Part shown: positions 1 to 64,000 of the stretch, piece after piece | How the letters are laid out: every line of letters starts with the position of its first letter | Position numbering within the stretch: position 1 is the stretch's first letter | Assembly (NCBI GenBank): GCA_922989275.2 | Contig: OV277871.1 | Location: 27,848,693-27,912,692 of the forward strand | Length of the DNA stretch: 64,000 nucleotides | Direction of reading: 5' to 3' | From: Gari tellinella | Taxonomy: Eukaryota; Mollusca; Bivalvia; Cardiida; Psammobiidae | Notes under the pieces: model-generated | What the model was told of the DNA's origin: nothing | The model's input: the letters and a program-made list of their open reading frames with translations, nothing else | Database searches by the model: none | Made by a program: the position numbers and the translations under genes

Positions 1-382
1 AAACATGCGTTTCGATTTAATCCGGCTTCAGTCGTACACTCTCGCTATGCGGGGTACCACACCAGGTACATATGTGTATCGGTCGATTACACACTATAAT
101 TGTTGATTGTCTATGACACGCGCGTGTCGCATTGGACTGATTGGCAATAATGGGATTAGCGACAGTAAGTGGTATCGCTCCGGGCAGCGGGGCGGTCTTT
201 ATCAAATGGATAGGGGCACAGAATAGGGGCACTAGGGCGGATCCTTACACCGGAATAAGGGCAGAAGGGCGGATCAAAAGGGCAGAAGGGCGGATCAAAA
301 GGGCAGAAGGGCGGACCGCCCCGCCATTCCGCATTAGCTAAAACACTATTGTATGTACCGTTATTGTTTGTTTCTTGTGCAG
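1..382 (+). other. dlg: 3' end of an upstream dlg intron
   Basis: This stretch precedes the first exon and ends in a pyrimidine-rich run and CAG acceptor at 380-382. The exon needs one nucleotide from an upstream exon, so this must be intron. Apart from the short tandem repeat at 259-316 I recognise nothing. Open frames here merely cross that repeat. Confidence 0.75.
259..316. repeat. 21-bp minisatellite, about 2.8 copies
   Basis: The unit GGGCAGAAGGGCGGATCAAA plus one A repeats at 259, 280 and 301, the last copy broken after GGGCGGA. It is G/A-rich on the + strand and lies 67 bp before the L27 exon acceptor. A related fragment (GGGCGGATCC) lies just upstream at about 236. Confidence 0.9.
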
Positions 383-514
383 ATGCCCATAGGGCCTTGG
401 AGCTTCTTGAGGACTATCATAGTCGACTAATGAGGCCACAGGACAAACCTCTCAAAAATGCCATTGAGAGAGTCATCCGTATCTTCAAGAGCCGTCTGTT
501 CCAGGCGCTGTTAG
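383..514 (+). CDS. dlg: Discs-large (DLG/SAP97-type MAGUK), L27-domain exon 1 of 3 in window
   Basis: Internal coding exon of 132 nt. It encodes most of an L27 domain, the helical module by which DLG scaffolds pair with other L27 proteins (CASK, Lin-7 and relatives) at cell junctions and synapses. The peptide runs AHRALELLEDYHSRL, then NAIERVIRIFKSRLFQALL, and matches the family pattern QRALxLLEEYxxxL...SIERVIxIFxSxLFQAL as I remember it from DLG1 and fly Dlg. The acceptor is TTGTGCAG before 383 and the donor is TTAG|GTAGGG at 514/515. The exon is phase 1 on both sides; an upstream G would make the first codon Asp, and the final G joins AT of the next exon to give Asp. Codon use is balanced, unlike the AT-rich flanks. 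A longer frame starting at a TTG at 349 reads through the acceptor and is not real. Start codon and upstream exon are outside the window. Confidence 0.92.
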
Positions 515-593
515 GTAGGGGCACTTTTGTTGTACATTGTATAAACACTGAACAGTCGAACTTGTGATAAGCAGCTTTCAAGAATCATTGCTG

Positions 594-819
594 TCTTTAC
601 GCCTTTAATTAATTCATCTACTGAAGAAAACGGTTCCAATTTATACTGTCGCAAATAAAAGTCATAAGAATTATTTTCTATATTCTAGCAGATAATAGCT
701 TAAAGCAGGCTGAAAGTAAAGCAGAATGTGCCTTAAGACACATTCTGCTTTATTTTCAACCTGCTTTTAGTGGTTACATATCTTCAAAACTAGAAACAGG
801 CTATGGGGTAATGGGTTAA
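594..819 (-). mobile_element. family A MITE, first of a TTAA-joined trio
   Basis: Reverse-oriented A element whose outer left end is eroded. The central palindrome (about 702-775) has apex TGTGCCTTAAGACACA. The right end reads TATGGGGTAATGGGTTAA, and its final TTAA (816-819) is also the first four bases of the next element. Confidence 0.85.
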
Positions 820-1044
820 CTCTTTGCATGCTGGGTAGTTTTTTATGTCTACAAAAATTGTTATCTGCAGCGGTTCTAAAATTAAAGTTGTCAAAATTTA
901 TTTTCAAAACAGCCTGGTTCGAGTGTCATAAAGTTTGGATCTTGATGAGACACTGCATTATGCTGCACCTCATCAGGATCCAAACTGTTTGCAAAGGGTA
1001 TTCACTGTAGGTTATATATCCACTGCTAGCATGATGAGAGTTAA
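816..1044 (-). mobile_element. family C MITE
   Basis: Starts TTAACTCTTTGCATGCTGGG and ends in a degenerate GCATGATGAGAGTTAA. The palindrome of the TTTGGATC...GATCCAAACTG type (about 928-995) is asymmetrically placed near the right end, so the element is inverted relative to 59216. It shares a TTAA with family A copies on both sides. Confidence 0.85.
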
Positions 1045-1292
1045 CCCTTTAACCCATAGCCTGTTTCTAGTATTTAAGATATGTGACCTATTAAAGCAGG
1101 CTGAAAGTAAAGCAGAATGTGCCCTAGGGCACATTCTGCTTTACTTTTAGCCTACTTTAAGTTAATATCTGCTAGTATATAGAAAATATTTCTTATAGTA
1201 CATATTCATGACAGTATAAAATGGTACTATTTTCTTTGGCGGATGAATAAAATGAATGCGCTAAAAGTCGCTTCTATAAGGGAAAGGGTTAA
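1041..1292 (+). mobile_element. family A MITE (reference description)
   Basis: 252 bp from TTAACCCTTTAACCCATAGC to GGGAAAGGGTTAA. Order of parts: terminal TTAACCC, a CCTGTTTCTAGT block, a stem beginning TTAAAGCAGGCTGAAAGTAA, apex GTGCCCTAGGGCAC, the mirrored stem, a TAGAAAATATTTCTTAT block, then GGATGAATAAA and the end. The ends are inverted repeats that include TTAA. A TTAA target with CCC just inside is typical of piggyBac-type elements; the assignment is inference since no transposase is present. Confidence 0.9.
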
Positions 1293-1629
1293 AGACAGAT
1301 GACTGTTGGGGATGTTCAGTGGTTCTACCCAGTTGTCAAATTATGCCTGAAACATCTCGGTCTAACTAGCTCGATGTCCCTATATGATTGAAATACTGTT
1401 AAATTTTTGAAGCCATGTAAAATCTTAAATCAAATCAATTCTGCTTATTTCAGATTGATAGTTTTATCATACGTTGATTCGATACTCATTTGCCCCTAGT
1501 GATGCATACCTATACATGTTCTTAAATACAAACAGTGTACTTGTAAAATGTACACTTGTTTCATGCAATTGTAGCCGGCTCCTACAAGAGCCCTTCTATC
1601 AGGATCTGCATTGCTTGTCATTTTGCAAT
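1293..1629. other. single-copy-looking intron sequence
   Basis: No element, hairpin or coding signal recognised. Confidence 0.4.
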
Positions 1630-1836
1630 ACAGTACAACCTCTCTATTATGACCACTTAATTCAATGAATTATTGGGAATTTAAGACAGGTGAATGCTTA
1701 AAGAAAGGTGACAGTAAATCAGAAAGCTCCTATAGGAGCTTTCTGTTTTACTGTCACCTTGCTTTAAGCTGTCACTTGATTTTTATACAATCAATTAGCC
1801 TTCTCATTAGTGGTCTTAATAGAGAGGTTTCACTGT
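1630..1836. mobile_element. family L palindromic MITE
   Basis: Terminal inverted repeat ACAGTACAACCTCTCTATTA against TAATAGAGAGGTTTCACTGT, continuing through a GACCACT block. The centre (1686-1782) is a hairpin AAAGGTGACAGTAAATCAGA with apex AAGCTCCTATAGGAGCTT. This apex and part of the stem recall the family A core although the outer ends are unrelated. A half copy lies at 35070-35152. Confidence 0.8.
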
Positions 1837-1957
1837 TTATTGTGACAACAGCCCATACTGGTGAAAAATTGACAAGACTTAATATGAAACTGGAATTATT
1901 CATAATATGTAAATTCTTGACTTCATACAAGTTTGACTGTATAGTGTATACTCGAGT

Positions 1958-2148
1958 CAGGGCTCCAGATAAGAGGGAGTAAACTGCACAAATCCAACAT
2001 TTTTCCCTTACTTTAGCATCAAACCATATGGTGTTACTACTCATTAGAATCGACTCGAAGAGACGATTCTAATGAGTAGTGACACCATAGGGTTAAAAGC
2101 AGAAATAAAGATATTTTTTTTGAAATACTCCCCTTATCTGGAGCCCTG
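1958..2148 (+). mobile_element. family B MITE with 6-bp TSD (reference description)
   Basis: 191 bp between duplicated TCGAGT (1952-1957 and 2149-2154). Ends are CAGGGCTCCAGATAAG and CTTATCTGGAGCCCTG. The central palindrome starts TATGGTGTTACTACTCATTA; its apex here is in the CGTCTCTTCGAGACG series in the variant GAATCGACTCGAAGAGACGATTC. The + form has GGGAGTAAACTG after the left end and ATTTTAGTTTTTGAAATACT near the right. CAG...CTG ends suggest a hAT-related element, but 6-bp duplications are shorter than the usual 8. Confidence 0.93.
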
Positions 2149-2154
2149 TCGAGT

Positions 2155-2816
2155 CAGTGTTACAGAAGTTGAATCACCTGTGAAGATATAGGGAAACGTT
2201 TTCTATGACTTATCTATATACAGTGGAGTTGGAGTAGTTATTCTGTCATGTTTTAAACGCAAGCACAAAGCAGTACATGTAATATGTAGAAAATGGTGAT
2301 GATTTATAGAGTGGCATACAGTTTAGAGCCTGATGGCTGATCTTGACTCCATACTGTTTGCAAATTGCAAAGGACGTAATTGTTTTAGCAAAACACATTA
2401 ACTGGGAAAGAATGTATTCTCTACTGTTCAAATAAAAAGGCGCATTTGAGTTGGTCTGTAGAAAATGAAATCTTATTCAATAATTCAATTAGATGTTTTT
2501 GTGAATTTTTTTTAAAAGAATATTGGATATGTGGTGTTGGGTTGGGGGTTGGGGGATGTTTACGTTTTAGACAGGTATGGTATTTTGGCTCCTGAAACAC
2601 TTTAGAACCAGTGCATCATGTGTTGAATGGTAACTGTACAGTACAGACGACTTATATCAGAATAAACATGATGTAGACTGTTTAATTAAATATTGTTGTT
2701 GCCGTTCTGTCCAGACTAGAAATATAAAAAGTTAGACAGTTCTAATCTATTTATTTATAAAGAAACAGGTCTTAGACAACTGAGACCCAAACAAAGTTGC
2801 TGAATTAGTCTGTGTA
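2155..2816. other. single-copy-looking intron sequence
   Basis: No element recognised. A G-rich patch around 2533-2558 (runs of three to five G separated by TT) is the only unusual composition. Confidence 0.4.
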
Positions 2817-3158
2817 TCTACCGTATTGTAAGTGCAACAAACGCTCAGAGTTGAGATGAATGTTGGTGGAGAACAAAGCTACTAGTTTGTTCATCTACTA
2901 GGGCTCCAGATAAGAGGGGTTAATCTGAACAATTCCAACATTTTCTCACCCATACAGCACCAAATTCTATGGTGTTACTACTCATTAGAATCGTCTCTTC
3001 GAGACGATTATAATGAGTAGTGACATCATAGGGTTTAAAGCAGAATCAAAGGTTTTAGTTTTTGAAATACTCCGGTCCCCTTATCTGGAGCCCTGATCTA
3101 CCCTATTGTAAGTGCAACAAACGCTCAGAGTTTGAGATATGTTGGTGGAGAACGAAGC
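2817..3158. repeat. duplicated flank around a family B copy
   Basis: The segment beginning ATCTACCGTATTGTAAGTGC (2817-2880) recurs at 3096-3158 with a few substitutions. The second copy starts exactly at the right end of the family B element at 2899-3095, and the first copy plus a short tail ends at its left end. Confidence 0.85.
2899..3095 (+). mobile_element. family B MITE between long direct repeats
   Basis: 197 bp. The left end is mutated to TAGGGCTCC; the right end is GGAGCCCTG. Immediate flanks are ATCTAC on both sides, part of a longer abutting duplication. Apex TCTCTTCGAGACG is intact. Confidence 0.9.
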
Positions 3159-3169
3159 AGCAGATAAAC

Positions 3170-3345
3170 TTAACCCATTACTCCATAGAAACATACTTTT
3201 TGCTCATAACTTATTCCTCCACTGAAGCAAATAGTAACATTTGATATGTACAAAAGATTATGTAACAAAAGAAGTAGTTTCTATATTCTAGCAGATGGTA
3301 GCTTAAAGCATGCTGAAAGTAAAGCAGAATACGCCACTGAAGGCA
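3170..3345 (-). mobile_element. family A MITE, truncated
   Basis: Begins TTAACCCATTACTCCATAG and runs to the first stem arm (TTAAAGCATGCTGAAAG), then is lost after GAATACGCC. The second arm and far end are absent. Confidence 0.75.
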
Positions 3346-3388
3346 CTTTGTTGTTTGTTTTCGAAAAAAATTTGTGTACCAGGATTCA

Positions 3389-3512
3389 AGGTGGTTATAA
3401 AGCTTTTTAAGCTGAGTTGAGTCTGAAGTCGTTCACAGGCTCAGATCTGACCAAACAGATGCTTGAGAATTGTCACAAATTCAACTCAAACTCTTTATAA
3501 CATTGGGGCCAG
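3389..3512. mobile_element. family F palindromic element, degenerate
   Basis: GGTTATAAAG...GAGTTGAGTCTGA on the left is answered by CAACTCAAACTCTTTATAAC on the right, with CAGATCTGACCAA and GCTTGAGAA between. Compare the near-perfect copy at 9093-9242. Confidence 0.65.
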
Positions 3513-3716
3513 TCATTAACAGTGTCTCAAATGGGTTTGGTGGAGACATAATGAGAAAAGATTGAAAAGTGCGCTTTTATATTTTGAGCCTTGATTATAA
3601 TGAGTAGTGAATAATTATTAATGTCATTTATCTATCTGGTTTGGTTAAAATTTAGTAATGAATCCATTAATCAGTAGGGGACAACAGTTACTGGTTTACT
3701 GAAAAAAAATTAAAAA

Positions 3717-3914
3717 AAATTTGGACACCCTGTGCAATTCTGCTGTAATTATACTAAAATTGGAACACTTTCTTTTTTCATACAACTTGTCACAAGGTTG
3801 CAAACTGAATGGCAAACAGTGTAGACCATGGTCAGACTGCTCCTGAGGGAACAGTCTAATCAGTAATCACGGTCTACACTGTTTGCTAAGGCCTGTCTGT
3901 TCCAATACTAAGGT
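3717..3914 (+). mobile_element. family E MITE
   Basis: Outer left end AATTTGGACACCCTGTGCAA, outer right end GTCTGTTCCAATACTAAGG. The central hairpin (3812-3890) is GCAAACAGTGTAGACC...GGTCTACACTGTTTGC with apex GACTGCTCCTGAGGGAACAGTC. The stem resembles C and D but the ends do not. Confidence 0.8.
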
Positions 3915-4230
3915 CAGTCTACGGTAGTTGCTAGCTGTTTTGTAGAGAGGTTATGAATGTATGTCGTGATGTCTCTGTTTGCCATCCATAACTGTTAACA
4001 AATGACCTGTCTGAACTAATAGTAAAATCAAATATCAATGGGCCAGTTCTTATCGCTGAGCAAATATTCTGTCAGCCTTTTGAATGCAGGAATAAAGTTG
4101 ACTGGCTCTTTTTATCCCTCCATCCTATTATAAGGAACCAGATAACAGGAAGTAAACTACATGTATAATATTATACATGTTTTTCCAGTAATTATATAAT
4201 CATACAGTCAAACAGGTAACTCAAAATTGC
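3915..4230. other. single-copy-looking intron sequence
   Basis: No recognised element or coding signal; the border with family E is uncertain. Confidence 0.35.
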
Positions 4231-4454
4231 TTAAACCACAGATTCACATTTTTACTCATTTGATTTATTCCTCCACTGAAGAAAATAGTTTCAATTTATA
4301 CAGTCATGGATATAAAAAAAAATCTGTATTCTAGCAGATGTAGCTTAAAGCAGGCTGAAAGTAAAGCAGAATGCACATTCTGCTTTACTTTCATCCTGCT
4401 TTAAGTGGTCACCTGTCTTCAAAACTAGAATTAGTCTACGGAGTCCTGTGTTAA
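4231..4454 (-). mobile_element. family A MITE with shortened apex
   Basis: The stem arms meet at AGAATGCACATTCT, so the usual CCTTAAGG apex is gone but the palindrome is still perfect. It ends at TTAA 4451-4454; both outer ends are eroded. Confidence 0.78.
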
Positions 4455-4506
4455 GGACCACATGACAACCCTACCCTGTATCCTATAAAATGCACTCAAA
4501 ATGCAC

Positions 4507-4762
4507 TTAACCCATTTCCCCTTAGCCTGTTTCTAGTATAAAAGAGAGTAGGTGGTCACTTAAAGCAGGTTGAAAGTAAAGCAGAAAGCGCATTAAGGCA
4601 CATTCTGCTTTACTTTCAACCTGCTTTAAGCTACCATCTTCTTGAAAATATAAATTATTTCTTATGATTTATATTCATAGCTGTATAAATTAGAACTATT
4701 TTCTTCAGTAGAGGAATTAATTTAAGGCATTAAAAGGCGTATTTATGGGGTAATAGGTTTAA
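4507..4762 (+). mobile_element. family A MITE
   Basis: 256 bp, TTAACCCATTTCCCC to GGGGTAATAGGTTTAA. The stem arms at about 4560-4633 have apex AAGCGCATTAAGGCACATT. Confidence 0.88.
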
Positions 4763-5055
4763 TACACATGGCAGCTTCAAGCAAAATGAAAGTTGGCTGA
4801 TTTGTTAAATCCCAATTTCCTTGTCAAATGAATTGATGCACCTGCATCTAGTATCCCATAAGGCAAATTATTAAATGGAATATTTTTCACAGTATCAGAT
4901 GAAAAATAAATTATTAAGTAAACATTTGCTTATAAGATTATACAAGTTAATTGTTTGAAACATTGAATGAAAGACAACAGGAAGTTAGTATTTGAAATAG
5001 CTCTGAGCATGAATAAGTTCACTGTAGAAATGGGGTATCTGTCCATATCAACACT

Positions 5056-5440
5056 TTAACTCTTAGCATGACAGGGCTCCAGATAAGAGGTAGTTATTTC
5101 AACAAATCAAACGTTTTCTCACTTGTTCAGCACCAAATCCTATCGTGTTACTACTCATTAGAATCGTCTCTTCGAGACGATTCTAATGAGTAGTGACACC
5201 ATAGGGTTTAATTCAGAAATAATGATTTTAGTTTTTGAAAAACTACGCTTATCTGGTGCTCTGCTAGTGGCTGAGTTATTTATAATAACCTTTGCAAACA
5301 GTTTGGATTCTGATGAGACTCCGTATAACGCAGCGTCTCAACAGGATCCAAACTGTTTGACACTGATCTTGTTTTGAAAGGAATTAAGATAATTCTAATT
5401 TTAGAACAGTTACAAGACAGCAATTTTTGCAGAGAGATAA
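5056..5440 (+). mobile_element. family C MITE split by a family B insertion
   Basis: TTAACTCTTAGCATG (5056-5070) is separated from CTAGTGGCTGAG (5274 on) by the B copy at 5082-5273. The hairpin at 5293-5359 is GCAAACAGTTTGGATTC...GGATCCAAACTGTTTG with apex GACTCCGTATAACGCAGCGTCTC. The right end is degenerate. Confidence 0.78.
5082..5273 (+). mobile_element. family B MITE nested in family C
   Basis: CAGGGCTCCAGATAAGAGG to TTATCTGGTGCTCTG, apex TCTCTTCGAGACG. No convincing target duplication was found. Confidence 0.88.
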
Positions 5441-5677
5441 CCCTAGGTGTGCTGATCACGACTTGACTGGTTATTGTAAATAGTTTGGATCCAGATAAGA
5501 ATAATGTGGTGCCTGATCGTGACCCAATCTGTTTACATTGTTGTGAAGTTTGAAGATTTGTGAAGCTTAATTTGACATACTTTGCTTACAACAATTTCAA
5601 AGCAGATGGTAGTGCAGCAGGATTAGGGTTAAGATAAAGTTATCAATATTTAGGACAAGGTCATGACAGGACAATAT

Positions 5678-5888
5678 TTAACCCTTTACCCCAAAGCCTG
5701 TTTCTAGTATTGGATATAGGTAACCCCTTAAAGCAGGCTAAAGGTAAGCAGAATGTGCCTTCTGCTTAAGGCTTCTATCTGCTAGAATGTAGAAGATATT
5801 TCTTTTATTACATGTTCATGACTGTAAAAAATGGAACTATTTTCCTCAGTGGAGAAATGAATGGCATATTAATGGGGAAATGGGTTAA
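5678..5888 (+). mobile_element. family A MITE, palindrome arm deleted
   Basis: TTAACCCTTTACCCCAAAGCC to GGGGAAATGGGTTAA. After the first arm (TTAAAGCAGGCTAAAGG) only a stub of the second remains, shortening it to 211 bp. Confidence 0.83.
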
Positions 5889-5918
5889 CTTTTCAACTCT
5901 TCAATCCTAACACAAGCT

Positions 5919-5932
5919 GGGGGGGGGGGGGG
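5919..5932. repeat. poly-G run (14)
   Basis: Uninterrupted run of 14 G. Similar runs occur at 8694-8705 and about 45686-45701. Confidence 0.95.
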
Positions 5933-6029
5933 TTAGAATTGTCTCTATGACATTATTCTAATGCATAGTTACATCTTGATCATCATCATTCAGTTAAGTT
6001 TAACGAGGTCATTGATTAACCAATTAATT

Positions 6030-6491
6030 CCATTTTGAAGACAGCTAGGATGACCACATTAAGCAGGTTAAAAGAAAAGCAGACTGCACCTTAACTCTTT
6101 CCTCCCTGAAGCTTCGAATGGACAATCCCAGTTTCCCTTTTAGTCTAGTCCATTTCTGACTTTCAAGGGTTGTTTTTGCCAATGTTTTGCATTTTGACAA
6201 ACAGTGAAGACCCAGATCAGAGGGCTCCTTTCGGAGCCCTCTGATCTTGGTCTTCACTGTTTGCATAGGACAAGTGCGCTTTTAACATGTATACTGTATG
6301 AAAAGGACGCCTATATGCGGGACTAGGGTTCAAAGGGTTAAGACACATTCTGCTTTACCTACTCTGTTTTACTTTCAACCTGCTTTAAGCTTCTACCTAC
6401 TAGGTCTTACAATCTACATATTCATGGCTGTATAAAGTGGATGAATAAATGAAAAGGGTAAAAACGGGCTAACGTATGGGGTAAGGGTTAA
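6030..6491 (+). mobile_element. family A MITE split at its apex by family D
   Basis: The left arm (ATTAAGCAGGTTAAAAG...GCACC) stops at TTAA 6091, and the right arm resumes after TTAA 6338-6341 with GACACATTCTGCTTTACC. Removing the insert restores CACCTTAAGACAC, the usual apex. The far end is GGGGTAAGGGTTAA. Confidence 0.85.
6091..6341 (-). mobile_element. family D MITE nested in the apex of family A (reference description)
   Basis: 251 bp, from TTAACTCTTTCCTCCCTGAA to GGGACTAGGGTTCAAAGGGTTAA (read in two parts). The hairpin CAAACAGTGAAGACC...GGTCTTCACTGTTTG has apex GGGCTCCTTTCGGAGCCC. TTAA is duplicated at both borders and both lie at the apex of the host palindrome. Confidence 0.9.
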
Positions 6492-6847
6492 TTCCTCTTA
6501 TAGGGGTTAGACCTGGCTATCCAGTCTTGAATGGTCCTCCTCTCTTTGCTTGGTAATTTTGTGGGTCTGTAATTTCCATCCCTATAGTTGTTTTTTTGTG
6601 GAAACCTAAGGAAGTTTGTATTTGAAAAACTCGCGTTATCTGTAGTGCTGGTAAAGGCAGACAGATAATATCTGATAAAGACAAGAAATTATGAAGGACA
6701 TGTTTTCATATTGGAAGGTCTTGGTGCAGGTCATTGGGACAGCGTTGTATGACAATTTATGAGGGGTTGTTTTGTTTAGTATTATAGTGAATCAATACAC
6801 TCAGTTGTGGTATAACAGACACTAGAGAGAGGTCCTGGACAGTGGAC

Positions 6848-7040
6848 CAGAGCACCAGAAAAGGGTAGTTTTTCAAAAACTAAAATCTTTATTTCTGAAT
6901 TAAACCCTATGGTGTCACTACTCATTAGAACCGTCTCTTCGAGACGATTCTAATGAGTAGTAACACCATAGGATTTGGTGCTGAAATGAGTGAGAAAATG
7001 TTTGATTTGTTGAAATAACTCCCTCTTATCTGGAGTCCTG
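6848..7040 (-). mobile_element. family B MITE
   Basis: CAGAGCACCAGAAAAGGG to CTTATCTGGAGTCCTG, 193 bp, apex TCTCTTCGAGACG. No clear target duplication remains. Confidence 0.9.
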
Positions 7041-7440
7041 GATTGGCAAAATCAACCCTAAATAGTCATAAATGGACTAAATTGGCTATTGGAATTGTCC
7101 ATTAAAAGATTCATGGGTTAATGAGTTAATGGGATGTGGCACTCCACTAATATAGGGTTTCGATGTGGGTAATGCTCAATTTTGCAATACTACATAGCCT
7201 CAGTATTAATATATAGGGCATTGATTCCCAGAATTTTGTTGCTCAGAGTGACAAGGCCAATATGGTAGATTTGGGATAAGAATGAATGGGAGTCTTTCAA
7301 ATAATAAAATCTGTATGTCTTTATCAAACATTAATTTTGTTACTACCAGCGTGACTTGCTAGATAGGATTAGGTTGAGACTCAGTTGGTGCATGAGAGAG
7401 GGAGAATTTAGTGATAATGGATGGTATTTCGAGTAAAGGC
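7041..7440. other. single-copy-looking intron sequence
   Basis: Nothing recognised apart from a TTAATGAGTTAATG stretch near 7117. Confidence 0.35.
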
Positions 7441-7442
7441 TG

Positions 7443-7806
7443 AAAACAGTTTGAAAGTATTGGGAATTGTTCCTTAACCCTTTGAGCCCTAGTCCCGCAT
7501 ATTGGCGTTCTTTGCAAACAGTGAACATGTAAATAGTACACTTGTCCTGTGCAAACAGTGAAGACCCAGATCAGAGGGCTCCTAAGGAGCCCTCTGATCA
7601 GGGTCCTCACTGTTTGTCATAATGCCAAACATTGACAAAAACAACCCTTAAAAGTCAGAAATGGACAAAACTTAAATGGAAACTGGAATTGTCCATTTAA
7701 AGCTTCAGGGAGGAAAGAGTTAAGGCGCATTCTACTTTACTTTCAACCAGCTGCAAGTGGTCACCTGTCTTCTAAATTAGAAGTAAGCTATAGGGTAAAG
7801 GGTTAA
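7443..7806 (-). mobile_element. family A MITE split at its apex by family D
   Basis: A diverged left arm (AAACAGTTTGAAAGTA...GTTCC) ends at TTAA 7474. The right arm resumes after 7723 with GGCGCATTCTACTTTACTTT. The far end is GGGTAAAGGGTTAA. Confidence 0.75.
7474..7723 (+). mobile_element. family D MITE nested in the apex of family A
   Basis: 250 bp, TTAACCCTTTGAGCCCTAG to CAGGGAGGAAAGAGTTAA. Stem AAACAGTGAAGACCCAGATC, apex GGGCTCCTAAGGAGCCC. Opposite orientation to the copy at 6091. Confidence 0.9.
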
Positions 7807-7844
7807 ACTTTATTCTGCTGAATCCAGTTATATTCATCCTTTGC

Positions 7845-7872
7845 AAACAGTGTAGACCCTGATCAGAGGATC
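7845..7872. repeat. half hairpin of the GCAAACAG type
   Basis: GCAAACAGTGTAGACCCTG followed by ATCAGAGGATC; the returning arm is missing. Confidence 0.6.
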
Positions 7873-8090
7873 ATGTCAATTTGACATCATATTTGGTATA
7901 TGTACTAAACTCAATAAGCTCTTGAACTCCATACAAGTTGGGTCAAGCTGTCCGACAAAGGTCAAGGTCTTTCAAAGATTATGGTCACTACAGGGTGCAT
8001 TGTGTATCGCAAACACATCTCGATTCTGATTGGGGTACATGTATAGTACACAGTCACTGACAATTGATGCACCATGGAGATCTTGTAAGG

Positions 8091-8182
8091 CAGGTGATTG
8101 CTTAATGCATGATACAAACAATGCAGAAAGCTCCTTGAGGAGCTTTCTGCATTGTTTGTATCATGCATTAAGCAAGCACCTG
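8091..8182. repeat. 92-bp near-perfect palindrome
   Basis: CAGGTGATTGCTTAATGCAT on the left is answered by ATGCATTAAGCAAGCACCTG on the right. The intervening arms are near-perfect complements with apex AAGCTCCTTGAGGAGCTT. The apex matches A and L derivatives, while the stem (ATACAAACAATGCAG) is unique here. It gives one open frame on each strand, which is a by-product of the palindrome. Confidence 0.9.
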
Positions 8183-8186
8183 TATT

Positions 8187-8602
8187 TTGGAATACCTATG
8201 GATCTGCTATTGAGTGTTTGCTTAGTATAAGATGGGTTGTTTATAGTAATCATGACCCAGATTGGGAATTGATCAACAAGAATATAGGCCCAATATGGCG
8301 TGCCTAGCTGTGAGAGCTGAAGAGAGCTAGAGACTGGGCTGTCAATATAATAGATGAAACGTTATTGCAATATTTGCCCTGGTATTGTGTCATGCGAGAT
8401 TCTGCTCGTTTATGGGACGCTTTGTATTGAGGCTCATTCGGATTTTCTGGCAATTTGATTGCCGAGCTTGAGTGGAGTGTGAATTTCATTTTTTTTCTCT
8501 CCCCGCCGAAGTTTCTATGCAGCAAAAAGTGTACATTTGTCAGAAATGGTGAAAAGAAGAATCAATAATAGCAATTCCCCTGCTGTTAGTGTATATTGAT
8601 GC
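8187..8602. other. single-copy-looking intron sequence
   Basis: Nothing recognised. Confidence 0.35.
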
Positions 8603-8693
8603 TTTTTGAAAACAGTGTAGAACCTGAAGGAGCTTTCTGATCAGATTCTTCAATTCTTATCTGGTCTGACATGGGTATGGAATTTTTTTGTTT

Positions 8694-8705
8694 GGGGGGG
8701 GGGGG
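8694..8705. repeat. poly-G run (12)
   Basis: Twelve consecutive G after TTTTTTTGTTT. Confidence 0.95.
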
Positions 8706-8794
8706 ATAAGTTTCCTTATTTTGTTTGCCAATGTAAGTTCTGATGATACTTATTTTCATAGTTGGCTGAGTTGTATATTATATGAATGTATAGG

Positions 8795-9009
8795 CAGGGC
8801 ACCAGATAAGGGGAGTATTTCTTAAACTTAAATCATTATTTTTGCATTAAACCCTATGGTGTTACTACTCTTTAGAATCCTCTCTTTGAGACGATTCTAA
8901 TGAGTAGTTACACCATAGGATTTAGTGCTGAACTAAGAAAGAAAATCTTGGATTTGTTCAGTTTACTCCAGGGGGCTCTTACTGTCTTGCATGTATATCT
9001 GGAGCCCTG
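8795..9009 (-). mobile_element. family B MITE with internal insertion
   Basis: 215 bp, CAGGGCACCAGATAAGGGG to TATCTGGAGCCCTG. About 22 extra bases (GGGGGCTCTTACTGTCTTGC and following) sit before the right end. Confidence 0.88.
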
Positions 9010-9092
9010 GTAGGATTTGGACATTGTAAATCTCTAAGACTGACATTCCTGGTATCAATGAGAAGGAAACTTCCCTGTTCTAGGCAGTGTTC

Positions 9093-9242
9093 AGGCTCGG
9101 AGGTTATAAAGATTTTGTCTTGAGTCTAAACTCGTTCCCAAGCATTTGATTGGTCAGATTTGAGCCTAGGCTCAAATCTGACCAATCAAATGCTTGGGAA
9201 CACACTCAGACTCAACTAAAACGCTTTATAACCTCGGAGCCT
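9093..9242. mobile_element. family F palindromic element, near perfect
   Basis: 150-bp palindrome. AGGCTCGGAGGTTATAAA is matched by TTTATAACCTCGGAGCCT; inner arms CCCAAGCATTTGATTGGTCA and TGACCAATCAAATGCTTGGG meet at GAGCCTAGGCTC. Other copies are at 3389, 33389 and 33911. Confidence 0.92.
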
Positions 9243-9394
9243 GGGCTCCAGATAAGAGGGAGTTAATTTAACAATTCAAACAATTTCTCACTCATTTCAG
9301 CACTAAACCCTATGGTGTAACTACTCATTATTATTTCTTTAGTGGAGGAATAAATTTAAAACCATAAAAGGCGCTTCTATGGGGGGAAAGAGTT
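9241..9394 (+). mobile_element. chimera: left half of B joined to right end of A
   Basis: CTGGGCTCCAGATAAGAGG through TATGGTGTAACTACTCATTA (B, to about 9331) passes directly into TTCTTTAGTGGAGGAATAAA (A right end). The junction falls inside the lost B palindrome. Confidence 0.7.
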
Positions 9395-9742
9395 TTAAAA
9401 TAGGATTGAAGAGGTTAATATCAGAAATTGAATTTTCCTCCTTACTAAACAATAAACATATGATATAGCATCAGTGCAAAGACACAAAGACTACCTGATT
9501 GAAATATTTTTTTGGGATGAAGAAGTTTTCTTCCATATTCAAGGCTATGACTCCACTCATTAAAATCTTCTTGTTTGACTTGTTGGTTATATATATGGCC
9601 GAGCTGCGCATACTGAACATGTAGGAATCTTATACAGTTACTAAATGCATCTTTTTTTCCAGATAGTGTGTCCCTATGGTGGTAATGAAGTTATAATGAT
9701 TGATTGTAGTCCTACAGCAAATCATGCAACACTGATAACGCA
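9395..9742. other. single-copy-looking intron sequence
   Basis: Nothing recognised. Confidence 0.35.
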
Positions 9743-9748
9743 AGAAAG

Positions 9749-9941
9749 CAGGGTTCCAGATAAGGGGGAGTAAACTGAACAAATCCAACAATTTCTCACT
9801 GATTTTAGCACCAAATCCTATGGTGTTACTACTCATTAGAATCGTCTCTTCGAGACGATTCTAATGAGTAGTGACACCATAGGGTTAAAATGAGAAATAA
9901 AGATTTTAGTTTTTGAAATACCCCCCTTATCTGGAACCCTG
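9749..9941 (+). mobile_element. family B MITE with 6-bp TSD
   Basis: 193 bp, CAGGGTTCCAGATAAGGGG to TTATCTGGAACCCTG. The matching G-to-A changes at both ends are compensatory. TSD AGAAAG at 9743-9748 and 9942-9947. Apex TCTCTTCGAGACG. Confidence 0.94.
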
Positions 9942-9965
9942 AGAAAGCATTACCGTAAAGATCAT

Positions 9966-10160
9966 AAAAATTGGGACATGCTGTATAACTGCTGTGATTA
10001 TTCTAAAAATTTAACTAATAACTTTTATTACACAGCACTTTGTCCAAAAGGTGCAAACTGTATGGCAAACCGTGAAGAATCTGATCAGACTGCTTTTTAA
10101 GGAGCAGTCTGATCAGGGTCTTCACTGTTTGCTTAAGCCATTCTGTCCCAATACTTAAGG
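9966..10160 (+). mobile_element. family E MITE
   Basis: AAAATTGGGACATGCTGTAT to CTGTCCCAATACTTAAGG. Hairpin arms GCAAACCGTGAAGAATCTG and GGGTCTTCACTGTTTGC enclose a diverged GACTGCTTTTTAAGGAGCAGTC apex. Confidence 0.82.
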
Positions 10161-10469
10161 TAAAAGGTAAAAATACTCTCATGTCGCCATGTCAAGTTAT
10201 TAGACTCTCGACGGGGCCTTCGATTGAAGGCACTCCGTGCAAGACAAAAATAGCGGAGTCCAGAGGATTTTGAAAAAAAAACGTGAGCTGTACTGTATGG
10301 TATTTGTGGCTAGGGATAAAAATTTTGACCAAAATTCCAGCTTATATTGTTTTATGCTTGAGGTTTAAATTAACCAAGTTTTGATTCAAGTGAAACGCCA
10401 AAACATTTTTGTCTCGTCAGGTTCTAAACTGTTTAAAACGTATTTGCATTGTAAAGAAATTTTAGAAAG

Positions 10470-10592
10470 TTCTAATTTTAGAATAGTCTCTTCGAGAGGA
10501 TTCTAATGAGATGTTACACCATAGAATTTGGTACTGACATGGAGGACAAAATGTTGGATTTGTTTAGTGTATTCCCTCTTATTTAGAGCCCT
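10470..10592 (-). mobile_element. family B MITE, left part missing
   Basis: The palindrome (TAGTCTCTTCGAGAGGATTC) and right half remain, ending CCTCTTATTTAGAGCCCT. Confidence 0.75.
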
Positions 10593-10698
10593 ATAATCGC
10601 ACCATACTAAAAATTAGTTCAGATATAAGGATGTTCAAAAGTATTTAGCCATTTTCCTCAAAGCATGGTTGCAATGCTGGTGGCAGGAGCAGCCTGCT

Positions 10699-13006
10699 TT
10701 AATCCTGTACTCCATAAATACATGTACCCCTTTTTACCCCTTTATTAGCTCACCTGAGCACAAAGTGCTCAAGGTGAGCTTTTGTGGTCGGTCTTTGTCC
10801 GGCGTCCGGCGTGCGTCAACAATTTCTTCAAACATCTTCTTCTTCAAAACCGCTAGCCTGATTGCAACCAAACTTCACAGGAATGTTCCTTGGGTCAAGC
10901 TCTTTCAAAGTTGTTCAAAGAATTTGAAACAATGCAGAACTCTGGTTGCCATGGCAACCAAAGTGAAAAAATAAGGAAATCTTAAAAAATCTTCTTGTGA
11001 AAAACCACAAAGGCTAGAGCTTAGATATTTGGCACATAGTATCATCTATAGGTCCTCTATCAAGATTGTTAAAAGTTTGACCCTGGGGTCAAAATTGGCC
11101 CCGCCCCGGGGGTCACCGTTTTACATAGAGTTATATAGTGAAATGTTCAAACATCTTCTTCTTCAAAACCACATGCCTGATTGCAACCAAACTTCACAGG
11201 AATGTTCCTTGGGTCAAGCTCTTTCAAAGTTGTTCAAAGAATTTGAAACAATGCAGAACTCTGGTTGCCATGGCAACCAAAGTGAAAAAATAAGGAAATC
11301 TTAAAAAATCTTCTTGTCAAAAACCACAAAGGCTAGAGCTTAGATATTTGGCACATAGTATCATCTATAGGTCCTCTATCAGGATTGTTCAAAGTTTGAC
11401 CCTGGGGTCAAAATTGGCCCCGCCCCAGGGGTCACCGTTTTACATAGAGATATATAGTGAAATGTTCAAACATCTTCTTGTTCAAAACTACATGCCTGAT
11501 TGCAACCAAACTTCACAGGAATGTTCCTTGGGTCAAGCTCTTTCAAAGTTGTTCAAATAATTTGAAACAATGCAGAAGTCTGGTTGCTATGGCAACCAAA
11601 GTGAAAAAATAAGGAAATCTTAAAAAATCTTCTTGTCAAAAACCACAAGGGCCAGAGCTTAGATATTTGGCACATGGCATCATCTATAGGTCCTCTATCA
11701 AGATTGTTCAAAGTTTGACCCTGGGGTCAAAATTGGCCCAGCCCCGGGGTCACCATTTTACATAGAGTTATATAGTGAAATGTTCAAACATTTTTCTCTG
11801 AAACCATTATGGCCAGAGCTTTTATATTTGGCAATGTGTAATGTCTAAAGGTCCTTCACAAATGTTGACGAATTGGTTCCGGTCTGTTGAATATCTGGAT
11901 CACTGGAGCTAAAAATAGATTTTTTCAATGAAAACTTTAAAAAATCTTCTTGTCTGAAACCAAAATACACTGAGCTTAGATATTTTGCACATAGCATTGT
12001 CTACAGGTTCTCTATTAAATTTGTTCAAATTTGTTCCTGGGACCAAAATTGGCCCCGCCCCGGGGGTCGCTGTTTTACGTAGAGTTATAGTGAAATGTTC
12101 AAACACATTTTTCTCTGAAACCATTTTGTCCAGAGCTTTGATATTTGGCATGGTGTAACGTCTAGAGGTCCTTCACATATGTTGTCGAATTGGTTCCGGT
12201 GTGTTGAATATCTGGGTCACTGGAGCTAAAAATAGATTTTTTAAAAAAACTTTAAAAATCTTGTCTGAAACCAAAATACACTTAGCTTAGATATTTTGCA
12301 CATAGCATCGTCTACAGGTCCTCTATCAAATTTGTTCAAATTTTGCCACTGGGGTCAAATTTGGCCCAAGCCCAGGCGTCGCCATTTTACATGGAGTTAT
12401 ATAGTGAAATTTTCAAACACATTTTTCTTTGAAATCAATATGGCTAGAGCTTAGATATTTTGCATGATGTAATGTCTAGAGGTCTTTCACATATGTTGAT
12501 GAATTGGTTCCGGTCTGTTGCATATCTGGGTCACCAGAGCTAAACATAGATTTTTTTCAATGAAAACTAAAAATCTTCTTGTCTGAAATCATAGTACACT
12601 GAGCTTAGATTTTTGGCACATAGCATCGTCTACAGATCCTGTATCAAGAGCATTCATATTATGTCCCTGGGGTCAAAAGTGACCCCGCCCTTGGGTAAAA
12701 GTTTCACAAATCTTCTTTTCTGAAATCACTGACCCATCACCATGTACAGGTGAGCGATTAAGGGCCATTCTGGCCCTCTTGTTTTATTCCTACATTGCAG
12801 ATAATAGTTCCATTTTGTACAATTATGAATATGCAGCATTAGAAATGTTTTCTATACTAAAGCAGATGGTAGCTAAAAGCAGGCTGAAAGTAAAGCAGAA
12901 TGTGCCTTAAGGCACATTCTGCTTTACTTTCATGTTTTACTTTAAACCTGTATTAAGTGATCACCTGACTTCAAGGCTAGAAACAGGCTATGTGGTAATG
13001 GGTTAA
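10699..13006 (-). mobile_element. family A MITE hosting a Helentron-like G element
   Basis: The left 48 bp (TTAATCCTGTACTCCATAAA...CCCCTTTATT) and the right part (TTTATTCCTACATTGCAG to TGTGGTAATGGGTTAA) form one A copy once 10747-12782 is removed. Apex TGTGCCTTAAGGCACA. The insertion site matches that in the A copy at 27142-28758. Confidence 0.82.
10747..12782 (+). mobile_element. family G repeat, 2.0 kb, Helentron/HINE-like
   Basis: The 5' hairpin is AGCTCACCTGAGC...GCTCAAGGTGAGCT. The 3' end is CAGGTGAGCGATTAAGGGCC, a GGGCC/GGCCC hairpin and CTCTTGT. Between them are about six tandem units of 306-320 bp, each with GGCACATAGTATCATCTA-like and CCTGGGGTCAAAATTGG motifs. Insertion in a T-rich site without duplication, subterminal hairpins and internal tandem units recall Helentron-associated elements; there is no Rep/helicase coding. 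Two short open frames are repeats of the unit, not genes. Confidence 0.75.
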
Positions 13007-13350
13007 GAATCCACTTTTCAGAATACAGAAAAACTTTGTCTCTCCAACAGAACATGTAAATGCATCAAATGGTGTTTCTATATGGGAAAAGAGCCCTTAT
13101 TGGGAGCTGTGAAGCAGGCTTTTAGCCCTTCTTATTTTGGAATTGGTTCATAGTGATATGACCGAATGAGGCCAGCGGGAATTCTGGTGTGATCGGAGAC
13201 AAAGAATTCTCAGGGGGGAACAGATCATGTATCGGTCATAGAAGTCGGCACAAGCTGCTATTTGATGGATAACTAACTGTTGCTCTGCTTCCCTTTGTTC
13301 ATCTTCAACTTGCTCCACTCTCAGCAAGCTTGCCATGAATTCCTCAGTTT
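13007..13350. other. intron sequence with a short coding-like frame on the minus strand
   Basis: Not repetitive in the window. On the minus strand 13148-13336 stays open for 62 codons with a hydrophilic, Glu/Gln-rich start (VEQVEDEQREAEQQL). I recognise no family and see no clear splice signals or start context. It could be a fragment of an unknown gene, a retro-copy, or chance. Confidence 0.25.
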
Positions 13351-13351
13351 T

Positions 13352-13415
13352 GCAAACAGTTTGGATCCAGATCAGGCCCCACTAACGTGGGGCCAGATCT
13401 GGATTCAAACTGTTT
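13352..13415. repeat. family C-type hairpin without outer ends
   Basis: GCAAACAGTTTGGATCCAG and CTGGATTCAAACTGTTT enclose ATCAGGCCCCACTAACGTGG. The GGCCCCAC apex replaces the usual GACGCCGC apex on both arms. Confidence 0.85.
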
Positions 13416-13881
13416 AATACTCTTGATTGAGCTTTCTGCCAAATTGGATGTTTCAAACAATGCATTTTGCTAGGGACATTTAAAGCTGATAAAATAATTC
13501 AGGGGAAACTTGCTTAGCATGCAAGGTATGGTGAACAGCATGGTTGCCGTACAGTTTGTATCTAGAGCTCCACACATAGCTCTCTCTCACCTTTTGGTGA
13601 CTTTAGTGAGCTAAAGTGGTGAATGGCGGAGTTGGAGCCTGATTGGGCAGTCAGTAAGAGATCAGTGATAAGATTCAGATCCGGCCTATCTATCATTACT
13701 GTTATAGCATGTTAAGTATAAGTGGGGAAATGAATAAGGCCAATACAGTTGTGGCAAGTAATTAATTAAATTTCCATATTTTTGAGGCAATTGATGTTTT
13801 GGTGTTTTGCCTGTGCCACGATGGTAAACATTGTGGCTGTGTATGGTAAACAGACCCCAACTGCCAGGGATGGAGCCATTG

Positions 13882-14098
13882 GCTTCTGATAATGGAGCAC
13901 TTTCTAAAGCTAAAATGTCTCCCAAGGACAGGGCTCCAGATTAGAGGGAGTTAACTAAACAAATATAATATTTTCATACTCTTAGTGCCGATTCTAATGA
14001 GTAGTGATACCATAGGGTTTAATGCAGAAATAAAGATTTTAGTTTTTGAATGGTTTCTGATAATGGAATGTTTTCTAAAGCTAAAATGTCATCAACAA
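13882..14098. repeat. 47-bp direct repeat abutting a family B copy
   Basis: TTCTGATAATGGA...CTAAAGCTAAAATGTC occurs at 13884-13920 and again at 14056-14091. The copies abut the family B element at 13929-14050 on its left and right. A second B starts directly after the second copy. Confidence 0.85.
13929..14050 (+). mobile_element. family B MITE, left palindrome arm and right end lost
   Basis: CAGGGCTCCAGATTAGAGG to ATTTTAGTTTTTGAATGG. Only the second palindrome arm (GATTCTAATGAGTAGTGATA) is present. Confidence 0.82.
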
Positions 14099-14284
14099 CA
14101 GGGCTTGATCAAGATTAGTGAGAGTAATCTGAACTAATCCAGTATTTTCAGCACCAAATCCTATGGTGTAACTACTCATTAGAATTGTCTCTTCGAGACG
14201 ATTCTAATGAGTAGTGACACCATAGGATTTAATGCAAAAATAAAGATTTTAGTTTTTGAAATACTCCCTTTATCTGGAGTCCTG
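14099..14284 (+). mobile_element. family B MITE with 6-bp TSD
   Basis: 186 bp, CAGGGCTTGATCAAG to TTATCTGGAGTCCTG. TSD CAACAA at 14093-14098 and 14285-14290. Apex TCTCTTCGAGACG. Confidence 0.92.
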
Positions 14285-14294
14285 CAACAAACAA

Positions 14295-14448
14295 AGGAGA
14301 ATATTTTGAAAACTAAAATAATTTTGCCTGCTCAAAACCCTATGGTGGGCTCATTAGAACTAATGTAGATTTTGCTTTGCTTTCAACTTTCCTTTAATGG
14401 CTATAAGTGGCCACCTGTCTTCAAAAGTAAAAGCATGTAATGGGTTAA
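14295..14448 (-). mobile_element. chimera of B left half and A right half
   Basis: AAAACTAAAATAATTTTGCC...AACCCTATGGTG (B, inverted) switches to GATTTTGCTTTGCTTTCAAC (A second arm) and ends ATGTAATGGGTTAA. Confidence 0.65.
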
Positions 14449-14654
14449 AGGGTTATATGGCCCCTTCAAAACTGAAAAAGCTGTATTGAGTAGTCACAAC
14501 ATGGGCTTTATTGGAGTCATAAAATTTCAGTATTTGTTCATTTCACTGTATTTATTTGACCAATATGTCATAATATACTCAAACAGTTGATCTGGTAAGT
14601 TTATATTTTGGAAAACTGATACTTTATTTATATATGATACACATTTCAGTCTCT

Positions 14655-14800
14655 GAACAGAGCTCTCGAGCAGTTGCCTATTTCAAATACTAGCCTTCTT
14701 ATTTCTCCACAAAACCCTATGTTGTCACCACTCATTTAAATCGTCTTAAAGAGACGATTCAAATGCGTGTTGGCAATTAACATATGGTTTACAGAAGAAA
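14655..14800. mobile_element. family B2 (diverged B) element
   Basis: CCACAAAACCCTATGTTGTC, then hairpin ACTCATTTAAATCGTCTTAA / GAGACGATTCAAATG. This variant recurs at 34604 and 36902. Its ends are eroded. Confidence 0.6.
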
Positions 14801-15321
14801 AATTTGGAATTCTTCACTTTGCCCACTTTTATCTTAAGCGTAAGCTCTTCTGAAGTTAGATATTCTGGGTTTATAAGGCAGGTTTTTTCTAATGCTAAAA
14901 TCCTGCACAAAACCAAAGGTGCAGCTTCTCATTAGATCTTTTTGATTCCATTCTATTGGTAGTAAGAGTAACGCCATTGGATTTATGGCCGACATAAAGG
15001 AGTAAAATTGGAACTTTTCAGTTAATTCTCTTGTATTCAAGGCCTAGATATTCACGTGAGGAATTGTAAATGTATGAGTTATTTCAGTAAAATGTATACG
15101 TAATAAATAAAATTTCCAATTACCAGCCACCATGAGCATAGCACCAGAAGAAACCAATTTAATTAAAAACAATTTAAAGTTAATTATGTTCATGTATATC
15201 TGCAAAGATAGGCTTTTCTTTATTGATCGATATTCAGGGAAAAATGATTTTTCAAACCCATAATTGCATTTATTTCATTTCCCAATAGCATATGTTTACA
15301 GTATTTAAAAAAGGTTCTTGC
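14801..15321. other. intron sequence with a faint B2-like relic
   Basis: 14860-15000 loosely follows the B2 layout (AATCCTGCACAAAACCAAAG, CATTAGATC) but is too diverged for a firm call. The rest shows nothing. Confidence 0.3.
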
Positions 15322-15572
15322 TTAACTCTTTCCTCCCTGAAACTTTAAATGGACAATTCCAGTTTCCATTTTTGTCTAGTCCATTTCTGACTTTTAAGGG
15401 TTGTTTTCATCAATGTTTGGCATTATGACAAACAGTGAAGACCCTGATCAGAGGGCTCCTTTCGGAGCCCTCTGATCTGGGTCTTCACTGTTTGTATAGG
15501 ACATGTGTACTATTCACATGTACACTGTTTGAAAAGCACGCCTATATGCGGGACTAGGGTTCAAAGAGTTAA
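15322..15572 (-). mobile_element. family D MITE inserted at the stem-base TTAA of an A-type hairpin
   Basis: 251 bp, TTAACTCTTTCCTCCCTGAA to GGTTCAAAGAGTTAA. Apex GGGCTCCTTTCGGAGCCC. Its right TTAA is the first four bases of the adjacent TTAAAGCAGG hairpin. Confidence 0.9.
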
Positions 15573-15642
15573 AGCAGGCTTAAAAGTAAAGGAGAAAGCT
15601 TCTGAAGGAGCTTTCTGCTTTACTTTCAGCCTGCTTTATGCA
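15569..15642. repeat. A-type hairpin core with AAGCTTC/GGAGCTT apex
   Basis: TTAAAGCAGGCTTAAAAGTA and TTACTTTCAGCCTGCTTTA arms, apex AAGCTTCTGAAGGAGCTT. It lacks the flanking blocks of a full A element. Confidence 0.82.
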
Positions 15643-15898
15643 TCCATCTGCCAGGATGTTGGTTTAAAAGTAATGGCCCTTCATTATAAAGCTGATGGTA
15701 TAATAGGAAAAGGCATTTTATTCAATGAGGAAATTCTTTATAGAGGAGCCAAAAGGCACTTCTATTTGGAGTTATAACAATATTGGTAAAAATAAACATG
15801 TTGGGGTTTTAAAAAAAAAAATGCCAGGATATTGCTGTTTAAAAAAACAAAATCAAACACTAGAAAAAGAATTTAATCATAAATGTAGCTTTGCTTCA

Positions 15899-16083
15899 AT
15901 ATTGAATACAGGTGGTTTCTTAAAGCAGGCTGAAAGTATAGCAGAATGTGTCTTGTTTTCTACCAGGATATAGAAAATATTTATTATGGTACATATTCAT
16001 GACTGCATAAAATGGAACTATTTTCCTCAGTGGAGGAGTTAATTGAAGGTGTAAAAAGGCATATCTATGGGTTAATATGTTAA
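15899..16083 (+). mobile_element. family A MITE, palindrome largely deleted
   Basis: TTGAATACAGGTGGTTTCTT, one arm, then TAGAAAATATTTATTATGG to CTATGGGTTAATATGTTAA. Its last TTAA is shared with the next family D element. Confidence 0.78.
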
Positions 16084-16330
16084 CCCTTTGAACCCTAGTG
16101 ACGCCTATAGGCGTCTTTTTCAAACAGTGTACATGTGAATAGTATACTTGTCCTGTGCAAACAGTGAAGACCCAGATCAGAGGGCTCCGAAAGGAGCCCT
16201 CTGATCAGGGTCTTCACTGTTTGTCATAATGCCAATCACTGACAAAAACAACCCTTAAAAGTCAGAAATGGACTGGACTAAAATGGAAACTGGAATTGTC
16301 CATTTAAAGTTTCAGGGAGGAAAGAGTTAA
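16080..16330 (+). mobile_element. family D MITE joined to the end of an A copy
   Basis: 251 bp, TTAACCCTTTGAACCCTAG to CAGGGAGGAAAGAGTTAA. Apex GGGCTCCGAAAGGAGCCC. Confidence 0.92.
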
Positions 16331-16565
16331 GTGGGTTCAAGATACAGACATCCTTGTGCCTCAGTGTGGAGGGGAGAGGTTGTATATGAGGGTTTCTTGT
16401 CTGTTTGAAGGCACTGTGTGGTATACACTGGATGGGGTAATGGGTTAAGTGGGTTCCTTAAAAAAAAATTAGTGCCTGTGTGGAGGGAGGAGGTGGTATA
16501 TAAGGGTTTCTTGTCTGGCCAGTTATGATATTTCGGAGGCCCTGTATGATAGACACTGGCTGGTA
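16330..16565. repeat. tandem duplication of a 118-bp segment
   Basis: A segment beginning GTGGGTTC and containing GAGGGTTTCTTGTCTG and ATACACTGG occurs at about 16330-16447 and 16448-16565 with moderate divergence. The first copy ends in a family A-like terminus, GGGGTAATGGGTTAA. Confidence 0.7.
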
Positions 16566-16742
16566 ATTTCCTGACTAGATCAAGTATATCTGTCACACAC
16601 ATCAAACAATCAATTCCTCGGAGGCCACCATGCTTCACAGATTGGGATTACTGGGTCGTTTTGGCAGGGTTCCTTTTATTACAGTTTACATGGCCTTGTA
16701 AGGTGGCATGAAGCTGACGGTGATTGTATAATGGCTATACAT

Positions 16743-16904
16743 AAGGGCTCCATATATGAACAAATCAAACATATTCTCACTCATACAGCACCAAATCCAA
16801 TGGTGTTACTACTAATCAGAATCGTCTCTTCCAGACGATTCTAATGAGTAGTGACACCATAGGGTTTAAAGCAGAAATAAATATTTAATTTTTTGAAAAC
16901 TCTA
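16743..16904 (+). mobile_element. family B MITE, right end lost
   Basis: AAGGGCTCCATATATGAAC through a full palindrome with apex TCTCTTCCAGACG. It is cut off after GAAAACTCTAATACTG. Confidence 0.78.
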
Positions 16905-17001
16905 ATACTGTGTAATAGTAGTAACACCATAGGATTTTGTGTTGAAATAAGTGAGAAAATGTTGGATTTGCGAAGTTAACTCCCTCTTATGTGGAGCCCT
17001 G
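16905..17001 (-). mobile_element. half of a family B MITE
   Basis: Starts inside the palindrome (AGTAGTAACACCATAGGATT) and ends CCTCTTATGTGGAGCCCTG. A further 35-bp palindrome scrap follows to 17036. Confidence 0.75.
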
Positions 17002-17194
17002 CATCTCTTTGAGACAATTCTGATGAGTAAGTTAACAACAAAGAGGTTGTCAACATAATTATTAAGTATTTTAGTAATTCAGATGGTCATCTTGATCCCT
17101 CATTGATAAATCCTGATTGACAAAAAGTGTTTCAATTACCTTTCAATTATTAAAAGCAGTCTTTACCCATTTATCCCATAGCAACAAACTGTGT

Positions 17195-17432
17195 TTAACC
17201 CATAATACCGCATAGCCAGTTTCTAGTATTGAAAATAAGTGAACACTTAAAACAGGTTGAAAGTAAAGCAGAATGCGCCTTAAGGAGCATTCTACTTTAT
17301 TTTAAGAATGCTTTAATTCTAAGTAAGCATCTACTAGGATGTAATAAAAATCCTACTGTTCATATTAATGAATGCTTAAAGTGAGGAATAAATTAAAGGC
17401 ATAAAAGGGCATTTTATGGGGTAATGGGTTAA
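17195..17432 (+). mobile_element. family A MITE
   Basis: TTAACCCATAATACCGCATAG to GGGGTAATGGGTTAA, with apex TGCGCCTTAAGGAGCA and a diverged second arm. Confidence 0.87.
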
Positions 17433-17437
17433 AGACT

Positions 17438-17578
17438 TTTTTTATGCCCCAGGCATCGACAAATGCGGAGGCATATAGTAATCGTCCTGTCCGTCCATCC
17501 GTCTGTAACAAGGTTAAGTAGATTTGACTTAGAAAAGATTCAGAATATATTGTCAAGGATGCCACCGGGGGCATAAGT
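17438..17578. mobile_element. family O MITE
   Basis: About 140 bp with imperfect inverted ends TTTTTATGCCCCAGGCAT and ATGCCACCGGGGGCATAAG. It holds a GTCCTGTCCGTCCATCCGTC stretch. Single copy in the window. Confidence 0.65.
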
Positions 17579-17722
17579 GTTTATTGAATGCGCAGTCTTG
17601 TTTCTGCTTAAATCAAGTTGAAAGGAAAACAGAAACTTGTCAAGGAGCTTTAAGTTGTGGCTACCCCTTCGACACAGCTCTAATTAGTAAGTCAAAAAAT
17701 TGTTTTGTTGGTTTTACCCCTC

Positions 17723-17976
17723 TATAACTCATTACCGCATATAGCCTGTTTCTAGTATTGAATATAGGTGACCACTTAAAGCTGGTTTAAAGTAAAGCAG
17801 AATGCGCCTTAAGGCGCATTCTGCTTTACTTTCAGCCTGCTTTAAGCTTACATCTGCTAGAATATAGAGAATATTTCTTATAATACATATTCATGACTGT
17901 ATAAATTAGAACTATTTTCATCAGTAGAGGAATACATCAAATGTGCTAAAAGGCACTTCTATCAGGTAAAGGGTTA
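17723..17976 (+). mobile_element. family A MITE
   Basis: TAACTCATTACCGCATATAGC to AGGTAAAGGGTTAA, 254 bp, apex TGCGCCTTAAGGCGCA with perfect inner arms. Confidence 0.88.
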
Positions 17977-18319
17977 ATCTAGAGCTATGTTAGGTAATTT
18001 TGTAAGTGCAGAAAAGGCACATGCTATTTTCAGTAAAGTGCAGGTTACATAATTATCAGACATATGAATACAGCTTAGAAAAGATGCTGAGTGCCTGAAG
18101 CTGATTTTGATTGAATAAATGGCCAAATTATGTAGCCTATTACCATTGATTCCAGGTTTGATGCAAGTTTGTTTCCATCTCGTAGGATTGGTCATGGATT
18201 AAAAATAGCCAGCTATACTCCATTCATATTGAATATTTTATGCCGCTACATGCATGTAGGTATGGTTAAACAAATTATTCCTGAAAATGTCAATGAACTC
18301 TTCCCTGTTAACTTGCTGG
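17977..18319. other. single-copy-looking intron sequence
   Basis: Nothing recognised. Confidence 0.35.
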
Positions 18320-18681
18320 TACAGCGCTCCCTCTCTACAACGACACCCAACGGGAGACATGGATTGTGTGCGTTGTTAGGAGGGAGTCGTTACAGGGAAA
18401 GAAATTGGCTAACGTTTGCAAACAGCTTGAATCCAGATCAGACGCCGCGTTACGCGGCGTCTGATCTGGATACAAGCTGTTTGTCACTCGTCATTAAGTT
18501 TTTTTGCTGTCAAAATGTCTAATAAGAAACTTTGAGAAAACTGCAGACGACAATTTTAAGTAAATGATATTGCAGCAGTAAAAGTGTTAGACATAATTGC
18601 CGGGTTAAGGGAACTGCTGCAAGTGTCGTTGTAAGGAGGGAGTCGTTGTTGAGAGGGCCGTTGTAGAGAGGGAACGCTGTA
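18320..18681. mobile_element. family K MITE, TA-flanked
   Basis: CAGCGCTCCCTCTCTACAAC (18322) and GTTGTAGAGAGGGAACGCTG (ends 18679) form the inverted ends between TA dinucleotides. The hairpin (18416-18483) is GCAAACAGCTTGAATCCAG / CTGGATACAAGCTGTTTG with apex GACGCCGCGTTACGCGGCGTC. Stem and apex are of the family C type although the ends are unrelated. A second copy is at 49557-49911. Confidence 0.85.
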
Positions 18682-18890
18682 TATACAAAAAAGGGTGAAC
18701 TAAAGTCATGGTAGTGTAGTCAATACAGTAAAATTGTTTCAAATGCTGTAGCAAACAGTGCAGACTCTGATGAGAAGTCGCGTAAAAAACTTGGTAGTAG
18801 GGAAAGGCGTTTTACTGTGTTTCTATGAAGTTTTTGGAATAGAATATTCTATCCTTGTACTCTGTTTTGCCCATTTCTATTCTCAAGTCA

Positions 18891-19092
18891 CAGCTCGAAG
18901 ATAAGGGGAGTACATGTATTTCAAAAGGTAAAATCTTTATTTCTGCATTAAACCCTATGGTGTCACTACACTCAATAGAATCGTCTCGAAGAGATGATTC
19001 TAATGAGTATAGTCACACCATAGGATATTGTGCAGAAATGAGTGAGAAAATGTTGGATTTGTTCAGTTTTCTCATTCTTATCTGTGGTCCTG
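18891..19092 (-). mobile_element. family B MITE
   Basis: CAGCTCGAAGATAAGGGG to CTTATCTGTGGTCCTG, 202 bp. The palindrome carries ACTACACTCAATAG / CTAATGAGTATAGTC and apex CGTCTCGAAGAGATG. Confidence 0.87.
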
Positions 19093-19302
19093 TTATATAA
19101 ATATAATGTAGTAAATATCAAGATGGAATAATTTATTTTGTAATCTATGATTAGGCGATGCATACTGTGATGAGAGAATTATTTCTAAGCCGTTCGATCT
19201 TTTGATCTACGTCAAGCTATGCTATTTCAAGACGAAACACCTATGGTAAACAGGGCATAATAAAATTATGTTTCCGAATCCTCTGATCTCTGTATCTACA
19301 CT

Positions 19303-19495
19303 CAGAGCTCCAGATAAGGGGAGTATTTCAAAAACTAAAATATTTATTTCTGCTTGAAACCCTATGGTGTCACTACTCATTAGAATCGTCTCGAAGAGAC
19401 GGTTCTAATGAGTAGTAACACCATAGGATTTGATGCTTAAATAAGTGAGAAAATGTTGGAATTCTGCAGTTTACTCCCTCTTATCTGGAGTCCTG
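19303..19495 (-). mobile_element. family B MITE with 6-bp TSD, first of a B cluster
   Basis: 193 bp, CAGAGCTCCAGATAAGGGG to CTTATCTGGAGTCCTG. TSD TACACT at 19297-19302 and 19496-19501. Apex CGTCTCGAAGAGACG. Confidence 0.94.
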
Positions 19496-19592
19496 TACAC
19501 TGTTTGCAAACGTCAGTGCACTTCTTTATTGTTTTGAAAGCTGAGTATTCGTGAGAAGTGGTGGAAGGAAGAAGAAATTAATTTCCATACAG

Positions 19593-19785
19593 CTGAGCTC
19601 CAGATAAGGGGAGTATTTCAAAAAGTAAAATCTTCATTTCTGCATTAAACCCTATGGTGTTACTACTTATTAGAATTGTCTCTTTGAGACGATTCTAATG
19701 AGTAGTTACACCATTGGATTTGATGCTTAAATAAGTGAGAAAATGTTGGATTTCTGCAGTTTACTCCCTCTTATCTGGAGCCCTG
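19593..19785 (-). mobile_element. family B MITE inside the 290-bp duplication
   Basis: 193 bp, CTGAGCTCCAGATAAGGGG to CTTATCTGGAGCCCTG. It is bounded on both sides by identical 97-bp spacers. Confidence 0.92.
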
Positions 19786-19882
19786 TACACTGTTTGCAAA
19801 CGTCAGTGCACTTCTTTATTGTTTTGAAAGCTGAGTATTCGTGAGAAGTGGTGGAAGGAAGAAGAAATTAATTTCCATACAG

Positions 19883-19960
19883 CTGAGCTCCAGATAAGGG
19901 GAGTATTTCAAAAAGTAAAATCTTCATTTCTGCATTAAACACTATGGTGTTACTACTTAT
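19883..19960 (-). mobile_element. left part of a family B MITE (second unit)
   Basis: Same left end as the copy at 19593, ending at TACTACTTAT where the second duplication unit stops. Confidence 0.85.
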
Positions 19961-20010
19961 TATTACACTGGCTCTTAAGACTGTTCTGTATTACCTCAAT
20001 GTTATGTTCA

Positions 20011-20238
20011 CTAAACTCTTTGCACGCTAGTGGCGGATATGCCTGCCACAGTGATAACCTCTGCAAACAGATTGGATCCATATGAGACGCCGCATAACAC
20101 AGCGTCTCATCAGGATCCAAACTGTTTGCCATTCTGACACTGAATTTAAAAGAAAATTCGAAAAATTCTAATTTTAGAAAGATAGCAGAAGACAAATTGT
20201 TGCAAAACAAAAAAATTACCCAGCATGCAAAGAGTTAA
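20011..20238 (+). mobile_element. family C MITE
   Basis: TAAACTCTTTGCACGCTAGT to CCAGCATGCAAAGAGTTAA, 228 bp. Hairpin 20063-20130 is GCAAACAGATTGGATCC / GGATCCAAACTGTTTGC with apex GACGCCGCATAACACAGCGTC. Confidence 0.9.
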
Positions 20239-20273
20239 ATGCTCACTTACAATTTAAGATTTAAAGACCAACA

Positions 20274-20350
20274 GCAGCTTAAAGCAGAATGAAAGTAAAG
20301 CAGAAAGCTCCTGCATGAGCATTCTGCTCTTTATTTTATTCCGCTTTGAT
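20274..20350. repeat. A-type hairpin core, degenerate
   Basis: TTAAAGCAGAATGAAAGTAA, apex AAGCTCCTGCATGAGCATT, then a diverged arm ending CCGCTTTGA. No outer ends. Confidence 0.7.
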
Positions 20351-20362
20351 GAGAAACCTACC

Positions 20363-20788
20363 TTAACCCATTACCCTATAGCATGTTTTTAGTGTTGGAG
20401 ATAGTTGACCACTTAACCCTTAGCCTGCCACTCACGACTATAGCTCCATATGCAAACAGCTTGGATCCGGATGAGACGCCGATGAACTCGGCGTCTCATC
20501 CGGATCCAAGCTGTTTGACACTCGGACAACATTTTCAGCAATTTTGAGCAACTTTGAAGCACTTTGAAACTTGAAGCAGACTAGAAATATAGCAGACAAC
20601 AATTTATTTGGCGGGCTAAGGGTTAAAGTACATTCTGCTGTTAGGCACAATCCGCTAGGATATAGTAAATATCCCTTATGGTACATATTCATTGCTGTAT
20701 AAAGGGGTAAAGGGAACTATTTTCTTCAGTGAAGGAATACATTTAAGGCATAAAAAGGCATGATTTTATTTATGGGGTAATGGGTTAA
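20363..20788 (+). mobile_element. family A MITE hosting a C element at its stem base
   Basis: TTAACCCATTACCCTATAGC to GGGGTAATGGGTTAA. The host GACCACTTAAAG site is interrupted at its TTAA by the C copy at 20413-20626. The first stem arm is lost beyond the insert. Confidence 0.82.
20413..20626 (+). mobile_element. family C MITE (C2 subtype) nested in A
   Basis: 214 bp, TTAACCCTTAGCCTGCCACT to TTTGGCGGGCTAAGGGTTAA. Stem GCAAACAGCTTGGATCCGGA, apex GACGCCGATGAACTCGGCGTC. Same length and layout as the copy at 27160. Confidence 0.93.
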
Positions 20789-20840
20789 ACAATGAGAACA
20801 ATCCTATTGAAAGGTTGTGGTGGCATGTGTACTGAATCAG

Positions 20841-21018
20841 CAGAGCTCCAGATTAGAGGGAGTAAACCGAACAAATCCAACATTTTCCCACTAATTCAGC
20901 ACCAAGTCCTATGCTGTTGCTACTTATAAGAATCGTCTTGAAGAGTAGTGACACCATAGGGTTTAATGCAGAAATAAAAATTTTACTTTTTGAAATATCC
21001 CCCTTATCTGCAGCCCTC
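20841..21018 (+). mobile_element. family B MITE with shortened palindrome
   Basis: CAGAGCTCCAGATTAGAGG to CTTATCTGCAGCCCTC. The octamer TGAATCAG flanks both sides with one extra A on the right. About 20 bp of the palindrome centre is missing. Confidence 0.87.
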
Positions 21019-21259
21019 ATGAATCAGTCAGTTTTGTGACTTCAGTCCAAATTAACCTGTCAACTTTCAAGATGCTCGAAGAGTGGCTTTAATATTTTAT
21101 TATGGAGTCTTTTTACTCTTAAAACAATGAGTAACTGGCAATAGGCTAAAAGTGTTGTCTGCTTAGGCAAAAGTTGAGCAGAAATCTTCAGTTTGAGTTT
21201 ACTACTTGTCACTCTGGCACAATGAGATGATTTTGACCAAATTTATATTTACTGCAAGC

Positions 21260-21614
21260 TTAACCCATTACCCCATAAAAAAACCTTTTTACACCTTTTA
21301 TTTACTCCTCCACTGCATAAAATATATCCTCTTTATAAAGTCAAGAACATGTACCATAAGAAATATTTTCTATATTCTAGCAGATGGAAGCTTAAAGCAG
21401 ATTGAAAGTAAAGCAGAATGAAAGTAACCCATTAAGCCATACTGACTTATATTGACTCTTTGCGCAATATTCTCATACAGACTCATTTTGACACACTTTA
21501 AGCCACTAGCTTGTATTGAGATAAGCATTGATAAGTGTTTATCGCTTATGAGTTAATGGGTTAATTGGTCAACTATCTTCAATACTAGAAACAATCTATG
21601 CGGTAATGGGTTAA
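21260..21614 (-). mobile_element. family A MITE with a family N element replacing its second arm
   Basis: TTAACCCATTACCCCATAAA through the first stem arm (to about 21424), then family N (21425-21564), then GGTCAACTATCTTCAATACTA to GGTAATGGGTTAA. Confidence 0.8.
21425..21564. mobile_element. family N MITE
   Basis: About 140 bp: TAACCCATTAAGCCATACTG to CGCTTATGAGTTAATGGGTTAA. Internal GACTCATTTTGACACACTTT and GAGATAAGCATTGATAA. No long central palindrome. A second copy is at 53551-53693. Confidence 0.75.
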
Positions 21615-22470
21615 GTAGACCTGCAGATAAATGAAATCTGCAAGGTATAGGCATCTTGCAACATATTTGATGCAATTATAACAATTTGTGGTCTCCTTGC
21701 ATGGTTGAAAGGATGATTCTGTTGTGATCAAACTTGGTGTGAAAGCTTGAGTAATCTTTGTAGTGATCAAACTTGATACAGCTATCCTTTCTATAAACTC
21801 AGAAGGAGCCCCCTGACCAGGGTCCTCAGAGACCTTCTTACGTTGCCATAGTTCTTGGGCTGAATTGTCGTAGGGAATCCTTTCTGTTTATAAGACCGAG
21901 GTTATCCCCTCTGCCAAGAACTAAAGGGGGGGAGGGCAGGTTGGTGGTTTTGATCTCATGCACTGCTTGGCAATGAGTGGGATTAGCAGAAATCATCTTC
22001 CTGAAATCATCGTCATCTCATCCTTCATCGACGCTATATGACCTGTTTTGTGTCGCGGTGCCATAAAACCCAACTCATCCTTCCTCTGACCATGGTCTTC
22101 AAAGTTTGTAACTATTTGGAATAAATTGTCAACAAATCCCCTGATAAATGATATAGAACCAGTTGTTTATCAGAATAGAGATGTGTCCGTTCGAAAAGTC
22201 AGCTAGGAAAGTTGAAATTCCAGGAAATTATTGTATTAATCAGCCCTACTAGATGAAGATATCAATCATTGACCGCGGACAGTGACCTGGGTTATAACTA
22301 AGTCTTTCCTAAGAAGATCTTTAATCCAGGTCCAAGGGCAATACAACATGCTCCTGTTATTATTGGATGATTCTTGTAGTATTTTCTCCCAAAAAACCAA
22401 TTGCTTCAACTTAAAAGTCTTTCCATGAAATCTGAATCACAACCTATAATTTTAAAGTACCAAACCTACC
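21615..22470. other. single-copy-looking intron sequence
   Basis: The longest element-free stretch in the first intron. Only a weak GGAGCCCCCTGACCAGGGTCC scrap near 21804 resembles a hairpin relic. Confidence 0.4.
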
Positions 22471-22676
22471 ATAAGTATTTGGACAGACAGGCCTTTAAGC
22501 AAACAGTGTAGACCCTGATCAGACTGCTCCTAAGGGAGCAGTCTGATCATGATATATACTGTTTGCCATTCAGTGTGCATGCACCTTTAGGACAAATAAC
22601 AGTGTGTTAAAAGCAATCATTTCAAGTTTAGGATAATTACGGCTATTACACTGCAGGGTGTCCCAATATTTAGGAT
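22471..22676 (-). mobile_element. family E MITE
   Basis: ATAAGTATTTGGACAGACAGG to GGGTGTCCCAATATTTAGG. Hairpin 22497-22566 has arms GCAAACAGTGTAGACCCTGA / ATGATATATACTGTTTGC and apex GACTGCTCCTAAGGGAGCAGTC. Confidence 0.85.
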
Positions 22677-23021
22677 TTTTACAGTAAACAGTACTAACAC
22701 TGGGGTTGGAGTAAAATTTGTCCCAATTTTATTGTAAACGGATTGACCCGATTTCAATCAAACTTGAATGGATGCAAACACTGTAATTTGATTTAATTAA
22801 AAATGTTCTCAAATTGTTGATTGAGAACTGACCATGTAACTTACAACATTATAAATTTTGTTGTGAGTGTTTTGTTACTACTCAATACCTGGTTAGTGTT
22901 TCAAACATTGTTTGTTGTAAGTTCATGTATTAAACTGACCCCAAAAGAACCCACAGCTTTGTGACTAAAGGTTTTGGGGCTAGTAACAAGTCTGCATGTT
23001 CAAGGGGTAGGGGTATGTAGT
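22677..23021. other. single-copy-looking intron sequence
   Basis: Nothing recognised. Confidence 0.35.
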
Positions 23022-23332
23022 TTAACCCCTTACCCAATAAGCCGTGCAGCTAGGTGCATGACCACTTAAAGCAGGTTGAAAGTAAAGCAGAATGTGCCTT
23101 AAGGCACATTCTGCTTTACTTTCATCCTGCTTTGAGCTACAATATGCTACTATATATGGATATAGGAAATACTATTTCTTACGGTACATAATTATATTCT
23201 GATATTCATGACTATTATCTATTTTCTTTAGCTTAGGAATAGTTAAGTGGGTACAAAAAGGTAAAAAAAAAACAACCCAAAAACAAAACAAAAAGGCATA
23301 ATATATATTATATATGGAGTACTTGGTAAATC
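23022..23332 (+). mobile_element. family A MITE, right end expanded by low-complexity sequence
   Basis: TTAACCCCTTACCCAATAAGC, perfect stem with apex TGTGCCTTAAGGCACA, then A-rich and TATATATTATATATG tracts before a degenerate GGAGTACTTGGTAAA end. Confidence 0.8.
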
Positions 23333-23583
23333 CCTAGAGTTATGATTATTACATCATTTCTTGCGACTGTCCCAGTCCTCGTCGGTTTTGTTCATGAGCT
23401 TTGTGACAGAGAGTCATTTATCACCGACCAGCAGCCATTGTTGATGTTGAAGACAAGCCCCTTAGGAAACAATGGTCAAGACACAAATGTCAGCTTTATG
23501 AATGGAGGTCAGACTGATGGATGTGAAATAATATTTGCCCTGTTAGGACAAAAACGCTCATGATAGATGGTCACATGGCAGTG
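23333..23583 (+). other. non-repeat sequence with an unexplained 73-codon open frame
   Basis: An open frame runs from ATG 23342 to TGA 23561-23563. Its start is hydrophobic (MIITSFLATVPVLVGFV), which would fit a signal or membrane segment; the rest is polar. It does not overlap any repeat seen here. I recognise no family, and at this length chance is the main alternative. Confidence 0.25.
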
Positions 23584-23836
23584 CATATATACAGCTAAAT
23601 GTGTATTAAGCAAGGCTCTAGGTAAGAGGGAGTAAATTAACAAATCCAACATTTTCTGACTTATTTTAGCACAAAGTCCTATGGATTGGTGTTACTACTC
23701 ATTAGAACCGTCTCTCTGAGACGATTCTAATGAGTAGTGACACCATAGGGTTTGGAGCAGAAATAAAGATTTTAGTTTTTGAAATACTCCCCTTATCTAG
23801 AGCTTTGATATATACAGCCAAATGTGTATTCAGCAA
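23584..23836. repeat. 26-29-bp direct repeat abutting a family B copy
   Basis: ATATATACAGCTAAATGTGT...AAG ends at 23610, and ATATATACAGCCAAATGTGT starts at 23808, exactly at the two ends of the B element. A related GTGTATTCAGCAAC occurs again near 24045. Confidence 0.85.
23611..23807 (+). mobile_element. family B MITE between long direct repeats
   Basis: CAAGGCTCTAGGTAAGAGG to CTTATCTAGAGCTTTG, 197 bp. The TCT/AGA changes in the two ends are compensatory. Apex CGTCTCTCTGAGACG. Confidence 0.88.
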
Positions 23837-23860
23837 CTGATTGAGATCTGTGTGCAGGCT

Positions 23861-24020
23861 TTAACCTATTACTCACTAAACATGCCTTTTGATTTATTCT
23901 TCCGCGGAAGAAAATAGTCCCACTTTATGAAGCCATGAATATGTAGCATAAGAAATATTTTCAATATCCTAGAAGATGGTAGCTTAAAGTTTCCATGTTT
24001 TGAAAACAGGTGACCAATGA
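23861..24020 (-). mobile_element. family A MITE, palindrome lost
   Basis: TTAACCTATTACTCACTAAAC through TAGAAGATGGTAGCTTAAAG, then directly GTTTTGAAAACAGGTGACC. Confidence 0.65.
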
Positions 24021-24097
24021 TACACAAACCAATCAGACAAGTGTATTCAGCAACCAAGAGCCATAATCAGGCTTTAGGGCACATCCACTTTGTAAAT

Positions 24098-24383
24098 ACA
24101 CCCTTTTACGCCTTTGTTTTTTCTCCTGCAGAAGAAAATAAAGTTTATAAAGCCATGTATATGAAACATAATTATGGAGTCTTTTAATTTATTATTCCAC
24201 AGTAGAAAATAGTTCCACTTTATACAGTCATTAATATGTTACATAAGAAATATTTTTTATATCCTAGACAATGGTAGCTTAAAGATGATTCAAAGTAAAG
24301 CAGATTCTGCTTTACTTTTAAATTGCTTAAAGTGGTTACCTGTCTTTAAAACAAGAAACAGGCTATATAGAGTACTGGATTAA
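24098..24383 (-). mobile_element. family A MITE with an internal partial duplication
   Basis: The CTTTTACGCCT and AGAAGAAAATA blocks are followed by a second TTTAATTTATTATTCCAC block, then a short palindrome (AAAGTAAAGCAGATTCTGCT...). It ends TTAA at 24380-24383, shared with the next A copy. Confidence 0.72.
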
Positions 24384-24645
24384 CCTTCTTCGCCATAGCC
24401 TGTTTCCAAGTTTTGAAAAGAGGTGACCACTGTAAGCAGGTTCAAAGTAAAGCAGAATTTGTCTTAAGGCACATTCTGCTTTACTTACAGTCTGCTTAAA
24501 GTAACTATCTACTAGGATATAAAAAAAAAATTTCTTATGATATAATAACTCATGACTTTATAAATTGGAATTCTTTTCTCTAGTGGAGGAATAAATTAAA
24601 AGCGTTAAAATGCATATTTTAGTTATAATGCAGTAAAGGGTTATA
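24380..24645 (+). mobile_element. family A MITE joined end to end with the previous one
   Basis: TTAACCTTCTTCGCCATAGCC to AATGCAGTAAAGGGTTATA. Apex TTGTCTTAAGGCACA. The right end is slightly degenerate. Confidence 0.82.
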
Positions 24646-24729
24646 ATCTACACAGAAACACTTTTGAGCAAACACAAATGTAAGCATAAAGGAAAACTTT
24701 GTGATTACATGTATGCCATAATGCACCTG

Positions 24730-24920
24730 TACAGCTTAAAGCAAAAGGAAAGAAAAGCAGGAAGCTCTTTCATTTTGCTTTAATGAATATGAAAGGAAAC
24801 CAGAAAAATCTGTATTATACTGCCACCTTTAATATAACATTCAATATTTTCACTATAAAGAGGAAATATTTTCTTGTGTAGAGGAATAAATAAAATGTGT
24901 AAAAAGGCATATGTAATGTA
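24730..24920 (+). mobile_element. family A relic
   Basis: TTAAAGCAAAAGGAAAGAAAA, AAGCTCTTTCATTTTGC, then ATATTTTCTTGTGTAGAGG and AATAAATAAAATGTG blocks in A order but strongly diverged. Confidence 0.55.
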
Positions 24921-25103
24921 TAGAATATAAGGCTTATTAGTAGGGAAGGATGAGTCAGTATGTTAGTGTATATGGTATGACCAGGTTACCACATTTCTTA
25001 CGGTGCTATTGATCTGCTGTTAGTCTTGTGGCAGATGTCTTACTGTAATTATTTAATGCTTAAGAAATGGCATCTGCTTCAACATTGGCTTCTGCTGAAG
25101 TTC

Positions 25104-25374
25104 TTAACCCATTACCCCATAAAAACGTGTTTTTACGCCTCTAATTTATTTGTCCACTGAAGAAAATAATTCTAATTTATACAGTCATAAAAATGCATCA
25201 TAAGAAATATTTTCTAAATCCTAGCAGATCATAGCTTAAAGCAGTCTGAAAGTAAAGCAGAATGTGCCTTAAGGCACATTCTGCTTTACTTTCAACCTGC
25301 TTTAAGTAGTCACCTATTTTCAATTCTAGAATATATGTATCATAAATATTCCCTGCACCCTAGTAGATAATAGC
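25104..25374 (-). mobile_element. family A MITE, followed by an A fragment
   Basis: TTAACCCATTACCCCATAAAA through a perfect stem (apex TGTGCCTTAAGGCACA) to TATTTTCAATTCTAGAATA. It then re-enters an earlier A block (ATGTATCATAAATATT...TAGTAGATAATAGC) before the next element. Confidence 0.8.
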
Positions 25375-25613
25375 TTAACCCATTACAGCATAAATACTCT
25401 TTTTACACCTTTAATTTATTCTTCATTCCTTCACTGAAGAAAATGGTTCCACTTAATACAGTCATGAATATGCAAACAGGGCACAGGCTGTAACTCAAAG
25501 CAGGTTGATAGAAAGAAGAATGGGCCTTAATACCTATACTGCTTTACTTTCAACCTGCTTTGAGTGGTCACCTATCTTCAAAACTAGAAACTGGCTATAG
25601 GGTTATGGGTTAA
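25375..25613 (-). mobile_element. family A MITE inserted at a stem-base TTAA
   Basis: TTAACCCATTACAGCATAAAT to GGGTTATGGGTTAA. The preceding GATAATAGC is the sequence that normally leads into TTAAAGCAGG, so the insertion used that TTAA of an A copy. Confidence 0.8.
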
Positions 25614-25692
25614 ATGTTTGCATCATAGTATAATGGAAGCCAACTTAGTATTCATTAGCACTGTCAGAGCTAACCTTTAGACTGTTTCATCT

Positions 25693-25766
25693 TTTGCAAA
25701 CAGTGTAGACCAAGATCAGAGGGCTTTTGAAGGAGCCCTCTGATTAGGGTCTGCACTGTTTGTCAT
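25693..25766. repeat. D/E-type hairpin without outer ends
   Basis: GCAAACAGTGTAGACCAAGA and GGGTCTGCACTGTTTG arms, apex GGGCTTTTGAAGGAGCCC. Confidence 0.82.
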
Positions 25767-25965
25767 ATGAAGTAATTTTGCGTCCGAACACCTCAAAGGT
25801 TTGGTGTTATTGGTCAATTATATATGAAAATTGAGCGTGGTGTAGGGGTTACCGGGTAACAGACTCCTTGATACTTGGCCAGTGCCAGGTATTGGGGATC
25901 TGGCTCTCCATACATGCACACTTTTTATGGACCACAAGGTTAACTTTTATTATCATGCTGAAGTT

Positions 25966-26218
25966 TTAACCCATTACCCCATATAGCCTGTTTCTAATTG
26001 TTAAAATAAGTTATGACTTAAAACAGGTTGAAAGTAAAGCAGAATGCACCTTAAGGCGCATTCTGCTTTACTTTAAGCCAGTTTTAAGCTACCATCTGCT
26101 AGAGTATAGAAAATATTTATTATCATACATATTATAACTGTATGAATTGGATCTATTTTCTTCAGTGGAGAAATAAATTTCAAGTGTAAAAAGTCGTATT
26201 TAAAGGTTAATGGGTTAA
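25966..26218 (+). mobile_element. family A MITE
   Basis: TTAACCCATTACCCCATATAG to AAAGGTTAATGGGTTAA, 253 bp, apex TGCACCTTAAGGCGCA. Confidence 0.9.
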
Positions 26219-26269
26219 TTGGACTCTGTTATTTTCTCATAAATGACTAGTTTACAATGTAAAGAGTAT

Positions 26270-26627
26270 GTTTCTCAAACAGTGTAGAGGACACTGTCTT
26301 GTCCTAGCAAACATTATGAAGCTGGTGCACTCTGAACAGTGTCTTCCCTCCTGTCATATTGCAATAAATTTTTATAGAAATTACAAACCCCAATTGCAAC
26401 CCTAACTGGTCAAAAATGGACTTGACTTAATTGGAAACTTGAAATGTCCACTGTCCAAGTTTCAGGCACATACTGCTTTTCTTTTAGCCTGCTTTAGACT
26501 CCATCTACTAGAATAAAGAAAATTATTCATATGGTAAATGATTATGTCTGTATGAATTAGAACTGTTTTCTTCAAGGGAGGAATAAATGAAATGCGCTAA
26601 AAGGTGCTTCCATTGGGGAAGGGTTAA
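26270..26627 (+). mobile_element. decayed D element inside the right half of an A element
   Basis: A D-like order (CAAACAGTGTAGAGG, GTCAAAAATGGACTTGACTT, GAAATGTCCA, GTTTCAGG) runs directly into GCACATACTGCTTTTC (A second arm) and on to GGGGAAGGGTTAA. This looks like an old apex insertion that has lost its borders. Confidence 0.6.
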
Positions 26628-27141
26628 AGCAGTTGGCATTTTAATGAAGAACAAAAGTACAACAAAAATCTTCTGTTTATTTCTCCTGTATTTAGCTGCC
26701 ACTTTTATTTAAAACTGCATAGTCCCAATTCTTTAGTGTGATCACTTTATGTGCGTGACTATATAGAGTTCAAAGGATTAACATAATTTTTGTCAAGTAA
26801 TAATATTTGATGGTTAGGTTTTGTTTTAAGAGCTGACCTGTCATACTTGTTTTAGGCTTTATGTTGATTTCACTGTTTGCAATAGTTATGATGGCCGTGT
26901 TAACGGCGAAAAGAATGACTTTTCAAAACAGAAGCTGGTGGTATTAAACAAGACAGTTTTATGTGGAAATTGAAGAAGAAAATGGTAAAAGGCCTGTTCC
27001 CTTGGTAATAAAACTGTGTTCTTATGGTATTTAACCAGTTTTCATAGTGCCATTTCTATACATTTTACTAGGAGGTCTTGTTTTACTTCCATCCCAACCC
27101 CCAACAATGATTTGTTTCCGGTGTTTTAGACAGGTGGTTGC
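26628..27141. other. single-copy-looking intron sequence
   Basis: Nothing recognised. Confidence 0.35.
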
Positions 27142-27159
27142 TTAAAGAAAATTACCCCA

Positions 27160-27373
27160 TTAACCCTTAGCCTGCCAGTCACGACTATAGCTCCATATGC
27201 AAACAGCTTGGAACCGGATGATACGCCGAGTAACTCGGCGTCTCATCTGGATCCAAGCTGTTTGACACTCGGACAACATTTTCAGCAATTTTGAGCAACT
27301 TTGAAGCACTTTGAAACTTGAAGCAGACAAGAAATATAGCAGACGACAATTTATTTGGCGGGCTAAGGGTTAA
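27160..27373 (+). mobile_element. family C MITE (C2 subtype) nested in A
   Basis: 214 bp, TTAACCCTTAGCCTGCCAGT to TTTGGCGGGCTAAGGGTTAA. Apex ACGCCGAGTAACTCGGCGT. TTAA duplicated at the borders. Confidence 0.93.
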
Positions 27374-27393
27374 TACATCTTTTTATGCTTTTT

Positions 27394-28560
27394 AGCTCAC
27401 CTGAGCTAGCTCAGGGTGAGCTTTTGCTATCCTTGAATGTCCGTCGTTCGTCGTCAACAATTTTAGTGTTTACACTCTAGAGGCCACAATTTTTATTCAA
27501 TCTTTCTCAAACTTGCTCAGATTGTTAATTAACATTAGAGTTCGGATGAGTTCGATTCTGGTTTAAATCAGACCAATAGATCAAGAGTTATCAACCTTTG
27601 AATTGCTGAAAATGCCATATTTAACAGTGTTTACACTCTAGAGGCCACAATATTTATCCAATCTTTCTTAAACTTGCCCAAATTGAATAATACCACAAGA
27701 TTTCAGATGAGTTTGATTATGGTTGAAATTAGACGTACAGATCAAGAGTTATCTACCTTTGAATTGCTGAAAATTCCATATTTAACAGTGTTTACACTCT
27801 AAAGACCACAATTTTTATCCAATCTATCTCAACCTTGCTCAGATTGTATATTACCATAAGAATTCAGAGGAGTTTGATTATGGTTGAAATCAGAATTGCT
27901 GAAAATGTAAAATTTAACAGTGTTTACACTCTAGAGGCTACAATATTTATCTAATCGTTTTCAAACTTGCCCAGATTGTATATTACCATAAGAGTTCAAA
28001 GGAGTTTGATTATGGTTAAAATCAGACCAATAGGTCATGAGTTATCTACCTTTGAATTGCTGAAAATGACATATTTTAGGGTTTTTACACTCTAGAGGCC
28101 ACAATTTTTATCCAATCTTTTTCAAACTTGCCCAGATTATATATGACCATAAAAGTTCATATGAGGTTGATTATGGTTGAAATCGGACTAATAGGTAAAG
28201 AGTTATCTGCCCTTGAATTGCTGAAAATGCCATATCTAACAGCGTTTACTCTCTTGCAACTACAATTTTCAATGTATTTTGATTATACTTTCACACAAAG
28301 TATATAGCTATAAGTTCTCGAAGGAGTGCAATTATTGTTGAAATCTATTCATTGTGGCAATAGTTATCTGCCCTTGATATACTTTGAAATGCTAGAAAAT
28401 GCTTCAATTCAGTATTTTTTAGGCTCTAGTTATCTGCCCTATTTACATGCTATACTACAAATTTGAATGAATTTAGATTTAAACGGGCGAAACAGAAAGG
28501 TAAAGCTATCAGACTTCAGTACAACAGGTGAGCGATATCAGGGCCTTCAGGCCCTCTTGT
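27394..28560 (+). mobile_element. family G repeat, 1.17 kb
   Basis: 5' hairpin AGCTCACCTGAGCTAGCTCA and GGGTGAGCT; 3' end CAGGTGAGCGATATCAGGGC then CTTCAGGCCCTCTTGT. The body is about five units of 140-160 bp marked by AACAGTGTTTACACTCTAGA and GAGTTATCTACCTTTGAATT. This unit differs from that in the other two G copies although the ends are the same. Confidence 0.75.
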
Positions 28561-28754
28561 AATTTATTCCTCCAATTAGGAAAATAGTTCCAGTTTATAC
28601 AGTAAAATATTTATCATCAGAAAACATTTTCTATATTCTAGTAGATAATTGTTTAAAGCAGACTGAAAGCCTTAAGGCGCATTCTGCTTTACTTTCAACA
28701 TGCTTTAAGTGGTCACCTACCTTCAATTATAGAAACAGGCTATGGGGTAATGGG

Positions 28755-28830
28755 TTAAAGCAGGTTGAAAGTAAAGCAGAACGTTTTTTGAGGGTGCTTT
28801 CTGCTTTACTTTCAACCTGCTTTAAGCATT
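28755..28830. repeat. A-type hairpin core abutting the previous element
   Basis: Begins at the shared TTAA: TTAAAGCAGGTTGAAAGTAA, apex region AACGTTTTTTGAGGGTGCTTT, then TTTACTTTCAACCTGCTTTA. Confidence 0.75.
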
Positions 28831-28860
28831 CATCTATCAAGATGTAGGTAAATTTGTTAT

Positions 28861-29310
28861 CCAATAGTCTCTTTCTACTGTTAATGACAGCTGACCATTT
28901 GAAGCATGTTGAAAGTAAAGCAGGATGCATCTTAACCCTTTCCCCCATAGAAGCGCCTTTTAGCACATTAATTTTATTCCTTTACTGATGAAAATAGTTC
29001 CAATTTATACAGTCATAAATATGTATCATACAAAATATTTTCTATATTCTAGCAGATTATAGCTTAAAGCAGGCTGAAAGTAAAGCAGAATGCGCTTAAG
29101 GCGCATTCTGCTTTACTTTCAACCTGCTTTAAGAGAACACCTATATTCAATGCTAGAAACAGGCTATGTGGGAAAGGGTTAAGGTATATTCTGATTTACT
29201 TTCTTTTGCTTTTATCTGGTAGAATATAGAGTGTTTATTTATGGTGCACATTCATGAAAGTATAAAGTGGATCTATTTTCTTCAGTGTAGAAATAAAGTA
29301 AAGGCACCTA
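28861..29310 (+). mobile_element. family A MITE split at its apex by another A
   Basis: The left arm (TGAAGCATGTTGAAAGTAAA...GGATGCATC) stops at TTAA 28932. The right arm (GGTATATTCTGATTTACTTT) resumes after 29182 and continues through TAGAATATAGAG to about 29310. Confidence 0.8.
28932..29182 (-). mobile_element. family A MITE nested in the apex of another A
   Basis: 251 bp, TTAACCCTTTCCCCCATAG to TGTGGGAAAGGGTTAA. Apex AATGCGCTTAAGGCGCATT. Nearly identical to the copy at 43686. Confidence 0.92.
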
Positions 29311-29478
29311 TATAGATCTCAATTTCCCTGACTTGGGTGTCTCAATATGAAGTTGATGTTACAGGGTTATTAAATCACAACAACCAACCAGCCAACCAAC
29401 CATGAGCAATATTATGATTATCAGTATTTGAAATATTTCTTCACCTGCAGCTGTATATTTGTCAATAGATTGATATTC

Positions 29479-29940
29479 TTAAACCCATTACCCCATAGCC
29501 TGTTTCTAGTTTTGAAAATTGTTGACTGCTTGAAGCAGGTTGAAAAAGTAAAGCAGAATGTGCCTTACAGTGGGCCCTGCTTTACTTTTCTGTCTACTTT
29601 AACCCTTCTCCCATAGAAGCACCTTTCCACACATTCAGTTTATTCCTCCACTGAAGAAAATAGCTCAAATTTATACAGTCATAAACATTTACCATAAGAA
29701 ATATTTTTTGTATCTAGTAGCAGATGGTAGCTTAATTAAAGCAGGCTGAAAGTAAAGCAGAATGTACTTGAAGGCGCATCCTACTTTACTTTCAACCTGC
29801 TTTAAGTGGCATCTGTCTTCAAAACTAGAAATGGGATATGGAATAATGGGTTAAGCTACAATCAGCTAGAAATATTTCTTATGGTACATATTCATGACTG
29901 TATATAAAGTGGAACTTTTTTCTTCAGTGTACAGTAATGA
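29479..29940 (+). mobile_element. family A MITE split at its second stem base by another A
   Basis: TTAAACCCATTACCCCATAG through the diverged second arm (TTTTCTGTCTACTTTAA), then after 29854 GCTACAATCAGCTAGAAATA and the normal right part. Confidence 0.8.
29599..29854 (-). mobile_element. family A MITE nested at a stem-base TTAA
   Basis: 256 bp, TTAACCCTTCTCCCATAGAAG to GGAATAATGGGTTAA. Apex GTACTTGAAGGCGCA. The borders fall at the host site CTTTAA|GCTAC. Confidence 0.88.
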
Positions 29941-30086
29941 ATATGCTTTAAAAAATTATATTCTATTTTCTGACAGAGGGTAGCTTAAAGCAGGCTGAAA
30001 GTAAAGCAGAATGCTTTAAGGTGCATTCTGCTTTACTTTCAACTGCTTTAACCCTTAGCCCGCCAAATAAATTGTCGTCTGCTATA

Positions 30087-31868
30087 CAGGGCTGCACAAA
30101 TAATTTTTTTAGCCACTTGTCCAGGACAAGTGACTTTCAAAAAGTCACTTGTCCTGAACAAAAAGCCACTTGTCCAACTTTTTATAAACCTGATTCGAAA
30201 ACATGGATCCATGTAAATGCCGGCAAAAGGGAACCCATTAAATTGATACTTTCTCCTCTGAAGACGGAGCATGGCTGCCTATATGGCGAGGTAATTGAAA
30301 ACAGCTATGCACGTAATCCTCCAGCTTGACAGACAATAATGTCTGTACCAAGCTGTCCTGTGAGTGTTAAGCACAGGTACGCCAACAACAACAACAACAA
30401 CATTGATACTTTCGATTTGAGCATATCAATTTGTTTTAATTTTTATCAGTTATAAAGACAATATGGTATTTATATATTTTACTTATTATTATTAATATTA
30501 TAATTAAAATTATGATATGAATATACATGTTTACTCTATGAAACATAATTAACTAGACTATCACACCTTATCACTTAAATGTAGACTATTTCTTTAACCC
30601 ATTACCCCACAAATTTGCATGTATGCCTTTAAGCTAAAGTAAAAAGATCCACACTTAAGATCTACATTTTAATTAAAATAAGGGATCCTTAATGACAGGG
30701 ACACTTTTCACCCAAAGCTTTAATTCTCACAATTGATATCTCTATATTAGTTATACACTTGTTGGTTTTGACATGAACATTTTAAAAGACTTTCCCTTAA
30801 GTAGCCATGGCAACCAGGGTTCTACATGGTTCCAATATATCTAAATAATTTTAATATAGGACCATCTAATGAACATAATTACCTTTAGTCTACTTGTGCC
30901 TTCAATATTCAATAACGAATGAAATTTAAGATTGTTTCCCTTTTGTCTCTTAATTCTAATTTCTATGTTAAACATTTGAAGTGTGTAAAAGTTATCTTTC
31001 CTTTATTTCAAACTGTCACAATTTTCTGTAATTTACAGATTTTCTTTAAATTCACATTTGCAAAATCATCATCTACACTTTGATTTGCTTAAATCATGTT
31101 TACATAACATTTTAAAGACACATTTCCTACATAAAAATCATAAACCTATTTATTAGATATAAAAATAATGTTGCTATTTAGACAAAAGAATGCTACCTTT
31201 TTCACTCTAACTTCTTAATCACTCTATATTATAAGGACAAACGATCCTGTATTAATTTGTATGCAACATTCAACAACAACAAAAATATTAATTTGTTTGT
31301 AATATAGCGTATGCAACCGATTTTACATGTACACGACTACTCATCAACACGTTGAAATAAAAATCTTTGTGCCCTTGTCTACACACTTGAATTGTCAGAA
31401 GTTTACAAGCTTTGATTGACCATCAGATGCTGGTTTTGTGTAAGATGGAGAGTACCTTTGTGTAACACATTGAGATTACGTAATCAAAGGGTGGTGCCGC
31501 GGAAGCGTGTGAGAGACTGACAGTCACACGAAATTGACATAAAACAGTCATGTAGATCTACTGTGAATTTGTGGTAGTTGACACGCGGATTAGCTTGATG
31601 CCTAGGGGACATGGATAACTGGAGTATAAGACCTTTGCACAGCAGGTAGGCTAGAAGCACTCGCGGCATTTTATGATTCAGGCCACCTCACTAACCTGAA
31701 GTCCCGTAGTGTTAATCAACCAGCTATTTTTGAAATTTGCCGATTTTGATCGGGACTAAAATTGGAAAATAGTCACTTGTCCGGGACTAGATTCTAGAAA
31801 ATAGGCATCTGTCCGGAGCCATTTCCCACTTGTCCGGGACGTCGGGCTATGGGATTTGTGCAGCCCTG
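30087..31868. mobile_element. family P, 1.78-kb non-autonomous DNA transposon, innermost layer
   Basis: Perfect 15-bp inverted ends CAGGGCTGCACAAAT / ATTTGTGCAGCCCTG with a 5-bp duplication CTATA (30082-30086, 31869-31873). The C2 copies elsewhere show the uninterrupted target. CACTTGTCC motifs cluster near both ends (30115-30178 and 31770-31840). Inside are an (AAC)n run near 30385 and AT-rich filler. A 102-codon frame overlapping the left end and a 61-codon minus frame at 31484-31669 resemble no transposase I know. CAGGG ends with a 5-bp duplication suggest a hAT-like origin; this is inference. Confidence 0.88.
30385..30404. repeat. (AAC)n microsatellite
   Basis: Six AAC repeats inside the P element. 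Confidence 0.85.
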
Positions 31869-32123
31869 CTATATTTCTCGTCTGCTTCAAGTTTCAAAGT
31901 GCTTCAAAGTTGCTCAAAATTGCTGAAAATATTGTCCGAGTGTCAAACAGCTTGGATCCGGATGAGACGCCGAGTTACTCGGCGTCTCATCCGGATCCAA
32001 GCTGTTTGCATATGGAGCTATAGTTGTGAGTGGCAGGCTAAGGGTTAAATGGTTATCTGTCTCCAAAACTAGAAGCAGGCTCTGTGAGTATGGGGTAATG
32101 GGTTAATGTAATGGAAAGGTATA

Positions 32124-32330
32124 CAGTGGAGAAAACGTTATTCTTTCCCAATAAACGCGTTTACGCTAAAACTATTATTTGCAGTGCAAACAGTTTGGAA
32201 CCAGATCAGACGCCACCAAGATAAACATTAATCATCAGAATTGTCCAAAAGTTGTACTTTTCTACGTTTTAGTGTTTTGCGTTTGCGTACGTTTGCGTTT
32301 AAACGGGAAAGAATAACAGATTCTCCACTG
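32124..32330. mobile_element. family Q MITE, TA-flanked
   Basis: 207 bp between TA dinucleotides, ends CAGTGGAGAA / TTCTCCACTG. Subterminal GTTATTCTTTCCC and GGGAAAGAATAAC mirror each other. It contains a truncated GCAAACAGTTTGGAACCAGA stem with its ATCAGACGCC start but no return arm. Single copy. Confidence 0.82.
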
Positions 32331-32586
32331 TATCTATTGAGTACATGGATTAAGGAAGCAAAAATGTTGTTCATTACAGTACTGAAGAAGATTAATAAGA
32401 AACTCAATTTAGCTTGATGCTTTGAAAGTGAATTATTGAAAGATTAGATTAGGAGTCAATTTATTGTTCATATCAGTAGTAAATATCCAATAGATGTGAA
32501 TCTAATTTAGCCACTTTCTTTATGTGGGTGGAAGCGTTAATAATAATAGGAAATACTGGTAAATTGTTCTTAATGAAAAGTAAGCA

Positions 32587-32626
32587 GTGTCCCAGATATG
32601 GGGAGTATTTTTAAAACTGAAATATT
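32587..32626 (-). mobile_element. left fragment of family B
   Basis: GTGTCCCAGATATGGGGAGTA and a few following bases, cut by the next A element. Confidence 0.55.
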
Positions 32627-32880
32627 TTAACCCTTACCTCCATAACCTATTTCTAGTTTTGAATATAGGTGACCACTTAAAGCAAGTTGAAAGTAAAGCA
32701 GAATGTGCCTTAAGGCTCATTCTGCTTTACTTTCATTGTGCTTTAAGCTAGTCATCTGCTAGGATTTTGAAAATATTTCTTATGGTTCATTTTCATGACG
32801 GTATAAATTGGAACTATTTTCTACAGAGAAGGAATACATTAGAGGCATAAAAAGGTGTATTAATGGGGGTAATGGGTTAA
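32627..32880 (+). mobile_element. family A MITE
   Basis: 254 bp, TTAACCCTTACCTCCATAAC to GGGGTAATGGGTTAA. Apex TGTGCCTTAAGGCTCA. Confidence 0.9.
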
Positions 32881-33015
32881 ACCTCATAGCCACACTGTTT
32901 TCAAAGAGCATCAATATATTTTACATTCCATATATTTTGCAAGCATCTATATATTTTACAAGCAGTTTAGGGTTAAAACCCAGTAGGGCTATATTGAATG
33001 ACAACAGTATGAGGG

Positions 33016-33214
33016 TGTTTTCATGACTGTGGCCCGTATATACAGAGCACCAGATAAGGGTATAGTTTTTCAAAAACTAAAATCGAAGAGACGATTCTAA
33101 TGATTAGTAACACCATAGGATTTGATGCTAAAATAAGTGAGAAAATGTTGGATTTGTGAAGTTTACTCCCTCTTATCTGGAGCCCTGTTTTCATGACAGT
33201 GGCCGGTATATAGG
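33016..33214. repeat. 27-bp direct repeat abutting a family B copy
   Basis: TTTTCATGACTGTGGCCCGT plus ATATA ends at 33042; TTTTCATGACAGTGGCCGGT plus ATATA starts at 33188. Both abut the B element. Confidence 0.88.
33043..33187 (-). mobile_element. family B MITE between long direct repeats, first arm deleted
   Basis: CAGAGCACCAGATAAGGG to CTTATCTGGAGCCCTG, 145 bp. Only the second palindrome arm (GAAGAGACGATTCTAATGAT) remains. Confidence 0.87.
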
Positions 33215-33388
33215 CAGGCTTGTTACTTAATCACCTGTCACAGTTGTACCAAGTACTAATGACTGAAACCACTGCTCTAATTGTTTGATATCTAATTGTT
33301 TCATGTTGTTTTTGTCCCCGTTGTTTCTAAGTAGGATTTACGTCCGCTCAAAGCCATGTAATGATTGTTTGATGTTTTCCAGAGTCTA

Positions 33389-33514
33389 AGGTTATAATTA
33401 AAGCTTTTGAGTTGAGAGTCTGAGATCATTCTCAAGTATTTGACTGGTAGAATTAGAGCTTTTCGCTCAAATCTGACCCAAGTAAATGCTTGAGAACAAC
33501 CTCAGACTCAACTC
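33389..33514. mobile_element. family F palindromic element
   Basis: AGGTTATAATTAAAGCTTTT and GAGTCTGAGATCATTCTCAA are answered by GCTTGAGAACAACCTCAGAC and TCAACTC. The left and right ends are unequal in length. Confidence 0.72.
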
Positions 33515-33518
33515 TGGC

Positions 33519-33707
33519 CAGGCTTCTGGTAACAGAGTAAACTAAACATTTGCTTACATTTTATCCTTGATGTCTCCACCAAATTCTGTGGTATGACTAC
33601 TCAAAGAGACGATTCTAATGACTGTAATGAGTAGTCACACCATAGGGATTAAGGTAGTCAAAAGGATTTATAGATTTGAAAATACCTTCCTTATATGAAG
33701 CACCGTG
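33519..33707 (+). mobile_element. family B2 element
   Basis: CAGGCTTCTGGTAACAGAG to CCTTATATGAAGCACCGTG. The palindrome is GTGGTATGACTACTC / GAGTAGTCACACCATAGG. It lies 10 bp before the next B. Confidence 0.65.
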
Positions 33708-33717
33708 AGTGTGCCGA

Positions 33718-33905
33718 CAGGGCTCCAGATAAGAGGGAGTAAACTGAACAAATCTAACAGTTTCTCACTCATTTTAGCACCAAATCCTATGGTGTTACTA
33801 CTCATTAGAATCGTCTCTTCGAGACGATTCTAATGAGTAGTGACACCATAGGGTTTAATGTAGAAATAAAGATTTTACTTTTTAAAAAACTCATCTGGAG
33901 CCCTG
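33718..33905 (+). mobile_element. family B MITE with 6-bp TSD
   Basis: 188 bp, CAGGGCTCCAGATAAGAGG to CTCATCTGGAGCCCTG. TSD TGCCGA at 33712-33717 and 33906-33911. Apex TCTCTTCGAGACG. Confidence 0.94.
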
Positions 33906-33910
33906 TGCCG

Positions 33911-34048
33911 ATGCTTATAAATGTGTTTGAGATGAGTGAGATCATTCTCAAGCTTTTGATTGGTCAGATTTGAGCATTTTGTTCAAATTTGACCAATCAA
34001 CTGCTTGAGAAGGATGGATCTCAGACTCAACTCAAATGGTTTATAAAC
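33911..34048. mobile_element. family F palindromic element
   Basis: CTTATAAATGTGTTTGAGAT, TTTTGATTGGTCAGATTTGA, then mirrored TCAAATTTGACCAATCAACT and CTCAAATGGTTTATAAAC. It follows directly on a B element. Confidence 0.8.
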
Positions 34049-34204
34049 ATGGGCCCTGGAATTATTTTTGTTAAATCTCAATTACACTCTTGGGGAATTG
34101 CTCACAATAGATGACTGATGGAACTTGTGGCAGAGCAGTAACCGTGACAACTTGACAACTTTATGCTCGGCTCTCTTGTGAGACACTCTAAACCTTAATG
34201 CCTC

Positions 34205-34412
34205 TAACCCTTAACTTGCAAAACTATTGTCTGCTTTAAATTAATTGTTTGGCAAGAAAGCATGTAAATTCAGGATTTCAGTTTCTGACTGATGAAACCT
34301 CAAAAAGAGTCACAAAAACAGCTGGGATCCGGATCCGACCCAGAGTTACTGTATGTCAGATGTGGATCCAAACTGTTGCCATGTGCATTGAAGTTTGGTG
34401 TCAATGGGTTAA
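34205..34412. mobile_element. family C MITE, diverged
   Basis: TAACCCTTAACTTGCAAAAC to GTGTCAATGGGTTAA. Hairpin remnant CAGCTGGGATCCGGATCC / GTGGATCCAAACTGTTGCC. Confidence 0.65.
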
Positions 34413-34603
34413 GGATTAATTGTAATTAATTTCTGCATATTTAAGCACTGGGCTAGGTGTATACTAATGATGGACCACTGTTCCATGTAACAGTTAGCAT
34501 TAACAGAAATGGACTGGATGCTCAATGTAGCTGGGTTGATTTGTGTTAAGTTTTCAATGGAACTGGATTTTACCATATTACTCTCAGGTATTTGTAAAGG
34601 AAT

Positions 34604-34782
34604 CAGGGCTTCAGAGACTGAGCATTTCCAAGCTTTTCTCCTTTATATGTCCACCAAAACCCTATGTTGTGACCACTCATTAGAATAGACAGTATTAATG
34701 AGTTGTCACAACAAAGTGTTTGGTGATGAAATAAGAAATGAGAAAGTTAGTATTTGAAATACCCACCTTATCTGGAGCTCTG
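34604..34782. mobile_element. family B2 element
   Basis: CAGGGCTTCAGAGACTGAG to CTTATCTGGAGCTCTG. It carries CCACCAAAACCCTATGTTGT and a shortened palindrome (CATTAGAATAGACAGTATTAATG). Confidence 0.75.
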
Positions 34783-34808
34783 GGAGTCCAGATAAGGCCA
34801 ATAGATTG

Positions 34809-35068
34809 TTCAACCATTTACGCCATGAATACGCCTTTTTATGCCTTTTTATGCCTCCACAACAGAAAATAGTTCCTTTTTATACAGTCATGAGTTACTT
34901 AATATATGTACCATAAGAAATATTTTTAATATCCTTGTAGAAAGTAACTTAAAGCAGGCTGAAAGTAAAGCGAAATGCGCCTTAAGGCGCATTCTGCTTT
35001 ACTTGCAACCTGCTTTAAGTTATCACCTGTTTTCAAAAACAGAAACAGGCTATGGGGTAATGGGTTAA
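34809..35068 (-). mobile_element. family A MITE
   Basis: TCAACCATTTACGCCATGAAT to GGGGTAATGGGTTAA, 260 bp, apex TGCGCCTTAAGGCGCA. Confidence 0.88.
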
Positions 35069-35069
35069 A

Positions 35070-35152
35070 CGACAGGTGACTAAAGCAAGGTGAAAGTTGG
35101 ACAGAAAGCTCCTTCAGTTTAGTGGTTGTGATAGAGAGGTTATACTGTACAG
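35070..35152. mobile_element. half of a family L element
   Basis: GACAGGTGACTAAAGCAAGG, AAGCTCCTTCAG, then TGATAGAGAGGTTATACTGT, which is the family L terminus. Confidence 0.65.
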
Positions 35153-35160
35153 TCAGTTTT

Positions 35161-35231
35161 GTTGAACATACCCGTATTTCAAAGTTAAAACCTGGCTAAG
35201 CCTTTTAACTTTGAAATATGGGTATGTTCGA
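35161..35231. repeat. family R hairpin 146 bp before the exon 2 acceptor
   Basis: GTTGAACATACCCGTATTTC / GAAATATGGGTATGTTCGAC, with AAAGTTAAAA / TTTTAACTTT inside and loop CCTGGCTAAGCC. A shorter relative is at 63884-63911. Confidence 0.85.
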
Positions 35232-35377
35232 CTTGACCCAGCATGAAATAATGCAGTTCATATGTCGAACTATCGGATGGTTCAAGTTAAAGGAGTTCGA
35301 GATATCGAAGTTTGACTTTAATTGTGCATTCTTGTGTTTGGTACTGACTAAACATTCCTTTCTTTTGATCGTTTCAG

Positions 35378-35511
35378 ATATTCAGGAATTCTATGAATGC
35401 ACACTTCTGGATGAGACCAAAGACAGCAACCAGAAAACTGCAGAGACATTACAAATGGTAATGAAGTGGGAGAAAGAGCCTCCAATTATCACCTCAACAC
35501 TCAAGTCAGAG
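35378..35511 (+). CDS. dlg: Discs-large, exon 2 of 3 in window (end of L27 domain and following linker)
   Basis: 134-nt exon, acceptor GATCGTTTCAG before 35378. With the G carried over from exon 1 it reads DIQEFYECTLLDETKDS, then QKTAETLQMVMKWEKEPP, then ITSTLKSE. It completes the last L27 helix (FQALL-DIQEFYE across the splice) and matches the QKTAETLQ...KWEK continuation I remember from fly Dlg. The exon enters in phase 1 and leaves in phase 0, matching exon 3. I place the donor at 35512 (GAG|GTAAGT). A GTAATG at 35458 would give a shorter exon but would drop the conserved KWEK segment. The last 39 nt are unit one of the 39-bp tandem array, so the donor is repeated downstream; use of the next donor (35551) would add 13 codons in frame, and the third (35590) would include a TAA at 35584. 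Confidence 0.88.
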
Positions 35512-36174
35512 GTAAGTGTACCATTTCTCAACACCACATTGAAGTTAGAGGTAAGTCTGCTAATATTTACCTCAACACTCAAGTAAGAGGTAAGTCTACC
35601 AATTCTCAACACAACATTGAAGTTAGAGGTAAGTCTGCTAATAATTACCTCAACACTCAAGTTAGAGGTAAGTCTACCAATTCTCAACACAACATTGAAG
35701 TTAGAGGTAAGTCTGCTAATAATTACCTCAACACTCAAGTAAGAGGTAAGTCTACCAATTCTCAACACAACATTGAAGTTAGAGGTAAGTCTGCTAATAA
35801 TTACCTCAACACTCAAGTTAGAGGTAAGTCTACCAATTCTCAACACAACATTGAAGTTAGAGGTTAGTCAGCTAATAATAACCTTAACACTCAAGTTAGA
35901 GGTTAGTCTGCCAATAATAACCTCAACACTCAAGTAAGAGGTAAGTCTAAAATTTCTTACCTTTACACTCAGATTAGAGGTTAGTCTGCCAATAATAACC
36001 TTAACACTCAAGTTAGAGGTTAGTCTGTCAATTAAAACTTAAACACTCAAGTAAGAGGTAAGTCTACCAATTCTTACCTCAAAACTCAAGTGAGAGGTTA
36101 ATCTGCCAATATTAAACTCAACACTTAAGTCAGAGGTATGTTTACCCAATTATTTCCTCAATTCTCAGGTCAAT
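35473..36174 (+). repeat. 39-bp minisatellite carrying the exon 2 splice donor, 18 units
   Basis: Donor-like GT dinucleotides preceded by AGAG fall at 35512, 35551, 35590 and every 39 bp to 36136: 17 sites with no indel. Eleven read GTAAGT, four GTTAGT, one GTTAAT and one GTATGT. Units alternate between two types (ACCTCAACACTCAAGTTAGA and TCAACACAACATTGAAGTTA), giving a 78-bp higher-order period in the first half. Because 39 is a multiple of three, long open frames appear on both strands; these are repeat artefacts. Confidence 0.95.
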
Positions 36175-36678
36175 AGTAAGGTACTAGATGTGTGCCGTAT
36201 AACTTAAATTGAAACGTCTAAGAAATGGTCAGAAAAATATTGCAGCCTAATAAAATCTTTAACTATTTTTGTGTGACTAAGACAGGACAAAGGAATAAAA
36301 GCGAGATTGCAGTGTTTCTTTTCTACTTACATGCCACTAGAGTTCAATGGATTAACTCATACCTCATAGTCTGTTTCTAGTTTTGAATATAGTAGCCCAC
36401 TTAAAGCAGGTTGAAAGTAAAACAGAATGTGCCTCAAGGCACATTCTGTTTTACTTTCAGCCTGCTTTAATCTATTCTCTGCTAGAATATAGAAAATATT
36501 TCCTATGATTTTTTATTTGTAAAAGTATAAATTGGAATCTATTTTCTTCAGTAGAGGAATAAATTAAAGGCGTAAAATGGTGTATTTATGGGATAATTGG
36601 TTCAGGTGTGAAAAAACATTTCTATCAGCATTTCTATAAAGCAAAGTGTAAGTGAAGCTGATTTATAATTTTTTTCAG
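35512..36678 (+). other. dlg: 1.17-kb dlg intron
   Basis: Phase 0, GTAAGT at 35512 to TTTTTTTCAG at 36678. It holds the rest of the minisatellite, a short unique part (36175-36351) and one family A copy. Confidence 0.82.
36352..36604 (+). mobile_element. family A MITE in the short dlg intron
   Basis: TTAACTCATACCTCATAGTC to GGGATAATTGGTTCA, 253 bp. Stem AAGCAGGTTGAAAGTAAAAC, apex TGTGCCTCAAGGCACA. It ends 74 bp before the exon 3 acceptor. Confidence 0.88.
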
Positions 36679-36873
36679 AAACAGAATTCCATTGTTGATG
36701 AAGATCTTCCCCCTCCCCCTCCAGAGCTGGTACACGATGATGTAGTTCCTGACAAGCAGCCCGCCTCCTTCCACAGACCTAACAACATTGGGGGCCCTCG
36801 GGAAGTCCTGCCCCCACAGGTACCTATACAGACCTACCCAGACACACAGGACCAGGAGGCTCTACCCCCACCG
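36679..36873 (+). CDS. dlg: Discs-large, exon 3 of 3 in window (proline-rich linker)
   Basis: 195 nt, 65 codons, phase 0 at both ends, acceptor TTTTTTTCAG and donor CCACCG|GTAAGT. The peptide is acidic and proline-rich: DEDLPPPPPELVHDD, later REVLPPQVP and QEALPPP. Its base composition is much more GC-rich than the intron. It lies where DLG proteins have a variable linker between L27 and PDZ1; mammalian DLG1 has alternatively spliced proline-rich inserts there that bind SH3-type partners. Sequence conservation in this linker is weak, so the assignment rests on phase, splice sites and position. A second possible donor is inside the exon (CCCCCACAG|GTACCT at 36820), which would shorten it by 54 nt in frame. 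The PDZ exons are not in the window. Confidence 0.78.
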
Positions 36874-36901
36874 GTAAGTCCACATAGTAAATAACCCTTT
36901 A

Positions 36902-37092
36902 CAGCTCCAGATTAGGTGGTAATTTCAAATATTACCTTTCTTATGTCTTCAATAAAACCTATGTTTTGACCACTCATTAGAATCGTCTCTTTGAGACGAT
37001 TCTAATGAGTGGTCACAACATAGGATTTGGTGGAGACATAAAGGAGAAGATGTTGGAGATGTTCAGATTACCTACTCTTATCTGGAGCCCTG
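36902..37092. mobile_element. family B2 element, best copy
   Basis: CAGCTCCAGATTAGGTGG to CTTATCTGGAGCCCTG, 191 bp. Palindrome TATGTTTTGACCACTCATTA with apex CGTCTCTTTGAGACG, then GGTGGAGACATAAAGGAGAA. It begins 29 bp after exon 3. Confidence 0.85.
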
Positions 37093-37191
37093 TCCCTTTT
37101 AGTCCTTGTAGAAAATTGCTTTGAAGTGTTTGTTCAACACTGGCTTGATTGTGGAGTAATTTCCTGATGTCATGAAAGAAGAGAACTGGTT

Positions 37192-37449
37192 TTAACCCAT
37201 TACCCCTGGCCAGAAATACACCTTTTTTACGCCATTAATTATTCATCCACTGAAGAAAATAGTTCAATTTTAATATACAGTCATGAATTTTTACCACAGG
37301 AAATATTTTCTATATTCTAGCTGATTGTAGTAGCTTAAAGCAGGCTGAAAGTAAGCATATTGCTCCATTCTGTTTTACTTTCAACCTGCTTTAAGTGGTT
37401 ACACACCTTCATTACAGAGAGACAGGCTATGCATGGGGTAATGGGTTAA
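37192..37449 (-). mobile_element. family A MITE
   Basis: TTAACCCATTACCCCTGGCC to GGGGTAATGGGTTAA. The apex region is shortened to GCATATTGCTCC. Confidence 0.86.
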
Positions 37450-37462
37450 CTGTGGATTGAGA

Positions 37463-37655
37463 CAGAGCACCAGATAAGGGTAGTTTTTCAAATACTAAAA
37501 TCTTTATTTCTGAATTAAACCCTATGGTGTCACTACTCATTAGAATCGTCTCTTCGAGACGATTCTAATGAGTAGTAACACCATAGGATATGGTTCTAAA
37601 AAGAGTGAGAAAATGTTGGATTTGTTGAAAAAACTATCTCTTATCTGGAGCCCTG
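37463..37655 (-). mobile_element. family B MITE with 6-bp TSD
   Basis: 193 bp, CAGAGCACCAGATAAGGG to CTTATCTGGAGCCCTG. TSD TTGAGA at 37457-37462 and 37656-37661. Confidence 0.94.
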
Positions 37656-37844
37656 TTGAGATTGTTTTAAAGTTAGTAAAATGAGTTGTGTGGATTCTTG
37701 AAATTCTGAGGACATTCTTAAAATAGTTTCTTTTGAAATCGTTTCATATGATTCCTGGGAAGAAAAATACATGACCTTTCAGTGTTGTCTCAGTTGTTGC
37801 AGTTTTTGGTTTTGTATTGAAATCTACTATATACTGTTTGTTGA

Positions 37845-38022
37845 CAGGGCTCCAGATAAGAGGGAGAAAACTGAAAAAATCTAACATTTTCTCACTCATT
37901 TCAGCACAAATCCTATGATGTTGATACCCATTAGAATCGTCTCTTCGAGACGATTTTAATGAGTAGTAGCACCATATGATAAAGATTTTAGTTTTTAAAA
38001 TACTCCCCTTATCTGGAGCTCA
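37845..38022 (+). mobile_element. family B MITE with 6-bp TSD
   Basis: CAGGGCTCCAGATAAGAGG to CTTATCTGGAGCTCA. TSD TGTTGA at 37839-37844 and 38023-38028. About 13 bp lost after the palindrome. Confidence 0.9.
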
Positions 38023-38210
38023 TGTTGAGCAGTTATGAAGCTGGTTGATCAGGTTACATATTCCCTCAGATCTGTAATGTGTGTTTTGCTGATAAAATTG
38101 TAAGATTTCCTATCTTTTGTGGTTGTCTTTGGCCTACACACGGCACAGCTGCACTGTGAGTTGATGTCTCATGCAAGGTCAATCCTTGACTTTCCCTTCT
38201 TGACTTTCCC

Positions 38211-38404
38211 TTAACTCATTCACCCCTGAAACTTTTAATGGACAATTCCATTTTAAAAATATGTCTTGTCCATTATTGACTATTTAGGGGTGATTATAGA
38301 CCCTGATCTGAGGGCTCCCCTGTTGCATAGGACAAATGTAATCCTTACAGATACATTTTTTGTAAATGATGAGTATACTCATGACTAGGGTTGAATGTGT
38401 TCTA
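38211..38404 (-). mobile_element. family D2 element, one hairpin arm lost
   Basis: TTAACTCATTCACCCCTGAAA to GACTAGGGTTGAATGTGTTCT. One arm fragment (ATAGACCCTGATCTGAGGG) remains, plus a GATGAGTATACTCATGAC mini-palindrome. Confidence 0.7.
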
Positions 38405-38900
38405 AAAACCATTTCCCCCATGGAAGCGCTTTTTGGTGCATTCAATTATATCTTCCACTGAAGGAAATAGTTCCATTTTACACAGGAAAGAATGTGTCGT
38501 ATCAGAAAAAGTTTCTGTATCCTAGCAGATGATAGATTAAAGCAGGCTGTAAGTAAAGCAGAATGTGCCTTAAGATACACTCTGTCTTTCTTTCAACCTG
38601 TTTTACCTATCTTTAACCCTTTTCCCCATAGAAGCGACTTTTAGCGTATTTAATTTATTCCTCCGCTGAAGAAAATAGATCCAGTTTATGGCCTCATGAA
38701 CAATTACCATAACTGATATGTATATATAGGCTAGTAGATGGTATTTCAAAGTAGGCTGAAAGTAAAGCAGAATGTGCCTTCAGGCACATTCTGCTTTACT
38801 TTTAACCTGCTTTAAGTAATCACCTGTATTAAATGTTATAAACGGGTTATTGGGTAAAGGGTTAAAACTAGTAACAGGCTATAATGGAGTAAAAGGTTAA
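38401..38900 (-). mobile_element. family A MITE hosting another A
   Basis: CTAAAAACCATTTCCCCCAT through apex TGTGCCTTAAGATACA to TTTTACCTATCTTTAA, then after 38865 AACTAGTAACAGGCTATAAT and AGTAAAAGGTTAA. Confidence 0.78.
38613..38865 (-). mobile_element. family A MITE nested near the end of another A
   Basis: 253 bp, TTAACCCTTTTCCCCATAGA to GGGTAAAGGGTTAA. Apex TGTGCCTTCAGGCACA. Confidence 0.88.
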
Positions 38901-38935
38901 CCTTTGACTTTCCCTTATTCCGGTACCAAATTTCT

Positions 38936-39070
38936 TGTTCTTAGTTTTGAGGACAGGTGACTGAATAAACCGGATTTAAAGTAAAGCAGAATTGATGTAT
39001 TCTGCTTAATATCATCCTGCTTGAAGTGGTCACCTTTCTTTAAAGCTAGAAACAGGCTATAGGGTTTTAA
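38936..39070. mobile_element. A-derived element with two identical halves
   Basis: CTTAGTTTTGAGGACAGGTGA on the left is mirrored by TCACCTTTCTTTAAAGCTAG on the right, so both flanks are the CCTGTTTCTAG-side block of A. The stem is decayed. Confidence 0.6.
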
Positions 39071-39086
39071 GAATCCATTTTGTCTT

Positions 39087-39300
39087 TTAACTCATTCAGC
39101 CATAGCAACGAGTATACTCGTCATGAACAAAAAGTTTACCTGTGACGAGTATACTTGTCCTATACAAATAGTGTAGACCCTGGTCAGGGTCTGCACTGTT
39201 TGTCATTTTGTAAAATATTGTAAAAAATCATCTCTAAATAGTCAATCTTGGACTAGACTTAATTGAAAATGGTGCTTTAAAATTTTCAGGGTGAATGAGA
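39087..39300 (+). mobile_element. family D2 element
   Basis: TTAACTCATTCAGCCATAGC to TTTTCAGGGTGAATGAGA. It contains GACGAGTATACTTGTCC and the hairpin AGTGTAGACCCTG / CAGGGTCTGCACT with almost no apex. Confidence 0.72.
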
Positions 39301-39589
39301 GGTGCATGTGCAAAGTAAGGCATGACATGACTTAGTGACAGACTTACCAGTGTATCTTCTTTTTAAGGGTTTAATATAATTGTTCTTCACCGGTTTTGAC
39401 TACAATTTCAAGACCTTAGTTAGGGGAAGGCAAAAGTGAGTGCTTGTCGTGCTAGAGACACATCTCGTGAGCTTTGGGGAGTAGCGGACTGTTATAAAAA
39501 CAGGAGGCATAATGACAGGCTGCCTGATGGTGTTAATAAGGTGACGTCTTCTAGTTCACACACACAGTTTACTAGACTAGGCATCTAGG

Positions 39590-39712
39590 GTCGAGATTAG
39601 AGACCAGATAAAACTGATAATTTTATACTTTTCCACCTTATGTCTCCACCAAAACACTTGTTATGACTACCTATTAGAATTTTTTTCTTTGAGATCCTCC
39701 CAGCTCCTTGTG
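39590..39712. mobile_element. left half of a family B2 element
   Basis: GATTAGAGACCAGATAAAAC, GTCTCCACCAAAACACTTG, then GACTACCTATTAGAAT; no return arm. Confidence 0.55.
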
Positions 39713-39714
39713 CC

Positions 39715-39962
39715 TTAACCCATTGCCCCATAGCCTATTTCTAGTTTTGAAAACAGGTGACCTCTTAAAGCAGGCTGAAAGTAAAGCAAAATGTGCCTTA
39801 AGGCACATTCTGATTTGCTTTCAGCCTGCTTTAAGCCACCATCTGTTTGGATATAGAAAATATTTCTTCTGATACATATTTGACTGTATAAATTTGATAT
39901 TTCCTTCAGTGGAGTAATTAGTCAAAAGCGTAAAAAGGAGTATTTATGGGGTAACGGGTTAA
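39715..39962 (+). mobile_element. family A MITE
   Basis: TTAACCCATTGCCCCATAGC to GGGGTAACGGGTTAA, 248 bp, apex TGTGCCTTAAGGCACA. Confidence 0.9.
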
Positions 39963-40142
39963 AAACGAATTTGTGGTTACCTAAATGTTGCAAGCAGTTT
40001 GGATTCAGATTAGAGTTGTCATGGAGATAAAAAACTGTTTGAGAAACTGCCAATATTTTGAAAACAAATATATATATTTGAGAAAAAAAGTATTTTCAGA
40101 ATCACAGCAGATGATAATATTACTAAGCATGCAAAGAGTTGG
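39959..40142 (+). mobile_element. family C relic joined to the previous A
   Basis: TTAAAAACG, then GCAAGCAGTTTGGATTCAGA without return arm, and a CTAAGCATGCAAAGAGTT end typical of C. Confidence 0.6.
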
Positions 40143-40220
40143 CATGGCAACTGAAGAATCAGGAGACAGGATACTGCTTAATACTGTGAAGAAAGCTTTC
40201 TGCATTACTGCTCCTATCAC

Positions 40221-40440
40221 ACATCTAATTTAATTCCTACGCTGAAGAAAACATTTCCAATTTATACAATCATAGATTATGTTTTGGAAGAAATTTTTTC
40301 TTCATTCTAGCAGACGATAGCTTAAAGCAGACTGAAAGTAAAGCAGAATGCACCCAAAGGTGCATTCTGCTTTACTTTCAGCCTGCTTTAAGTTGTCTTC
40401 TGTCTTCAAAACTAGAAACAGGCTATGGAGTAATGTGTAT
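40221..40440 (-). mobile_element. family A MITE with paired apex changes
   Basis: CACATCTAATTTAATTCCTAC to GGAGTAATGTGTATT. The stem is perfect, with apex AATGCACCCAAAGGTGCATT: the left-arm CACC is matched by GGTG on the right, unlike the common GCC/GGC. Confidence 0.85.
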
Positions 40441-41012
40441 TAGTCATTTATGGCTTCAACATCAACTATAGTCATGCCAGAGAATAACTTTTGTAGCATC
40501 CTGTACTTCTTCCGCAAGTTTAAATGGAAAGCGCTCTGTCAGCAAGTGTAATATTTTGCCACCACAAGTTGCCTCCCTTGGGACTAAGCTATGTACCAGC
40601 TAATGAGACTTGTCATTCTGGACCTGTAGAGTTCACTCCCTTGAATTCCAAGGAGTATTTGTGAAGAGTTCTGTCCCTTTAGGTGAAGTCTTAGACGATG
40701 ACAGTATATTGAGATTATTGGTAAATTTGAGGTTGTTAATGTGATAAAAGATAGTCCTGTAACTGGGAAAAAGCATAATGAAGACTCCTGGGAAATTTGT
40801 ATCGGCTGTTTACTGCTGAATGCAGGACAGAGGTAATGAGGAGGGCTTTCTGCATTATTCCATCCAACAGTAAACCACAAGTCTTACAGACAGCCCAGTC
40901 ATCTTCTTCTTGAATCGTTTTTGAGTCATTAAAAAAATTTGAGTTATGAATAAGAGTCATCTGCTTAAAATGTCATCTGTTAAAATTCTTTTTTTATATA
41001 GGAAATTTACAA
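40441..41012. other. single-copy-looking intron sequence
   Basis: Nothing firmly recognised. Open minus-strand frames at 40584-40880 and 40736-40960 overlap each other in different frames, which argues against either being coding. Confidence 0.35.
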
Positions 41013-41085
41013 ACGGATTGACAAAATGTTTGGATCTCCATCAGACACAGAGTTTCTCGCGTCTGATCAGCAGCCAAATATTTGT
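41013..41085. repeat. C-type hairpin, degenerate
   Basis: ACAAAATGTTTGGATCTCCA and GCAGCCAAATATTTGTCA arms, apex TCAGACACAGAGTTTCTCGCG. Confidence 0.55.
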
Positions 41086-41104
41086 CAAAATAACATGCAT
41101 TCAA

Positions 41105-41313
41105 CAGGGCTCCTGATCAGCTGAGTATTTTAAAAACTAAAATCTGTATGCCTGCTCAAAACCCTATGGTGTCACTACTCATTGTCACTACTCATTAGAA
41201 TTGTCTTAAAGAAACGATTCTTATAAGTAGTCACATCAATGAGTTTGGTTTAAACATGAAGTTGAAAATGTTTAAATATTTCGTTCACTCCCTGAAGCCT
41301 TGTCTGGAGCCCC
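41105..41313 (-). mobile_element. family B element with internal 14-bp duplication
   Basis: CAGGGCTCCTGATCAGCTGA to TGTCTGGAGCCCCAT. GTCACTACTCATT occurs twice in tandem before the palindrome. Confidence 0.72.
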
Positions 41314-41655
41314 ATTTCGATAGCTTTAGTTCCAGCGCTAAAAGGGTTAACACTGGGTTTGAGTGTAGGAAAATTATGTGGATAGCACTTTCCATATAGC
41401 TATTAGGCCTGGTATAAATCCTGTACATTGCCTGAAGTGCCTAATTAGGGATCAGATGAACCACTTTGGTGTAGAGATCAGGGGTTGATTGATGACGGCT
41501 AAAGTCTGTGTTGATTACAGCCTCGGGGACGCTCAGTCTTGATATGCCAGGAACCAGCTAGTCATACCAATATGTTATGTAGAGATTGTACCTTTCCAAT
41601 CCAGGGAATGGATGCCTTATGGTTCTTATATTGAGGAGTAGGTAGAAGGACTCTA
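41314..41655. other. single-copy-looking intron sequence
   Basis: Nothing recognised. Confidence 0.35.
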
Positions 41656-41910
41656 TTAACCCTCTGAACCATAGTCCCGCATATTGGCGTCCTTTTCAAA
41701 CAGTGTACATGTGAATAGTACACTTAACCTATGCAAACGGTGAAGACCAAGATCAGAGGGCTCCGAAAGGAGCCCTCTGATCAGGGTCTTCACTGTTTGT
41801 CAGAATTCCAAACATCAATTGACCAAAACAACCCTTAAAAGTCAGAAATCGACTAGACTAAAATGGAAACTGGAATTGTCCGTTTAAAGTTTCAGGGAGG
41901 AAAGAGTTAA
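41656..41910 (+). mobile_element. family D MITE
   Basis: 255 bp, TTAACCCTCTGAACCATAGT to CAGGGAGGAAAGAGTTAA. Apex GGGCTCCGAAAGGAGCCC. Confidence 0.92.
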
Positions 41911-42158
41911 GGCCCTTTTGTAGAGTTGATTTGAGCTTGGGATAAAGTTGTGTTAATCGTTTCAAACTGTTTTGATCCTGGTCAGGTGAGAAGCAACTCA
42001 TGTTTTTTGTCATGCTCCAAACTGTTTTGTCTGTCATCTTAAAAATCTGCAGATACGAAGAAATGTCAACTTTCCTAAGTTTGAAGTAGACACCATTTTA
42101 AGCAGAGGATGTTTATTTATCCCTATAAGATTTGGAGAGAAATAAATGAGAAATATAA

Positions 42159-42349
42159 CAGAGCTCCAGATAAGGGGAGTTTTCTATAACTAAAATCTTT
42201 ATTTCTGTATTAAACCCTATGGTGTCAGTACTCATTAAATTGTCTTGAAGAGACGATTTTAATGAGTAGTAACACCATAGGATTTGGCGCTTAAATGAGT
42301 GAGAAAGTGTTGGATTTATTTAGTTTAATCCCTTTTATCTGGAGCCCTG
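42159..42349 (-). mobile_element. family B MITE
   Basis: CAGAGCTCCAGATAAGGGG to TTTATCTGGAGCCCTG, 191 bp. Apex TTGTCTTGAAGAGACGA. Confidence 0.9.
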
Positions 42350-42447
42350 AATAAGCAAAATCAAGGACTAATAAAGTAGGAGTAGAAGCACTGCCTAAAT
42401 CTTGGTCAGTGAAATACCCAGAAGAGGCAATAGCTTTGTAGGATTGA

Positions 42448-42666
42448 TTAACCCTTTCCCCCATAGACCCTTCTTATCTCCCCTTTTGATGCCTCTATCT
42501 TGGGAAGTATTGAAAACTTTTCCTGCATTTTAACAGGTGACTCCTTAACACAGCCTGAAAATAAAGCAGAGCGCTCCTGTAGGAGCTTTCTGCTTTACTT
42601 TCAGCCTGCTTTAAGCAGTCATCTGTCTTAAACACTGAAAAACAAACTATAGGAGGGAGGTGTTGA
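42448..42666. mobile_element. A-like element with different flanks
   Basis: TTAACCCTTTCCCCCATAGAC to CTATAGGAGGGAGGTGTTGA. The stem TTAACACAGCCTGAAAATAA has apex GCGCTCCTGTAGGAGCTTT. The flanking blocks (TTTTGATGCCTCTATCTTGG) are not those of A. Confidence 0.7.
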
Positions 42667-42753
42667 CAGGAAAATAGAGAAGATTTTAGAGGAAGATGTA
42701 GAGGATATGGATATCAGATACATACAGTCATTCTTTTCCCAGAAGTCATAGCA

Positions 42754-43007
42754 TTAACCCATTACCCCATAGCCTGTTTCTAGTTTTGAAGATGGGTGAC
42801 TACTTAAAGTAGGTTGAAAGTAGAGCAGAATGCACCTTTAAGGCGCATTCTGCTTTACTTTCAGCCTGCTTTAAGCTACCATCATCTAGAATATAGAAAA
42901 TCTTTCTAATGATACATATTCAAAACTGTATAAAACGGAACTATATTCTTCAATGGAGGAATGATTTGAAGCCGTAAAAATGTGTTATTTATTGGGTAAT
43001 GGATTAA
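42754..43007 (+). mobile_element. family A MITE
   Basis: 254 bp, TTAACCCATTACCCCATAGC to GGGTAATGGATTAA. Apex TGCACCTTTAAGGCGCA. Confidence 0.9.
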
Positions 43008-43272
43008 GCGAAACCATTGATAGAATGGTAGAGCATGTCAAAATAGTTTGGATCCTTATCAGATGCTGTTGTCACTAAGTTCATAATTATGCTGAAATGA
43101 AAATGTGGCATCTGATGTTTTAGTCTGCACTATTAGAGAGGTTTTTTCTCTCAAGACAATTCTCCAGAAAGAAATGGACTGAGAATATTTTCAATCCCAT
43201 AATGCCTAGCTCAGCTTTTGTTTCTCTCTGATTAACTAACCCTTATAGATGTTGGAACTATACAAATATCCT

Positions 43273-43595
43273 TTGCAAACAGTGTAGACCCTAATCAGAG
43301 GGCTCCTTTAACCCTTTACCCAATAGCCTGTTTCTAGTTTTGAAGATATGTAACCAATTAAAGCAGGTTGAAAGTAAAGCAGAAGGCGCCTTAAGGCGCA
43401 TTCTGCTTTACTTTCAGCCTGCTTTAAGCTACCTTCTGCTAGGAATTATAAAATATTTCTTATCGTACATGTTCATGACTGAACAAATTGGAACTATTTT
43501 TTTCAGCGGACGAATAAACAAAATGCGCTAAACGTCGCTCCTATTGGGGAAAGGGTTAAAGGAGATCTCTAATTAGGGTTTACACTGTTTCTTAT
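43273..43595. repeat. D/E-type hairpin split at its apex by family A
   Basis: GCAAACAGTGTAGACCCTAA...GGGCTCC precedes TTAA 43308; GGAGATCTCTAATTAGGGTT and TACACTGTTTCTTAT follow TTAA 43556-43559. Removing the A copy gives GGCTCCTTTAAAGGAGATC as the apex. Confidence 0.82.
43308..43559 (+). mobile_element. family A MITE nested in a D/E hairpin apex
   Basis: 252 bp, TTAACCCTTTACCCAATAGC to GGGGAAAGGGTTAA. Apex GGCGCCTTAAGGCGCA. Confidence 0.92.
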
Positions 43596-43685
43596 ACTTT
43601 TAAATACCGGTATTTTGGGGACAAAGCCCTTGAGAGTCCATGTAATCTGGTTATTGATCAGAAATCAGTCATTTTTCAGAGTTCA

Positions 43686-43936
43686 TTAACCCTTTCCCCC
43701 ATAGAAGCGCCTTTTAGCGCATTAAGTTTATTCCTTCACTGAAGAAAATAGTTCCAATTTATACAGTCATAAATATGTATCATACAAAATATTTTCTATA
43801 TTCTAGCAGATGGTAGCTTAAAGCAGGCTGAAAGTAAAGCAGAATGCGCTTAAGGCGCATTCTGCTTTACTTTCAACCTGCTTTAAGTGGACACCTATAT
43901 TCAATACTAGAAACAGGCTATGTGGGAAAGGGTTGA
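43686..43936 (-). mobile_element. family A MITE
   Basis: TTAACCCTTTCCCCCATAG to GTGGGAAAGGGTTGA, 251 bp. Apex AATGCGCTTAAGGCGCATT. The terminal TTAA has become TTGA and is shared with the next C. Confidence 0.9.
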
Positions 43937-44134
43937 CCCATTTTATGCGGGATACACTTTTAGGTGTACCTCTAGGCAAACAGTTTTGATCCCAGATCAG
44001 GCCCCACATTGTTTGCTGCTAAGTCAATACTCTATCAGAAACTGCTAAAATCTTTTGCAAATATTTGAGTTATTCCCGCTGCAGACAACATTTTAAAATG
44101 GCCGCCAAATATTACCCAGCATGCAATGGGTTAA
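43933..44134 (+). mobile_element. family C MITE, apex deleted
   Basis: TTGACCCATTTTATGCGGGA to CCCAGCATGCAATGGGTTAA. GCAAACAGTTTTGATCCCAG and ATCAGGCCCCACATTGTTTGC; most of the second arm is gone. Confidence 0.78.
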
Positions 44135-44333
44135 ACAAACCAGCATTGTAAGGGTTAATTCCAGTGGGTCCATCAGTCATAGAAAAAACAATCGACATCC
44201 CCATTTATACAATGGACTGATAAATGGAAAACAAACAGTATGGGCAAGATAATCTATTATTTAACTGACTTGACACTTATACATTCAGATTTACAAATTT
44301 CTTCTGGTGAGCTCATGGGAGAAGTTTCAAGAA

Positions 44334-44526
44334 GAGAGCTCCAGATAAGAGCGAGTATACTGAACAAATCTAACAATTTCTTACTTATTTCAGCACCAAA
44401 TCCTATGGTGTTACTACTCATTAGAATCGTCTTTTCAAGACGATTCTAATGAGTAGTGACACCATAGGGTTTTACACAGAAATAAAGTTTTAAAGTTTTG
44501 AAATACTCCCCTTATATGGAGGCTTG
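44334..44526 (+). mobile_element. family B MITE with 6-bp TSD and paired apex change
   Basis: 193 bp, GAGAGCTCCAGATAAGAG to TATATGGAGGCTTG. TSD CAAGAA at 44328-44333 and 44527-44532. Apex CGTCTTTTCAAGACG differs from CGTCTCTTCGAGACG by one change in each arm that keeps pairing. Confidence 0.92.
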
Positions 44527-44747
44527 CAAGAAGATTTGGCATTCTGAGATACAGATATTGGGAGTAAACTACAGCTTAATCAATTAGCAGCTTAACCCAT
44601 TACCTCATAGTCTGTAATAGCTTGTATTCAAGATAGATTACCGCTTAAAGCAGATTGAAAGTAAAGCAAAAATATTCTGTCAGCTTTATTTTTAGCCAGC
44701 TTTAAGCTAGGGTAAAGTAAATATTTCTGTTGATGCATTATTTGTGA

Positions 44748-45626
44748 GGGTCACCCGAAAAACCGAAAACAGCCTGTTTTCGTGAAAACAGGCTGAGCTT
44801 ACGAAAACAGGCTAGAAAAAAGGTTTTATGTTATGAAAGTATATTTAAAGCCATCAATTTTGGTCAATTTTATTGTCGATTGTAGGTCAAGAAAGGCAAC
44901 TTTTTTAGCCTAAATAACGTTTATTAGTTCAAATTATTATTATTAAACAGTGTTTATGTCTTTGAATGCGATATTAATACAAAAAACATATTTCCTATGC
45001 TGTTTCCGTATGCTATTACAGACCAACATTTTTCATACCGTCGCCAATTTTGGTCAATAAAAAGCATTTTTATCGGAAAGGGGCCATTATTAAATCATTA
45101 TAAAACATTTAATTGGAATATATGCTTTTAAATACGTTTTCTCAACGTATGATATTAGTACACAAATCATACTTTCTCTACTGTTTTCGTGTGACATTAG
45201 TTATTACGGACCGATATTTTTCATAGCTTCGCCGATTCGGGTCAATTTTATTGGCGATTGTAGGTCATGAAAGACAACTTTTTTAGCCTAAATGACTGTT
45301 ATTAGTTCAAATTATTATTATTAAACAGTGTTTATGTCTTTGAATGCGATAGTAGCACACAACACATATTTTCTATGCTGTTTTCGTCTGATATTACAGA
45401 CCAACATTTTTCATACCGTCACCGATTTTGTTCAATAAAAAGCATTTTTTATCGAAAACTAAATGTATAGAAGCACTATTAATATATTATAAACCAATAA
45501 ATTGAAAAATATCCTTTTAAATACGTTTCCAGTACATAAAACCTTTTTTCTAGCCTGTTTTCGTAAGCTCAGCCTGTTTTCGCCTGTTTTCGCGAAAACA
45601 GCTGTTTTCGGTTTTTCGGGTAACCG
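44748..45626. mobile_element. family H, 879-bp element with long inverted ends and 8-bp TSD
   Basis: Duplicated ATTTGTGA at 44740-44747 and 45627-45634. Inverted ends of about 80 bp contain ACCCGAAAAACCGAAAACAG and repeated GCCTGTTTTCG / CGAAAACAGGC modules. The body has two direct copies, about 380 bp apart, of a unit with TTTTTTAGCCTAAAT and AAACAGTGTTTATGTCTTTG. No coding frame. An 8-bp duplication fits hAT or P-like elements; the superfamily is unresolved. Confidence 0.87.
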
Positions 45627-45661
45627 ATTTGTGACTGTATAAATTGGAACCATCTTCTTCA

Positions 45662-45701
45662 GTGTGTGTGTGTGTGTGTGTGTGTGGGGGGGGGGGGGGG
45701 G
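45662..45701. repeat. (GT)n followed by poly-G
   Basis: About 12 GT repeats pass directly into about 15 G, inside the right part of a family A copy. Confidence 0.95.
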
Positions 45702-45741
45702 TTAAAGGTGTTAATAGGGTATTCATGGAGTAATGGGTTAA

Positions 45742-46309
45742 TAAAGTGTGAATGAGTGCCATATTATAAAGTAATCTCTTTCTGCCATTGTATACAATAA
45801 TTGAAATATCTCCTGAATATGCTATTTGCTTCAATGTGATATCAAATCGCTCTTCTAAATATTTACAATTTTATTCTCCAGAGAGCAAATAGTTTTGATC
45901 CTGATAAGGGGTTGTGTCATTCCATGTCTGATCTGGATCCAGACTTTTTGTGAAAGTTTTAAGATATTTTGGTTTCCTGACTATTGAAGGGGTGTGTTAT
46001 GGGAGATTGAGTCATGTATTGTGTCTGTGTGGATTGACACTGCAAGCTTAGGGTCTGGAAACAAATGCTGTTCATTAATTATAGATTGGATAGGAATTTT
46101 GGTGTCTGCATGCCGGAGTTAGTGCTATAAAGCTTTGTGCAGTAGGTCTTTGATCAGGCTTTAATATCCAGCAGTTGGTGTGAAATATGTGGGGGGTGCA
46201 CTTCTGACAGATTCCTTCTTGCTGTGTTATTGATGAGCGGGCTTTATGACAGGGTTTGCCATGCAAGGCTGTTTTGAGACACATAAAACAATGACAAGGC
46301 TGGCTGGTG
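45742..46309. other. intron sequence with one decayed C-type hairpin
   Basis: 45888-45952 keeps GCAAATAGTTTTGATCCTGA and GATCTGGATCCAGACTTTTTG. Otherwise nothing recognised. A 100-codon minus frame at 46075-46377 runs into a C hairpin and is probably not coding. Confidence 0.4.
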
Positions 46310-46506
46310 TTCAGACCATTATAACCTTTGAAAACAGTTTGGATCTGGATGAGACACAGCATAATGCGGCGTCTCATCGGGATCCAAACTGTTTGACACC
46401 CTGATCAAGGTTTGAATTTTTTTTTGAAAATTCTATTTTTAGTTGTTCTAACACAAGCAGAAGACAATTTTTGCAGACGAAAAAATTACCCAGAATTCAA
46501 AGAGAT
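46310..46506 (+). mobile_element. family C MITE, left end lost
   Basis: Hairpin 46331-46397 GAAAACAGTTTGGATCTGGA / GGGATCCAAACTGTTTG, apex GACACAGCATAATGCGGCGTC. Right end ACCCAGAATTCAAAGAGATAA. Confidence 0.82.
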
Positions 46507-46522
46507 AAGTGTGTGGTGTAGA

Positions 46523-46700
46523 CAGGGAGTAAACTGAACGAATCCAACATTTTCTCACTTATTTCAGCACCAAATCCATGGTATTACTACTCATTAGAAT
46601 TGTCTCTTTGAGACGATTCAAATGAGTAGTGAGATCCTAGGGTTTAATGCAGAAATAAAGATTTTAGATTTTTGAAATACTCTCCTTATCTGGAGCCCTG
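46523..46700 (+). mobile_element. family B MITE, left terminus deleted
   Basis: CAGGGAGTAAACTGAACGAA (GCTCCAGATAAG missing) to CTTATCTGGAGCCCTG. Apex TTGTCTCTTTGAGACGA. Confidence 0.87.
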
Positions 46701-47071
46701 TATTATGGCGCTTCCTGTTTTACAGAAATTAACGACATTGTCATGGTAATACAGGGCTGGCACCAGACTGGGCTAATGTTTAGATAGTTTTAATTATGAC
46801 ATGACACAGGCTTTATATTGAGTGAAAATGAGGCTTTCACTATTATGGCTATATAAAGTGTCTCTGTAAAACTAAAAGTCAATAATAATCTCTCAGATAC
46901 AATCAAAACTTGTATAAAGTGTCAATAGGAGCGGAGCTACATTTTGTAGTGGGTTTTGAAAGGTTGTATTTTTATATGCAGCAAAAGTAAAATCTTACTG
47001 TATTACTTTTGCATTGCCTTAAACAGTCAGATTAGTTGAGAATCCGCCATGCTTCCATCTCTATAAGCCGC
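46701..47071. other. single-copy-looking intron sequence
   Basis: Nothing recognised. Confidence 0.35.
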
Positions 47072-47322
47072 TTAACCCTTTCCTCCCTGAAACTTTAAAT
47101 GAACAATTCCAGTTTCCATTTTAGTCTAGTCCATTTCTGACTTTTAAGGGTTGTTTTTGTCACTGTTTGGCATTATGACAAACAGTGAGGACCCTGATCA
47201 GAGGGCTCCTTTTGGAGCCCTCTGATCTGGGTCTTCACTTTTTGCACAGGACAAGTGTACTATTCACATGTACACTGTTTGAAAAGAACGCCTATATGCG
47301 GGACTAGGGTTCAAAGGGTTAA
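47072..47322 (-). mobile_element. family D MITE joined to a following A fragment
   Basis: 251 bp, TTAACCCTTTCCTCCCTGAA to GGTTCAAAGGGTTAA. Apex GGGCTCCTTTTGGAGCCC. The last TTAA begins an A terminus, TTAACCCCCTATAGCCTG. Confidence 0.92.
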
Positions 47323-47582
47323 CCCCCTATAGCCTGTTTTCAGTATTGAAGACAGATGGTTTCTTACCCATTACCCCATAGCCTGCTTCAAGCATTTAAG
47401 TATGTTGACCACTTAAAGCAGGTTGCAAGTTTCAGCCTGCTTTCAGCTATTATCTGCTAGGATATAGAAAATATTAAAATTTTCTTATGACATAGATTCA
47501 TGACTGTATAAAAGAGAACTATTTTTTTCAGTGTAGGAATAAAATATGGATTAGAAATGTGTATTTATGGGGGAAGGGCTAA
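47319..47582 (+). mobile_element. two overlapping A remnants
   Basis: A left end (47319-47362) is followed by a second left end, CTTACCCATTACCCCATAGC, and a copy with a shortened hairpin (AAAGCAGGTTGCAAGTTTCA). It ends GGGGGAAGGGCTAA. Confidence 0.72.
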
Positions 47583-47790
47583 CCAATTACCCTATACCCT
47601 GTGAGACCTTCATGGCGGACGTCTGGTCGCTTCCTACTTTTCGGCTGGCTTGCTGAAGGTCATTGGTTCTACATATTTGCTTATTTGTGTCTAAATCTGT
47701 GTGTCTTGGGTATGTAATCCTCCTCTTGTAATTAGCGGACATCATGTCATGATATGACTGAAATATGTAAAATTCATAGCAAATCAAAAC

Positions 47791-47935
47791 CATATATAGT
47801 CTGTTTGTAGTTGTGAATGCAGATGACCTCTCGATTAAAACAGGTTGAAAGTAAAGCAGAATGTATGAATAAAGTGGAACTATTTTCATCAGTTGAGGAA
47901 TAAATTAAAGGAGTAAAATGGTGTTTTTATGTAGT
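47791..47935 (+). mobile_element. family A relic, palindrome lost
   Basis: TATAGTCTGTTTGTAGTTGT, one arm, then TGAATAAAGTGGAACTATTT and TTGAGGAATAAATTAAAGG. Confidence 0.62.
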
Positions 47936-48247
47936 TCTTTGTTCTTAGAGAAAGTTCATGCTCCTAGAATAGTTGACTTTTAACACCCTAAAATAATGTC
48001 ACTCCAGTAGTTTTATTTAGTTCTTCACAGACATAAATAATTCTTGACTGTTACCATGCCAACGGATGCTTTATTTGGAATACTCTGCTCTCATGGGGGA
48101 AGAATACTCACAGACGAACAGGAATTAATGCCTGAGAATGGGAACTAAGTCAGAACGGCTGTTGTGGCTTCCTATGATTATCTGATTATTTAGACAATAT
48201 TTATTTTGATTGCTTTGTAATAACATACATGTGGTGACATTTTATTT
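47936..48247. other. single-copy-looking intron sequence
   Basis: Nothing recognised. Confidence 0.35.
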
Positions 48248-48452
48248 TTAACTCTGAATGCTGGGTAATGTTTTTGTCTGCAAATGATTGTTGTCTGCCA
48301 CTGTTCTAAAATTTGAATTTTCAATGAAATAATTCAAAACAGGGTCAGAGTGTCAAACAGATTGGATCCTGAAAGGACGCCGCGTAATATATATAGTGTT
48401 TCATCAGGATCCAAACTGTTTGCAAAGGTATTTACAATTTCCAAAGAGTTAA
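48248..48452 (-). mobile_element. family C MITE
   Basis: 205 bp, TTAACTCTGAATGCTGGGTA to TTTCCAAAGAGTTAA. Arms CAAACAGATTGGATCCTG / CAGGATCCAAACTGTTTG, apex disturbed by TATATATA. Confidence 0.88.
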
Positions 48453-48466
48453 TTCTTACCATGTTA

Positions 48467-48657
48467 CAGGGCTCCAGATAAGAGAGAGTACACTGAACAA
48501 ATCAAACATTTTCTTGCTAATTTTAGCACCAAATCCTATGGTGTTACTACTCATTAGAATCGTCTCTTCGAGACGATTCTAATGAGTAGTGACACCATAG
48601 GGTTGAAGCAGAAATGAAGATTTTAATTTTGATATACTCCCCTTATCTGGAGCCCTG
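48467..48657 (+). mobile_element. family B MITE with 6-bp TSD
   Basis: 191 bp, CAGGGCTCCAGATAAGAG to CTTATCTGGAGCCCTG. TSD ATGTTA at 48461-48466 and 48658-48663. Confidence 0.94.
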
Positions 48658-48995
48658 ATGTTAGCGGCAGATAATTGTGCCACAGTAATTATCTTTGCAA
48701 ACAGTTTGGATACAGTTAAGAAGCCGCATTTAAATAAAAGGTATCTGAGTGATGGTATGACATTAAATCTTCTGTGACCGGGTAAGAAACTTGGTAAATG
48801 TCGTTATACCAGATAGTTTTAGATCATAAAATGACTCCAGGCTTTTAAATGCAACATTCTCCAATATTAGAGTGTCACAGAATATTTATTCCAAGTGACA
48901 TTGAAACCTTTTCCCCTATTAAAGTGCCTTTTATCGCATTTGATTATTCCTCACAGAGATTACCTTTCATGCCTTAACCATTTCCATGTTCACTC
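48658..48995. other. intron sequence with small C and A fragments
   Basis: A half C stem (GCAAACAGTTTGGATACAGT) lies near 48698, and an A end fragment (TTTTCCCCTATTAAAGTGCC) at 48909-48955. The rest is unassigned. Confidence 0.45.
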
Positions 48996-49236
48996 TTTCC
49001 CCCCATAGAAGGGCCTTTTAGTGCATTCAGTTTATTCCTCCGCTGAATAAAATAGTTTCAATTTATACAGTCAGGAACATGTATCATAAATATTTCTTTA
49101 TTCTATCATATGGTAGCTTAAAGCAGGCTGAAAGTAAAGCAGAATGCGCATAAATACACATTTTGCTTTACTTTCAACTTGCTTTATGTAGTCACCTATT
49201 TTCAAAACTAGAAAAAGACTATGGGGTAATGGGTGA
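48996..49236 (-). mobile_element. family A MITE with mutated TTAA ends
   Basis: TCACTCTTTCCCCCCATAGA to GGGGTAATGGGTGA. Apex TGCGCATAAATACACA. Another A end scrap follows to 49290. Confidence 0.8.
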
Positions 49237-49556
49237 AATTGGTCACTTGTCCTAAAATCTAGAAACAAGCTATAGGGTCGAGTGTTAATATATTTAGCTG
49301 CTTCTATACCAGGAGCAAATTTCTAGAACTTTTTGTCTCTTTCCACAAGACATGAAAACATTAATACATTGGGTATGATATGAGCTTCTGATGGCAGAAT
49401 CTGTTCATCATATATGGTAGTGATAAAAGATGGCCTGTAATACATTTATGTCCGGACCAACGCCTCCCACGAGGGCAGAAATCAGAAACGAGATGGATGT
49501 TTTGATAGCCGTAAAGGCCATTGGGAGATGGACTTGAACCCAGAAATAACTGCTAG
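49237..49556. other. intron sequence, mostly unassigned
   Basis: After an A end scrap (CTAGAAACAAGCTATAGGG) nothing recognised. Confidence 0.35.
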
Positions 49557-49911
49557 TACAGCGCTTTGACTCTATAACAACATCCAATGGGAGACAAAGA
49601 GTGTGTGTGTTGTTCGGAGGGAGTCGTTATAGGGAGGGAAATTTGCTTACATTTGCAACCAGCTTGAATCCAGATCAGACGCCGTGTAACATGGTGCTGT
49701 TCTGGATTCAAGCTGTTTGTCACTCGTCATTTATGTTTTACTTTCAAAATGTCCAATATGTGACCTTGAGAAAAACAGCAGGCGACAATTTTAAGCAGAC
49801 GATATTGCAGCCGTGAAAAGGTTGGACATAATAATGTCCTGTTTAGGGAAAAGCAGCAAGCCTTGTAGAGAATCCTTGTTGGGAGGGTTGTTGTAGGGAG
49901 GGAGCACTGTA
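49557..49911. mobile_element. family K MITE, TA-flanked
   Basis: CAGCGCTTTGACTCTATAAC to GTTGTAGGGAGGGAGCACTG between TA. Arms GCAACCAGCTTGAATCCAGA / TCTGGATTCAAGCTGTTTG, apex ACGCCGTGTAACATGGTGC. Confidence 0.83.
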
Positions 49912-50019
49912 CAAGCATTCTATAGGATTGTCTCATTGATGATGTCAGAACACAGTTAAAAGCTTTCTTCTTTACTTTCATTGTGCTTTAGGCTGTCACC
50001 TGTGTTAAATTATTACTCA

Positions 50020-50125
50020 TCAAAAATGTCTTTTACACCTTTGTTTTATTTGTACCCTTAGGAGCAGTCTGTTCAGGTTCTGCACTGTTTGCTCAGACTT
50101 GTCTGTCCCAATACTAAGGATCATT
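50020..50125. mobile_element. right half of family E beside an A fragment
   Basis: An A block (ATGTCTTTTACACCTTTGTT) to about 50052, then AGGAGCAGTCTGTTCAGGTT, CACTGTTTGCTCAG and GTCTGTCCCAATACTAAGG. Confidence 0.68.
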
Positions 50126-50292
50126 ACGGTATACTGTGTTAGCTAGGGGATGTCTGTGAAATGAGGTCTACTGAGGCCCGTATGATGTAGTCCGGGTCCC
50201 CCAGGCTCCAGTGATAGAAGATAACCGGAATGAGGCTTGGCAGTGTATTTATTTCACTGAATGAAGAGGCTGTCATTATAACACAGTTACAT

Positions 50293-50545
50293 TTAACCTA
50301 TTACCCCCATAGCCTGTTTCTAGTTTTGAAGACAGCTGACTACTTAAAGCAGGTTGAAAGTAAAGCAGAATGTGCCTTAAGGCACATTCTGCTTTACTTT
50401 CAGTCTGCTTTAAGCTACTATCTGCTAGAATATAGAAAATATTTCTTATGATGCATATTCATGACTGTATAAATTGGAATATTTGTCTTCAGTGGATGAA
50501 TTAATTAAAGGTGTAAAAAGGCATATTTATGGGGTAATGGGTTAA
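50293..50545 (+). mobile_element. family A MITE
   Basis: 253 bp, TTAACCTATTACCCCCATAG to GGGGTAATGGGTTAA. Perfect inner stem with apex TGTGCCTTAAGGCACA. Confidence 0.92.
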
Positions 50546-50837
50546 ACAAGTACAAACTTTTATCACATTTTGTTTTTCCACTTTGCATGACATTCAGTGC
50601 CAAAGACATTTCTATGACTGAGCCTTCTCTATAAGCATTCATCTGTCTTTTGAAAAAAAGAAAAGAAAAACAAGCTATTATGGAAAACAATTAAAGTGAC
50701 CTTTTGAAAACAATATTAACAACAATGTACACTCTGGTTGATGTCACATGTTTTAAACTATCACTGTTTGGGAAAGGCACATTTTGCATAATGGTATAAT
50801 AAGTCCTCGTTCTTTTCATGCTGTATAGTTGCAATAT

Positions 50838-52790
50838 TAGCTGGCTTTATAGAAAAGTATTTCTTGGTAACCATCTGGCAACTGCCATCTCACAGTAGCC
50901 ATACAGGAAGTCATCACTATAGTATATCCTGGTTCTATAGTGGACAGGCAATACTACCTCTTGCTAATTAGCTCTGTATAACAGTATTTCTTGGTGACCA
51001 TCTGGCAGCTTCCCTCTGTAGCCATGCTGGTAGCCATCAGTAAAGTACAGCATTGTTCTATAGAGGACTGTAAATACTGCATATTGTTAGTTAGCTCTGT
51101 ATAACAGTATTTCTTGGTGACCATCTGGCAGCTGCCCTCTGTAGCCATGCTGGTAGCCATCAGTAAAGTACATCATTGTTCTATAGAGGACTGTAAATAC
51201 TGCATATTGTTAGTTAGCTCTGTATAACAGTATTTCTTGGTGACCATCTGGCAGCTGCCCTCTGTAGCCATACTGGTAGCCATCAGTAAAGTACATCATT
51301 GTTCTATAGAGGACTGTAAATACTGCATATTGTTAGTTAGCTCTGTATAACAGTATTTCTTGGTGACCATCTGGCAGCTGCCCTCTGTAGCCATGCTGGT
51401 AGCCATCAGTAAAGTACATCATTGTTCTATAGTGGAATGGAAATACTGCATATTGTTAGCTAGCTCTGTATAACTGTATTTCTTGGTGACCATCTGGCAG
51501 CTGCCCTCTGTAGCCATGCTGGTAGCCATCAGTAAAGAACATCATTGTTCTATAGAGGACTGGAAATACTGCATATTGTTAGCTAGCTCTGTATAACTGT
51601 ATTTCTTGGTGACCATCTGGCAGCTGCCCTCTGTAGCCATGCTGGTAGCCATCAGTAAAGTACATCATTGTTCTATAGTGGACTGGAAATACTGCATCTT
51701 GCTAATTAGCTCTGTATAACAGTATTTCTTGGTGACCATCTGGCAGCTTCCCTCTGTAGCCATGCTGGTAGCCATCAGTAAAGTACAGCATTGTTCTATA
51801 GAGGACTGTAAATACTGCATATTGTTAGTTAGCTCTGTATAACAGTATTTATTGGTGACCATCTGGCAGCTGCCCTCTGTAGCCATGCTGGTAGTCATCA
51901 GTAAAGTACATCATTGTTCTATAGTGGACTGGAAATACTGCATATTGTTAGCTAGCTCTGTATAACTGTATTTCTTGGTGACCATCTGGCAGCTGCCCTC
52001 TGTAGCCATGATGGTAGCCATCAGTAAAGTACATCATTGTTCTATAGTGGACTGGAAATACTGCATATTGTTAGCTAGCTCTGTATAACTGTATTTCTTG
52101 TTGACCATCTGGCAGCTGCCCTCTGTAGCCATGCTGGTAGCCATCAGTAAAGTACATCATTGTTCTATAGTGGACTGGAAGTACTGCATATTGTTAGCTA
52201 GCTCTGTATAACTGTATTTCTTGGTGACCATCTGGCAGCTGCCCTCTGTAGCCATGCTGGTAGCCATCAGTAAAGTACATCATTGTTCAATAGTGGACTG
52301 GTAATACTGCATATTGTTAGCTAGCTCTGTATAACTGTATTTCTTGGTGACCATCGGGCAGCTGCCTTCTGTAGCCATGCTGGTAGTCATCAGTAAAGTA
52401 CATCATTGTTCTATAGTGGACTGGAAATACTGCATAATTTATTGTTAACTAGCTCTGTATAACTGTATTTCTTTGTGACCATCTGGCAGCTGCCCTCTGT
52501 AGCCATGCTGGTAGCCATCAGTAAAGTACATCATTGTTCTATAGTGGACTGGAAATACTGCATATTGTTAGCTAGCTCTGTATAACTGTATTTCTTGTTG
52601 ACCATCTGGCAGCTGCCCTCTGTAGCCATGCTGGTAGCCATCAGTAAAGTACATCATTGTTCTATAGAGGACTGTAAATACTGCATATTGTTAGCTGGCT
52701 TTATAGAATAGTATTTCCTTGCCATCTGTACCGATACTGGAAGCTATCAGTATATTATACCCTATCTCTATGGTGGACAGGAAATACTAC
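50838..52790. repeat. 123-bp tandem satellite, about 15-16 units
   Basis: AGCTCTGTATAAC recurs at 50970 and then every 123 bp (51093, 51216, 51339 ... 52323); one unit is 128 bp because of an inserted TAATT-like stretch near 52436, and spacing returns to 123 at 52574. Units share TATTTCTTGGTGACCATCTG and GCCATGCTGGTAGCCATCAG. First and last units carry the same variant, GCTGGCTTTATAGAA. The period is 41 codons, so fragments stay open on the minus strand; no start, splice or family evidence supports coding. Confidence 0.95.
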
Positions 52791-52889
52791 CCATTGATCT
52801 ATGATATTGTCTTACAACCAGGAGGTATACCAACAAACCTCGGTATCTAAATCCAAAACTAACATCCACTGATAATATTTAAAGAAAGC

Positions 52890-52964
52890 AGCTTGAAGCA
52901 AGATTAAAGTAAAGCAGAAAGCTCCAAAAGGAGCTTTCTGCTTTACTTTTATCTTGCTTTAAGC
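52890..52964. repeat. A-type hairpin core with GCTCC/GGAGC apex
   Basis: GCTTGAAGCAAGATTAAAGT and ACTTTTATCTTGCTTTAAGC, apex AAGCTCCAAAAGGAGCTTT. No outer A blocks. Confidence 0.85.
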
Positions 52965-53051
52965 AATGGCCTATGTTTAACTTAGAAAAAATATCTTCAT
53001 TTAGAGTAGTGATATCAGGGAGATTTGATGGTAGTAGAGCGTTGTACCAGC

Positions 53052-53244
53052 CAGGGCTCCAGATAAGGGGGGTATTTCAAAAACTAAAATCTTTATTTCT
53101 CAATTAAACCCTATGGTGTCACTACTCATAAGAATCGTTCTTCTAGACGATTCTAATGAGTAGTAACACCATAGGATTTTGGATGTAAAATGAGTGAGAA
53201 AGTGTTGGATTTGTTCAATTTACCCTGTCTTATCTGGAGCCCTG
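53052..53244 (-). mobile_element. family B MITE with 8-bp flanking repeat
   Basis: 193 bp, CAGGGCTCCAGATAAGGGG to CTTATCTGGAGCCCTG. GTACCAGC flanks both sides (53044-53051, 53245-53252): either an 8-bp duplication, or GTACCA with two extra bases on the left. Confidence 0.93.
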
Positions 53245-53550
53245 GTACCAGCATGTACCAAGTCTCGGTTACTGTGAGATAGTACTGTCAAATTGGCTGT
53301 GATCAATTTCTGTCTGTGATACAATAGGGTAGAATATGATTGTCTCGCTCCCTTAAGAGAAGACATTTTTATGGGTTCAATATGCTGCGCTTCCTGCAAT
53401 TTAGGCAGTGTAATTTAAGAGCAAAATAAGGAAAGCCTGCCTTGTCAACTGACACAGAGACAAAGAGCGAGAGTTTGTTAAAACTACAGCTTTAAATTTT
53501 TAGATTGGGGGAAACTTATAGAATTTGTATTACAGCAATCTATTAACTGT
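53245..53550. other. single-copy-looking intron sequence
   Basis: Nothing recognised. Confidence 0.35.
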
Positions 53551-53693
53551 TAACATTAAGCCATACTGACTCATTTTGACTCATTTAGTCATTACGAAAT
53601 AGCCTCATACTGACTCATTTTGACACACTTTAATCCACTAGCTTGTAGTGAGATAAGCATTGATAATAGTTAATCGCTTATGAGTTAATGGGT
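53551..53693. mobile_element. family N MITE
   Basis: TAACATTAAGCCATACTGAC to CGCTTATGAGTTAATGGGT, with ACTGACTCATTTTGACACAC and GAGATAAGCATTGATAA as in 21425-21564. Confidence 0.75.
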
Positions 53694-53697
53694 CGAT

Positions 53698-53876
53698 AAT
53701 AATTGGGACACTCAGTATAACTACTGCAATTATCATCAAATTTGAACAAAATGTTTTTATCATACAGTAATGCGTCCAAAAGGTGTAAACTGAAAGGCAA
53801 ACAGTGCAGACCTCGACGAGGAAGCAGTCTGATCAAGGTCTACACTGTTTGCTCAGGCCTGTCTGTCTCAATACCC
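53698..53876 (+). mobile_element. family E MITE
   Basis: ATAATTGGGACACTCAGTATA to GTCTGTCTCAATACC. Arms GCAAACAGTGCAGACCTCGA / GGTCTACACTGTTTGC. Apex reduced to GAGGAAGCAGTCTG. Confidence 0.8.
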
Positions 53877-54393
53877 ATATGTTCTGTTTTGGCTGGGCGG
53901 TATGCAGCTCTGTTGTACAGAAAGATACTGTTCTAGATTTCACTGGACTAGACAGTTTTTCACAAGACGAATGAGTCCCGTAAGGGATATTAGAAATTTG
54001 AAATGGTTAAAACAGTTCCTTCAAATTTTTTGTCATTAAATGGAACAGTGCAATTTTCCAGGCAGGCTTAGCAAGTGCTCAATTGGGCAAAAAAGTGGAA
54101 TCGTGTGTTTCTGGAACGATGGGATTTGGTTCGTTAAAGGAGGAATAAATCAATTAAAGAAGGGGTTTGGCCATGATTAATGGAATTTGGTCAGGCTACA
54201 GTAATCCTTGGAATGCAGGGGAAATGACTATTGGAGACTTTTGCAGTTTGGATTCAGATGAGGACACATTTTCCAAACTTTTCTGTCACTTTGGTCATAT
54301 TTCTGTAAATTTAAGAAAGAAAGAATCAGTTTCAGAATTTCTGTCGAAATTTTTTTCTGTAGAGGATTTTAGTTTAGAGCATACACTCTTACT
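53877..54393. other. intron sequence with an unexplained 77-codon open frame
   Basis: On the + strand ATG 54167 to TAG 54398-54400 stays open outside known repeats (peptide includes DSDEDTFSKLFCHFGH). No family recognised and no splice context seen, so chance is likely. Confidence 0.3.
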
Positions 54394-54574
54394 GTGCTAG
54401 AAATATAGGATGTGTCATTCGTCATTGTTTAAGACAAGCTGATCTCAAACGAGTCTAGAATTGAAATGTTATTAAGCGAGCTTTGGCGAGCTTAATAACT
54501 TTTCTATTCTAGACCAGTTTGAGATCAACTTGTCTTAAACATCGACGAGTGTCATATTCCTTTTCTCACATTAC
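54394..54574. mobile_element. family M, 180-bp palindromic element
   Basis: Arms GTTTAAGACAAGCTGATCTC / GAGATCAACTTGTCTTAAAC and AATGTTATTAAGCGAGC / GCGAGCTTAATAACTTT meet at a TTTG loop near 54482. Outer parts mirror each other more loosely as far as 54394 and 54574. Single copy. Confidence 0.82.
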
Positions 54575-54619
54575 CAACGATTTAAGCTATTTTTAAGCAA
54601 TATGCATTTTTAACCCTGG

Positions 54620-54664
54620 TGACGTCAAAACGCTGTTATAATTAGTGACCTAATAGTGACGTCA
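54620..54664. promoter_or_regulatory. two CRE-type TGACGTCA palindromes
   Basis: Perfect TGACGTCA octamers at 54620-54627 and 54657-54664, start points 37 bp apart. This is the consensus site for CREB/ATF factors. Whether it is used is unknown; they lie deep in an intron in otherwise unassigned sequence. Confidence 0.35.
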
Positions 54665-54768
54665 TTAAAGTGATCTTACACATGTTGGAGATAAGGATAT
54701 TCGTCATCGTTGTTCGCTATTGAAAACAGGGGTAGTTATGTGAGAATATAGAATACTAATACTTAACA

Positions 54769-54834
54769 AACAGTGTAGAACCTGATCAGAGGCTTTCTTG
54801 AAAGAGCTGTCATATCTAGGTCTACACTGTTAAA
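54769..54834. repeat. D/E-type hairpin, degenerate
   Basis: CAAACAGTGTAGAACCTGAT and TAGGTCTACACTGTT arms, apex GAGGCTTTCTTGAAAGAGCT. Confidence 0.75.
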
Positions 54835-54939
54835 GGGCCATTATATTACAATTATAGTGGAGGAAAAATGTCTGTAGTATTTAAAGAAGAATGAAATGTA
54901 CAAGTATATGCCAAGTATATGCCAACTATTTGCCATGAA

Positions 54940-55003
54940 GGTCAAGGTCATTTAGAGGTTGTTAGTAATGTTACCTTCAAGGTCATTTAGAGGTTGTTAG
55001 TGT
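54940..55003. repeat. 34-bp tandem duplication with AAGGTCA motifs
   Basis: CAAGGTCATTTAGAGGTTGT and TAGT occur twice. The first copy is preceded by GAAGGT, giving a TCAAGGTCA extended half-site of the kind bound by ERR/NR5A nuclear receptors; its use is speculative. Confidence 0.75.
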
Positions 55004-55026
55004 TTAAGACACAGTGGTATTATGAC

Positions 55027-55178
55027 CCTAACTATTGAGATAGACATGCCTGAGCAAACAGTGTAGACCCAAATCAGACTGCTCCTGTAGGAACAGTCTA
55101 ATCAGGGTCTACACTGCTTGCCTTCCGTTTGGACAACGATAATTACAGCTGTTATACAGGGTGTCCCAACTTTTAGGG
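55027..55178 (-). mobile_element. family E MITE
   Basis: Hairpin 55053-55122 GCAAACAGTGTAGACCCAAA / CAGGGTCTACACTGCTTGC with apex GACTGCTCCTGTAGGAACAGTC. Right end ACAGGGTGTCCCAACTTTTAGG. Confidence 0.82.
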
Positions 55179-55470
55179 TATCTATTGTAAGCACTATATT
55201 GCTGCTGAGATGGTACTGGCAGCCATGTTTATATTCCAAGAGGGTAAAATAAAGTTGATCCAGACTTACTAAACAATATAAGCTAATATAATTACACATC
55301 CACTCAAGAAAACTACCTTTTAAGTCTTTTATCTGCCATGAAACAGTCTCTTCCGAAAAAACCATGTCTGCCTTTATTCCCAAAATTTAGTTGACAGACA
55401 TTTTGACTGAAGAACTGTCAATACAAAATATCAATACTCAGTTTTGATCAAGATCAGGGGAAGAGTTACT
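55179..55470. other. single-copy-looking intron sequence
   Basis: Nothing recognised. Confidence 0.35.
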
Positions 55471-55577
55471 CAGGGCTCCAGATTCTCGAGACGATTCTTA
55501 TGAGTAGTAACACAGTAGGGTTTAACGCAGAAATAAAGATTTTAGTTTTTGAAATACTCTCTTTATCTGGAGCTCTG
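55471..55577 (+). mobile_element. family B MITE, left palindrome arm deleted
   Basis: CAGGGCTCCAGATTCTCGAG to CTTTATCTGGAGCTCTG, 107 bp. Confidence 0.85.
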
Positions 55578-55797
55578 TCATGGTTTCCCCAATAGCATGC
55601 TTAGAGTTAATTCTATGGATGGAGCACAGAGAGATGGCATGCTCTGGGTGTTGAAAGCTTTCTAAGACATGCTACTTATGGAATATTTCACACAAAAAGA
55701 TAATCACAGCTGCATTTCTCTCAGTTTATTATTGAAGATAAAAGTTCTAGAGATTTAGATAATCTTTGGAAGTTTGTCAGTAAGTGATGCAGCCCAT

Positions 55798-55893
55798 ATT
55801 TACCCGGCGTCTGAATAGGCTCCAAACTGTTTGCCACTCAGATTAAAAACAAATAATAAGAAATGTCAAAAAATGGTAATTTCCTACATTTTA
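55798..55893 (+). mobile_element. right half of family C
   Basis: CGGCGTCTGAATAGGCTCCA, AACTGTTTGCCACTCAGATT, then AATTTCCTACATTTTAGC; interrupted by element T. Confidence 0.65.
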
Positions 55894-55897
55894 GCTA

Positions 55898-57063
55898 CCG
55901 TCATTTCCCGAGTATTGTGCGCATCCGTGTATAAAACGCACCCTTATTTTCAGGGTTAAATGTCTGGAAAAAAACTTTTCCCAAGGTTTTGGTCAGCGGT
56001 CGTACGCACGATTTCTCCTGCTGAACCCAGTTGTTTTTAAATGAAGAGAGTTCCGTAGGCATATTTTAGGACCAAGAAAATCCGTTAAATATGTGATAAT
56101 TACAAGTATTCTGATAGTCAGGGGGTTAAATCCGACCTTCAAAGTTCCAAAAAATGAGCTGCGACTGTGTTTAAAATGCTGGAAACGAAACCAGACATAT
56201 TTTTATGGGCATACTTAATTTTCATTTCTAGCGTCACATTAGAACAGGAACGGAATATGTTCCTGATTAGAATCACCCCGCATTATTCTGTGTAAGTTTG
56301 TAGATGCGTTTATTAGGATTAAAATACATAAATACTAAACATTTATTGTATGGAATCATTTCATCACTAGCATTTATTGAATTATGAAAAAATACGGTAG
56401 AATACGAATGTTCCGAAAAAGTTACAAAAAGTTTCGCTCTGAAAATCGTGTGCCGCCAATCAAAAGAATAATCCGGAAATAGTAAATTCGATTATGCGCA
56501 GTTCGGGCCCGGAAATGGCGGGTGTTTATACAGTGACGCTTTGTTTCTACGATGCAACCAGAGCTAAGTTTACTTTCTTTTGAGCGATTTCACGCAATAA
56601 TTATGAATAACAACTTGTTTATTTACTTTATTTCTCTCTCAGTTCAAAATGCCTTACCGATTTAGATTGTATTAGATACATACGTAGCGACTAACGTGCT
56701 CCCTCGAAAGAAGCTTCAAATAATCGAGGGCTTGCATTCTCAGATCGAAGACTAATTTTAATAACTTATAAGCAATCAAGTGTCATAACATCAACAGTTT
56801 ACACCCGGACAATCATAACTGATTATAATTGGGGTCACTAGCGTGTCATCTCCAATAAACAGCCCTAATCCCCGGCTATCATGTATGGGAGGTGTCAATT
56901 AAAGCCCTGCAGCGTATTGCGCAATCTTAACACATCGGTCTACGGGCGCTAACCGTTGGTCAAGGTTGGCTTAAGAGTCTTGTTCCACTGTATTGTACGC
57001 ACCCCCAAATTGCAGAAAAAAGATTTTATGATAAAAGTGCGCACAATACATAGCTAAAGACGG
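55898..57063. mobile_element. family T, 1.17-kb TA-flanked element
   Basis: TA duplicated at 55896-55897 and 57064-57065. Ends CCGTCATTTCCCGAGTATTG and the complement of CAATACATAGCTAAAGACGG, sharing GTATTGTGCGCA. Subterminal AAAACGCACCC and GTACGCACCCCC repeat the theme in mirrored positions. The interior is GC-richer than the intron average and has no long open frame. TA duplication fits Tc1/mariner-like or similar elements. Confidence 0.78.
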
Positions 57064-57076
57064 TATTTGCGTTTCG

Positions 57077-58324
57077 TTTGCCTGCTTTAAGCTACCATAT
57101 GCTAGGATATAGAAAATGTTTCTCATAGTGCATCATAATTCATAACTATAAAAGCAGTGATCATTCTGGATTGGATGAAGTGGGCCATTTGGCAGTTTTG
57201 GTGGGCCGAGCTTAAAACACCTTAGATTACTGAAAACACATGCAGAACAGAAACTGTAACATGCATCAAGAACTGAAATAAACCAATGTGGAAATAAAAT
57301 AACTTTTTCCTACCTATTGTTGTCTCTTATAGTGATAACCATGCAGTATACACTGTCTATTTCATGAATATCAGGTGTATTCTTGACACAAGAAATGCAT
57401 ACTTGCTTAGTGGAAGGTCTGTTGTACCCAAATAGTGAGCTGTCTTCATGCAATTGATAATGTATTTTTCTTTGCCGACTTTTAATACAGAACTAGCGAT
57501 CGCTACTCTAAGCATGTGTTATCAAAGTGTTTGTCCTAAAATTTAAACAGCCGTTAACAAAAATGGTTAGCCGAGTGTTCTCTTTGCATAGTTCACAAAT
57601 TCACTATTTTTTACCACTGTTGTAGCGTAGCCATTTGAATTTAGCTAGGCTTTGTGATCGTCGGCCATTTTTTCGAGTTCGATTTAGTCGGGGTGCGAGT
57701 GGTAACCGTTCAGACGCATTCTCGATCTGTGTAGGGACATTATAATTTGTTTTCGGCTGTGTAATAAAGAAATGCAATTTAGAGTTTTACCCTCGCATCC
57801 ATTTTTGGTTCGTTTCGACATACTTTGCTTTTCAAAACAACACTGACATGTGATTCAATCACAGACCGGAAACCGGCCACTAGATATCAACAACCAATCA
57901 ACGTTATCAATACTTATCACCGGAGGCTGTAACTAAGCAACATGCAATCGCAGCTACTCGGGCATGTACAGATCAAACGAAAGTCCAAGAGAGATCTCGA
58001 TTGAGCACCCCATTACCGGGAAGCGTGATATATTAATAAACCAATCAAATTGGGTCTAGTATTCGCTGCTGTCTTCACGGAAATTTCGACACAAAAGTGA
58101 AACTAGACAAATCTAATGGCCTTTCAAGTAAGATTTCGTTGCGGGATTACGGATTTCTGTGCGCCGATATGGCCCACATACAAAATTCTCTTTGCGCCAT
58201 TTGTGATTTTTATGCGTGAATCCCGCAAGGGCACATCCCAGAATGAACACTGTAAAAGTGGAACTTTTTCCTTCAGAGGAAGAATTATTAATTAAAGAGG
58301 TGTATCTATGGAGTAGAAGGTTAA
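57077..58324 (+). mobile_element. right half of family A hosting element U
   Basis: CCTGCTTTAAGCTACCATAT and TAGGATATAGAAAATGTTTC, then U, then GTGGAACTTTTTCCTTCAG to GAGTAGAAGGTTAA. Confidence 0.78.
57155..58252. mobile_element. family U, 1.1-kb element with 6-bp TSD
   Basis: TSD TAAAAG at 57149-57154 and 58253-58258. Inverted ends CAGTGATCATTCTGG / CCAGAATGAACACTG. The interior lacks the palindromes of the MITEs and has no long open frame. CAG ends and a 6-bp duplication are shared with family B. Confidence 0.85.
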
Positions 58325-59051
58325 GCAGTCACTTTTCTTGGAGAAGACTATCGTCCTTCAATGAGCGGTGACCTTACGCAAGTTTGACTGTAACTGACTC
58401 ATTTTTTACGTCGCTCCGTTTTGATATTTATCATAGTCACTGCTGGGTAATGTTTCAGTGCAGGGGCACTAATTAACAGGCCAATTTATAGGTTTTCTCT
58501 CTAAACAATATCACTTACACAGTAGGATGGTTATTTTTATGGCTGGCTTTCTTTCCGTGTGTATCGATTTAAATTTTTTTGGCATTTTACCTTGTTTGGA
58601 TAGCTGCTCGTTGGGCACAGATTGTTTGGAAATGGTTTTGCGGTAATGCTAGAGCGCTTGGAAAAAATAAACACTAAGAGACAGGCTTGATGAAGTTAAG
58701 GACACTTGACACGCCCCCTTTTTTGAATGTCAAAGCTGCGTAATTGGGGGATCAATTTGTCGTCTCTTGAGACTAGAGGTTCCTATATTATCATGCTACA
58801 TTTTTAATGACCCATATGTGTATTGCAATTTTCATTAGTGGAACAGTGAGGAAAACTGAGTTGCTATCATATAATGGATTTTTCTTTCCCAGTGTTGACT
58901 AAATAGTTTAGTCTATTTGCCGTGGTGTGAACGTTACAACTGTGTGATGTTTATACGGGATCTGTGGCCGTTTTATGCAATAAGTGATTAGGGATAAGCT
59001 TTCACCTGCAATAAGCCCATTAAACAGATGAGACGAGTATTGGTGACATTT
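58325..59051. other. single-copy-looking intron sequence
   Basis: No element or exon recognised in 727 bp. A CTGCTGGGTAATGTTTCAGTG near 58440 may be a C-end relic. Confidence 0.4.
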
Positions 59052-59119
59052 TCAAATAGTTTGGATCCTGATCAGGCCCCACATAATGTGGAGCCTGATC
59101 AGGATCCAAACTGTTTGTC
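59052..59119. repeat. C-type hairpin without outer ends
   Basis: CAAATAGTTTGGATCCTGAT / ATCAGGATCCAAACTGTTTG, apex CAGGCCCCACATAATGTGGAG. It lies 97 bp before a complete C element. Confidence 0.88.
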
Positions 59120-59215
59120 AATTATGTCAATCTAATAGTATAATTTATACACATCTATAAAAGAAAAGAGTTTTAAAAATCAAGTCATTATGAGATGATG
59201 AGATTTGTTTGCTAT

Positions 59216-59441
59216 TTAACTCTTTACATGCTAACGGCGGATATATCCGCCACAGTGATTGCCTTTGCAAACAGTTTGGATCCAGATGAGACGCCGCATA
59301 ATGCGGCGTCTCATCAGGATCCAAACTGTTTGACACTCTGAGCATGTTTTGAAAAGAAATTTAGAAGAAATATTTATTTTTTACGAACAATTGCAGACGA
59401 CAAATATTGCAGACAAATTTAACCAGCATGCAATGAGTTAA
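59216..59441 (+). mobile_element. family C MITE (reference description)
   Basis: 226 bp, TTAACTCTTTACATGCTAAC to ACCAGCATGCAATGAGTTAA. A small GGCGGATATATCCGCC palindrome follows the left end. The main hairpin (59265-59333) is GCAAACAGTTTGGATCCAGA / CAGGATCCAAACTGTTTG with apex GACGCCGCATAATGCGGCGTC. A TTGCAGACGACAAATATTGC block precedes the right end. The hairpin is off-centre. Confidence 0.93.
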
Positions 59442-59894
59442 AGGGTTGAAAATACAGGAAAGAGCTGTAGTTATGAAATTACATTTTAAAATACACATTT
59501 AGTGTTTCTTGGATAGCGACTGGATTTGTGCAAAAAGTGGAAAAACAGAATAGGGATAGTGATGCTTATACAGTATGTCAATTAGATAGTGGAGAAAAGG
59601 TATAATCATTCACTTGGTATTGGATAGAGAATAGTGAAGTGGCTATACATGTGGAAGACAATATAATAACATAGAGGGAAGCTTGATAGTCAAGTGAATG
59701 GAGACTGCACATGTTATATTTCAGCACTCTTCTGTAGCACTTTCCTTAAAATGAGAGCATATACTCCATATAGGTTTACCCTGTTCCCTTAGATTAGATG
59801 AAAAGGTATATAGTATGAACTGTATATTCCCGTTAAACGATACTGGGAAATTATGTCTGGGTTTGAATGTTTGCACTCTTGGCCAAACAGTATG
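59442..59894. other. single-copy-looking intron sequence
   Basis: Nothing recognised. Confidence 0.35.
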
Positions 59895-60010
59895 CAAACA
59901 GTGTAATGCGGTGTCTCATCAGGATCCAAATTGGTTCAGTTCTGACCCTAGTTTAAAAAAAAATCTGAATATTTGAAATTTAGAAAAAGTAGACAACACA
60001 ATATTGCAGA
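59895..60010 (+). mobile_element. family C relic, right half
   Basis: GCAAACAGTGTAATGCGGTG and TCTCATCAGGATCCAAATTG, then AGTAGACAACACAATATTGC. Confidence 0.62.
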
Positions 60011-60104
60011 AGCTTTTCAAAAGAACCAGAGAACTCTGTTGATAATATGAGTAGGGCATCGTTCTCAGGTTTCATTTCTGCTCCCCTCTATCTGGGGTGC
60101 AGAA

Positions 60105-61520
60105 ACTAACATTAATGAATTTGAACAAATTTATCACAGCACTTTGTTAGCTCACCTGAGCCAAAGGCTCAAGGTGAGCTATTGGGATGGCCCTGTGTCC
60201 GTCGTCATCCGTCGTTAGTCGTCCGTCGTCGTTAACAATTGCTTCAAATGACATCTCCTCCTATACCGCTGGACAGAATTCAACCAAACTTTACAGAAAT
60301 GTTCCTTGGGTCAAGCTCTTTCAAATTTGTTCAAAGAATTAAAAACAATGCAGAACTCTGGTTGCCATGGCAACCAAAGTGAAAAAATAAGGAAATCTTA
60401 AAAAATCTTCTTGTCAAAAACTGCAAGGGCCAGAGCTTAGATATTTGGCACATAGCATCATCTACAGGTCCTCTATCAAGTTTGTTCAAATTATGCCCCT
60501 GGGGTCAAAATTGGCACCGCCCCGGGGGTCACAGATTTACATAGAGTTATATAGTGAAATTTTCAAACGTCTTCTTCTCTGAAACTAATGTGGCCAGAGC
60601 TTTGATATTTGGCATGGTGATACTTCTAGATGTCCTTTACCAAAATTGTTCAAATAGTTCTGGTCAGTTGCATAACTAGGTCACAGGAGCTAAACATAGA
60701 TTTTTTTCATTGAAAACTTAAAAACATCTTCTTGTCTGACACTACAAGGGCCAGAGCTTAGATATTTGGCACATAGCATCGCCTACAGGTCCTCTATCTA
60801 GTTTGTTCAAATTATGTCCCTGGGGTCAAAATTGGCCCTGCCCCGGGGGTCTCAGTTTTACATAGAGTTATAGTGAAATTTTCAAACGTCTTCTTCTCTG
60901 AAACTAATATGGCCAGAGCTTTGATATTTGGCCTGGTGACACTTCTAGATGTCATATACCAAAATTGTTCAAAAGGTTCTGGTCGGTTGCATAACTAGGT
61001 CACAGGAGCTAAAAATAGATATTTTTTTTCAATGAAAACTTAAAGAAGTCTTCTTGTCTGAAACTACAAGGGCCAGAGCTTATATATTTGGCACATAGCA
61101 TCGCCTACAGGTCCTCTATCAAGTTTGTTCAAATTATGCCCCTGGGGTCAAAATTGGCCCCGCCCCTGGGGTCACAGTTTTACATAGAGTTATATAGAGA
61201 AAATTTCAAACGTCTTCTTCTCTGAAACTAATATGGCCAGGGATTTTATTTTCGGTATGGTGACACTTTTAAATATTCTTTACATAATTTGTTCAAATTG
61301 TTCCGGTCTGTTGCATATCTAGATCAGTCCTGGACATAAATTATTATCTCCATTTTTTCAGCTATTCTCAGGTGAGCGAAATATTCCCCCCATGGGGCTC
61401 TTGTTTTAAATTGGTGCAATACCTTAGTGGCTATTGTTAAAGACCCTGTTCAGACTGCTCCATCAGGGTCTTCATTGTTTTCTCTGGTCAGTCTGCCCCA
61501 ATACTTAGGGTCATGCAGGC
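60105..61520 (+). mobile_element. family E MITE hosting a G element
   Basis: GAATTTGAACAAATTTATCACAG CACTTTGTT (in two parts) breaks at 60148 and resumes after 61404 with TTAAATTGGTGCAATACC, AAAGACCCTGTTCAGACTGC and AGTCTGCCCCAATACTTAGG. The copy at 9966 shows the uninterrupted order. Confidence 0.72.
60149..61404 (+). mobile_element. family G repeat, 1.26 kb
   Basis: 5' hairpin AGCTCACCTGAGCC...GGCTCAAGGTGAGCT, then GTCCGTCGTC repeats. About three units of 319-320 bp, marked by GGCCAGAGCTTAGATATTTG at 60431, 60750 and 61070. 3' end CAGGTGAGCGAAATATTCCC, CCCATGGGGCTCTTGT. Same unit type as 10747-12782. Confidence 0.76.
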
Positions 61521-61583
61521 CAGTGTGTCCCAATACTTCGGCTCATTACAGTATAAAGAAAAGAAACACAAAGATCATTTTCA

Positions 61584-61880
61584 ACAAGTTTGGATCCTGA
61601 TCAGGCACAGAGTTTTAATGCAAATGCAAACCAGGCCTCTCTCAGCCTCATAAAGGATGCAGGTCTTGGTTTGTTGGATGGGAATGTCTACGTTTTGGGT
61701 TTATCTCGTTCATTAGGTAACGATTCCATTCTTCAGAGTCTTTCAGAGAAAATGAAATGTTTGCTACAGGCAAACAAATCAACTGTGTTCTACCTCGATA
61801 GATTTATTAACTCAGGAATAATTTTTCAGTCGAATGTGTGGGGCAATTTAGTAAATCAATTTGTAAGATATTTGTAAATT
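61584..61880 (+). other. unexplained 95-codon open frame beside a C-type half stem
   Basis: A half C stem (AAGTTTGGATCCTGATCAGG) passes into non-repeat sequence in which 61590-61877 stays open (peptide includes SLSLIKDAGLGLLDGNVYVLG split over two stretches). No family recognised. It could be a captured or pseudogenic fragment. Confidence 0.3.
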
Positions 61881-61939
61881 TGGGGACAGCAGGATATAGT
61901 GATGGCGGCGGTTGACCTGCTCTTTAATACAAAACACAA

Positions 61940-62080
61940 CTCCCAAAAAGGGGAGTATTTCAAAAACTAAAATCTTTATTTCTGCATTAAACCCTATGGT
62001 GTTACTACTCATTAGAATCGTCTCGGATTTGGTGCTGATCTTTTGTGAGAATATGTTTGAATTGTTTAAAACCCCCCCTA
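61940..62080 (-). mobile_element. family B MITE, second palindrome arm and right end lost
   Basis: AAAGGGGAGTATTTCAAAAAC, AACCCTATGGTGTTACTACT, then CGTCTCGGATTTGGTGCTGA, so the palindrome collapsed at its apex. Confidence 0.78.
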
Positions 62081-62104
62081 CAATCCTACGTAAATATATA
62101 TCCA

Positions 62105-62168
62105 AAATGGACTAAACTAAATTTGAAATTGAAATTGTCCATTTGAAGTTTCAGGGAGGAATGGGTTA
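62105..62168 (+). mobile_element. right end of family D
   Basis: AAATGGACTAAACTAAATTTG, AATTGTCCATTTGAAGTTTC, AGGGAGGAATGGGTTAA. Confidence 0.75.
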
Positions 62169-62489
62169 ATCAAATCTTGCTGATTTGATTGTGGTTCAGT
62201 GGAGTTAAAGTTGCAGTGTTTCGCATGGGGAATATTGATGAAGAATTAAAGAAACTATTAACATACTTTAACTATATACAAATTCTGCCTGCCGGGCCAT
62301 CTCAATTAGCTGAATGACGACATGCTACCCATGTTAACAGACAAACTAAGCAATAATTGAATTAAATTCTCAGCCTAGATGATTAAAGTATAAAAAATAG
62401 GAGCTGTAAGTTTGATTGGAAATTCAGTGGTTTGTTTGACTTAACCTGCTTTTCTACCAAAAAAGACATACCGATATACTCGCAGTCGA
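62169..62489. other. single-copy-looking intron sequence
   Basis: Nothing recognised. Confidence 0.35.
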
Positions 62490-62620
62490 ATTAAATGCAT
62501 AAAAATGCGTATCTATTGAGTAATTCATTAATACAGGCTGAAAGTAGAGCAGTCAGCTTCTTCTTTAGGGTTAAAAATCTCTGCTTTACTTTATGCATGC
62601 TTAAAGCAGTCACCTTGTGG
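62490..62620. mobile_element. family A relic
   Basis: AAATGCATAAAAATGCGTAT, TATTGAGTAATTCATTAA, then a decayed hairpin ACAGGCTGAAAGTAGAGCAG / CTGCTTTACTTTATGCATGC. Confidence 0.58.
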
Positions 62621-62647
62621 AGTGTAGATTCTCTAATTTCAGTGTAG

Positions 62648-62872
62648 TTAACCCTTTACCCCATAACCTGTTTCAAATTTTGACGACAGGTGATCACTTA
62701 AAGCAGGTTGAAAGTAAAGCAGAATGCGCCTTTAGGCGCATTCTGCTTTACTTTCAGTCTGCTTTAAGCTACCATCTGCTAGGATATAGAAACTTTTTCT
62801 TATGAATCAAATTCATGACTGTATAAATTGGAATGCCTAAAAAGGCATATATTTTATGGGATAATGGGTCAA
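62648..62872 (+). mobile_element. family A MITE
   Basis: TTAACCCTTTACCCCATAAC to GGGATAATGGGTCAA. Perfect stem with apex TGCGCCTTTAGGCGCA. About 25 bp missing near the right end. Confidence 0.87.
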
Positions 62873-63193
62873 GTAACCATCTCTCCTTTATACTGAAAAC
62901 AGCTTGTGAGGGAAAATTAAAAAGGGTTGATAGTTTGTGTGACTGTTATGGCATCAAAGACCAATCAGAGTAGCCTGTCTGATGGAGGCCAGATGATGTT
63001 TCTGCAGGGCCTTAAACTGTGGCCTTTAATGGTGCCACTCTAGTAGCCTAAATTGGGAGAGGTAAATTGATTTGCTGCCATTAGCGATCCTCAAACCTCT
63101 GCAATCCTTTGAAGCAATGGAGCAAATTCAATTAATTCCTCTTATCCTATCTGACCCTACTCGCATGATGGCATTGGCAGTGGTATTAAACCC
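62873..63193. other. single-copy-looking intron sequence
   Basis: Nothing recognised. Confidence 0.35.
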
Positions 63194-63637
63194 TTAACCC
63201 ACTACCCCATAGCCTGTTCCTAGTTGGGAAGACCTGAAGCAGGGCTCAGGATAAGGGGAGTATTTCAAAAACTAAAATCTTTGTATTTGCATAAAATCCT
63301 ATGGTGTCATTACTCATTAGAATGGTCTCTTCGAGACGATTCTAACGAGTAGTAACACCATAGAATTTGGTGCTGAAATGTGAGAAAATGTTGGGATTTG
63401 TTCAGTGTGCTCCCTCTTATATGGTCCCCTGCCTTAATCTATCTATTACCTCATAGCCAGTTTTAAAGACAGGTGACCACTTAAAGCAGGTTGAAAGTAA
63501 AGCAGAATTTGCTTTTTTTCTGCCTACTTTAAGCTACAATTTGCTAATACATTGAAACTATTTCTTAATGTATATTTTCATGACTGTATAAATTGAAGCT
63601 ATACATTCTACTGTGGAGGAATAAATTAAAGGGTTAA
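63194..63637 (+). mobile_element. family A MITE pieces around a family B
   Basis: An A left end (TTAACCCACTACCCCATAGC, 63194-63239) precedes the B copy. After B a second A start (TTAATCTATCTATTACCTCA, 63434) continues with a hairpin lacking its apex and ends ATTAAAGGGTTAA. Confidence 0.75.
63240..63431 (-). mobile_element. family B MITE
   Basis: 192 bp, CAGGGCTCAGGATAAGGGG to CTTATATGGTCCCCTG. Apex GGTCTCTTCGAGACG. No clear duplication. Confidence 0.88.
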
Positions 63638-64000
63638 TCCATTAATTTAATACTTCATATCTATGACTATAATAAAGTTTAACTGTTCTGTGAAAAACTG
63701 GTTAATGTCTTGCATTTTGTTCAGCAGACATTTATCCAAAGTTAATGTGTTTGTGCAAGTGTATTGCTGAAAGTTTTTACTATATTTACGTTTTAAATGA
63801 GACTCCTGGTATATAAACAGTTGCATCTATGTAACTCGAGCCCTGCTATTTCAAAATTAATGTGTAACCATAATTTCAAAGTTAAAACATGGTATAAAAC
63901 TTTGAAATACTGTTCCTTATTGGCTGAAGCAAGCTTGCACTATCTAAAGTCAATGGTAAAAATATAGAAACGTTCAAGTAGAGCAGTTTTAGCTTTACTT
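63638..64000. other. intron sequence with a family R-like hairpin
   Basis: 63884-63911 (TTTCAAAGTTAAAAC / AAACTTTGAAAT) matches the R hairpin at 35161. A CTCGAGCCCTGCTATTTCAA stretch near 63836 may be a B-end relic. The window ends in an A-like stem fragment (AGTAGAGCAGTTTTAGC). Confidence 0.5.

Follow-up and report, generated by a model that had tools for sequence, protein, structure and literature searches.

Tandem repeats that span an exon-intron boundary and copy its splice sites are already known, and in intron 7 of human F7 a run of 37-bp repeats whose number varies is described, with the real donor in the first of them (PMC6627357). According to the same report, only the donor of the most upstream repeat is normally used, and mutation of this first donor leads to exon skipping and to the use of downstream cryptic donors, so that the spare F7 donors do not simply replace the first (PMC6627357). 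Elsewhere, 27 intron modifications by tandem repeats are reported in human duplicated genes (PMC2812944), dual-specific AGGT splice sites are described as arrayed in tandem in UBC (PMC10809524), a review treats intron gain through tandem duplication (PMC3443670) and a border-crossing duplication is described in potato (PMC4974935). The choice of a donor among near-identical neighbours is a basic question of splicing, namely whether the first, the last or the strongest site is taken. In this connection, oriented scanning is reportedly what Borensztajn et al. described in 2006.

The locus considered here lies in a 64,000-nucleotide stretch of DNA from the bivalve Gari tellinella (henceforth referred to as the window, to which coordinates refer unless otherwise indicated). 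TRF identified a minisatellite on the + strand at 35482–36161 with a period of 39 bp and 17.4 copies, and made a second call at a period of 78 bp and 8.6 copies, which results from two unit types alternating through units 2–9. At each 39-bp step from 35512 to 36136 (35512 + 39k, where k is 0–16) the sequence reads AGAG/GT (the slash marks the exon-intron cut), in 17/17 sites with zero indels between them. GTAAGT accounts for 11 of the 17 donors (units 1–9, 12 and 15), the others being GTTAGT (units 10, 11, 13 and 14), GTTAAT (unit 16) and GTATGT (unit 17), and units 3, 7, 12 and 15 contain an additional CAA/GTAAGA 7 bases upstream of their own donor. Our count thus agrees with the perfect 39-bp register of 17 donors given in the initial annotation, which had nevertheless missed, beyond the 17 regular units, a decayed 18th unit (about 36145–36184, + strand) that carries an additional base and a displaced ATA/GTAAGG whose GT is at 36176. 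Among the inner units, 4, 6 and 8 are identical to one another and 5 is identical to 9, and the outer units 1 and 17 have TCAGAG before the donor in common and pair on the neighbour-joining (NJ) tree. Since the outer units pair and the inner units are near-identical, growth appears to have been internal and partly recent, and the pattern suggests that it proceeded by dimers (78 bp) and perhaps tetramers (156 bp). This repeat was not found elsewhere in the 1.6-Gb, 80-contig assembly at the sensitivity of the search, in which all 8 listed matches fell inside the array; we rejected a transposon or dispersed satellite because no further copy was found at that sensitivity.

Judged from its domains and relatives, the host gene is dlg/DLG1, as had been proposed initially: an L27_1 match is followed by a PDZ match in the assembled part (L27 to the start of PDZ1), the closest relatives are dlg proteins, and the gene is on these grounds a MAGUK. 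Most of the L27 domain is encoded by an exon at 383–514 (+ strand; PF09058 match G000:C16:27849074-27849205), which ends at a TAG/GTAGGG donor at 515 and holds the sole L27_1 match found in the assembly, such that dlg appears to be single-copy there. The following dlg exon (35378–35511, + strand, 134 bp) encodes the end of L27 and the start of the linker, and its translation, DIQEFYECTLLDETK...WEKEPPIITSTLKSE, agrees with orthologs P0001–P0003 and others. The last 30 bases of this exon are the coding part of unit 1, which consists of these 30 bases, matched in orthologs, and of 9 intron bases including the donor; the first unit is therefore the coding 3′ end of the exon, just as had been annotated. 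Taken from the donor at 35512, the intron is 1,167 bp long and leads to a linker exon of 195 bp in phase 0 (36679–36873, + strand), whose proline-rich product KQNSIVDEDLPPPPPEL... could be aligned to orthologs. Further dlg exons lie outside the window, at window-relative positions 110945–110977 (11 residues, PQGSDVEDGDY, a segment matched in many orthologs), 126441 and 130161, the last of which begins PDZ1. All six mapped exons can be joined in compatible phase to give a product that matches Pfam L27_1 and PDZ, and within 300 kb downstream the same strand of C16 bears two more PDZ matches. Because coding sequence precedes the L27 exon in orthologs, the label 'dlg exon 2' previously given to the exon at 35378–35511 is right as to the gene, but its number is valid only as a count within the window.

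The best relatives over 208 scored residues, among the 120 best of 7,324 proteins, were those of Mercenaria mercenaria (79%), Ruditapes philippinarum (74%) and Mya arenaria (68%), the first two of which we take to be venerid clams. At the exon tail, where the window encodes WEKEPPIITSTLKSE, Mercenaria and Ruditapes both have WEKEPPIITSTLKTE and P0014 has WERDPPIITSTLKSE. In the Mercenaria and Ruditapes proteins the tail, ending ...LKTE, directly abuts the K of KQN, and in P0014 the tail directly abuts KHN. An insertion of at least 13 residues at this exon join was absent in 28 of 29 aligned proteins, hand-picked with molluscs favoured among the 120 best of 7,324; the exception, P0063 (Pinctada), has an insertion of at least 13 residues at the join that is unrelated in sequence to the predicted array insert. 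A cruder pattern check, the spacing from a tryptophan to the proline stretch, was measurable in 83 of the 120 listed orthologs (37 were not measurable) and exceeded 22 residues in 26 of these 83, most of which are from bees and a sawfly, where the segment spans 53–59. Of two words taken from the 13-residue insert predicted for the unit 2 donor, NTTLK occurred in 0/120 listed orthologs and VSVP in one (P0024), where it is located further along the linker and away from the join. That the exon tail is kept in clam orthologs and is joined directly to the next exon indicates that the tail is ancestral and the array its offspring, i.e. that the array grew from the exon into the intron, the direction already assumed in the initial annotation. 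Capture in the opposite direction, with the tail recruited from an intronic repeat, was rejected since the clam orthologs share the tail.

The strength of the donors was estimated from ViennaRNA duplex energies with the U1 5′ end sequence, pseudouridines being left out of the model. Donor 1 (35512) had the best energy of the 17 donors, −12.6 kcal/mol, and is also the most upstream, followed by the ten other GTAAGT copies at −10.7 kcal/mol and the remaining six donors at −6.9 (GTATGT), −6.8 (GTTAGT) and −4.2 kcal/mol (GTTAAT). The lead of donor 1 is due to positions +7/+8, which are GT in donor 1 and CT in the other GTAAGT copies, and the weight of these positions in living cells we take to be modest. 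In the whole window, 17 of 3,735 + strand GT sites reach a U1 pairing energy of −10 kcal/mol or stronger; the array holds 11 of these 17 strong sites, which excludes chance. To read the frame, each donor was joined to the acceptor of the exon at 36679. The frame is open from the unit 1 donor (GTAAGT, 35512–35517, + strand), and it is open as well, with 13 additional residues VSVPFLNTTLKLE, from the unit 2 donor (GTAAGT, 35551–35556, + strand), the sole open-frame donor among units 2–17. Donors 3–17 all include the in-frame TAA inside unit 3 (35584–35586, + strand). The 13-residue extension had been anticipated correctly, as had the inclusion of this stop by the third donor, which extends to every donor after it. 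The exonic GT at 35458 also gives an open frame, 18 residues shorter; it was rejected as the true donor because it pairs with U1 at only −5.1 kcal/mol and drops 18 residues that are mostly kept by orthologs.

Donor 1 is very probably the site that is used; U1 pairing and the ortholog proteins both mark it as ancestral and predict it to be the main donor. Since it is the best U1 match, the most upstream site and consistent with orthologs, the simpler view is that it is used constitutively and that its copies are silent. By analogy with F7, in which only the first donor is normally used, 35512 would be used and the other copies spliced out. We consider it likely that the array is an exon-border donor minisatellite of the F7 intron 7 type whose copies are mostly silent; its anatomy, host gene, ancestral tail and frame outcomes are established, and the use of the first donor we infer. 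The last 30 coding bases and first 9 intron bases of the dlg exon would have been duplicated in tandem and then re-amplified, from 39 bp to a 78-bp dimer and perhaps to a 156-bp tetramer. The intron would in this way have come to open with further repeats of the exon's end and splice site, all in register, bringing the donors to 17. The spliceosome would take 35512, and the copies, being removed with the 1,167-bp intron, would be mostly silent. Counting against a preference for donor 1 are the reliance of its U1 lead on +7/+8 and the failure of local folding to give it any advantage, and counting against silent copies is the donor core from −2 to +2, unchanged in 17 units, with AGAGGT as the longest invariant run.

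The unit 2 donor has the same 9-base core as donor 1 (GAG/GTAAGT) and leaves the frame open, and these two features would also fit productive alternative donor choice, in which certain tissues or alleles would splice from 35551 and thereby gain 13 residues in the L27-PDZ linker, and splicing from later donors would consign the message to decay via the TAA at 35584. We regard this as unlikely, though it fares best among the alternatives: 35551 pairs with U1 more weakly than donor 1, the F7 precedent by analogy employs the first donor only, and the insert word NTTLK is missing from all 120 listed orthologs, the best of which is only 79% identical, so that none is apparently from the same species.

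A further alternative is that selection holds the copies, whether as decoys, as spare donors or as docking sites for U1 that strengthen exon definition. When the 17 units were placed on an NJ tree, the 9 donor columns took 4 of the 45 changes inferred (random-column p = 0.025), and on the UPGMA tree 6 of 52 (p = 0.078); contiguous 9-column windows were equally low in 2/39 and 4/39 cases, respectively. The core from −2 to +2, constant in 17/17 copies while other columns vary, had 0 changes on both trees (random-column p = 0.017), and the longest invariant run was AGAGGT (−4 to +2; p = 0.04). These p values take columns as exchangeable, the rows share descent, the tree itself is uncertain and the test was chosen post hoc; because the columns were so treated and the test followed sight of the data, the values are suggestive only. 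The invariant core hints that the copies may be non-neutral. However, GTAAGT has been lost in 6 of 17 donors, and recent homogenisation accounts for the likeness of units 2–9, so selection on the copies seems to us improbable. The expansion had initially been called recent or constrained: the near-identical inner units bear out growth that is partly recent, whereas the support for constraint is weak on either tree. Equally improbable, in our judgement, is a ladder of near-equal donors in which the core is selected and copy number in the population sets the ratio of normal dlg, the isoform with 13 more linker residues and decay-bound message, although variation in copy number between individuals is plausible given the near-identical inner units.

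The RNA of the array is predicted to fold better than its shuffles (z = −4.48, with 0/20 shuffles as low), and in the predicted fold the B-type units form ACCTC/GAGGT hairpins. The array donors are poorly accessible, with a probability of being unpaired of 0.0001–0.005 against a median of 0.011 for the 1,110 GT sites in 25001–45000, array included, and donor 1 is no more open (0.0002) than the copies (0.0001–0.005). No hairpin covariation beyond shuffles was detected in 12 of 17 units (11 distinct), 405 of 500 shuffles reaching the score; the five A-type units 2, 4, 6, 8 and 10 were left out of this test. As donor 1 is no more open and covariation in the 12 units is not above shuffles, donor choice by hairpin masking was rejected.

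The AGGT in 17/17 units and a unit length that is a multiple of three also recall the dual-use ladder described for human UBC (PMC10809524), in which units would act as both donor and acceptor and be kept or removed, here in multiples of 39. The context makes use of the array AGGT sites as acceptors unlikely: GAG stands before the cut, and pyrimidines make up 0.44–0.69 of the 16 bases before AGGT, compared to 0.69–0.81 for four acceptors of dlg (and 0.56 for another, where the count was shifted by one base). With in-frame stops in 5 of 17 units in addition, we give a ladder of this kind very little credence. Least credible of all is an assembly artefact, or a repeat collapsed or expanded, since ordered differences between units, diverged outside and near-identical inside, are not expected from assembly stutter, even though tandem arrays are error-prone in assembly, a single assembly lies behind the result and the copy number in it could be off.

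In the 264 kb that comprise the window and its surroundings, TRF listed 139 rows, of which 96 have a period of 10–120 (rows overlap, and one array can account for several). The donor consensus was present in 2 of these 96 rows, both of which are the dlg 39-bp array, and of the 139 rows only that array and a 194-bp duplication at PDZ1 overlap any of the six mapped exons. The period-194 tandem duplication lies outside the window (window-relative 129868–130257; G000:C16 about 27978560–27978949, L015), has an exact run of 196 bases and 100% matches in TRF, and duplicates most of the first PDZ1 exon together with its acceptor, the remainder of that exon and the donor following the second copy only; it is either a very recent event or an assembly fault. 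Two palindromic elements with like ends (TTAAAGCAGGYTGAAAGTAAA...), at 34949–35018 and 36401–36470, flank the exon and array, the latter being 94% identical to its own reverse complement, and an imperfect palindrome (35164–35229; 79%, ungapped) lies just upstream of the exon. A large tandem array at 50837–52717 (period 123, 15.2 copies, 93% matches) lies between the dlg exons at 36679 and 110945, and outside the window, at window-relative −84101 to −77971, about 73 copies with a period of 84 form another array; the unit length and letters of the latter recall, as we presume, zinc-finger repeats.

A conserved polarity gene can evidently tolerate such an array at the edge of one of its exons, and the array is most simply seen as a silent by-product of repeat growth that would nonetheless make a useful natural test of donor choice. 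F7 intron 7 is a natural test of this kind in mammals, and the dlg array would be another outside mammals, with 17 donors at a fixed 39-base spacing, a graded match to U1 and a frame that separates donor 2 (13 additional residues) from donors 3–17 (stop). A search of titles and abstract starts in open-licence PMC found no report of a dlg gene with such an array, a scope that does not establish its absence from print, and the layout itself is not unprecedented. In intron gain by tandem duplication, as reviewed, a splice-site border is likewise copied (PMC3443670), but no new intron is indicated in dlg, where an existing intron has acquired extra donors. The repeats described in human segmental duplications also straddle exon-intron boundaries and can alter splicing; they vary between recent paralogs and have transcript-backed new introns (PMC2812944), whereas dlg appears to be single-copy. 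UBC shares with dlg one AGGT splice-like site per unit and a length that is a multiple of three, but its units are described as 228-bp coding monomers used as donor and acceptor (PMC10809524), whereas the dlg units are mostly intronic, have a poor acceptor context and contain stops in 5 of 17, so that not every unit could serve as an open exon. The likeness is closest to F7, as far as that system is described: the unit lengths are near-equal, unit 1 spans the exon-intron border and carries the exon's donor, and later units repeat a donor in register. The gene and phylum differ, as do the 39-bp unit of dlg, a multiple of three, and its 17 donors. Both first-donor use and copy-number variation are reported for F7 (PMC6627357), whereas for the dlg array the former is predicted and the latter plausible.
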